From IMG/VR virus record IMGVR_UViG_3300022074_000267, positions 1 through 29,246 of that record: DNA of 29,246 bases; one strand, 5' to 3'. Numbering within the stretch: position 1 is the first letter of the stretch; the number at the start of each line of letters is the position of its first letter. Of this stretch, positions 1 to 29,246 are shown piece after piece. Source of the DNA: a virus. A program made the translations under genes and the position numbers. The notes under the pieces were generated by a model that saw only the letters and a list, made by a program, of their open reading frames with translations, had not been told where the DNA came from and made no database searches.

Positions 1-2
1 TC

Positions 3-10
3 TAAATAGT
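3..10 (-). promoter_or_regulatory. Candidate late promoter, ACTATTTA box at window edge
   Basis: Minus-strand AAACTATTTAGA lies after the terminator hairpin. The gene it would serve is outside the window. Inferred from the same terminator-then-box layout as at 983 and 4133. Confidence 0.45.
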
Positions 11-14
11 TTAA

Positions 15-61
15 ATTAAAGTAAACCTCCGAATGCTAAGGCATTCGAAGGAAAGGAGGTT
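15..61 (-). terminator. Probable terminator with two-tier hairpin
   Basis: On the minus strand AACCTCC pairs with GGAGGTT, enclosing a second stem GAATGC/GCATTC with an internal bulge. It is followed by TACTTTAATTT, a mixed rather than pure T tract. It follows the 134-residue gene and precedes another ACTATTTA box. Confidence 0.65.
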
Positions 62-80
62 AAAATGAAACTTAATTATT

Positions 81-485
81 TTACTTTGTTGAAGATTTTC
101 TAGAACGTCTGCGAGTTGTCTTCTTTTTCTTTACTTCTTCGACAGCTTCTTTTGTTTCTTCAACGATATCCGCAGCAGTTTCAAATGCTTCTTCTACTGC
201 TTCTTCAACAACCTCAGCTACTTTCTTAGCGGTCTTCTTAGTTTTCTTCGCAACTTCTTTGACCTCTTCGACGGCTTCTTCGATTGTTTCCCCAACTGCT
301 TCTGCGACCTCTTCAATTGTCTCAACGACTTCTTTGATTGCTTCTGCAGCTTCGGCTTTAATTCTTTCTTGTTCGTCAATAATATGACCAAGCCCTACAC
401 GACGAGCCTCTTGGGGATCTAACTCGATCCCCAAAAGACGGTGTTTGCGTAATAGAAGCTTTTTTCTTTTTGATCTACGACCCAT
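81..485 (-). CDS. Highly charged helical protein of unknown function
   Basis: The protein has 134 residues with AGAGGTGA upstream. The N-terminus is basic (MGRRSKRKKLLLRKHRLLGI), the middle is a long Glu/Val/Ala helix (AVGETIEEAVEEVKEVAKK) of imperfect 'EEVxEAV' units, and the C-terminus is a basic Lys/Arg/Ser tail (KKKKTTRRRSRKSSTK). Basic ends around an acidic amphipathic helix suggest a nucleic-acid or capsid-lining protein, somewhat histone-like in composition. No family is recognised, and low complexity makes any similarity unreliable. It is 13 bases after the 142-residue gene and followed by a hairpin. Confidence 0.7.
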   Translation of the reverse strand: MGRRSKRKKLLLRKHRLLGIELDPQEARRVGLGHIIDEQERIKAEAAEAIKEVVETIEEVAEAVGETIEEAVEEVKEVAKKTKKTAKKVAEVVEEAVEEAFETAADIVEETKEAVEEVKKKKTTRRRSRKSSTK

Positions 486-498
486 TAATCACCTCTTG

Positions 499-927
499 TT
501 AAGCAGCAAATGTAAGGGAACCATCGTGAGCAATCCCGTGAGCAAACCATTCTGATCCGTCGCAATAAATCTCTACGTATGAACCAGCAGAAGCAGCATT
601 TCCAAAAACTACTTTCTTGTCGCTGCTGTTGCCTTTGTCTACTCCAGCACCAGAATGATCAGCTGTATCAATTCGAATCAGCATCCCATCAACATCTACG
701 TCAGCAGATTGAATTGTGAATGTAGTTCCACCGCCATTGTCGGCAGATAAGATAAATTTAAAATAAGCGCCATCTTGAGCAGCTGGTAAAGTAACTACAA
801 TGTTTCCGGCATTAGCATTAACAAAATAAAGCTCCCCAGTTTCTGCTGAAGCAATTGTTTTATCGGCTGAAATAGCCTCTACTCTTTGACGACTTGCGAC
901 TCTTGCCGCTCTTCCAACTTTAGCCAT
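499..927 (-). CDS. Small beta-rich virion protein related to fiber tips
   Basis: The protein has 142 residues with AAGGAGA upstream. A short basic N-terminus (MAKVGRAARVASRQRVEAIS) precedes a beta domain: GELYFVNANAGNIVVTLPAA, GAYFKFILS, TFTIQSADVDVDGMLI, YVEIYCDGSEWFAHGIAHDG. The order 'VTLP...G..F.I...TFTI...DG...I...DG..W' matches the C-terminal ~90 residues of the 769- and 1177-residue fibers, so it looks like a free-standing tip domain. Directly after the capsid gene, it might be a head decoration or fiber protein. I recall similar genes downstream of capsid genes in marine phages, without known role. Confidence 0.78.
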   Translation of the reverse strand: MAKVGRAARVASRQRVEAISADKTIASAETGELYFVNANAGNIVVTLPAAQDGAYFKFILSADNGGGTTFTIQSADVDVDGMLIRIDTADHSGAGVDKGNSSDKKVVFGNAASAGSYVEIYCDGSEWFAHGIAHDGSLTFAA

Positions 928-982
928 AATATAATCTCCTTAAGTATAATAAAGTTCATGGGCTATGAGCCCGTTTTCATAG

Positions 983-990
983 TAAATAGT
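983..990 (-). promoter_or_regulatory. Candidate late promoter, ACTATTTA box
   Basis: Minus-strand GACTATTTACT follows the capsid gene terminator and lies 56 bases upstream of the 142-residue gene start at 927. Inferred from recurrence. Confidence 0.5.
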
Positions 991-995
991 CTTTA

Positions 996-1029
996 AAAAT
1001 AGAAAACCCCCGAACCGAAGTCCGAGGGT
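996..1029 (-). terminator. Intrinsic terminator after major capsid gene
   Basis: On the minus strand ACCCTCGGAC pairs with GTTCGGGGGT (two G-U pairs) closing a C(TTCG)G tetraloop, a very stable loop type, followed by TTTCTATTTTT. Confidence 0.92.
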
Positions 1030-1072
1030 CTCTTTTTGTTAGCATTCTAACTTTCAAGATGAAAGTTGCGAA

Positions 1073-2920
1073 TTAGGAACCAGATTCACCCAACAATCCA
1101 CGAACGATAACAAGACCGTACATATCAGGACGAACCATTTTCTTAGCGTAACGAGTCATAACACCTTTGCGAGGAACGAAGTCTTCTGGTCCAAAGATGG
1201 TAGGAGTTGTTTGCAGAGGCACGTATGGTGCATATACATAACCAGACTCAAGGAAAGAATTACCTTTACGTCCAACCAAGATAGCGTTACGTGGGAAGTA
1301 AGGATCAACAATGATGTCGAATTTACGGTTCAAAGAACCAGCCTTAACTGCACCGATGTCGCCTTTATCAGCGTCAGCAGTAACGTTCGCACGGAAACCA
1401 GCAGTGAATTCCAAGATGTTTGCAACTTCAGGAGAAACAACTACGAAGTTAGCACCACCACGCAAAGTCTTACGATGGATTTGTGCAGAAACGTCGTTGA
1501 TAGTTTCGATCAAAGTTTCGTACCATTCAGATACAGTACCAGTGAAGTCAGGAGCAGCAGAAGTTGCACCAAGTTCAGCACCAGTCAAGCGATCAACAAA
1601 CAAACCAGGTGAACGAGACCAGTAGTAAGTCGCAGCAGTTGCGCCATTTACAAGGTCAGCCAAGATTTCACGATCCAATTCTAGAGCGATTTGCTCAGAA
1701 AGGATAGAAGTCAATTCAACCTCAGCATCCAAGTTGTGGTAAGCGTTCAAGTCTTGACCCAATTCTGGAGTCCACTTTGCTTTCAACTTCTTGGTTTGTG
1801 CTGTGATAGCGGTTGAGTCAACCTTGATGTCGATCTCAGGAATATCTTCAGATCCTTCAAGTACCATTGAGAATGTGTCGATTGCGCCACCAGTTCCAGC
1901 AGAAGTAGCAGTATCTTTAACTGGATATTCGATGTTGTCTTTGGTAACACCAGCGCCAAGATTGGCTGCTGTGGTTAGTGTACAAGTTCCTTGAGTAACA
2001 ATGATAAGTCTAACACCATCTTTCGCATTACCATATGAAGCTTCTGCAGCTGTAATTTTACGAGTCAAACGACGAACTTGTTCTGAGTTAGAATCTGTAC
2101 AAGCAACACCAAGGATGCTGTTCAATGCCGGCATCAAAGGAGTGGTCAAACTAGTGTGTCCCGCGAGATCCAAGATAGAAATAGCGGACAAGTTATCAAA
2201 GTCAGCGTTTGGAAGTGCATCTTCGTCAATTTCAACCACGATAACACTCAAAGTTCCGTCAGTCTTAGACAACAGATCTACGTCGTATTCTAAGAGTTTA
2301 GCATTAGCTTCGCTAACTGCTCCATCTAGGACGAAAGTTGTTTTCATTTTAGCATTATTACCAGAAGAATCCAAAGCATTAGATCCAGTTGTTGGAGATG
2401 CATAAGCATAACCAGTTGAACCACCACGACCTGGACCAGAAAGATCAGATCCAAAAGTAGAATCAACAAGATCGACACCACCAATAACACCAGAACCAGT
2501 TTGAGCGGTACCGTAAATAGAAGTGTCCTTTGCGTTACCAAAGCGAGAGTTGACGTCATTGGCTTGGTTCCCAAGGTTACCTGAGAATGTGAAGTCCATG
2601 AAGAAGATCAATCCAGATGGAAGAGACATTGGTTGAACAGAAACCAAGTCGTTAGCAATCAATCCGGCGAATACACGACGAACGATTGGGAAAGCAACAG
2701 CGGCAAAACCTTCAACAGATCCAGCTGCTCCCATTCCACTAGACTCACGAAGTAATTCTCTTGCTTGGTTTTCAAGCAAACGAGCCATGTTGTGCTTGTC
2801 ATTGTCGCTAGACAAGCCTTCAAGAAGACCGGTTGCGGTCCACTTGTTCAAAAGAGCGGCACCTTCTTGTTGCAAGTTGCGGTTAACCATCCCTTCTGTA
2901 AGAGTTTCGATAATAGACAT
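1073..2920 (-). CDS. Major capsid protein, T4 gp23-like
   Basis: This is the shell protein of the head (HK97-type fold). GGAGA lies upstream of 2920. The protein has 615 residues, about 95 longer than T4 gp23 (521). The N-terminal propeptide contains NMARLLENQARELLRE, where L57-R-E59 fits the gp21 cleavage rule, close to the Glu65 site of T4. The next block, VEGFAAVAFPIVRRVFAGLI and NDLVSVQPMSLPSGLIFFMD, is the hallmark gp23 region. ELGQDLNAYHNLDAEVELTS and LSEQIALELDREIL are also gp23-like, as is the end RYAKKMVRPDMYGLVIVRGL. The extra length seems to lie between about 130 and 360, in the variable insertion region. A strong terminator follows. Confidence 0.97.
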   Translation of the reverse strand: MSIIETLTEGMVNRNLQQEGAALLNKWTATGLLEGLSSDNDKHNMARLLENQARELLRESSGMGAAGSVEGFAAVAFPIVRRVFAGLIANDLVSVQPMSLPSGLIFFMDFTFSGNLGNQANDVNSRFGNAKDTSIYGTAQTGSGVIGGVDLVDSTFGSDLSGPGRGGSTGYAYASPTTGSNALDSSGNNAKMKTTFVLDGAVSEANAKLLEYDVDLLSKTDGTLSVIVVEIDEDALPNADFDNLSAISILDLAGHTSLTTPLMPALNSILGVACTDSNSEQVRRLTRKITAAEASYGNAKDGVRLIIVTQGTCTLTTAANLGAGVTKDNIEYPVKDTATSAGTGGAIDTFSMVLEGSEDIPEIDIKVDSTAITAQTKKLKAKWTPELGQDLNAYHNLDAEVELTSILSEQIALELDREILADLVNGATAATYYWSRSPGLFVDRLTGAELGATSAAPDFTGTVSEWYETLIETINDVSAQIHRKTLRGGANFVVVSPEVANILEFTAGFRANVTADADKGDIGAVKAGSLNRKFDIIVDPYFPRNAILVGRKGNSFLESGYVYAPYVPLQTTPTIFGPEDFVPRKGVMTRYAKKMVRPDMYGLVIVRGLLGESGS

Positions 2921-2937
2921 TGTAAAATCTCCTTAAA

Positions 2938-4116
2938 TTATTTTTTTATGCCTGCAAGCTTCTGCATCTTCGCCAAGAATGGGTCAGCGCTTTGCTTGCT
3001 TTCGTTAATGTTTTGTCTCGAATTCAACATAGAACTTAAGTTCGAACGTCGATTGACGGACTCGCTAAGTGATTGTGGATCTCTTTTGCTGTTAGGCGTC
3101 GATCCCACTGTAGCTTTGAGCGTCTCATGAAGTTTTTTAGCTTCCTTCGGAGACTCCGCATTAGCAATGGCTTCGACAATTTTAGATTTTTGTCGCTCAT
3201 TCAGGGAGGCATCAGCTAGTGTGCGGTTTTGATATAAAAGTTTTGCGTTTGACAATAAAGACTCCTCAAGGTGGACTTCCAACTTGGTAAGGACGCGCTC
3301 TAATTGTGAGTTTTGTTGCGTCAGAGAATCTACTGTCTCGTGTAGTTCGTTAACTTGACCCATTAATTCTTCGTTTACGTCTTCGGACTCTTCTTCTGAG
3401 TCTTCGTCGTAAAGAACTTCGGCCATATCTGCATTGAATTTTTCTCTTGATCGGTTGTGTCTCCACACTCCTCCGAGAGCAGCAAGTTCAGGATCCTGAT
3501 CGATGTGCATGGCTTCTTCAAGAGCTTCGTCTTCTTCTTCAAGCATACTGAGGACTTCTTGCAGTTGAAGGTCGAGGTCATCATCTCCACCCGCATCATC
3601 TCCTCCGAGGTCCAAATCTCCACCCAGATCGTCTCCAGCAGCATCGTCAGGTGTGCCCATATCTAAGCCACCAAGGTCGTCTGTAGCGCCTTCTGCGTCT
3701 TGTGAGAGGTCAAGTGGTTCGGGATCAAGATCTCCGAAGTCAAGTTCAATTTCATCGTTTTCATCAAATGGAAGATTATCAAGCATTGCAGACATTTTGA
3801 CGTATACATCTTCTGAGCCTGGTCGAGAATCATAAGCGCCTGGAGCTTCGATGGTTGCTGATTCACCAGCTGGTGCAGCTCCACCCATCCCTGCAGCTTC
3901 TTCTTCTTGCATGATTTCATCTTCTGCTTCGGCAATCATTTCTTCTGCTCGTGTTGTAGCACCATCCATTTCAAGCATTTGATCAACCGCTTCTTTGATT
4001 TGCTTCGAGTACTTGTCAAGAACTGATTGTTCTGCATTTTTAATCGCTTGCTCTCTAAGTGCGGCGGCATCGGCAATTGCCTGTTCTAGCATGTTGGACA
4101 TTAAATCATCTCCCAT
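2938..4116 (-). CDS. Prohead core scaffold protein, T4 gp22-like
   Basis: The scaffold fills the prohead, shapes the capsid shell and is degraded by the gp21-like protease. The protein has 392 residues, strongly acidic. An N-terminal helix (MSNMLEQAIADAAALREQAI) is followed by an Asp/Glu-rich disordered middle, a low-complexity block near 145-185 (DLGGDLDLGGDDAGGD), a coiled coil near 250-300 (LHETVDSLTQQNSQLERVLT), and a C-terminus ending DPFLAKMQKLAGIKK, a common end for such scaffolds. It directly precedes the capsid gene, as in T4. The start could be 4116 (GGAG eleven bases upstream) or 4101 (MSNMLEQ, GGGAGA seven bases upstream); both are plausible. Confidence 0.87.
   Translation of the reverse strand: MGDDLMSNMLEQAIADAAALREQAIKNAEQSVLDKYSKQIKEAVDQMLEMDGATTRAEEMIAEAEDEIMQEEEAAGMGGAAPAGESATIEAPGAYDSRPGSEDVYVKMSAMLDNLPFDENDEIELDFGDLDPEPLDLSQDAEGATDDLGGLDMGTPDDAAGDDLGGDLDLGGDDAGGDDDLDLQLQEVLSMLEEEDEALEEAMHIDQDPELAALGGVWRHNRSREKFNADMAEVLYDEDSEEESEDVNEELMGQVNELHETVDSLTQQNSQLERVLTKLEVHLEESLLSNAKLLYQNRTLADASLNERQKSKIVEAIANAESPKEAKKLHETLKATVGSTPNSKRDPQSLSESVNRRSNLSSMLNSRQNINESKQSADPFLAKMQKLAGIKK
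3584..3636 (-). repeat. Dispersed repeat, copy in scaffold gene
   Basis: These 53 bases match the portal gene at 21185-21237 in 46 positions. They encode the same DLGGDLDLGGDDAGGD peptide, with mostly silent differences. Confidence 0.8.
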
Positions 4117-4132
4117 ATTTGTTTTTCTCCAA

Positions 4133-4148
4133 TAAATAGTGTAAATAG
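4133..4148 (-). promoter_or_regulatory. Candidate late promoter, doubled ACTATTTA box
   Basis: Minus-strand CTATTTACACTATTTATTGG has two copies of CTATTTA nine bases apart, between the terminator of the fiber gene and the scaffold gene start at 4116. Placement after a terminator and 17 bases before a start supports a promoter. Inferred. Confidence 0.55.
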
Positions 4149-4171
4149 ATTTTAAAGTACAAAAGAAGGCT

Positions 4172-4207
4172 TAAAAAGAAAAAACCCCCACACCAAAGGC
4201 ACGAGGG
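4172..4207 (-). terminator. Intrinsic terminator after LamG fiber gene
   Basis: On the minus strand CCCTCGTGCC pairs with GGTGTGGGGG through several G-U pairs around a TTT loop, followed by TTTTTTCTTTTT. It lies 28 bases after the stop at 4235. Confidence 0.87.
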
Positions 4208-4234
4208 CATCTATTCAGATAGAATTAACTGAAA

Positions 4235-5446
4235 TTATTGCAAAGCAGCTGTTTGAATAGACATCTGGCGATCAGATTGAGCAGCAATAGCAGCAACCTG
4301 AGATTCAGTCAAAGCACCATGGGCGATTTGTACAGAGTCAAGGGAGAACTGTCCTCCTAGACCATTGTAAGAAGATCCATAGGAAGATCTTCCAAGTCCA
4401 AACCAGACATTTCCATTTAATTTGTCAAGAACATGGAAAGATTTTTGCAAAGCTTCTCCGCCCTTTACACCATCGATGAATATTTTTAGATCGTATTTAT
4501 CAGTGTAACCTGGACTCAAGCCATAAGTTATGGCGCAATGTTGAAATTGTCCAAGCGCGAAAGGAATACTAGACTTGGCTTGTGGAGTACCTGTCCACAA
4601 GTTTCCAATGATCGGGTGGAATTGTAGGAACCCATCACTTGTTTTACCCGCAGCGAGCCTAAGTTCTTTGTTGCTGTTAAAGCGACCTCCAAAGTAGTTG
4701 TGGCCGGTGCTGAGCTCCGACTCCGCAGCAACCCAGAAAGATAGAGTGAACTCTTTAGGATCTATAGAATTACCAGAATAATTCATGAGTCCTTCGATGT
4801 TCAAATCTACCTTTGTTGCACCACGATTAGCAAACGAAGAATCGGTCTGCGAGAAGATTCCATTTGTTATGGTAGCGCTCTTGAACAAATTACTAGCAGC
4901 AGTTGGTAGTTCTTCGATGAAAGTACCAGAAATTACTTGGCCTCCACCACCGCCGCCATTACCACCTTCACCTTCTTCACCTTCTTCACCTTCAGATTCA
5001 ACAATATAAGAGTCTCCTTCAGTAAGCCATCTTAATGTTCCATCAGACATGATCGTTAAAAATCTACCTTCATCATCACTACGATAAACAGGGACATCAT
5101 CGAAGTGATATAATTTTCTAGTATTGTCTGTGACGGCTAAGTCAAAACTATGAACATCTTCTACATTCTCTGAAGACAAAAAAGAAACTCGAACGGTTTG
5201 TTGTGATCCTGTTTTTGATTCAAAGTAATACTTTTGATAAATTACGTCTGCGATAAAATCACTAATAACGCCATCTGTGTCGTGAATCATGGTCCAACTA
5301 CTTCCGTCGAAACCGTAGATTTTTATGCTAACTCCACGAAGATTAACCGACATTTTGAAAGTATGATCTGCAGGGGGAACAAACCCATCTGCATATTGAG
5401 GTATAGCTGGGTATGCTATTTTTCTTAATAATTTAGATTTTTTCAT
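4235..5446 (-). CDS. Fiber or appendage protein with C-terminal LamG-like domain
   Basis: The protein has 403 residues with AAGGAGA upstream. Residues 1-145 form a beta-rich N-terminal part ending in EGRFLTIMSDGTLRWLTEG, again the fiber GxxLxIxxxGxLxWL motif. A flexible linker of Glu and Gly follows (about 150-170: EGEEGEEGEGG, GGGGGG). Residues about 195-395 read as a LamG/concanavalin-like jelly roll: EFTLSFWVAAESE, LGQFQHCAITYGL, DLKIFIDGVKGGEA, NVWFGLGRSSYGSS and SLDSVQIAHGALTESQVAAI. Such domains bind carbohydrates or surface proteins, so a receptor-binding role is plausible. A terminator follows. Confidence 0.82.
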   Translation of the reverse strand: MKKSKLLRKIAYPAIPQYADGFVPPADHTFKMSVNLRGVSIKIYGFDGSSWTMIHDTDGVISDFIADVIYQKYYFESKTGSQQTVRVSFLSSENVEDVHSFDLAVTDNTRKLYHFDDVPVYRSDDEGRFLTIMSDGTLRWLTEGDSYIVESEGEEGEEGEGGNGGGGGGQVISGTFIEELPTAASNLFKSATITNGIFSQTDSSFANRGATKVDLNIEGLMNYSGNSIDPKEFTLSFWVAAESELSTGHNYFGGRFNSNKELRLAAGKTSDGFLQFHPIIGNLWTGTPQAKSSIPFALGQFQHCAITYGLSPGYTDKYDLKIFIDGVKGGEALQKSFHVLDKLNGNVWFGLGRSSYGSSYNGLGGQFSLDSVQIAHGALTESQVAAIAAQSDRQMSIQTAALQ

Positions 5447-5458
5447 TTTTAGATCTCC

Positions 5459-5938
5459 TTATCTAGCAATCCAAGCTAAGTTTCCTTGATCATTCACAGA
5501 AAGAATCTTCCCTGCATCTGCTTGGGTAAACGCTGGAACATCAGATACATCTTCAAGTTTTAAGGCTTCTGTCTGATGACCCGGCAAAATATTTGGTGCG
5601 ATAACAGCATCTTCAACAAAAAAGTATCTAACTGATTCTTCTTGTCCAGATTTAGATACAAAGAATATATCGACCCAATCCGCCAAATTTACGGTAAGAG
5701 TGTCTTGCGGGGACATGCCCTGGTCAACCGCATCATTGAAGCCGTTGCCTTGGACTGTATCAATTAGCCAATATCCATTTCCGTCGTTGATCGACTTTTC
5801 TCCCCAAACTTCAATTTCAGCAAAACCAACGACAATAAGTGCACTAGCACCGGCAGAGTCGCCTTCGCTTAGGATGCCGACACTTCCATTATCAGGTTCA
5901 GTTAAACCGGCATTAGATTTATTTAATTTCATAGACAT
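5459..5938 (-). CDS. Small fiber-associated structural protein
   Basis: The protein has 159 residues from 5938, chosen because GGAGGAAATAAA is upstream; a longer frame exists but would include the terminator hairpin. It is beta-rich, with GASALIVVGFAEIEVWGEK and DTLTVNLADWVDIFFVSKSG. The C-terminus KLEDVSDVPAFTQADAGKIL then SVNDQGNLAWIAR contains the GKxLxVxxxGxLxW motif that often links or ends tail fiber segments. No known domain beyond that. It lies between the giant fiber and the LamG fiber protein, suggesting an appendage component. Confidence 0.75.
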   Translation of the reverse strand: MSMKLNKSNAGLTEPDNGSVGILSEGDSAGASALIVVGFAEIEVWGEKSINDGNGYWLIDTVQGNGFNDAVDQGMSPQDTLTVNLADWVDIFFVSKSGQEESVRYFFVEDAVIAPNILPGHQTEALKLEDVSDVPAFTQADAGKILSVNDQGNLAWIAR

Positions 5939-5969
5939 TTTATTTCCTCCATTATTAATAAGTGTCTGT

Positions 5970-6001
5970 AAAAAAGGCCCCGAAGATTTCTCCTCGGGGC
6001 C
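5970..6001 (-). terminator. Intrinsic terminator after giant fiber gene
   Basis: On the minus strand GGCCCCGA pairs with TCGGGGCC around a ten-base loop, followed directly by TTTTTTAC. It separates the giant fiber gene from the 159-residue gene. Confidence 0.92.
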
Positions 6002-6047
6002 AATGTGAGCAATGCTCAATAGCATTGAGGATTAGCTCAAGATGTTA

Positions 6048-9000
6048 TTACATCATGTAGTATACATCACCGTGCTCAATGAAAGTAACAGAAGATCCTG
6101 GGAACAACTTAACTTTACCATCACCTTCGCCATCGATAGTCTTACCTGCAGGAGCAGTGAATTCCATCGCTTCAGTAGAAGCAGCAGCCAAAGAAACTGT
6201 TACTTTGTAGTTTGGTGAAAGAACTGGGAGTACAGCAAGTGAATCCGCACCATTGTTTTGAATGATATAAAGTGGATCATCAGCAGTCAAAGTCAATGAA
6301 GCAGAAGCAACAGCATTAGTGATAAAGCTAACTTTTACTTCGCCATCAATCATTTTAACTTGCTTAGCTTCGAGTTCGTTCTCTTTTGCAGTCGCACGAG
6401 CGATTTCGCTAGTTAAGTTACTAGAAATCGTAGTATCAGCAGCCTCAAAAGCAACTTGAAGAGCATCATCCGCAGCTTCAAATGAAGCAGTTATAGCAAT
6501 CTCACCAGCAGCACGAGCAGCAACTTCGTCTTCAAGATCACCTTCCAACTCAGTCATATCAGCCAAGAAAGAAGCTTCCATCGCAGAGTCAGCAGCTTGG
6601 AATGCAGCAGTTACAACAGCATCAGCAGCAGCCATTTCACCTTGAAGTGTAGACTTCTCAGAAGCCAACTCAGAGCGGATAGCAGCACGATCAGTAGATG
6701 CATCGCCAAAAGATACTACGTTAGCAGCTTCGTGCGCAGACAAAGATGCTTCAACAGCGTCAACTTGACCTTCAAGTTCAGTCTTAGCAGTAGCGATATC
6801 ACCAGCAACAGTAGCAGCGAAGTTTTCATCGTCACCGATTGCAGCAGCCAATTCATTCAATGTATCCAACAATGCAGGTGCAGAATCTACAAGACTTGCA
6901 ACAGCAGCGTCAGTGTGAGCAATAGCTTCACCTTTAGCAGTAGCGATATCAGCAGTCAACTGAGTGTTCATACCGATACGAGCTTGTTCTGCAGCTACGA
7001 AATCAGCATTAGTAGCAGCGATCTCTGCATCAAGAGCAGCAGTGAAAGAATTTTCCAATGAAGTGATTTCAGCATCAGTATAAGCCTTAGCGTCAACTAG
7101 AGCTTGAGCTTCAGCAGCTTGTGCACGAGCAATTTCAGAAACCAAATCTGCAGCGATTGCATCACGACCAGCACCAGCAGAAATGAAGTCAGCGTTTGTA
7201 GCAGCAATTTCTGCATCCAAACCAGCTTGAACACCAGCAACAGCAGCAAGCATAGCAGTATTTTCAGCAGAAACTGCGGCAATACGAGCATCTTCTTCAG
7301 CTTGCAATGCATCAGCCAAAGACTCTTCTGCAGCTTCAGCACGTTGTTGTTCAGCAGAAATAGCGTTAGTGTTTACAAGTTCAGCAGCTTGTGCTCGAGA
7401 AATTTCAGAAGCCAAAGCAGCGTTGTTAGAAACTACATAGTCATCATGCTTACCTTCGATACGAGCTTCTTCGCCTTCACGAACAGCAGTCTCAGCATTA
7501 GCAGCAGCTTCAACAGCAGCTTCCAAAGTAGAGATTTCTGAATCAGTGTGAGCATTTGCAGAAGACAATGTTGAAACATCACCAGCAGCAAATTCGCCAC
7601 GAATAGCAGCTTCTTGTCCTTCAGCACGAGTCTTTTCAGTCAAGATATCTGCAGACAAAGCATCATCAGCATTTGAACGAGAAAGAGCTTCAGCACTTAC
7701 AGCAGCTTCACGAGCAGATTGTTCAGCAGAAACTGCGTTAGTCAATACAAGCTCAGCAGCTTCAGCACGAGTTTTTTCTACAAGTACATCTGCATCAATC
7801 TCAGCTTGCATCTCAGCCTTAAGAGCATCATCAGCAGTAACAAATTCACCACGGATTGCAGCTTCTTGACCAAGAGCGCGATTCTTTTCGGTAAGAATAT
7901 CAGCAGCCAAGCCAGATTCTGCAGTAGAAGCACGAGAAGTCTCTGCAGAGATTGCAGCTGCGTTTGCAGCGATATCAGAAGTGTGAGTACCATCTTGAAC
8001 TTTAAGAGCGTCGATTTCAGCAGTGAAAGCATCTTCCATTGATTGATCTGCAGCAGCAAACTCTGAACGGATCGCAGCGCGATCAGAAGTTGCAGAACCA
8101 AAACGAGTGTTGGTAGAAGCAATTTCAGCATCCAAACCAGATTGAAGGCCTACTTCAGCAGCAAGAGCACGAGTTTCTTCAGCAGCAAGAGCAGCGTCGT
8201 TAGAAGCTACGTATGCATCCAAAGAAGATTGAACACCAGAAACAGCAGCAATACGTGCAGTTTGTTCATCAGAATCAGCTTGCTCCAAAGCAGACTTAGC
8301 AGCATTGAAATCCAAAACGTGAGAAGCAAAAGCAGCATCGTTTTCAGTATCAACAGAGTTGATCAAATCAACGATTTCTTTGAATGAATCAGCATCAGCA
8401 GAAGAAGCATTCAAGATAGCATCGATACGACCCTTCTCAGTTGCAATCTCACCAGAGAGACCTGCTTCAGCAGCAAGTGCACGATCTTCTTCATCTTGCA
8501 ATGCATCAGCCAAAGAACCTTCAGCAGCTTCAGCACGAACGTTTTCTGCAGTGATTGCAGCAGCGTTTGCTTGTTCAGCAGCACGAGCAGTAGCAGCTTC
8601 AGTATTCAAAGAAGATTGAAGACCAGCTTCTGCAGCTTCAGCACGAGTCTTTTCAACAAGTACATCTGCATCGATCTCAGCTTGCATTTCGCCCTTAAGG
8701 GAAGCGTCAGCAGCAGCGAATTCACCACGGATCAAAGTTTCTTGACCTTCAGCACGAGATTGTTCAGCAGCAATATCGCCTTCCAACTCTGCTTCTTTAC
8801 CAGTAGCACGAGTTACTTCGGAAGCCAAGTCTGCAGAGTTTTGATCTACATCACCTTGAAGAGCAGCTTCGGCAGCACGAGCAGTTGTAGCTTCAGAAGA
8901 AATTGCAGCAGCATTAGCTTGTTCTGCAGCGCGAGCAGTTCCAGCTTCAGAAGAAATTGCAGCAGCGTTTGCTTGTTCAGCAGCTTCTGCACGACCTTTT

Positions 9001-9581
9001 TCGGTCAAGATTGCAGCAGCATTATCATCAACTGAAGATTGAAGACCAGCTTCAGCAGCTTGTGCGCGAGAAACCTCAGCACCTAAATCAGCAGAGTTTT
9101 GATCTACGTCACCACGAAGACCTGCTTCTACGCCTTCTGCACGACCTTTTTCGGTCAAGACTGCAGCAGCGTTAGTAGCGATATCAGAATCGTTAGAAGT
9201 GATTTGACCTTGAAGACCAGCTTCAACGCCCAATGCACGAGTTTCTTCGTCAGAAATCAAGTCAGCAAGTTCAGACTTGTCTGCAGCCATTTCAGAACGG
9301 ATAAGTCCACGATCTGAAGTAGCACCAGCAAAACCGGTAGCGGTAAAGTCTACGTGTGCTTGAACGTGACCCATACGAGCCAATTTATTTTCTTCACCAG
9401 CCAAAAGACCAGTTTCGCAAGTCCAAACACCCAAAGGCATTGCAACTTCGTCAGAAAAGTAATCCAATTTTTTCATTACGCCTTGCGGGAACTCAATGTT
9501 CTCAGCAGGCAAAGCAACCATATCAAAACGTTCAACTTGAGCGTCATATATGATTACACCATTATTAAAATTTTTAGCCAT
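6048..9581 (-). CDS. Giant repetitive coiled-coil tail fiber protein
   Basis: The protein has 1177 residues, extraordinarily rich in Ala and Glu. Residues 1-110 are a distinct N-terminal domain (MAKNFNNGVIIYDAQVERFD) that probably attaches to the virion. About 110-1080 is a long series of imperfect repeats of the type EKTRAEAAEAGLQ, AAISSE and DQNSADLASEV, consistent with a trimeric coiled-coil shaft. Fiber-type motifs occur within it: SADADSFKEIVDLINSVDTE near 390 and LLDTLNELAAAIGDDENF near 900, the latter close to the LDTLNELAAALGDD motif of many phage tail fibers. The last 90 residues are a beta tip (TIDGEGDGKVKLF...FIEHGDVYYMM). A good terminator follows. Role: probably a host-binding fiber or its shaft. 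Confidence 0.87.
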   Translation of the reverse strand: MAKNFNNGVIIYDAQVERFDMVALPAENIEFPQGVMKKLDYFSDEVAMPLGVWTCETGLLAGEENKLARMGHVQAHVDFTATGFAGATSDRGLIRSEMAADKSELADLISDEETRALGVEAGLQGQITSNDSDIATNAAAVLTEKGRAEGVEAGLRGDVDQNSADLGAEVSRAQAAEAGLQSSVDDNAAAILTEKGRAEAAEQANAAAISSEAGTARAAEQANAAAISSEATTARAAEAALQGDVDQNSADLASEVTRATGKEAELEGDIAAEQSRAEGQETLIRGEFAAADASLKGEMQAEIDADVLVEKTRAEAAEAGLQSSLNTEAATARAAEQANAAAITAENVRAEAAEGSLADALQDEEDRALAAEAGLSGEIATEKGRIDAILNASSADADSFKEIVDLINSVDTENDAAFASHVLDFNAAKSALEQADSDEQTARIAAVSGVQSSLDAYVASNDAALAAEETRALAAEVGLQSGLDAEIASTNTRFGSATSDRAAIRSEFAAADQSMEDAFTAEIDALKVQDGTHTSDIAANAAAISAETSRASTAESGLAADILTEKNRALGQEAAIRGEFVTADDALKAEMQAEIDADVLVEKTRAEAAELVLTNAVSAEQSAREAAVSAEALSRSNADDALSADILTEKTRAEGQEAAIRGEFAAGDVSTLSSANAHTDSEISTLEAAVEAAANAETAVREGEEARIEGKHDDYVVSNNAALASEISRAQAAELVNTNAISAEQQRAEAAEESLADALQAEEDARIAAVSAENTAMLAAVAGVQAGLDAEIAATNADFISAGAGRDAIAADLVSEIARAQAAEAQALVDAKAYTDAEITSLENSFTAALDAEIAATNADFVAAEQARIGMNTQLTADIATAKGEAIAHTDAAVASLVDSAPALLDTLNELAAAIGDDENFAATVAGDIATAKTELEGQVDAVEASLSAHEAANVVSFGDASTDRAAIRSELASEKSTLQGEMAAADAVVTAAFQAADSAMEASFLADMTELEGDLEDEVAARAAGEIAITASFEAADDALQVAFEAADTTISSNLTSEIARATAKENELEAKQVKMIDGEVKVSFITNAVASASLTLTADDPLYIIQNNGADSLAVLPVLSPNYKVTVSLAAASTEAMEFTAPAGKTIDGEGDGKVKLFPGSSVTFIEHGDVYYMM

Positions 9582-9754
9582 TATTTATTCCTCCATAATA
9601 GTAAAATAATGTGACCTTTGATACAAACAATTGTATCAAAAGCAATTCCCCCGGGAATACACAATTGTGTCGTCCGAAGGGTACACATAACTACACCCGA
9701 AAGATGCGAAAAGTAAATAAATTTTTACTAGTTTGGAAAACAACTTTCTAAACG
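9582..9754 (-). other. Structured leader of the giant fiber gene
   Basis: The intergenic region contains a perfect ten-base-stem hairpin (TTTGATACAA/TTGTATCAAA, 9617-9640), a short GC-clamped hairpin (ATTCC/GGAAT, 9645-9658) and a twelve-base palindrome ACACAATTGTGT (9659-9670). ACAATTGT occurs twice, 34 bases apart. No gene is present. It may be an mRNA leader, a processing site or an operator pair. The fiber start has GGAGGAATAAATA upstream. Confidence 0.5.
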
Positions 9755-9776
9755 TTAAAAAAAGTTTAAAAAACTT
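9755..9776 (-). terminator. Possible weak AT-only terminator
   Basis: On the minus strand AAGTTT and AAACTT form a six-base stem with a three-base loop, followed by TTTTTTTAACG. It lies 33 bases after the 769-residue fiber gene. All-AT stems are weak, so this is uncertain. Confidence 0.4.
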
Positions 9777-9808
9777 CTATTCTTTCGGTAGCATCGACGT
9801 TATAGAGA

Positions 9809-12118
9809 TTAGAACATAAAGAAGTTTGACTGCCCATCAGTGTATATACTTATAGATGATCGAGGGGAAACCAAGACAATTTCCATTTTGCCATCTATCA
9901 ATTGATTTTCTCTCGCTCTTATGATTAGTGTGTAGTTTTCTGCAGATCCAATTTCATCTGTTAGAACAAAGATTTGTCCATTCGCTAGAGCAGAGGCATC
10001 TGGTAAAGTAATTACAGAGTGTTCGTTTACTTTAAGGGCGATGAAGTAGTCGTCTGTCTTCATGTTGTAACTGGCTGTTGTCTCGATTCTATTTCTAACT
10101 TCAATACCGGGTTGGTTGATAACCTTTATTATGTTGCCATTCTCGTCGACTGATAGAACTTTTGATGAATGACCGTCCGGTACGTTAGCCAAGTTCAAGC
10201 TAGGAATATAAACCTTTCCGGATGATGGTTCAATAGAAAGGTCTCCACTATCATTTACATGCATATCTGCGTACGTATAATCTGATATTCCAAATACTGG
10301 TACTGTGTTTGTAAGTCTTAGTTGGGCTTCGCCATCTTTGATCTCGACCTTTCTAGTAGCATTATTGGTTCCAACAGCCAATGTTCCTTGTAGTTTAGTT
10401 GTGTTCGCAACATCCAGATAGGACAAAGTGCCCAAGGCATAAATATTAGTTTGGTTTCCAGTTGTGAGTCGCCCAGCAATAACATCCGCATTGACCCAGT
10501 AAGTATTAACGGTTGTTGCGTCTACAGTGGTGGTGCTTACATTGTCATTGGATATCGTTGTATCACCATTCGCAATGTTGCTTGATGTAATATTGGTAAA
10601 GTGACCCGTGTGTGACGATACTGAAACGGACGAAGATAGTTGACCTGCATTGTTCAAAACTATATCGCCATTAGAGCCCACTATAAGCTCTCCAAGCACT
10701 TTTGTATTGTTGCCTATGTCTATACTTGAATTGTTTGTAGAAATGCTTGTGGAGGCATCTGTGACGCTTATAGATAGGCTCTCAGATCCATTTCCAAGCT
10801 CTAGTTGGTTTGATGTAGATGTTACGCCAAATTTGGCTGTGGAGTATGATCCAACACCAACTGTTGATGCAGAGACAAAAAGAATGTTATTGATCTCAAG
10901 ATCATTGGGAGTAGACATTGTCTTAGCGTTTACGATGATTGAGTCCGAGGATTCGTCACCAAAGGTCAGAGTGTCTGCAGATACTGCGAAGTCTGTGACT
11001 CGTGCTGATAAAGTGCCCGAGACGATAAGGTTGCCCGTTATCCTTGCATCTCCGGATACATCCAATGCATGCTCGGGAGAAACATTGTTGATCCCAACTC
11101 GTTGCCCTGTCGGAGTAATTGAGAACATTCCTTCTGTATTGGTCTCCAAGTCGGTGTGATGCTTCAGTGGATTGAATAAGAATCCGCCATTAATAATTTG
11201 GTTCGCTCCAAGAGATGATAGTCTTAGTTGTGCACCAGTGTTGTCGAAGACTTCCATCTTCTTTGCTGGCTGATTCGTTCCGACTCCAACTCCTGCAACC
11301 TTGGCCACGAATGCATTTGTGTCGAGTTCTATGCCTTGGCTTATAACGGCGAAGTCCATACCAACAGCGTTGGAAGAATTGACCGAGTTAAAACTAGTAG
11401 AGGATATTGTGGCTCCAGAGTTTGTGTTCGAGATGTTGACTTCGGACTGAGCAGTTGGCGTTCCCAAGATTACATTTCCGTTTGCGTCAACGATCCTACC
11501 TGTGAGAACAATATCTCCAAAGGTTGAGTTCGAAACAATTGCTGTAGATGAAGAAAGAGCTGAGGAGGTTAGTTCATTGGCGATCATCACATCAGATTCT
11601 AGTTCATCAAACAGACCGATCGTACCACTGAATTGAGATGCGTCAATCTCAATAGCATTTATATCACCAGACACATTTAGTATCGCGCCATCAAAGGTGA
11701 GGTTCTCTTCTGCGTTAACTGTGTCTCCAGTAACTGATGTAACGATTCGATTGTCTGCAAAGTTTGTCGCATAGTTGATAGGTACACCATCGAGATCTCC
11801 ACCCCAACCATAATACTTTACAGCGGTAACGTTGCCTGTGATGTCTAGAGATCCTGTGAACTGGTGTAGATCGTCTTCTGTGTCTCCAAATATTGATGAT
11901 CCCGAAACCTCAAAGTGAAAAACTGTTTGGGTTTGATTTTGAATCTCGAAGTTGTGAGCAATGATATTTCCGGAAATAAGAAGCGCGTTGTCCTCGTCAG
12001 ACCAGACCAAGTTTGGATCGTGATCCAACTTAGTTGAGTCACCCGATAGTTGAATCGAGCCTTTAGGACCCGACGCTTGGGATCCTACAACATATGCCCA
12101 TCCAAATTCTTTTGCCAT
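9809..12118 (-). CDS. Tail fiber or spike-like structural protein
   Basis: The protein has 769 residues, beta-rich and repetitive with many Ser, Thr, Asn and Val. The N-terminus FGWAYVVGSQASGPKGSIQL reads like others I recall in marine phage fibers. Repeating short strands follow (FTGSLDITGNVTAVKYYGWG, LDVSGDARITGNLIVSGTLS, GELIVGSNGDIVLNNAG), typical of trimeric beta-helical fibers. Near the end, SKVLSVDENGNI is a fiber motif shared with two genes further on. The last 90 residues (VITLPDASALANGQIFVL...QLIDGKMEIVL...YTDGQSNFFMF) resemble the tip of the giant fiber. No chaperone or lyase domain is recognised. Confidence 0.82.
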   Translation of the reverse strand: MAKEFGWAYVVGSQASGPKGSIQLSGDSTKLDHDPNLVWSDEDNALLISGNIIAHNFEIQNQTQTVFHFEVSGSSIFGDTEDDLHQFTGSLDITGNVTAVKYYGWGGDLDGVPINYATNFADNRIVTSVTGDTVNAEENLTFDGAILNVSGDINAIEIDASQFSGTIGLFDELESDVMIANELTSSALSSSTAIVSNSTFGDIVLTGRIVDANGNVILGTPTAQSEVNISNTNSGATISSTSFNSVNSSNAVGMDFAVISQGIELDTNAFVAKVAGVGVGTNQPAKKMEVFDNTGAQLRLSSLGANQIINGGFLFNPLKHHTDLETNTEGMFSITPTGQRVGINNVSPEHALDVSGDARITGNLIVSGTLSARVTDFAVSADTLTFGDESSDSIIVNAKTMSTPNDLEINNILFVSASTVGVGSYSTAKFGVTSTSNQLELGNGSESLSISVTDASTSISTNNSSIDIGNNTKVLGELIVGSNGDIVLNNAGQLSSSVSVSSHTGHFTNITSSNIANGDTTISNDNVSTTTVDATTVNTYWVNADVIAGRLTTGNQTNIYALGTLSYLDVANTTKLQGTLAVGTNNATRKVEIKDGEAQLRLTNTVPVFGISDYTYADMHVNDSGDLSIEPSSGKVYIPSLNLANVPDGHSSKVLSVDENGNIIKVINQPGIEVRNRIETTASYNMKTDDYFIALKVNEHSVITLPDASALANGQIFVLTDEIGSAENYTLIIRARENQLIDGKMEIVLVSPRSSISIYTDGQSNFFMF

Positions 12119-13152
12119 TACTCATCGATTCCCGTTCCAGTTAAATCATACATTCTTTCGATCGGTACATTGGTCAAGGAAGCGTATACATCAAAGTCTT
12201 GATTGGCTCCATCGGCAAATAAAAACATTGACTTAGTTTTTACGTTTAGCTCAAGTTCTTCGCCCGCAGGGATTGTAATTGAATGAGAGTTTACAGCAGT
12301 ATCTAGCTGTCTTCCGTTTACGAAAACACCAGTTCCTGTACCGACTTTTGTCAAGTTATTGCTTCCAATACGGTCGTTAATTGTCGATGCCGTATCGGCA
12401 GTTGTAAAATAATTTCTATAAGCATTGTCTTCAAATGCCCACCAAGAAGTTAGATTGCCTGCTTGTGTGTGGTCTCTTGGGTCAAAATAAGCTCCTGCAG
12501 AGTAAAGTTCAGCAACCTCTGCTGCTGTAAAGGCCGTGTTGAATAGGTACATGTCGTCATAAGTATCATCATAGTTTGCGGTATCAGCACCAATTGTTAG
12601 TCCCGTGAAAGATCCAGCACCGGTCCCATTGCCGGCATTGGACACTGCTAACTCTCCATTTACATAAACCTTGTTGTCTGTATCATTTATCACCATCGTT
12701 ATTTGGGCCCACTCGTTAAGTATAATAAAACCATTAGAGCTGTTGAGGCTGAAGCCATCAACAAAAAACTTTAAAGCTCCAGTGCCAGTCCCTTGCAATC
12801 TTGTGTTTGCCGCACCTCCGTCGAGTTCAATAACCCTAGCTAGAAGTGCTGAGGATGTTGGTTTTATCCAAAAAGATATTGTAAAAGCAGCCGAAGACGC
12901 AAACGTTCCCTCAAATCGATCGGCAGGTGTCGCTCCGGGCATATCAAAGCCTCTCCGAGCGTTGTCGGCAAAGCCAATCTTAAGAGCCCCAGAGCCAGTG
13001 TGATTTTTGACCTTAATCTTCTTCGTCACATTTGGGAACTTTATATATTGAGTACTTCCATCCGCCAAACCTGTTACGTTTTTGAGCCATGGTCTGCCTG
13101 ATACTTGAAACGACCCCATGTTGTTGAGGCCGGTTGTATAATTAAAACTCAT
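12118..13152 (-). CDS. Appendage protein with inserted LamG/concanavalin-like domain
   Basis: The protein has 344 residues. Residues 1-62 (YTTGLNNMGSFQVSGRPWL...KFPNVTKKIKVKN) and 288-344 (HSITIPAGEELELNV...YASLTNVPIERMYDL) match the whole of the preceding 141-residue protein. Between them, about 65-280, lies a LamG-type jelly roll: AAFTISFWIKPTS, LNEWAQITMVIND, KVYVNGELA, LTIGADTANYDDTYDDMYLFN and TAAEVAELYSAG. Such domains bind sugars or other surface ligands, so it may contribute to host recognition. Start and stop both overlap neighbours (TAATG), placing it in one translational unit with the fiber gene downstream. Confidence 0.85.
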   Translation of the reverse strand: MSFNYTTGLNNMGSFQVSGRPWLKNVTGLADGSTQYIKFPNVTKKIKVKNHTGSGALKIGFADNARRGFDMPGATPADRFEGTFASSAAFTISFWIKPTSSALLARVIELDGGAANTRLQGTGTGALKFFVDGFSLNSSNGFIILNEWAQITMVINDTDNKVYVNGELAVSNAGNGTGAGSFTGLTIGADTANYDDTYDDMYLFNTAFTAAEVAELYSAGAYFDPRDHTQAGNLTSWWAFEDNAYRNYFTTADTASTINDRIGSNNLTKVGTGTGVFVNGRQLDTAVNSHSITIPAGEELELNVKTKSMFLFADGANQDFDVYASLTNVPIERMYDLTGTGIDE

Positions 13153-13577
13153 TAGGTCGCCACTCCTTCTACATTGTCTAGACTAAACATTCTTTCCGCT
13201 GGAATTGTAGTAAGTTCTGCGTATATTTGAACATCGTCATTTGTAGTTCCTGCTGCATTATTTGTGCTTGAGATAAAAATCTCCTTACATTTTACATCAA
13301 ATGTTTGTGAACCATTTGCTGCGATTGTAACAAAATTATTGTTTGTAGTGGCGCCCTTTACGAATGGCGATACGCCTGTTGAAAATGGTGCAAAATGAAC
13401 ACGAATAGGGTGCGCATAGTTTGATTTAACCGTTATTGATTTAGAAACAGATGGAAATTGAAAATTCAACGATGTTGTTTGGTCGCCCGGCATATTGGAG
13501 CCACTTAGGTAAGGTTTTCCACTTACTTGGTAAGATCCAACATGGTTTAATCCTGCGGTATAAATATTTGAACTCAT
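13152..13577 (-). CDS. Appendage or virion structural protein, short form
   Basis: The protein has 141 residues and a GAGGGA ribosome binding site. It is beta-rich throughout, without cysteine pairs or membrane segments. The N-terminus YTAGLNHVGSYQVSGKPYL and C-terminus IYAELTTIPAERMFSLDN match the two ends of the next gene product, in which a LamG-type domain is inserted between them. The fold is probably a small beta-sandwich used in tail fiber or baseplate appendages. I do not know a named family. Overlaps the next gene by TAATG. Role as a virion surface protein is inferred from neighbours. Confidence 0.75.
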   Translation of the reverse strand: MSSNIYTAGLNHVGSYQVSGKPYLSGSNMPGDQTTSLNFQFPSVSKSITVKSNYAHPIRVHFAPFSTGVSPFVKGATTNNNFVTIAANGSQTFDVKCKEIFISSTNNAAGTTNDDVQIYAELTTIPAERMFSLDNVEGVAT

Positions 13578-13599
13578 AATTCTTCCCTCTCTTTAGGAC

Positions 13600-13607
13600 T
13601 AAATAGT
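13600..13607 (-). promoter_or_regulatory. Candidate late promoter, ACTATTTA box
   Basis: Minus-strand AACTATTTAGTCC overlaps the last codon of the bS21-like gene and lies 23 bases upstream of the 141-residue appendage gene start. It would begin the fiber gene unit. Inferred from recurrence. Confidence 0.5.
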
Positions 13608-13801
13608 TATTGCTTCTTCTTCTTGAGGTTCGCTCTCCATTTTTTACGAGCGAGTCGTTTCTTCTCAGAGTCAGAAGTGAAGTGCTTCTTGTCTCTCATC
13701 TCTTGAATGATTCCAAGTTTTTTACATTTTTTGGTAAATCTTTTAATAAACCGTTCCATGCTCTCGCCTTTGCGAGGCTTCATCTTGTAATTGGTAGCCA
13801 T
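13607..13801 (-). CDS. bS21-like ribosomal protein homolog
   Basis: This is a very basic protein of 64 residues. The body ERFIKRFTKKCKKLGIIQEM followed by RDKKHFTSDSEKKRLARKK aligns by eye with bacterial bS21 (pattern RRFKRxCxKxGVLxExRxRxFYxKPSxxRKRxKxxA). bS21 sits near the 30S platform by the anti-Shine-Dalgarno end and helps mRNA binding. Phage bS21 homologs have been reported in aquatic phages and may join host ribosomes and bias initiation. AAGGG lies upstream of the start, which overlaps the preceding stop. A generic small basic DNA- or RNA-binding protein is the alternative. The presence among late head genes is odd for a translation factor. Confidence 0.75.
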   Translation of the reverse strand: MATNYKMKPRKGESMERFIKRFTKKCKKLGIIQEMRDKKHFTSDSEKKRLARKKWRANLKKKKQ

Positions 13802-14226
13802 TATTTTCCCTTTGCTAATTTTGACCAGATAGCCGAACTTGATCCGAAAGCTGAAATATCAACTCCGGGATCGTTTGGAGATACACCCTCTAAAGCTTTT
13901 GAGCCACTAGGTCCTGATGAGCGACCGCTCTCTCTGTTTGATAATGCAGTTGTACCTTCAAACAAATCAACGCCATTGTATGAGTCTCGACCGATTGAGT
14001 CAAGCATCTTTCGTCGGCGTTCTTTTCTTTTACGTTCTTCTAGTTCGTGATCAATTTGTGGTTTTTGATATTGTTGAGGTTGTCGGGTCTCGACGATACG
14101 TTGTCCGCCCGTACCTTTAACAACTTCGGAAATGATTCCAGAGAGAACCCCTTCTTCGAATATAACTTCTTTGATGCACTCTTTGATGAGAGGCTTAAGG
14201 GTTTTCTTTAATTGTTCTTTGTTCAT
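13801..14226 (-). CDS. Small protein following prohead protease, tag-like N-terminus
   Basis: The protein has 141 residues. The N-terminal helix KKTLKPLIKECIKEVIFEEG resembles the class B tags and contains I-F-E at 22-24, a gp21-type site. The middle is basic (ELEERKRKERRRKMLDSIGRD) and the C-terminal half is Gly/Ser-rich and probably flexible. I recall similar genes right after gp21 in marine T4-like phages, with no known role. The start is immediately after the protease stop (TAAATG) and the stop overlaps the bS21-like start (TAATG). It may be a prohead core or internal protein; this is inference from context. Confidence 0.75.
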   Translation of the reverse strand: MNKEQLKKTLKPLIKECIKEVIFEEGVLSGIISEVVKGTGGQRIVETRQPQQYQKPQIDHELEERKRKERRRKMLDSIGRDSYNGVDLFEGTTALSNRESGRSSGPSGSKALEGVSPNDPGVDISAFGSSSAIWSKLAKGK

Positions 14227-14850
14227 TTAGTCTCCAAGAATCTTCTTAAATAGATTGTCAATATTATTTTCTTTTTGTTCTCGCAATCTTGTCGAGAACT
14301 TGAATGCTTTCTTCGATCCTTCTCCGGGATATACATAAGCATCGGGAGTTGATGGCTCTGATACGATATCAAAGCAAATAAGTTGGAAGTCATCTTCAAC
14401 AATGGTTTCGCCCATTGACTCTTTGACTGATCCAAGTCCTCGAGATGAGATTCCAAGTTTCACACCAGCGTTAATCAAATCCTTAAGGATACGACCAGAA
14501 GGAGTATCAAGGACTTTGATTTTGCCCATAACGTCTTTGCCTTCCCACCAGCACTTAGTGACCATGTGAGATACGTTCTTAAGGTTGATGACTGAATCAT
14601 CTGGGTGATCAAGTTCGCCGCATGCACGATTGTCGTTGACGATAGTCATGTAATTGTTCATTTCTCTTTTAAGAACTTTCTCTGGATATTTACGTCCGTT
14701 GCCGTTTTTCTTGTCGGCAGTTTGAATACGACCGGTGAGGTACATTGCACCCTCTTCTTTGATCTCTCGCTTTTCACGTTCGGTCAATAGATCTTGACAC
14801 ATGCCGTCTGGGCATAGTGCATGATATTCTCTTAGTAGTTTTTTAGACAT
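14227..14850 (-). CDS. Prohead maturation protease, T4 gp21-like
   Basis: This protease sits in the prohead core, activates itself and cleaves scaffold, capsid and internal proteins after (L/I)-x-E, clearing the head for DNA. The protein has 207 residues (T4 gp21: 212). Expected motifs are present: NGRKYPEKVL, CGELDHP with the catalytic His82, and LGISSRGLGS with the nucleophile Ser135 or Ser136, followed by ICFDIVSEPSTPDA. The start overlaps the preceding stop (TAATG). The gene sits between cargo-like tagged genes and a small partner, whereas in T4 it is directly followed by the scaffold and capsid genes, which here lie 10 kb downstream. Confidence 0.94.
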   Translation of the reverse strand: MSKKLLREYHALCPDGMCQDLLTEREKREIKEEGAMYLTGRIQTADKKNGNGRKYPEKVLKREMNNYMTIVNDNRACGELDHPDDSVINLKNVSHMVTKCWWEGKDVMGKIKVLDTPSGRILKDLINAGVKLGISSRGLGSVKESMGETIVEDDFQLICFDIVSEPSTPDAYVYPGEGSKKAFKFSTRLREQKENNIDNLFKKILGD

Positions 14851-15347
14851 TAGCTTGGGACCTCTTCAACGACTCCTTTGATCATAAACGGTTCAATAGG
14901 TTGAAAGTTTTCTTGAGGAATCTTGTTTGAGTTAAATGGTTTTCCGCCTTCCGGAATAGCAATAGTAACATGTGGAAATTTTACTTTCTTGTGGATTGGT
15001 GCTGGTGGCTCAACCATTGCAGCCATAGCTTTATCAGACATTCCAATTGATACAACTTTTAATTGTATTTCTCCGCCGACTGGATAATCAGCACTGAGAT
15101 CATGCTTCCCTTTCGGGTGAACGATTGGACTAAACGGTACAATAGTCATATGGTGAGGCAAAGGAGCCCCAGCTTTTGTATTAAAAACGAATCCTTCAGG
15201 GACTCCCATTTTCTCTGCTGCCTGCTTAAGGGCTTGTACGCTTGGTTCATCAAGAACAACACCAGAATATGCTACTCCACCTTCGTTAAGAACAGAATTC
15301 AGCTCTTCTTTAATAATTTGTTTTAGTTGTTCATTTGTAATTTTCAT
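14850..15347 (-). CDS. 2H phosphoesterase-like protein with class B tag (possible anti-CBASS Acb1-type or RNA-end enzyme)
   Basis: The protein has 165 residues with GGAGAA upstream. The tag ends KQIIKEELNSVLNE, with L-N-E at 20-22 fitting the gp21 cleavage rule. The body has two HxT motifs, HHMTIVPF (His66, Thr68) and FPHVTIAI (His126, Thr128), 60 residues apart. This is the defining active-site pattern of the 2H phosphoesterase superfamily, which cuts 2',3'-cyclic or 2'-5'/3'-5' phosphodiester bonds. YSGVVLDEPS and GGKPFNSNKI flank it. T4 gp57B (Acb1) is a 2H enzyme that destroys CBASS cyclic nucleotide signals, so a similar defence-blocking role is possible. An RNA 2',3'-cyclic phosphodiesterase is the main alternative. 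It lies just upstream of the prohead protease with a TAATG overlap. Confidence 0.7.
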   Translation of the reverse strand: MKITNEQLKQIIKEELNSVLNEGGVAYSGVVLDEPSVQALKQAAEKMGVPEGFVFNTKAGAPLPHHMTIVPFSPIVHPKGKHDLSADYPVGGEIQLKVVSIGMSDKAMAAMVEPPAPIHKKVKFPHVTIAIPEGGKPFNSNKIPQENFQPIEPFMIKGVVEEVPS

Positions 15348-15364
15348 TATTGTTCTCCAGTATT

Positions 15365-15393
15365 TTAAAAAAGTGGGCGGGCGCTACCCGCCC
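15365..15393 (-). terminator. Intrinsic terminator after DUF1360-like gene
   Basis: On the minus strand a perfect seven-base stem, GGGCGGG with CCCGCCC, closes a five-base loop and is followed by ACTTTTTT. It is the most GC-rich hairpin in the window. Confidence 0.9.
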
Positions 15394-15442
15394 GAGCTAG
15401 GATCCGCTGCAGCAGCGACGGACAGGTTGTAAAACCCAACGC
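15394..15442 (-). other. GC-rich structured spacer before the terminator
   Basis: These 49 bases lie between the DUF1360-like stop and the terminator. They are richer in GC than the surroundings and contain small inverted repeats (GGTTGTAAAACC on the plus strand; CTGC/GCAG in the middle). No open reading frame is seen. It could be just the 3' untranslated end of the mRNA. Confidence 0.4.
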
Positions 15443-15772
15443 TTAATCACCAACATGCTCACCCCCTGATCTTGATGATAGTCTTAGGCCGAAATCATCG
15501 ACCAAGACCGAAATTAAATAACTTGTTCCAGCCGATAAACAGCCAAGCAAGAACGCATTCACAAATGAACGCTCGAAACTAAATAGTTCAGTGTACGGAG
15601 AAAGACATGAAATAAAGACTCCAACCCAAAAACCCATACACAGAGGGCAATGCCATAAAGTATTCCATTTTTTAGTATAGTCCTTTGAAGGTCGGATGTC
15701 TTCAAATATCTTTCCATGTATAATAATAAAAGTCATGCCGTAAGCGGCAAGAATAAAGTGGAGTGTTTCCAT
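15443..15772 (-). CDS. DUF1360-like small membrane protein
   Basis: The protein has 109 residues. Hydrophobic stretches lie near 4-20 (LHFILAAYGMTFIIIHG), 46-60 (MGFWVGVFISCLSPY) and 72-92 (NAFLLGCLSAGTSYLISVLVD). The central WHCPLCMGFWVG is the CPxCxGFWVG signature I associate with DUF1360 membrane proteins, found in phages and bacteria without known function. The start abuts the preceding stop (TAAATG). A strong terminator follows at 15365-15393, so this gene closes the GNAT-like transcription unit. A role in the membrane during infection is possible, but nothing in the sequence shows which. Confidence 0.75.
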   Translation of the reverse strand: METLHFILAAYGMTFIIIHGKIFEDIRPSKDYTKKWNTLWHCPLCMGFWVGVFISCLSPYTELFSFERSFVNAFLLGCLSAGTSYLISVLVDDFGLRLSSRSGGEHVGD

Positions 15773-16471
15773 TTAAAGTCCGCGATATCTTACGTTGAAA
15801 TCTTCTTTAGATCTGTTACTTAACATGTTTTCAAAGGCACCTTTCATCCTTTTCAACTTCTTGACAAAAGATTCGTGATTAGACTTCATGCTTTCATATT
15901 GTGCTTTTGAGTCTGATAGGTTTTTCTTTTTAAAGCTATGGTGAGTTGAAGGAAATTTGAACGGCATATCGCAATCATCGTCCGGATCTTGCGTTTGGGA
16001 TATGTAATCAAACTCATCATTTCCGTCTTTTGTTTTTCTCTTCTCATACTCGCCTGATTTTTCAATCTTGTCCCATGCACGTTCCGCCTTTTGTTTTGTG
16101 CCGGTGACGTGATCTGAGGTCAAACCTTTGTCTTCTTTGCCCAACACATAAAAAGCGCAATCCATTAATAGTTTTTGAAAGCCTTGACCTTCATAGTCCT
16201 TATGTGTGTGAACTGTATTGATTTGAAATGTCTCGGGGATACACGGTTCGGAAGTGGCTGTTTTAGTATTTTCAAATGAGATTGCACCAACTATAACGGT
16301 GTCCAAGAACAACCTGCTGGTCTGTCGCGATTCATCGGAAGCTGGTTTGTAAATAACTATTCTTTGATAGTTGGCCCCATCACCTTTATGGTAAAGACAT
16401 AGCCCTTCTGAGTGTGCGCTTTCGTTCAAAAGAAACTTTCGAAAGTTTTTGTGTAGTTTGTAAGATTTCAT
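15773..16471 (-). CDS. GNAT-like acetyltransferase family protein with diverged tag, paralog 3
   Basis: The protein has 232 residues from 16471. The frame is open 14 codons further, but MKSYKLHKNFRKFLLNE mirrors the relatives, with L-N-E at 15-17 exactly where the other tags have their cleavage signature. The domain shows VGAISFENT, EPCIPETFQIN, the acetyl-CoA loop-like YEGQGFQKLL at 93-102, and the signature GLTSDHVTGT...RAWDKIEKS...YEKRKTKDG...FDY, PDDDCD, HHSF. The C-terminal ~60 residues are basic and helical. It follows paralog 2 with one base between stop and start. Function in acetyl transfer is inferred from the motif; packaging from the tag. Confidence 0.77.
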   Translation of the reverse strand: MKSYKLHKNFRKFLLNESAHSEGLCLYHKGDGANYQRIVIYKPASDESRQTSRLFLDTVIVGAISFENTKTATSEPCIPETFQINTVHTHKDYEGQGFQKLLMDCAFYVLGKEDKGLTSDHVTGTKQKAERAWDKIEKSGEYEKRKTKDGNDEFDYISQTQDPDDDCDMPFKFPSTHHSFKKKNLSDSKAQYESMKSNHESFVKKLKRMKGAFENMLSNRSKEDFNVRYRGL

Positions 16472-16472
16472 A

Positions 16473-17186
16473 TCAATAACTCGCCATATCGTATTCATCG
16501 CTAAAAAGGTCATTTGATTGACTCTTAAGATTTTTTAAGAATCTTTGTACTGCTGAAGGGTCGCCAATGCTATCTAAATAGTCCATATGATTAGCTTCAA
16601 GTTTCATGAGTACATCGTGAGTATTTCCGGTATCTTTCTTGATGAAAGAATGATCTGTTGCATTTGAGTCAGGATCAAAAATATCCAAACTGCAATCATC
16701 ATCTAGATCATCGGGGGTGTCGTTGTAATAATCAAACTTTTCGTTACCGGCTTTTGTTTTTTGCTTCTCGTAGTTTGGATCCGATTCTATCTTAGACCAT
16801 CTCTTTCTAGCACCACTCTTGGACCCGGTCTGTCGGTCTGATGTTAGTCCATGTCCCATAGATTGTGAGATGAAAAAAGCTAGATCATACAAAAGAGGTC
16901 CAAGTCCGATTCCGGCGAAGTCAGAGTCTCTATATGATGTTCCGACTTGCAATGTTTTAGGTATACAAGGATCTTCGGTCTCAATGCACTCTATACCTCC
17001 GATAACTCTAGCAAGTTTTCTACCACGAGGCTTTTCATCTATAATATAAAGAATTATTTTAAACTCTGGAGAGTTTCTAGAATAGAAAAACATGTTGATT
17101 GGTTTTCCTTGTATTTCGGTCACGGATGCTCGAGATTCATTGATGAACTTTCGCCATCCTTCCATTATAAGTTTGTGATTGTTCAT
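16473..17186 (-). CDS. GNAT-like acetyltransferase family protein with class A tag, paralog 2
   Basis: The protein has 237 residues. The tag MNNHKLIMEGWRKFINE ends in I-N-E at 15-17, a match to the T4 gp21 cleavage rule. The domain then follows almost at once: ARVIGGIEC, PCIPKTLQVGTS, the acetyl-CoA loop-like AGIGLGPLLY at 91-100, and the family signature GLTSDRQTGS...RWSKIESD...YEKQKTKAG...FDY, DDLDDDC and DHSF. It is a compact version of paralog 1 without the coiled-coil insert. The start overlaps the upstream stop (ATGA). The acetyltransferase call rests on the loop motif and domain order; the catalytic residue cannot be assigned by eye. Head packaging is inferred. Confidence 0.78.
   Translation of the reverse strand: MNNHKLIMEGWRKFINESRASVTEIQGKPINMFFYSRNSPEFKIILYIIDEKPRGRKLARVIGGIECIETEDPCIPKTLQVGTSYRDSDFAGIGLGPLLYDLAFFISQSMGHGLTSDRQTGSKSGARKRWSKIESDPNYEKQKTKAGNEKFDYYNDTPDDLDDDCSLDIFDPDSNATDHSFIKKDTGNTHDVLMKLEANHMDYLDSIGDPSAVQRFLKNLKSQSNDLFSDEYDMASY
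17158..17186 (-). repeat. Tag-coding repeat, copy 3
   Basis: The first 29 bases of GNAT-like paralog 2 differ from copy 2 at one position (Arg to Lys codon). They encode MNNHKLIME. Confidence 0.85.
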
Positions 17187-18211
17187 GTGCGCGTCCTATT
17201 CGCATAGCTTTTTCCAAATACTCGGAACGCTTTATCGTGAAGTTCTGATGCCCTATATGATCTACCATTAGTTTGAAAATACTCGTCTGCAAGTGTGAGA
17301 TCTTTGTATACCTCAACAGACTTGTCATTGACTCCAAAGCTATGAGATGTGACCGCACCTCTATCTGTAAAATCTTCGCAATCATCTTGCCTGTCATCTG
17401 GTGTTCGATTACCAGTGTAATCAAACTCATCACTACCGCTAGGAGTAGTCCTCTTGTAGAACTCTGGATCTGAACGGATAGCGAGCCACCTCTTTTCTGC
17501 GTCAATGCTCGTTCCAGACGTATGATCTGATGATATCCCACCGTCTCTAAAATTAAGTTTTGCATAAGCTGCGGCTAGTCGATACAATATCGACCCAAAG
17601 CCTTGACGTTGAAACTTTCCAGCAACGGCTGCGAATTTTACCTGAAGTGTGTTTGGAATACAGGGCCCAAACATAGTCGCTATGGATATCATCCCTATAA
17701 CCATCGGAAGTCCATCACTATCAATGACTTCTGTGTGATATAGGACTAGAGTCATAGAATCATCCATGCTTATACTCGCCAGAGCTAGTTTCGAATCTGC
17801 AGAAGGCTTGCCCCTTTGTTTTTCGATAGCAGCTCTTCGAGCTTCCCTTTCTTTACGTTCAGCCTCTTCTTTTTGTTTCTTAATCTCTTCTACTTTTGAA
17901 TTTAAATATTTAAACTTCTTCCAACTATAAAATTCACCAGTCGAACTCATCATGTTTGGTCTTACCAAAAACTCTTCGCCAAGTCTATGTTTATCAATGA
18001 TTTGAGCCAATTCATCTAAACTAGTAGTTTTTAGCTTCTTGTATCTATCGCTGCCTGTGAAGTATGGTACTTTATAATAGAAGTAGTCATATTTTTGAGT
18101 AAACTTATCATAGTTACGGTTTGGCGTTAAGTTTGAAGGGTTCGAACCACCTCTTGTTTGTGCTCGAAAGAAATCTCTCCATCCTTCCATTATAAGTCTG
18201 TGATTGTTCAT
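17183..18211 (-). CDS. GNAT-like acetyltransferase family protein with class A tag, paralog 1
   Basis: The protein has 342 residues. The tag MNNHRLIMEGWRDFF is followed by RAQ rather than the (L/I)-x-E found at residue 17 in its relatives, so the distal cleavage site is lost; I-M-E at 7-9 remains. Residues 23-100 are of unknown type, 105-135 is a charged coiled coil (EEAERKEREARRAAIE), and 160-300 is the shared domain. In it, PCIPNTLQV, the acetyl-CoA loop-like QRQGFG at 201-206 and the family signature SSDHTSGTS...RWLAI...DEFDY...DDC can be seen. GNAT enzymes transfer acetyl groups from acetyl-CoA to amines; the substrate cannot be guessed. The gene overlaps the previous stop (ATGA). Packaging into the head is inferred from the tag. 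Confidence 0.75.
   Translation of the reverse strand: MNNHRLIMEGWRDFFRAQTRGGSNPSNLTPNRNYDKFTQKYDYFYYKVPYFTGSDRYKKLKTTSLDELAQIIDKHRLGEEFLVRPNMMSSTGEFYSWKKFKYLNSKVEEIKKQKEEAERKEREARRAAIEKQRGKPSADSKLALASISMDDSMTLVLYHTEVIDSDGLPMVIGMISIATMFGPCIPNTLQVKFAAVAGKFQRQGFGSILYRLAAAYAKLNFRDGGISSDHTSGTSIDAEKRWLAIRSDPEFYKRTTPSGSDEFDYTGNRTPDDRQDDCEDFTDRGAVTSHSFGVNDKSVEVYKDLTLADEYFQTNGRSYRASELHDKAFRVFGKSYANRTRT
18183..18211 (-). repeat. Tag-coding repeat, copy 2
   Basis: The first 29 bases of GNAT-like paralog 1 differ from copy 1 by one base and from copy 3 by one base. They encode MNNHRLIME. Confidence 0.85.
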
Positions 18212-19413
18212 AGACGTCGTCCCGGGTTTAGCAAGTTTATTGAAGGTCTCGAAATCCCTCCAAAACGACGGGCGGCATAATCTTTGATAATTGCATCTAA
18301 TTGATAAATTGTATCAAATAATTGCTTCTCGTACTTCTCGCCTCTAGCTTTTCTTCTAAGGTAGTTCATTTTAGTATCAACTTGGTTGATAAAATTATTG
18401 GTATTCTCGTTTGATCTCCATTTTTTTCGATCTTCTTTTGACATAGAAAACCATTTTTTCTTGAATCGATAATCGTTCTTAAGTTGTTGTTTTAGCCTGG
18501 ATGCCGTTATAGATTTTGCTGTTCTAACAAATCCTACAGCATAAGCATGCTGTTCTATTTCTTGAGAGTAGTACGTTATTATCTTGCTAGGCACTGTTTC
18601 TTGTGCGTCTTTTCCTTTTTGGCTGTCTATTACATACTGCATTGCTTTGAGCCATTTTTCCCATCTTTTGAGAACTCTTTCTTTACGCTCTTTGGTGTCG
18701 TCTCTTTGGAAGGCTATGTCCATTATAAGGCTAGCTAATAGCTCAAAGGGGTCTTTAGATTTGTCTGAAAGCTTCCCTCCTATTGCGACAAACGACATGT
18801 TTAAAACGTCTTGCATAGGCTCTCCGCGCAATCCCTGAGCTATGTGCTCAACTTCGTGTTGAGTTACTCCCTGTAATACGTGCTTAAAGTCATACATCCA
18901 TGAAAAATTATCTTTTGTATTCCATGGCTCAATAAAGCCACTTACTTCTATTTTTATAGTCAACTCTGTTCCATCTGTGCTCATTGATCCGCCTGTAGAT
19001 CCTATATAAAACCTAGAGGATCGTCTATTTGCTTGGGTGACTTCTAGTTTAAAACTTTTTAATTTCTTAAACAAGGTTGACCTAGATTTAAAGATTTTAA
19101 AGTACCTTTTTGTACTTGAAGATTTATTAATATACTTGTTCATGTGCCTTGTAAACCACATATATTCAGGCCCAGCAAGCTTTATAAAATCATCATATCC
19201 GGGCATTGTTTTTTTAATCTCATGATATGCTTCTTTATTTGGCGGATATGGTTGACTCGCAGCGTTTACAACTCTTTTATCTTCCATCATTTCTCTTATG
19301 ATGTTGGTAAAGTATTGAAGAATGCCTCCGGTCAAGATGCCTGACTCTTGATTGCCGGTATCTTCGCTAAGGAACTGCCTCCAGCCTTCCATTATAAGTC
19401 TGTGATTATTCAT
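18208..19413 (-). CDS. Putative zinc metallopeptidase with class A N-terminal tag (possible internal head protein)
   Basis: The protein has 401 residues from 19413. This start is preferred over a longer frame because GGGAGA lies upstream and because the N-terminus MNNHRLIMEGWRQFLSE matches two following genes. Residues 15-17 (L-S-E) fit the (L/I)-x-E cleavage rule of T4 gp21. VTQHEVEHIAQGL carries a zincin HExxH motif at 186-190, and QEIEQHAYA near 284-292 could give the third zinc-ligand Glu, as in other HExxH peptidases. The remainder is basic and helical. T4 packages and injects tagged proteins such as Alt, so a packaged peptidase acting in the infected cell is a reasonable hypothesis. Substrate unknown; peptidase activity is inferred from the motif. 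Confidence 0.78.
   Translation of the reverse strand: MNNHRLIMEGWRQFLSEDTGNQESGILTGGILQYFTNIIREMMEDKRVVNAASQPYPPNKEAYHEIKKTMPGYDDFIKLAGPEYMWFTRHMNKYINKSSSTKRYFKIFKSRSTLFKKLKSFKLEVTQANRRSSRFYIGSTGGSMSTDGTELTIKIEVSGFIEPWNTKDNFSWMYDFKHVLQGVTQHEVEHIAQGLRGEPMQDVLNMSFVAIGGKLSDKSKDPFELLASLIMDIAFQRDDTKERKERVLKRWEKWLKAMQYVIDSQKGKDAQETVPSKIITYYSQEIEQHAYAVGFVRTAKSITASRLKQQLKNDYRFKKKWFSMSKEDRKKWRSNENTNNFINQVDTKMNYLRRKARGEKYEKQLFDTIYQLDAIIKDYAARRFGGISRPSINLLNPGRRL
19385..19413 (-). repeat. Tag-coding repeat, copy 1
   Basis: The first 29 bases of the metallopeptidase-like gene differ from copy 2 (18183-18211) at one position. They encode MNNHRLIME. The downstream coding sequences are unrelated in protein, so the identity is limited to the tag. 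Confidence 0.85.
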
Positions 19414-20032
19414 AGGTGTATCTCCCATACATATATGGTGCGAATAAGTTGTGTTGTCTGATTGAACCCTTCTCTTCTTCGTGAGGTACTTCTCCAAGTT
19501 CTGTGGAGAACTCTCCGTCTGGTGAAAGTAAATGGTCATCTTGCATATCATCGTATCCTGTGCGACCAGACATCATTGGCTCTTCTGATTCCATCCACTC
19601 AGAAATCTTCATAAGTGTAATTTCGACAGTCTTCTTTCCTTCTTGTAACTTGCCCTCTAGAGACCCATAGATATTACCACCTTGGATAGAATCAATCTCG
19701 ATTAAGCCGTTTCTTCTTAAGTACTCAAGTAAACGGGCTTCTGCTCCATATACCAAATCAGATAAGGTTTCTTTTGCAAATGCAACGATCTTCTTGTCTC
19801 CTTGTTTGATAACGATGTCGATATCTTTATGATCCATAATCATCAAGTCGCCGTTGATGGCTGATCTGAGTTTTAGCTTTGCTTCGATTCTATCTTTCTC
19901 GACAACTTCTATCTTTACTCCACCATCATCAGGGACCTCTCCAGAATCTGCTTTGACGATCTTAACTTTGATTGTAGATCCTTCTGTCTCTTCGACTTCT
20001 TCTTCACCAGTTATTGTAACATTAATCGGCAT
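19406..20032 (-). CDS. Unknown acidic protein in head gene cluster
   Basis: The protein has 208 residues. The N-terminal half is beta-rich and acidic (MPINVTITGEEEVEETEGS, VKIVKADSGEV, VKIEVVEKDRIEAKLKLRS). The middle, VYGAEARLLEYLRRNGLIEI, looks helical. The C-terminal 50 residues are acidic and probably disordered, ending in FAPYMYGRYTYE. No domain is recognised. The start at 20032 has AGGTAAAGAGAA upstream and overlaps the previous gene. The stop at 19406 overlaps the metallopeptidase-like gene. Its place between portal and tagged cargo-like genes suggests a head or core protein, without direct evidence. Confidence 0.75.
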   Translation of the reverse strand: MPINVTITGEEEVEETEGSTIKVKIVKADSGEVPDDGGVKIEVVEKDRIEAKLKLRSAINGDLMIMDHKDIDIVIKQGDKKIVAFAKETLSDLVYGAEARLLEYLRRNGLIEIDSIQGGNIYGSLEGKLQEGKKTVEITLMKISEWMESEEPMMSGRTGYDDMQDDHLLSPDGEFSTELGEVPHEEEKGSIRQHNLFAPYMYGRYTYE

Positions 20033-20837
20033 TTCTCTTTACCTCCGCTAAAAGATCTTGAATGTAGAATACTTCTTCCACAATCTTTGAGTTTATAGGT
20101 GTTCTTGCATAACTATCCAGCTTTGCTCTAACTTTTTTAAAATTTTCGTTCAATGGTGTTTCTGATCCTTCTACGATGTGTGAACTAACGGCTTCTTTAA
20201 GGCGACCAATCTCATCATTTAGAAAGGACTTGAGTCCCAAACCGTTGTCTGAGAACGATACGATGAAGTTACTAAGCAGATCTTTTTGCTCTCTCAACAA
20301 TGAGTGCTCGTATGTTTCATTAAATCTCTTCACAAACATTTTAAACTCTAGAGAGTCAACTGGCTTCATTTCTGTCTGGTTTTCATCTAATCTGGTAAGA
20401 AAACTTACCACTTTGTCCTCGAGCATAATTCTTTTCTTTGCTCCAAGGTTTGAGTTTTGGAAATACAGGCCGATTGTTGCAAGGTCTTTGTAGTTGGGTA
20501 CAAAGTTCGAAAACGTGTTGTTTCCAAGTGCCTTGTTGATCTTGTTGATCAAAGCTGTCTGTTCATTGAATACCATCTTACGATCAATTTCATTAAAGTC
20601 TTTTTTGGTCTCGACCATAAGTCGGCGAGAGAAGTCTTTATTGAGCTCTTTGCTCTCAAGCAGAGATTTATACAAATCAAGCTCTTTACCAAGAGCCTTT
20701 CCTTTTGAGAAAAACTCACGCAAAAGACCCTTGACTTTTGTTTGTTTTTGTTTGTCTTCTTTTATAATTGCTTTTGTTAATTCACGAATCAGACATTCGT
20801 AAAGAAAAGCGGTATTTCTTTTCTTATTGTGTTTCAT
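20022..20837 (-). CDS. Unknown helical protein following portal
   Basis: The protein has 271 residues, starting inside the end of the portal gene (14-base overlap). It is rich in Lys, Glu and Leu and predicted mostly helical. The N-terminus NKKRNTAFLYECLIRELTKAI and C-terminal KIVEEVFYIQDLLAEVK are typical of a soluble helical bundle. I recall comparable proteins in this position, right after the portal, in marine T4-like phages, with no known function. In T4 this place holds the small prohead core proteins gp67 and gp68, so an assembly role is possible from context only. The stop overlaps the next start by 11 bases. Confidence 0.8.
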   Translation of the reverse strand: MKHNKKRNTAFLYECLIRELTKAIIKEDKQKQTKVKGLLREFFSKGKALGKELDLYKSLLESKELNKDFSRRLMVETKKDFNEIDRKMVFNEQTALINKINKALGNNTFSNFVPNYKDLATIGLYFQNSNLGAKKRIMLEDKVVSFLTRLDENQTEMKPVDSLEFKMFVKRFNETYEHSLLREQKDLLSNFIVSFSDNGLGLKSFLNDEIGRLKEAVSSHIVEGSETPLNENFKKVRAKLDSYARTPINSKIVEEVFYIQDLLAEVKRNAD

Positions 20838-22764
20838 CTGTATCTTCCTTTTTATTTAATGATTCTAGCAGGTTCTTAATGTCTGCGTCAATGTTAAATA
20901 GTTTCTCTTCTTCTTTCGAATCGCCCTCGTATATGCCTCGAGCTAATGAGTCTAGTCCTCCAAAACCAACTTTACCCGGAAAGGTTGTTCTTGGTGTTGA
21001 TCCTCGGACCTCTCCGCTAAATGCTTGGTTTTTCATTTGCTTTGAGAATCCACCTTTACGGTATGAAATCTTGTGCTTCTTGTATGGTCCTCGACGTTTC
21101 GAGTCATCATCACGTTTCGCAGGTGGTTCAGCCAAGAGATCTCCATCATCGGCATCATCTCCTCCGGCAGACGCATCAGGCGCATCTCCTCCAGCATCAT
21201 CTCCACCAAGGTCCAAATCACCACCTAGATCGCCTCCTAAGTCTCCGCCTAGGTCTCCACCTCCACCAAGATCTCCGAGGCCTCCACCAGCGTCTCCGCC
21301 GCCTTCCTCAGGAGGTTGTGCAGCGGCTTCAAGAGCAGTCATGAACTTCTTGTCGGAGAACATCTCTCTTTGCATTCTGAGGTATTCATCTTGAGACAAG
21401 CCAAGCAAGTTCTCAGATACCCAACGTCGAGAGAAGTATCCTTCAGTCGCAGCACCAGCGATATCGAACTTTGTCTTCCAGTGCTCAAGCTCTTGCATTT
21501 CAGCAATCTTAGATGGATTGTTGAGAGACAGTTTGAAATTAAGAAGGTCGTCTCCACGATACCCGAGAGTATAGAGATGTACGATTCCAATCTTTTCTAA
21601 TTCAGAGATTAACACACGTTGGAGTCTTTGGATAGTTCTAGCGAATCGGATGTCCTTTTGTGCGAGAGTTGTCTTGTCTTCAGTAGACCCTTCCCCCATT
21701 GACAAGTATGATTGTGGAACTTTCAATGCTGAGAATAATTTGTCTCGGAGATATTTCACATCTTCGATCTGTGCTGTGAATTGCCCTCCTGGAAGGCTGG
21801 TAATGTCCGTTGAGGACTGTCCGCCTCTAATTGGTACAAAGTAATCCTCTTCAATCGAAAGCGGGTTGTAACGCAAATCTACGCGTCCTGTGGTAGGATC
21901 TACAACTTGGTGACGCTTCATTTGAGTCATGACTTTTTGCATATATTGCTCAACATCCTGTGGTGCGATACCTCCAACGTCAATCTTAAACAGACGGCGC
22001 TCTGGTGACCTTGTAATACGATAGGCCATCATTGCGTCTTCGAGCAGCGTAAGTTGTCTCCAGATGCGTCTGGAGGGCTCTAAAACGGATGTTCCATAAG
22101 GAGCATGCTTGTCGTGTCCGAGAATTCTAAAGTGAGCCATTTGCCAATTCTCTAATGTAAGCCCAGCGTTGTTCCATTGGAACTGGACGTAATTTGGATT
22201 TGTTGGATCTTCTCCTTCAAGTCTCTCGACTTCTTGCGGAGGCAAGCCAATACAGTTTTGTAGACCCTTCTCTTCGTCAAGGTCCAAGTATAAAAACATG
22301 TCTCCGTATTTACACATCGTTCTTGCCCAGCCAAAAAGGTTGTGCTCTACATTCATGGTGTTGTAGTAGAGAGAATGAAGGAGATACTTGATCTCATCAT
22401 TGGGGCATTTGACGTGAAGCATTGGAGTCAATGCTGAGTGAGTCGTCATCTCGTCTGCATAGATGTCGAGAGAAGATGCGATCTCTGGTGTGAATTCCAT
22501 TTGGTCGAAGTCGACATAACGCTCTGAACGGTTTCTGTTTGAAATCATGTTCAAAGCCATGACGTTCATTGGGTTGTATTCTGACTTCTTGAATTGTTGT
22601 CCGGAAGCTGATCTAAAGCGCTTCGCATAAATATCAAGATGGCGTCGTCGTAGTTGTCGACCAGACTGTGTTCGTCGTTGGGTCATAGGCCCCGAGAACA
22701 TTCTTGTTAAAGCTTTAAATAAATCATTTTGATTATTATTCGGGTTTCTATCGTTACGAGCCAT
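20824..22764 (-). CDS. Portal protein, T4 gp20-like, with Asp/Gly-rich C-terminal region
   Basis: The portal forms the dodecameric ring at the head vertex, nucleates prohead assembly and is the docking site for the terminase. The first ~480 residues read like a T4-type portal: EIASSLDIYADE, NLFGWARTMCKYGDMFLYLD, APYGTSVLEPSRRIWRQLTLLEDAMMAYRI, PERRLFKIDVG, and LFSALKVPQSYLSMGEG. At 646 residues it is about 120 longer than T4 gp20 (524). The extra part is a low-complexity stretch near 485-533 of repeated GGDLGGDL units, then a basic C-terminal segment (KRRGPYKKHK). The Asp/Gly stretch shares a nearly identical peptide with the scaffold protein. AAGGA lies upstream of the start. The stop overlaps the next gene by 14 bases. 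Confidence 0.95.
   Translation of the reverse strand: MARNDRNPNNNQNDLFKALTRMFSGPMTQRRTQSGRQLRRRHLDIYAKRFRSASGQQFKKSEYNPMNVMALNMISNRNRSERYVDFDQMEFTPEIASSLDIYADEMTTHSALTPMLHVKCPNDEIKYLLHSLYYNTMNVEHNLFGWARTMCKYGDMFLYLDLDEEKGLQNCIGLPPQEVERLEGEDPTNPNYVQFQWNNAGLTLENWQMAHFRILGHDKHAPYGTSVLEPSRRIWRQLTLLEDAMMAYRITRSPERRLFKIDVGGIAPQDVEQYMQKVMTQMKRHQVVDPTTGRVDLRYNPLSIEEDYFVPIRGGQSSTDITSLPGGQFTAQIEDVKYLRDKLFSALKVPQSYLSMGEGSTEDKTTLAQKDIRFARTIQRLQRVLISELEKIGIVHLYTLGYRGDDLLNFKLSLNNPSKIAEMQELEHWKTKFDIAGAATEGYFSRRWVSENLLGLSQDEYLRMQREMFSDKKFMTALEAAAQPPEEGGGDAGGGLGDLGGGGDLGGDLGGDLGGDLDLGGDDAGGDAPDASAGGDDADDGDLLAEPPAKRDDDSKRRGPYKKHKISYRKGGFSKQMKNQAFSGEVRGSTPRTTFPGKVGFGGLDSLARGIYEGDSKEEEKLFNIDADIKNLLESLNKKEDTDETQ
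21185..21237 (-). repeat. Dispersed repeat, copy in portal gene
   Basis: These 53 bases match 46 of 53 positions in the scaffold gene at 3584-3636 without gaps. All differences but one are silent, and both copies encode DLGGDLDLGGDDAGGD. The copies lie about 17.5 kb apart. Confidence 0.8.
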
Positions 22765-22767
22765 TTT

Positions 22768-24345
22768 CTATCCTTTGTATATCCACAAAAATTCTTTTGC
22801 TTTTTTTATTTCCTCCTCGTATTTTTCCTCGAACGTTTCCTTGTAGATTTTTTGACCTTTGATTTGAGTGTTCATCGTTGTTGTTGACTTCATCAAACCA
22901 CCAAGCATCGCCTTCTTGTAAGCCATGTCTCTTTCGTTTTCTGAGAGGGCTGTGTCTCGAACCCAACATGCTATTGCTAGGGACATAACCAAATCATCAT
23001 TGTAAGATCGCATTGCTTGTGGCTTGCCGTTGTGCCAAATAAAAGTTTTTAGTTCGTGAAAAACACGATTGGAGTGTATATTAATTAGTTTGTTTCTAAC
23101 GTACTCCTCCAATTTAGCTACAATTAGCGGTCTCGTTTTGGTAGATGTCGTAAAGCCAAGCACTGCTCGGTCGTCACCTTCCGCCAAATATGACTCCACA
23201 TATTCGTGAGTTGACTTGATCGAGTAGTAGATCTTTTTGTAATTCATGTCTTTTAGTTTCTCGAGGACTGCGATACCAATACCGTTGTTCTCAACAACCA
23301 ATAGACATGAGCCATATTCATTACCAGCAGAGTACAATATGTCGGCATACATATCGAGGTCTGGCTTGCCTTGGTACTCAGCAACTACGGACATATTATC
23401 AACTCTCAACACATGAAAGCAGCTAAAGTCAGCTCCATCTCCACGCGCAACATCAGCCACCAATAGGTACGGCGCACCTTCTTCGTACCGCTCCCAGATC
23501 CAATAGTTGCGATCGTATCCGGTTTTATAAACGGGTGCAGTAATGTTTTCGTGAAGACGTTGAAGGTCCTCTGGGTTTATTACGGTCTCACCAGACGCAT
23601 TGAAGGAACACTCCAGCTCCTGTGCGATCTGTCGTTTGGACATGTTTCTAGTTTCTTTCTCGAACCATTCATCGTCTCGGTCTGGGTGGACATCCCAGTT
23701 TAGTTTTGTTGGAAAGAAATCGTTCATCGAGTTCTCAGATTCCGTATAGGTTTTGTGGAACCAATTTCCAACGCCGTTAGGGGTGCTGAGAGCGATACAG
23801 CGCCCTCCTGTAGACAAAGTAGGGTAAAGACCCGTCCAAAGCTCTTCGAGGCCGTCAACGAACGCTGCCTCGTCTATAATGAGCAATGATAAAGCTTCCG
23901 AACGACCAGCATCTCCTGATGTGGTTCCAGCTTTTACTTGAGAGCCATTTGTTAATTCGAATGACTGTTTGTTGTCAACTGAGATCTTCGCAATTAACAT
24001 CCATTGTGGGAGGTTGCGGAAGATCATCTTTACCTTCTTTACAAGGTTTGTTGCTGTGGATAGTTTGGTTGCGATAACGAGAACGTTCTTTTCTCGATGA
24101 AACAACATGAACCAAGCAACATAAGCAGCCGAGATAGTTGAGATCCCGAGCTGCCTTGCTTTTAAAATTACATTAAAACGATAATCGTTAAAGTTCTTGA
24201 GCATCTCCTTCTGATAGTCATAAGTCTTAAAAGGAATTTGGCCATGCATAGGGTGCGAGATCTTACAATAGTTGTCGATGAAGTATTGAGGATCTTTTCC
24301 GCACTTTACAAGTTCTTTGACGATTTCATTTTTGGTGAGTTTCAT
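22768..24345 (-). CDS. Large terminase subunit, T4 gp17-like
   Basis: This is the packaging motor ATPase and headful nuclease that docks on the portal. The protein has 525 residues, shorter than T4 gp17 (610). ATPase part: a variant Walker A ARQLGIST at 63-70, Walker B LLIIDEA at 154-160 with the catalytic Glu159, and the coupling motif ALSTPNG at 185-191. Nuclease part (RNase H fold): ADVARGDGADFS with Asp298, LLVVENNGIG with Glu352, and NDDLVMS with Asp450/451, which are the expected acidic metal ligands. GGGGAG precedes the start at 24345. The portal gene starts only three bases after the stop; in T4 the tail sheath and tube genes lie between them. Confidence 0.97.
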   Translation of the reverse strand: MKLTKNEIVKELVKCGKDPQYFIDNYCKISHPMHGQIPFKTYDYQKEMLKNFNDYRFNVILKARQLGISTISAAYVAWFMLFHREKNVLVIATKLSTATNLVKKVKMIFRNLPQWMLIAKISVDNKQSFELTNGSQVKAGTTSGDAGRSEALSLLIIDEAAFVDGLEELWTGLYPTLSTGGRCIALSTPNGVGNWFHKTYTESENSMNDFFPTKLNWDVHPDRDDEWFEKETRNMSKRQIAQELECSFNASGETVINPEDLQRLHENITAPVYKTGYDRNYWIWERYEEGAPYLLVADVARGDGADFSCFHVLRVDNMSVVAEYQGKPDLDMYADILYSAGNEYGSCLLVVENNGIGIAVLEKLKDMNYKKIYYSIKSTHEYVESYLAEGDDRAVLGFTTSTKTRPLIVAKLEEYVRNKLINIHSNRVFHELKTFIWHNGKPQAMRSYNDDLVMSLAIACWVRDTALSENERDMAYKKAMLGGLMKSTTTMNTQIKGQKIYKETFEEKYEEEIKKAKEFLWIYKG

Positions 24346-24353
24346 TTACTCCC

Positions 24354-24917
24354 CTATTTTTTCTGGTTATCCGATGGCTTGATATATTCATTTTGAGGTC
24401 GTTTAGCTTTTGCAGCCTCTAAGAACTTTTTTGTGATATCTCGAGTGGTATCTTCGGATGGAGCAACAATTTGATCCATCTTGAGACCGCCAATCTTGTA
24501 GTGTTGGTACGCTTGTACAAATGTACGTACGCGAGAGGTTGTTTGTACAATAATTTGTGGATCACCTTTAGCGGTTAATGATACAGACTTGCCTGTTACA
24601 GCTTTATACTCTTTTTGCAAGAACTTCTTTACTTCGTTGATTGTGCGAACGATGTCGTTTTCAAAACCGTTGTCTTTGAGTTCCTTCATTCTAACATCAG
24701 ATTGATAGTTGATGATCATAGAGTCTCCATAGAACTTGACCTTGAATCCGTCAATGCAACGCTTATCAAGAAGAGGAATTCCTTCTTCTCGCTTAAGTCC
24801 GATGTTGCGAATCTGCCCATCGAGAGAATAGTTCTCCATGTGTTGAGCTCCGTCATATGACCCGTTAGCAGCAGCTTGTGCGAGTCCTTCAATAATTTCT
24901 AATGTTTCTTTGCTCAT
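24354..24917 (-). CDS. Unknown protein upstream of terminase
   Basis: The protein has 187 residues with a clear GGGAGA ribosome binding site before the start at 24917. It has a soluble mixed alpha/beta composition, with segments such as CIDGFKVKFYGDSMIINYQS and DPQIIVQTTSRVRTFVQAYQ, and a basic C-terminal tail. I do not recognise a domain. In T4 the gene just upstream of the large terminase is the small terminase gp16, which is of similar size. Position therefore makes a packaging role possible, but the long helical content typical of gp16 is not evident. It ends nine bases before the terminase start, so the two are likely co-translated. Confidence 0.75.
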   Translation of the reverse strand: MSKETLEIIEGLAQAAANGSYDGAQHMENYSLDGQIRNIGLKREEGIPLLDKRCIDGFKVKFYGDSMIINYQSDVRMKELKDNGFENDIVRTINEVKKFLQKEYKAVTGKSVSLTAKGDPQIIVQTTSRVRTFVQAYQHYKIGGLKMDQIVAPSEDTTRDITKKFLEAAKAKRPQNEYIKPSDNQKK

Positions 24918-24920
24918 TTG

Positions 24921-25226
24921 TTATCTCCCTTGTAAGATGTCCTGAATAAAGTTGATCAATGCTTCTTTCGGAGCAATTGTGGAATCATAATTATCATACG
25001 GATCTTCTTCAGCAATCTCTTCTTTAAGTTGTTCAATTTTCATTTGAAGCTCTTCGTCGCTGTAGCTACTAAGGCGACTAAGCATTCCTTCGTCTCGAGC
25101 ATCTTCGTAATCACTTATGGACCACAGCTCTTGTGGAATTTGTCCTTGAAAACGATCTGACTCATTCATAATAGCTTCAAGTTCTTCTTTAATAATTCTT
25201 TTTAATGTTTGTTTATTGAGTTTCAT
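24921..25226 (-). CDS. Small acidic protein with class B N-terminal tag (possible internal head protein)
   Basis: The protein has 101 residues from the start at 25226, which overlaps the preceding stop (ATGA) and has GGAG ten bases upstream. The N-terminus contains KRIIKEELEAIMNE ending at residue 22. It is a basic-then-acidic amphipathic helix very like the first 22 residues of the 2H-phosphoesterase-like protein at 14850-15347. The rest is acidic (many Asp/Glu, for example KIEQLKEEIAEEDPYD) with no recognisable domain. The M-N-E at the tag end is close to, but not exactly, the (L/I)-x-E site of T4 gp21. A capsid-targeting role is a hypothesis; otherwise this is a protein of unknown function next to the packaging genes. 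Confidence 0.7.
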   Translation of the reverse strand: MKLNKQTLKRIIKEELEAIMNESDRFQGQIPQELWSISDYEDARDEGMLSRLSSYSDEELQMKIEQLKEEIAEEDPYDNYDSTIAPKEALINFIQDILQGR

Positions 25227-25591
25227 TTGTTTGGTCTCCAACCTGATTTCCATCTTTCTTCTCGCCCTTCAACCCACTGAATATAACACTTGTTGCAACA
25301 ACCAAATTTCGTCATATATAAATCATCGACGGATTTGAATGAATACGTGTTGCATGTCGGACATGAACGCTTTGATTCTCTATTAAGTAGTTCTTTTGAG
25401 ATTAAAACCCCATCCAAGTCTTCTTTCTCGCTCTCGGATTTATCGTGTCGATAGTTGGACTTTAGTTCACTAAGGTACTGTTCTTCCTTATCGTCATCCC
25501 ATTGCGACTTGGGGTTCACAACTGCTTCTTGTCCATACTTTTCGGCGATCGCCTTTTCTACTTTAATTGCATAATTTGGATCTTTACTCAT
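25223..25591 (-). CDS. Conserved-looking zinc-ribbon protein of unknown function
   Basis: The protein has 122 residues. The N-terminal half is charged and helical. The C-terminal part carries CPTC, then about 15 residues later CCNKCYIQWVEGREERW, so four cysteines can form a zinc ribbon of the form CxxC...CxxC. I recall similar CPxC...CxxCYxQWVEGRExRW proteins in T4-like cyanophages, but no function is known to me. It is coupled to its neighbours by ATGA overlaps at both ends and has little recognisable ribosome binding site of its own, so it is probably translated by coupling. It lies between the putative lysis genes and the terminase region. Confidence 0.75.
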   Translation of the reverse strand: MSKDPNYAIKVEKAIAEKYGQEAVVNPKSQWDDDKEEQYLSELKSNYRHDKSESEKEDLDGVLISKELLNRESKRSCPTCNTYSFKSVDDLYMTKFGCCNKCYIQWVEGREERWKSGWRPNK

Positions 25592-25998
25592 TGAACACTC
25601 ACATCTATTTTGTTAACAGCATAATAGGTCAGTAATGACGCTGTGGTACCGAGAGCAAATCCTCCAAAGAATGCCCACGAAGATCTCTTTGTGTTTGAGT
25701 ATCTTCTTAGGGTCTCAATCTCTTCATCCTTGATCTCTACCATCGCATCGTACTTCGCTTGCAAAGCTTGCTTTTCAATGTCTAAATAGTCAATTTGGTG
25801 CTGTTTTTCCGCAAGTTGAAGAGAAAAATCAAGAGCGGAGTTGATTGTACACTGAGATTCTGCAAACTCTTTCATTGTGATTATTGAAACAACAGCTTCG
25901 TCATTGAATAGTCTACCAGCAAAAGGAGCCGCCTCTCCTTCGGACAAAGGAGTCATCAGCGGCTCAGCAAGTGATAGTGCGGTGAGAAGCCAAATCAT
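25588..25998 (-). CDS. Secreted or bitopic membrane protein with C-terminal transmembrane helix, possible spanin-like
   Basis: The protein has 136 residues. The N-terminus MIWLLTALSLAEPLM resembles a short signal sequence. The middle is a charged helical region (about 60-100, with KDEEIETLRR), and a hydrophobic stretch near residues 107-128 (WAFFGGFALGTTASLLTYYAV) is followed by a short tail. N-terminal signal, periplasmic helix and C-terminal anchor is the layout of single-protein spanins such as T1 gp11. However, the lipobox cysteine expected of those is missing; the only Cys is in SQCTIN. It sits directly after an anchored coiled-coil protein and a holin-like gene, sharing ATGA overlaps on both sides. 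A lysis role is an inference from context. Confidence 0.6.
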   Translation of the reverse strand: MIWLLTALSLAEPLMTPLSEGEAAPFAGRLFNDEAVVSIITMKEFAESQCTINSALDFSLQLAEKQHQIDYLDIEKQALQAKYDAMVEIKDEEIETLRRYSNTKRSSWAFFGGFALGTTASLLTYYAVNKIDVSVQ

Positions 25999-26363
25999 TT
26001 TAGCTTCGCGATGTTAAACTCTTCCAGCAAGATCTTGTCGATCTCATCTGGATTTTCTTTAGCCAATTCAATGAGTTGAATTTTTCTTTCGATTGTTTCT
26101 TTTTCTAAATCGCTTTGAGCGGTAGCTCTTTGTTTTATCAAGGCTAATTTTGATTCTGAATATTTCTTCCTAGCAAGAGCCTTTTGTAATCTTTCTTGTC
26201 CTGCTATCTTTTTGACGGCTTCTGCTTCCTTTTTCTTTATTTCAATAATACCCTCTACCATCTCCTCGGCAGCAACTTGTTTTTTGCGACCAAGAATAAA
26301 AACCGTCAATACAACGATTCCGGAAGCCACAAGCTCCCACTTATCTTTAATCCAATCCCACAT
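25995..26363 (-). CDS. N-terminally anchored coiled-coil protein, possible i-spanin-like
   Basis: The protein has 122 residues from the start at 26363. A hydrophobic segment at about residues 13-26 (ASGIVVLTVFILG) is followed by a long charged helix (KKEAEAVKKIAGQERLQKAL, then a Lys/Glu-rich stretch) with no cysteine. One N-terminal transmembrane helix plus a coiled coil is the layout of Rz-type inner-membrane spanins, but many other membrane proteins look the same. The start is preceded by GGAGG and overlaps the upstream stop (TAATG); a longer in-frame start exists but would run into the upstream gene. The stop overlaps the next start (ATGA), so the three genes look translationally coupled. 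Function not established. Confidence 0.6.
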   Translation of the reverse strand: MWDWIKDKWELVASGIVVLTVFILGRKKQVAAEEMVEGIIEIKKKEAEAVKKIAGQERLQKALARKKYSESKLALIKQRATAQSDLEKETIERKIQLIELAKENPDEIDKILLEEFNIAKLK

Positions 26364-26557
26364 TACCCATTCCTCCAAGCTTTGGCGAAATCGATCGCAG
26401 TTTGGCCACCGATGTAAGTTATAGCAATCATGCCCCACGTATCAGAATTCAAGTCTGAGAAGTACATTAAGGCAGTTGCTACTGCGAATACTAAAAGTTT
26501 CCGAGAGATAAGTTTCTCTTGAACACAATCGAGCATCCCTTTGTCTTCATTTTCCAT
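26363..26557 (-). CDS. Small two-helix membrane protein, holin-like
   Basis: This 64-residue protein has two hydrophobic segments, roughly residues 20-35 (KLLVFAVATALMYF) and 41-57 (WGMIAITYIGGQTAIDF), joined by a short polar turn, with a charged N-terminus and a basic C-terminus. That size and topology fit a small phage holin, which permeabilises the inner membrane at lysis. The start at 26557 is chosen because GGAGGA lies six bases upstream; the frame opens further upstream but without a ribosome binding site. Its stop overlaps the next gene's start (TAATG). Two membrane or coiled-coil proteins follow, which supports a lysis cassette, but no endolysin is visible. The holin call is inference from topology and context. 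Confidence 0.6.
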   Translation of the reverse strand: MENEDKGMLDCVQEKLISRKLLVFAVATALMYFSDLNSDTWGMIAITYIGGQTAIDFAKAWRNG

Positions 26558-26581
26558 AATAAATCCTCCAAAAGAATGCTC

Positions 26582-26589
26582 TAAATAGT
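26582..26589 (-). promoter_or_regulatory. Candidate late promoter, ACTATTTA box
   Basis: Minus-strand ACTATTTAGAG lies 25 bases upstream of the holin-like gene start at 26557, in the short gap after the recombination nuclease gene. The same octamer precedes the scaffold gene, the 141-residue appendage gene and the 142-residue protein gene. The promoter role is inferred from recurrence and position only. Confidence 0.5.
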
Positions 26590-26597
26590 TCAACTAT

Positions 26598-29246
26598 CTA
26601 CAAATTGACGTGTGCGTATCCATCGACTTTATCGATCTCAATTGTTTTGTCGACCACATCCTTGAGAGAATCTAGGTGAGTAATCAACAGTACGGTCTTG
26701 AATTGAGCCTTGATCATCTGCAATAGTCTTGTGAAGCCTTCCATGTGCTCAGCGTCTAATGCTGTCGCCGGCTCATCAAGAATAAACCATGATGGCTTAG
26801 GCAAAGATGATACGGATATAAGAGCAAGACGGATAGCCATAGAAGCAATTGTCTTCTCAGCACCGGATCCCATCGACATAGGTCTAGGGTCATACTTCGG
26901 GTGTTGTAGGTATACTTCCAACTTGTCTCCGTCATTGTCAAAGAATACTTCGAAGTCTACGATTGATGATAGGATCTTTTGAATCTCTGCATTGATGACG
27001 GGCATCATTGACTTGATCACCTCGTAAGAGATACCGTTAGCATGTGTGGCCTGCACAAACAAGTCGTATGCTATGTAGTCTCTCTCTGCTGCTTTAATTT
27101 GTTGTATGCGCTCCTCTGCTTCTTCGATAGTTCTCTTAGCAGATCCCTTCTCCGACATGTACTCAAGAACTTTACCTTCGCACTTCTTGATTTGATCTGC
27201 TTTCAAGGATACAGTTTTATTAATTGCCTGTAGGTCTCGACGTAATGACGTAAGGTTCTCATACGCTTCGATGTTATCGTTGTAGTATGCGATGTCTGCT
27301 TCGTAATCTTGGATACGTCGCTCCATCAGAGATACCTTACCTTCACAGTTCTCCCACTGCAGAGACATGTTACGAACTTCTGATTGTTCTTTAGCAAGAG
27401 TGTCTCGCTGAACTTCGTAGTCTCGCACAACTGCTTCCGAATAAACTTCGTTGATCAACGACGCTTTCATTTTCAAATCAAGCATTACGGAATTAAGATT
27501 CTCTATGTCCTTCTGTATGTCTACGATTGTAACTTTTGCTTCCTCAGCTTTCTTTACAAACTCGTTGTCGCAACAGAATCTACAGTTCGGGTCGTACTCG
27601 TGGTCATGAAGCATGTCGATCTTTGATTGAAGCCTTGACTTCTCTCGCTTTGCCTTGTCAACAGACTTTTGAGTCTCTCTCATATTTGACTTGATAATCT
27701 CCAAAGCATCAAGTTCTTCTTGTGCAGTGGTCGACTCTTCAAGCAAAGATGGTAATCTAAGCGTCAAATTTTCAATTGTAGAGCGTTTTGTAGCGATCTC
27801 GGTAGATAGCCTATCCATCTCTTTAGAATTGCTTGAGAGCGATTTACGAGCCTTTGAGAGCAATGATTTAACATCATCTACATCAATCTCTTTTTGAGAT
27901 GCTGCTTCAACTTGATCTTGAATGAAAGATTGCTCATCTTCGAGTTCGGTCAATCTGTTCTTGTGTTTTTCGCATAGGTTCTGTTGCTGTGTGATATCCT
28001 CGAGGATCTCTTGGAATTCGTCATTGGCTCTTGCCAACTTCTTTTCCCAATCAACAGAATTGAGGTGCTTGATAACACCTCGCATCTCTGATGAGTCTGA
28101 CTTAGCGAGTTTGTGCATTTGATCAAAGATCTGTAGATCGAGGAACTTCGCAAGGATCTCCTTACGTTTTGTCGAACCTTCGTTGACAAAGCCGAAAGAA
28201 TCATTCTGTGCCGCCAAGGACGTCATCATGAAGTCTTCAAGGGTACCGAATGTCTTGCGAATGTTCTCATCAGTCTTGTTGCGGGTGTCGCCGTTCTTGG
28301 ACTCCGCTTGAGTTCCAAAGTTGTACTTTGTGAAATCTAGGTCAGTTTTCGCTGACTGGACTTCCCTGCCTTTAGACTTTGTGGTTGTTTTCTCGAGGCT
28401 TCGAGCAATTTTATAAACATCATCGCCGACAGCGATCTCGAGGCGACAAGAAGCTCTTTCTTTGTTTTGATTGATGATATGGACATTCTTTCTTTCTCCT
28501 TTGGATGTCGTATTGAAAAGGCCAAACAAGGCTGCGTCAATGATAGAGGACTTACCTGAGTAGTTCTTACCAAAGATACCGACAAGACCATTGATTTTTG
28601 TGAAGTCAATAGTGTTGCCCTTTCCGTAGTTAAATAGGTTGTTCCAAGTCATTTTACGAATATCCCACAAAACGTTACGAGATACTTCGTTTCCGTTAGA
28701 TACCTTCTTGAGATAATCTCGAGACAATTCTAAAACTCTGTCTTTGACTTGCTTCTCTATTTCTTTGTTCTCGAGGAATTGCAAGAGGAACTTTTCTTGG
28801 TTCTTCTCATCTCGCATGTTTATGGATTTACCCGTAGTATTGATACCAGAGGCGCTGAGAGCACCGTGAGCGGCTTTGTTTACAAAACTAACAGTATAGG
28901 GGCTCCACTTAACTTGAGCATAGTCACAGGCTCTCTTGAGCTTCGCAACAGGCAAGTTATATCTAGAGACTAACCGCAACCTAGATCCTCGAGGTACATC
29001 TCTCTTGGGTAAAGTTCCATCCTTGTTGAGTTCGATAGTGATGAATGGTCGTGGGGACCTGAACAATCTCTTTTCGACATTGTGCTTATCTTTCGAGTGG
29101 ATATTCCATATGAGATATCCTTTGAGTTCGCTCTCACCAAAGTTCTGCTGTACGGTTGAACCAGAGTACCACACTCGCTTTGCTTTATCTAAATATTGCG
29201 TTCGGTGGATATCTCCAAGCATAGCGAAGTCAAAGTCTCCAAAGAT
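26598..29246 (-). CDS. SbcD/Mre11-SbcC/Rad50-like fused recombination nuclease (T4 gp47/gp46-like), 5' end outside window
   Basis: The reading frame is open to the window edge, so the N-terminus is missing. The visible part begins with IFGDFDFAMLGDIHRTQ and VWYSGSTVQQNFGES, which look like the last metal-binding motif and C-terminal part of an Mre11/SbcD nuclease. A complete Rad50/SbcC ATPase then follows in the same frame. Counting from the internal Met at 29222: Walker A GKNYSGKS at 218-225, a Q-loop region AAQNDSFGF, long coiled-coil arms, a zinc-hook CRFC near 547, signature MSMGSGAEKT near 780, Walker B WFILDEPATALD near 810, and an H-loop LLITHLD. In T4, gp46 and gp47 are separate and process DNA ends for recombination-dependent replication and host DNA breakdown. 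The fusion is inferred; the ATPase identity is strong. The gene ends just before the small membrane-protein genes. Confidence 0.9.
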   Translation of the reverse strand: MFGDFDFAMLGDIHRTQYLDKAKRVWYSGSTVQQNFGESELKGYLIWNIHSKDKHNVEKRLFRSPRPFITIELNKDGTLPKRDVPRGSRLRLVSRYNLPVAKLKRACDYAQVKWSPYTVSFVNKAAHGALSASGINTTGKSINMRDEKNQEKFLLQFLENKEIEKQVKDRVLELSRDYLKKVSNGNEVSRNVLWDIRKMTWNNLFNYGKGNTIDFTKINGLVGIFGKNYSGKSSIIDAALFGLFNTTSKGERKNVHIINQNKERASCRLEIAVGDDVYKIARSLEKTTTKSKGREVQSAKTDLDFTKYNFGTQAESKNGDTRNKTDENIRKTFGTLEDFMMTSLAAQNDSFGFVNEGSTKRKEILAKFLDLQIFDQMHKLAKSDSSEMRGVIKHLNSVDWEKKLARANDEFQEILEDITQQQNLCEKHKNRLTELEDEQSFIQDQVEAASQKEIDVDDVKSLLSKARKSLSSNSKEMDRLSTEIATKRSTIENLTLRLPSLLEESTTAQEELDALEIIKSNMRETQKSVDKAKREKSRLQSKIDMLHDHEYDPNCRFCCDNEFVKKAEEAKVTIVDIQKDIENLNSVMLDLKMKASLINEVYSEAVVRDYEVQRDTLAKEQSEVRNMSLQWENCEGKVSLMERRIQDYEADIAYYNDNIEAYENLTSLRRDLQAINKTVSLKADQIKKCEGKVLEYMSEKGSAKRTIEEAEERIQQIKAAERDYIAYDLFVQATHANGISYEVIKSMMPVINAEIQKILSSIVDFEVFFDNDGDKLEVYLQHPKYDPRPMSMGSGAEKTIASMAIRLALISVSSLPKPSWFILDEPATALDAEHMEGFTRLLQMIKAQFKTVLLITHLDSLKDVVDKTIEIDKVDGYAHVNL

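Follow-up and report, generated by a model that had tools for sequence, protein, structure and literature searches.

What would an enzyme of the 2H phosphoesterase superfamily be doing among the head genes of a phage? The question is raised by a gene in a 29,246-base virus record (IMG/VR IMGVR_UViG_3300022074_000267), which was analysed over its whole length and is called the window here; the virus is a marine T4-like virus of bacteria. The original prediction held that this gene encodes a 2H phosphoesterase with a possible capsid-targeting tag, and that the enzyme could have a role like that of T4 Acb1, which destroys CBASS signals.

The gene and its neighbours

The predicted open reading frame (ORF) at 14850-15347 is real. 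It lies on the minus strand (15347 to 14850), starts with ATG and is a complete gene for a tag and a 2H phosphoesterase, 165 amino acids in all, as seen from the ORF list, its translation and the full-length homologues in the loci that we label L001-L005 (76-90% identity to the window protein).

The next gene downstream (14227-14850, minus strand) encodes a gp21-type prohead protease (Peptidase_S77, PF03420, E=2.6e-32), and its ATG shares one base with the stop codon of the 2H gene (TAATG). Directly upstream, at 15443-15772 on the same strand, is a gene for a DUF1360-like membrane protein, which is assigned from synteny and a weak match to PF07098 (E=0.068). This gene order is kept in L001, L003 and L005, as well as in one kinase-only locus. 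In the crAss-like phage Bcn23 (L027, 4953-5854), an untagged 2H homologue precedes a DUF1360 gene, a type of neighbour that it shares with the window gene. The window further encodes a gp23-type major capsid protein (1073-2920, minus strand; PF07068, E=1.1e-75), in which LRE|S at residue 57 lies immediately ahead of the conserved body. Lying among head genes, the 2H gene has a location that suits a protein made late and loaded, but not an inhibitor of host defence that is made early.

The 2H domain and its relatives

Residues 24-165 (14853-15278, minus strand) form a 2H phosphoesterase domain of the CNPase/CPD type. There are two catalytic HxT motifs, H66-M67-T68 (15144-15152) and H126-V127-T128 (14964-14972), with the predicted spacing of exactly 60 residues. 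A third conserved motif, KPxxSN (14925-14942), is probably a substrate contact, judging from its invariant alignment columns. In an alignment of 43 homologues, which are 29-90% identical to the window protein, the invariant residues are H66, T68, G102, A109, H126, T128, K136, S140 and N141; at this range of identity, the HxT pairs are therefore not due to chance.

The AlphaFold2 model of residues 24-165 has a mean pLDDT of 92.3. The first 2H strand covers residues 25-32 and the motif strands cover residues 66-71 and 126-132, so that one HxT lies on a strand in each lobe of a bilobal sheet; structure prediction, which had been proposed as a check, thus finds the 2H fold. When the model is compared with the PDB, the best fold match is the catalytic domain of vertebrate CNPase (Z 13.6, rmsd 2.8, 137 residues), followed by the kinase-CPD of fungal tRNA ligase (Z 10.8), Acb1 (7t27, Z 7.6) and LigT (Z 6.1). 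The confident model, the CNPase-like fold and the invariant HxT pairs together bear out the identity of the protein as a 2H phosphoesterase.

All 43 family members match PF08302 (tRNA_lig_CPD), with a best E-value of 4.6e-7. The window protein itself scores 16.9 bits, under the Pfam gathering score of 23, and the homologous 2H domains of two fusion members exceed this cut-off (L042 with 25.7 and L054 with 26.1 bits). No match to the window protein was found in PHROGs or NCBIfam, and searches of PDB sequences with the single sequence and with a profile returned no relative of it; the Myb matches of the family profile in the PDB are chance. A first contig scan for the 2H domain gave no relatives, and a profile-guided search of IMG/VR gave 92 2H relatives, with 80 loci kept. 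A match in Pseudomonas vB_PQ1 (H8) was dropped, because it runs antisense to genes annotated there and has no HxT motifs in its frame.

Given the shared superfamily, the protein could be an Acb1-like nuclease that is packaged and breaks down the cyclic oligonucleotides of CBASS. Acb1 does have the same HxT tetrad, and 7t27 is among the structural matches. However, the proposed comparison with Acb1 and LigT places both behind CNPase, Acb1 by 6 Z units, and T4 gp57B, taken from the T4 genome, reaches only 1.9 bits and an hhalign probability of 0.4% with the family profile. The C-terminus of our predicted model (residue 165) aligns with Acb1 residue 136. The ligand-binding residues of Acb1 include the lid at 145-152, W147 and E141 (PMC9117128); because the model ends ahead of these, they have no counterpart in it. 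Furthermore, the fusions and neighbours of the 2H family are RNA-repair enzymes, as described below. The window protein and Acb1 have the 2H fold superfamily in common, but not the family, and we consider the anti-CBASS role of the original prediction to be quite unlikely.

Among relatives outside the tagged group, the 2H domain is fused to an AAA_33 (polynucleotide-kinase-type) kinase, to HAD_SAK_1, which is of the Swiss Army Knife RNA repair phosphatase type, or to a PolyA_pol (CCA-adding-type) head domain. The 2H domain and the PNK-type kinase are fused in L042 and L098; in L003 they are adjacent and separately tagged, with the kinase directly downstream. The window has no tagged kinase beside its 2H gene. 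The L003 kinase matches AAA_33 (E=5.5e-13), and the nearest structures to its model (pLDDT 88.9) are polynucleotide kinases (mammalian PNKP with Z 13.9, Clostridium 13.3 and T4 12.6), with O-phosphoseryl-tRNA kinase tied at Z 13.6 and zeta toxins at 12.7. Polynucleotide kinase is the best reading, though not the sole one.

An RNA ligase is encoded in all seven kinase-2H contigs tested, by coordinates 5-10 kb away in six of them. Jumbo phages often carry RNA ligases, so this co-occurrence is supportive but not conclusive. No RNA ligase was found in nine tagged-2H or tag-bearing contigs, all of which are partial. RtcB was found in none of 17 contigs and KptA/Tpt1 in only one of the 17, and hence neither the RtcB route nor the Trl1-Tpt1 route is generally supported. 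In a separate arrangement, the 2H domain of L041 (5881-12384) opens a frame of more than 2,100 amino acids with matches to an ATP-dependent DNA ligase, DUF5824 and a TFIIS zinc ribbon.

These associations also bear on what the enzyme would act upon. One alternative is that the packaged enzyme clears small 2',3'-cyclic nucleotides or ADP-ribose 1'',2''-cyclic phosphate, which are damage-derived signals, and does not act on RNA ends. The nearest fold, CNPase, acts on 2',3'-cNMP, and it has been proposed that such 2H enzymes clear compounds of this sort, which may be alarm signals (PMC7824862). The repeated PNK-type and CCA-adding-type fusions and the RNA ligases on the same contigs point instead to polymeric RNA ends, and the single KptA/Tpt1 contig also speaks against this alternative, which we regard as unlikely. 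It has also been proposed, for the 2H domains of packaged polyvalent proteins, that they have RNase or nucleotide-degrading roles, because they were never seen with RNA ligases (PMC5512222). By analogy, the 2H protein might be a Usb1-like RNase, injected as an effector to trim or cut host RNA; but members of the window's 2H family are found together with RNA ligases, kinases and HAD domains of the SAK type, and we give this idea very little credence. Healing of RNA ends that carry 2',3'-cyclic phosphates, and not an anti-CBASS activity, is the best reading of the 2H domain, and a 2',3'-cyclic phosphate, whether on RNA or on a nucleotide, is its likely substrate.

Two exchangeable tags

When IMG/VR was scanned with the entire window protein, the matches were of two classes: full-length relatives in L001-L005, and many loci that match the first 22-36 residues only, where this N-terminus is joined to unrelated bodies. 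The protein is therefore composed of a tag and an enzyme domain. The first 22 residues, tag I (MKITNEQLKQIIKEELNSVLNE, 15282-15347, minus strand), are a predicted capsid-targeting sequence, given that the same tag is found on unrelated bodies, that it is helical in the model (residues 5-20) and that LxE is enriched at its end. The tag was originally predicted to end in L-N-E, and this end forms part of a predicted prohead-protease cut site, E22|G23 (V-L-N-E|G, 15279-15284), which lies 2-3 residues ahead of the first 2H strand. At such motifs, prohead proteases of the T4 type cleave on the C-terminal side of Glu (PMC5694885, PMC9026906), and in T4 IPIII an Asp at position 10 blocks the cut (PMC9026906).

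Tag I recurs on hundreds of otherwise unrelated ORFs and so is not a product of chance. A regular-expression census of the fetched loci gave 301 distinct tagged ORFs; their bodies make up 230 unrelated clusters, of which 199 have a single member. In 156 of the 230 cluster representatives, [LIVMF]xE follows the conserved KEE at a distance of 3-5 residues, compared with 31±5 in shuffles where residues 2-13 after KEE were permuted. The 2H homologue of L038 is without a clean LxE at the end of its tag (IQAEMKKN). A second tag-I protein is encoded in the window itself at 24921-25253 on the minus strand (MKLNKQTLKRIIKEELEAIMNE|S, tag from 25226), as found from the ORF list and the tag census.

Of 38 tag contigs that are at least 50 kb long, 24 encode an S77 protease, compared with 3 of 30 random control contigs retrieved through an arbitrary 15-mer (p=6e-6; restricting the controls to those of 48 kb and more gives p=0.005). 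In fourteen of the 38, neither S77 nor gp23 was matched, and these were treated as fragments; the tag itself is in none of the 30 controls. With its mobility, the LxE enrichment and the adjoining gp21-type protease gene, the capsid-targeting reading of the tag is well supported computationally.

One exact DNA pattern of the tag has at least 120 matches in viral contigs, compared with two in 84,980 cellular genomes. Of the two cellular matches, L394 has tags of both types and appears to be a phage contig that was mis-binned, and L395 has about ten tandem ORFs with MKITKRQLRRIIKE-type tags within 8 kb of a 306-kb contig, which is binned as a Methylococcaceae MAG and is probably a phage contig. 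A tblastn search of 50,697 GenBank phage records returned one weak match only; the tag I family is apparently absent from GenBank phages, a provisional result since tblastn with short peptides is not very sensitive. The tag core KQIIKEEL was not found in the literature searched.

A further tag, tag II, has the sequence (K)LIMENWRKFLxE, and its F-L-x-E end resembles the T4 capsid-targeting sequence (CTS), MKTYQEFIAE. The 2H domain carries tag I in the window, L001, L003, L005 and L038, and tag II, ending in FLLTE or YLLTE, in L039 and L040. Among 71 other 2H loci, one has a tag-I match and none has a tag-II match. The PNK-like kinase family (37 loci) has tag I in L357-L360, tag II in, e.g. L361, L363, L365, L376 and L383, and neither tag in L369-L371, L374 and L384. 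The slot between the DUF1360-like and S77 genes likewise holds different cargoes: a tagged 2H protein in the window and L005, a tagged 2H protein with a tag-II protein of 336 amino acids in L001, a tagged 2H protein with a tagged kinase in L003, and a tagged kinase alone in L214.

These exchanges matter for another explanation of the tag, in which it is a helix for assembly or core binding, carried by small head-morphogenesis factors that are not retained in the virion. Many tagged ORFs are indeed short, with an assignable domain in few of them, and the core proteins of T4 are likewise cut by gp21 and mostly expelled (PMC9026906). Against this, the cargoes include 2H and PNK-like kinase enzymes with intact catalytic motifs, the tags are swapped between copies of a cargo, and the predicted cut site is immediately ahead of a folded domain. 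We therefore find it very unlikely that the tag serves only in assembly.

The window has several other ORFs with such N-termini, all on the minus strand. Three successive ORFs at 15773-18211 resemble one another in their bodies, and each has tag II or a tag-II-like sequence at its N-terminus. The ORF and site lists give the first of these (15773-16513) a tag-II-like start, MKSYKLHKNFRKFLLNE|S, from about 16471, and the second (16473-17186) is a tag-II protein, MNNHKLIMEGWRKFINE|S, also recorded in the tag list; the bodies of both are like those of the neighbouring GNAT-like ORFs. The third (17183-18211) has a tag-II-like start without LxE, MNNHRLIMEGWRDFF, and a GNAT-like body (PF00583, E=0.0029, below the cut-off). 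These three proteins may be packaged acetyltransferases. The tag-II protein at 18208-19551, MNNHRLIMEGWRQFLSE|D, has its tag at about 19413 in the ORF, tag and site lists. It has an HEVEHIAQG motif and matches no Pfam family; its body is a possible zinc metallopeptidase.

Similar N-termini and helices were noticed elsewhere. In L003, just ahead of the cargo slot (3849-5090), an ORF without a Pfam match has a protein-kinase-like DIHxxQFGRN...DLG and the N-terminus MKIRIIKNKKQLNEE. An ORF of 648 amino acids in L093 (through 6001-6192) has a HAD-like start, a C-terminal 2H domain and internal tag-like helices ending in LxE (LIREELLSE, VIKRLLSE), and might possibly be a packaged polyprotein that is cut by the prohead protease. 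In T4 (L396, 11592-12411), acb1 (57B) adjoins ipI, and its N-terminus, MMEFKDFSTG, resembles that of ipI, MKTFKEFTST.

A proposed injected enzyme and known systems

The computational support consists of the fold of the model, the conserved active site, the RNA-repair links of the family, the mobility of the tag, the cut motif and the protease operon. From these we infer packaging, cleavage, ejection and substrate, as follows. The N-terminal 22-residue amphipathic helix would act as a capsid-targeting sequence that binds the prohead core, so that the tagged 2H enzyme is enclosed in the head. The gp21-type protease from the next gene would then cut after V-L-N-E (E22|G23) and release the 2H domain, and the freed enzyme would enter the host along with the phage DNA. 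There it could open the 2',3'-cyclic phosphates on tRNA or rRNA cut by host anticodon RNases or other metal-independent RNases, and RNA healing would begin ahead of any phage gene expression. In related phages, the tagged PNK-like kinase in the same slot may supply the 5'-end healing step.

Packaging of the 2H protein, taken by itself, appears quite probable. The reading as a whole, i.e. a virion-packaged RNA end-healing enzyme that is loaded by a capsid-targeting tag, is in our judgement somewhat favoured by the evidence. More broadly, tag I and the T4-CTS-like tag II may form a general capsid-loading code of a group of uncultured marine T4-like phages for hundreds of proteins, including an injected, split pair of CPD-type 2H enzyme and PNK-like kinase that repairs host-cut RNA before expression begins; for this generalization we see the balance as even.

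The Pnkp/Rnl1 response of T4 depends on new synthesis. If the proposal is true, the repair of host-cut tRNA could start at DNA entry, earlier than this response. T4 also injects protective proteins from its head. If true, a tag that can be recognised, exchanged and cleaved off would allow the proteins injected by uncultured phages to be predicted from sequence alone.

Several known systems resemble parts of this proposal. The CPD of fungal tRNA ligase (PF08302, PDB 6u05) also has two HxT motifs, its profile is matched by the whole family, and distant family members share its coupling to a PNK-type kinase. In contrast, the window protein is stand-alone, short, capsid-tagged and below the family cut-off, and no ligase was found in its own partial contig. 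Vertebrate CNPase has the closest solved fold, but the identity is 14%, and the window domain is shorter (142 versus about 208 residues), phage-encoded and tagged. Acb1 (T4 gp57B, FBB1) is likewise a phage-encoded member of the 2H superfamily with the HxT tetrad, but it has no detectable sequence relation to the window protein, which is without the C-terminal lid and is encoded in a head operon.

Packaged CTS cargo is already known from T4, whose internal proteins consist of a cleaved CTS propeptide of 10-20 residues and a variable cargo (PMC9026906, PMC3012670). IPI-III and Alt of T4 share with our system a short N-terminal peptide ending in hydrophobic-x-E, a variable cargo and a gp21-type protease in the genome; compared with the T4 CTS, tag I is a 22-residue KxxLKQIIKEEL helix with many cargo types. 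In the literature searched, we found neither a distinct tag family of this kind nor an RNA-healing 2H enzyme that has a capsid tag and a kinase partner bearing its own tag. Phage 2H domains themselves have been described, with RNA repair proposed for those of jumbo phages (PMC7824862) and injection predicted for those of polyvalent proteins (PMC5512222). Whereas the latter are reported never to occur with RNA ligases, the 2H domain of the window is of a probable RNA-repair subtype and carries a predicted cleavable capsid tag.

Follow-up and report, generated by a model that had tools for sequence, protein, structure and literature searches.

Four consecutive genes in the head module of a T4-like phage begin with closely similar amino acids, which raises the question of what a shared N-terminus does on proteins that are not all related. 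We examined the locus within a virus record of 29,246 bases (hereafter, the window), in which a T4-like head module is encoded on the minus strand in the order terminase, portal, two uncharacterised genes, the four tagged genes, a small untagged gene, a 2H-phosphoesterase-like gene, a gp21-type protease and ribosomal protein S21; a scaffold-like gene and the major capsid protein lie further along, past S21. Because the T4 gene order is 20-67-68-21-22-23, the tagged block, which is flanked by gp20 and gp21 in the window, fills the slot of genes 67 and 68. T4 internal proteins and Alt use N-terminal capsid-targeting sequences (CTS), and an earlier note on this DNA had read the tag as a signal of this type, cleaved by gp21. 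Its description of the block was borne out: the four tagged genes are consecutive, three of them start with MNNH[RK]LIMEGWR and the fourth with MKSYKLHKNFRKF, residues 15–17 read [LI]-x-E in three of the four (LSE in gene 1, INE in gene 3 and LNE in gene 4, with no such motif at these residues in gene 2), and a gp21-like protease lies nearby. The features are listed in the Table. Among the other products of the window, the 1,177-aa protein is probably a fibre or coiled-coil structural protein, and the two Laminin_G_3 proteins possibly serve in host binding or decoration. The rpsU gene is similarly placed in the isolate Microcystis phage Mel-JY01.

Table. Features of the window and, in the last line, one tagged gene from another contig (L023).
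Feature	Coordinates	Strand	Remarks
Major capsid protein (gp23-like)	1073–2920	−	ARELLRE59/S60 aligns with the T4 gp23 cleavage column
Laminin_G_3 (concanavalin-like lectin) protein	4235–5446	−	4.6e-13
1,177-aa protein	6048–9581	−	Repeated AEQANAAAIS/ETARA-like segments; no Pfam match
Laminin_G_3 (concanavalin-like lectin) protein	12118–13152	−	8.9e-15
Ribosomal protein bS21	13607–13801	−	PF01165, 1.9e-10; soon after gp21
141-aa protein adjoining gp21	13801–14226	−	Tag C-like start LIKECIKEVIFEE, from sequence reading only
gp21-type prohead protease	14227–14850	−	Peptidase_S77, 2.6e-32; phrog_207, 5e-60
2H-phosphoesterase-like protein	14850–15347	−	Two H-x-T motifs; second tag class, MKITNEQLKQIIKEELNSVLNE
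Gene 4, GNAT homologue	15773–16471	−	Start MKSYKLHKNFRKFLLNES
Gene 4 variant tag	16421–16471	−	MKSYKLHKNFRKFLLNE
Gene 3, 237-aa GNAT acetyltransferase	16473–17186	−	Start MNNHKLIMEGWRKFINES; model pLDDT 88, PDB matches GNATs
Gene 3 tag A	17136–17186	−	MNNHKLIMEGWRKFINE; modelled helix 3–17, low confidence
Gene 2, 342-aa GNAT-type acetyltransferase	17183–18211	−	Start MNNHRLIMEGWRDFFRAQ; tag MNNHRLIMEGWRDFF; extra N-terminal region
Gene 1, 401 aa	18208–19413	−	Start MNNHRLIMEGWRQFLSED; tag, then HExEH-containing domain (putative zincin)
Gene 1 tag A	19363–19413	−	MNNHRLIMEGWRQFLSE; predicted gp21 cut after E17
Portal protein (gp20-like)	20824–22764	−	Upstream border of cargo block
Small protein with tag C	24921–25226	−	MKLNKQTLKRIIKEELEAIMNE
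S-adenosylmethionine lyase family protein (PF23780) with tag A	L023, 1544–2167	−	MKLIMEGWRQFINES

Within the block, ATGA overlaps connect gene 1 to gene 2 and gene 2 to gene 3. The ATG of gene 4 is at 16471, and a longer ORF starting at 16513 overlaps gene 3; starts like its variant tag are found in four relatives (L040, L381, L374 and L339). The DNA pattern ATGGARGGNTGGMG occurred three times in the window, with none expected from 100 shuffles. A second in-frame ATG (in MGDTPM, MEDTHM and MDDTHM) is present about five codons upstream of the tag ATG, both in the window (19413–19431) and in the relatives L047, L053 and L083; its recurrence may reflect a Shine-Dalgarno stretch (ggagat) copied along with the tag as a cassette.

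Genes 2–4 are mutual homologues, and therefore a tag common to them proves little by itself. Gene 1 is unrelated to the other three, and we scanned IMG/VR with exact DNA patterns for MEGWRxF, MENWRxF and MKxxMExWR. The scans returned 239 non-redundant ORFs, which were grouped by the sequence after the tag into 100 families unlinked by BLAST at 1e-3; because remote homologues were perhaps split, 100 is an upper figure for independent families. The N-terminal tag of these mutually unrelated families, tag A, has the consensus M-K-x-[LI]-[ML]-E-[NG]-W-[RK]-x-[FY]-[LIV]-x-E and a length of about 14–22 residues, which agrees with a T4-type CTS, a 10–19-residue N-terminal propeptide ending in L/I-x-E. 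Its carriers are uncultured, mostly marine T4-related phages, with up to about eight tag A genes per genome. In seven longer records and the window (295,000 residues), 28 of 29 matches to the core were N-terminal. The relative entropy was mostly 3–6 bits per column in the core and at background beyond W+6, and conservation of the tag ends at the E of [LIVM]xE. Because the tag also stands on the HExxH protein, which is unrelated, and elsewhere on about 100 families with no relation to each other, neither chance nor simple gene duplication accounts for the shared start.

The shared start could instead be a conserved nucleotide sequence, such as a translation start, a regulatory element or a recombination hotspot, rather than a protein signal. 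The tags of genes 1 and 2, whose bodies are unrelated, are very similar at the DNA level too, a likeness that suggests recent copying. Across the families, however, the codons of the tag vary synonymously (AAC 41, AAT 41; six Arg codons) while the residues are constant, which indicates that the constraint acts on the protein. This variation rules out a constraint at the nucleotide level, and we regard a DNA element as an exceedingly improbable explanation.

The near-consensus DNA pattern of the tag was found in at least 120 stretches of viral contigs and only once in 257 Gb of bacterial and archaeal genomes, where it again begins a tagged GNAT, and a cellular origin of the tag was consequently rejected. 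This GNAT (L384, 1287–1892) lies within the 2.8-Mb ‘chromosome’ of a WOR-3 MAG, after an 808-aa ORF (1889–4315) starting MKSDFTNDWRKFINRH; the locus probably represents phage DNA that either resides in a bacterial genome or was binned together with one. A tblastn search of 50,697 phage records with the tag peptides gave no match, and hence no cultured phage with tag A, in a search whose low sensitivity for short queries makes this result uninformative; it also missed the isolate Flavobacterium phage immuto, which has tag C-like starts (see below). We found no prior description of the tags in a collection of open-licence papers searched by motif string and by topic.

If the tag is a targeting propeptide of the T4 kind, a cleavage site should stand at its end. 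[LIVM]xE begins at W+4 in 64 of the 100 families, compared with 0–8% at other offsets. Of the remaining 36 families, 23 have the motif within W+3 to W+14, compared with 12–28% in control windows (binomial p 8e-6, using the highest control rate), and 13 have no [LIVM]xE near the tag. The scan patterns stopped short of the motif, and the site was therefore not selected by the search. The T4 internal proteins IPII and IPIII start MKTYQEFIAE, and mutagenesis of the T4 targeting signal assigned targeting to residues 4 and 7 and processing to residues 8 and 10, gp21 cleaving after L/I-x-E (reviewed in PMC9026906). The W0-x-x-F3-L4-x-E6 of tag A has the spacing of the T4 Y4-x-x-F7-I8-x-E10, as expected of a CTS. 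Moreover, the capsid proteins of the tagged phages carry L-x-E, mostly LRE/[AS] (the slash marking the cut), at the column aligned with the T4 gp23 cut; the L/I-x-E specificity of the protease in these phages is putative.

The genomic position of the tag points in the same direction. Similarity to gp21 was the sole criterion for collecting 80 loci, and in these 35 of the 36 tag A ORFs lay no more than 4 kb upstream of gp21, with none downstream (Fisher p 7e-19). The earlier note had held that a tag in phages lacking a gp21-like protease would speak against its reading; this was not seen, and each of the 15 tagged contigs with a length of 130 kb or more, the set covered by this count, encodes one gp21-type protease. 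The tagged contigs without gp21 are shorter and may be fragments. In the window itself, the S77 prohead protease that belongs to a T4-type CTS is encoded in the same module. Many genomes carry tagged genes a long way from gp21; other lineages place them elsewhere, as T4 does its internal protein genes. In the cultured cyanophages Syn1 and S-BM3 and in Vibrio phage F86, gp20 and gp21 are separated by one or two short genes, and the expanded cargo block was not found in these three. The many tagged genes that do not adjoin gp21, together with the ability of amphipathic helices to bind membranes, might suggest that the tag acts in the infected cell, directing proteins to a membrane, a phage compartment or a host factor, and is unconnected with the head. 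Conservation that ends at a gp21-type site, which shifts yet persists, as well as the T4 signal spacing and the clustering directly upstream of gp21, argue against this explanation, and we consider it improbable.

The earlier note had placed the tag on the four genes of the window. It was found there, and the system proved to be wider, with many tagged genes far from gp21 and a second tag class. This class, tag C (MK[IL]T(x)3LKQIIKEELxx[VI][LM]xE), begins many unrelated proteins and tends to end in hydrophobic-x-E. Four body families carry both classes: GNAT, 2H phosphoesterase, P-loop kinase and one unknown family. In the clearest tag-swapped pairs, homology begins 1–10 residues past the E on both sides, as in MKLIMENWRGYLAE/AMKTVADLPDD (L384) and MKLTEAILKKLINEVLQE/GMKTIADLPED (L368). 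With the swap junction just after the E, the natural border between tag and body falls at the predicted cut, and natural swapping of tags would be consistent with a propeptide that by itself can steer foreign proteins into the head. Several tag C-like starts occur in the isolate Flavobacterium phage immuto, a cultured test case; its 5'-deoxyribonucleotidase (L279, 9857–10456) has a different N-terminal extension, which ends in LLLEE ahead of the domain.

Recurrence, cleavage site, swap junction, T4 spacing and gp21 linkage together lend strong comparative support to the claim that the tag is a head-targeting sequence cut by gp21; gene 2, which has no site at the corresponding residues, departs from it. 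We judge it highly probable that the shared N-terminus is a generalised capsid-targeting propeptide of the T4 kind, which would be cut by the gp21-type protease and whose cargo would be injected with the DNA. The targeting-and-cleavage part of this reading draws on several independent comparative tests; binding to the core, cleavage, presence in the virion, injection, and function and target in the host are inferred from the T4 precedent.

The claim that the bodies are enzyme-like held for the acetyltransferases, and the peptidase proposed for gene 1 is a motif-level guess. A model of gene 3 built from 34 aligned relatives has GNATs as its top PDB matches (best E 1e-4), with the tag as a low-confidence helix that ends at the predicted cut, ahead of the confident body. 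Genes 2–4 were below the curated Pfam cut-off (best PF00583, Acetyltransf_1, for gene 2 at 18.3 bits versus 20.7, E 0.003), and their assignment to the GNAT fold consequently rests on the modelled fold for gene 3 and on homology for genes 2 and 4. The HExEH of gene 1 is conserved in three sequences, gene 1 and two distant relatives. This protein had no Pfam match above the cut-off and no NCBIfam family, its structure model (pLDDT 33) was unusable, and the viral scan returned no relatives, the two weak ones coming from the collected loci. In the 2H family, H-x-T stands at two aligned places in six members (HHMT, PH[VI]T), in agreement with the two H-x-[ST] motifs that mark 2H phosphoesterases, and the Pfam match of the window copy is sub-threshold.

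In the wider collection, the tag-bearing families include GNATs, protein-kinase-like proteins, zeta-toxin/AAA-type P-loop proteins, 2H phosphoesterases and a LysM protein. Tag A cargo also includes a SAM lyase (PF23780, 2.7e-11) and a 5'-deoxyribonucleotidase (phrog_2643, 2e-24). LYH-type strings in several other tagged families suggest ADP-ribosyltransferases, for which the libraries gave no support. For many tagged bodies, no enzyme domain could be recognised. Such bodies, and the fact that T4 gp67 and gp68, which occupy the same slot, are cleaved core proteins (PMC9026906), would fit a tag that acts as a docking helix, bringing structural or assembly factors to the prohead core, where they are cleaved and kept or discarded without becoming host effectors. 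Several of the bodies, however, can be recognised as enzymes (kinase, SAM lyase, nucleotidase, GNAT and 2H), and they vary from phage to phage, unlike conserved core proteins; we regard this alternative as unlikely.

In the mechanism that we propose for the injected-cargo propeptide, the tag would be a short amphipathic helix that is translated together with many different, unrelated cargo proteins and binds the prohead core. At head maturation, the gp21-type protease would cut after [LIV]-x-E, so that the tag is lost and the enzyme lies free amid the packaged DNA; it would then enter the host with the genome and act ahead of phage gene expression. The predicted cargo of the window is three acetyltransferases, the HExxH protein and, with the second tag class, the 2H phosphoesterase. 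The precedents of T4 Alt and IPI make it probable that the cargo alters host proteins or inhibits defences on entry. T3-type SAM lyases are counter-restriction enzymes, and a SAM lyase as cargo fits such a role. We somewhat favour the broader view that uncultured T4-like phages assemble a variable set of injected enzymes (acetyltransferases, kinases, SAM lyase, nucleotidases, 2H phosphoesterases and possibly ART-like proteins) by means of two or more interchangeable head-loading tags. If this is true, a short motif would flag virion-borne proteins of these phages from sequence alone, and a set of uncharacterised phage genes would become testable candidates for first-minute effectors and counter-defence enzymes. 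The tags are also candidate signals for loading proteins into phage heads.

The closest known system is that of T4, in which IPI, IPII, IPIII and Alt share with tag A an N-terminal, short signal on unrelated bodies, the pattern aromatic-x-x-F-[IL]-x-E and an S77 protease. The T4 protein gp57B (L228, 10953–11411) starts MMEFKDF, which resembles the IPI start MKTFKEF. Compared with the T4 internal proteins, tag A is longer, with a near-invariant ME[NG]W[RK], stands on about 100 body families that include recognisable enzymes, has a second, interchangeable class beside it and occurs on up to about eight genes per genome; the window lineage also differs from T4 in having its cargo block between gp20 and gp21. 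T4 gp67 and gp68 come from this same slot, whereas the bodies in the window are mostly acetyltransferases. In phiKZ-like jumbo phages, many head proteins are likewise trimmed after Glu (prohead protease motif S/A-x-E) and some are ejected (PMC9026906); the motif and the protease branch are different, as the tagged contigs encode the T4-type family phrog_207. Polyvalent proteins (PMC5512222) are phage proteins proposed for host conflict and form multidomain chains, whereas the tagged proteins are mostly shorter and have a short tag as their common feature. If the proposed reading is true, the few internal proteins of T4 would represent one small instance of a loading system that is general and modular.
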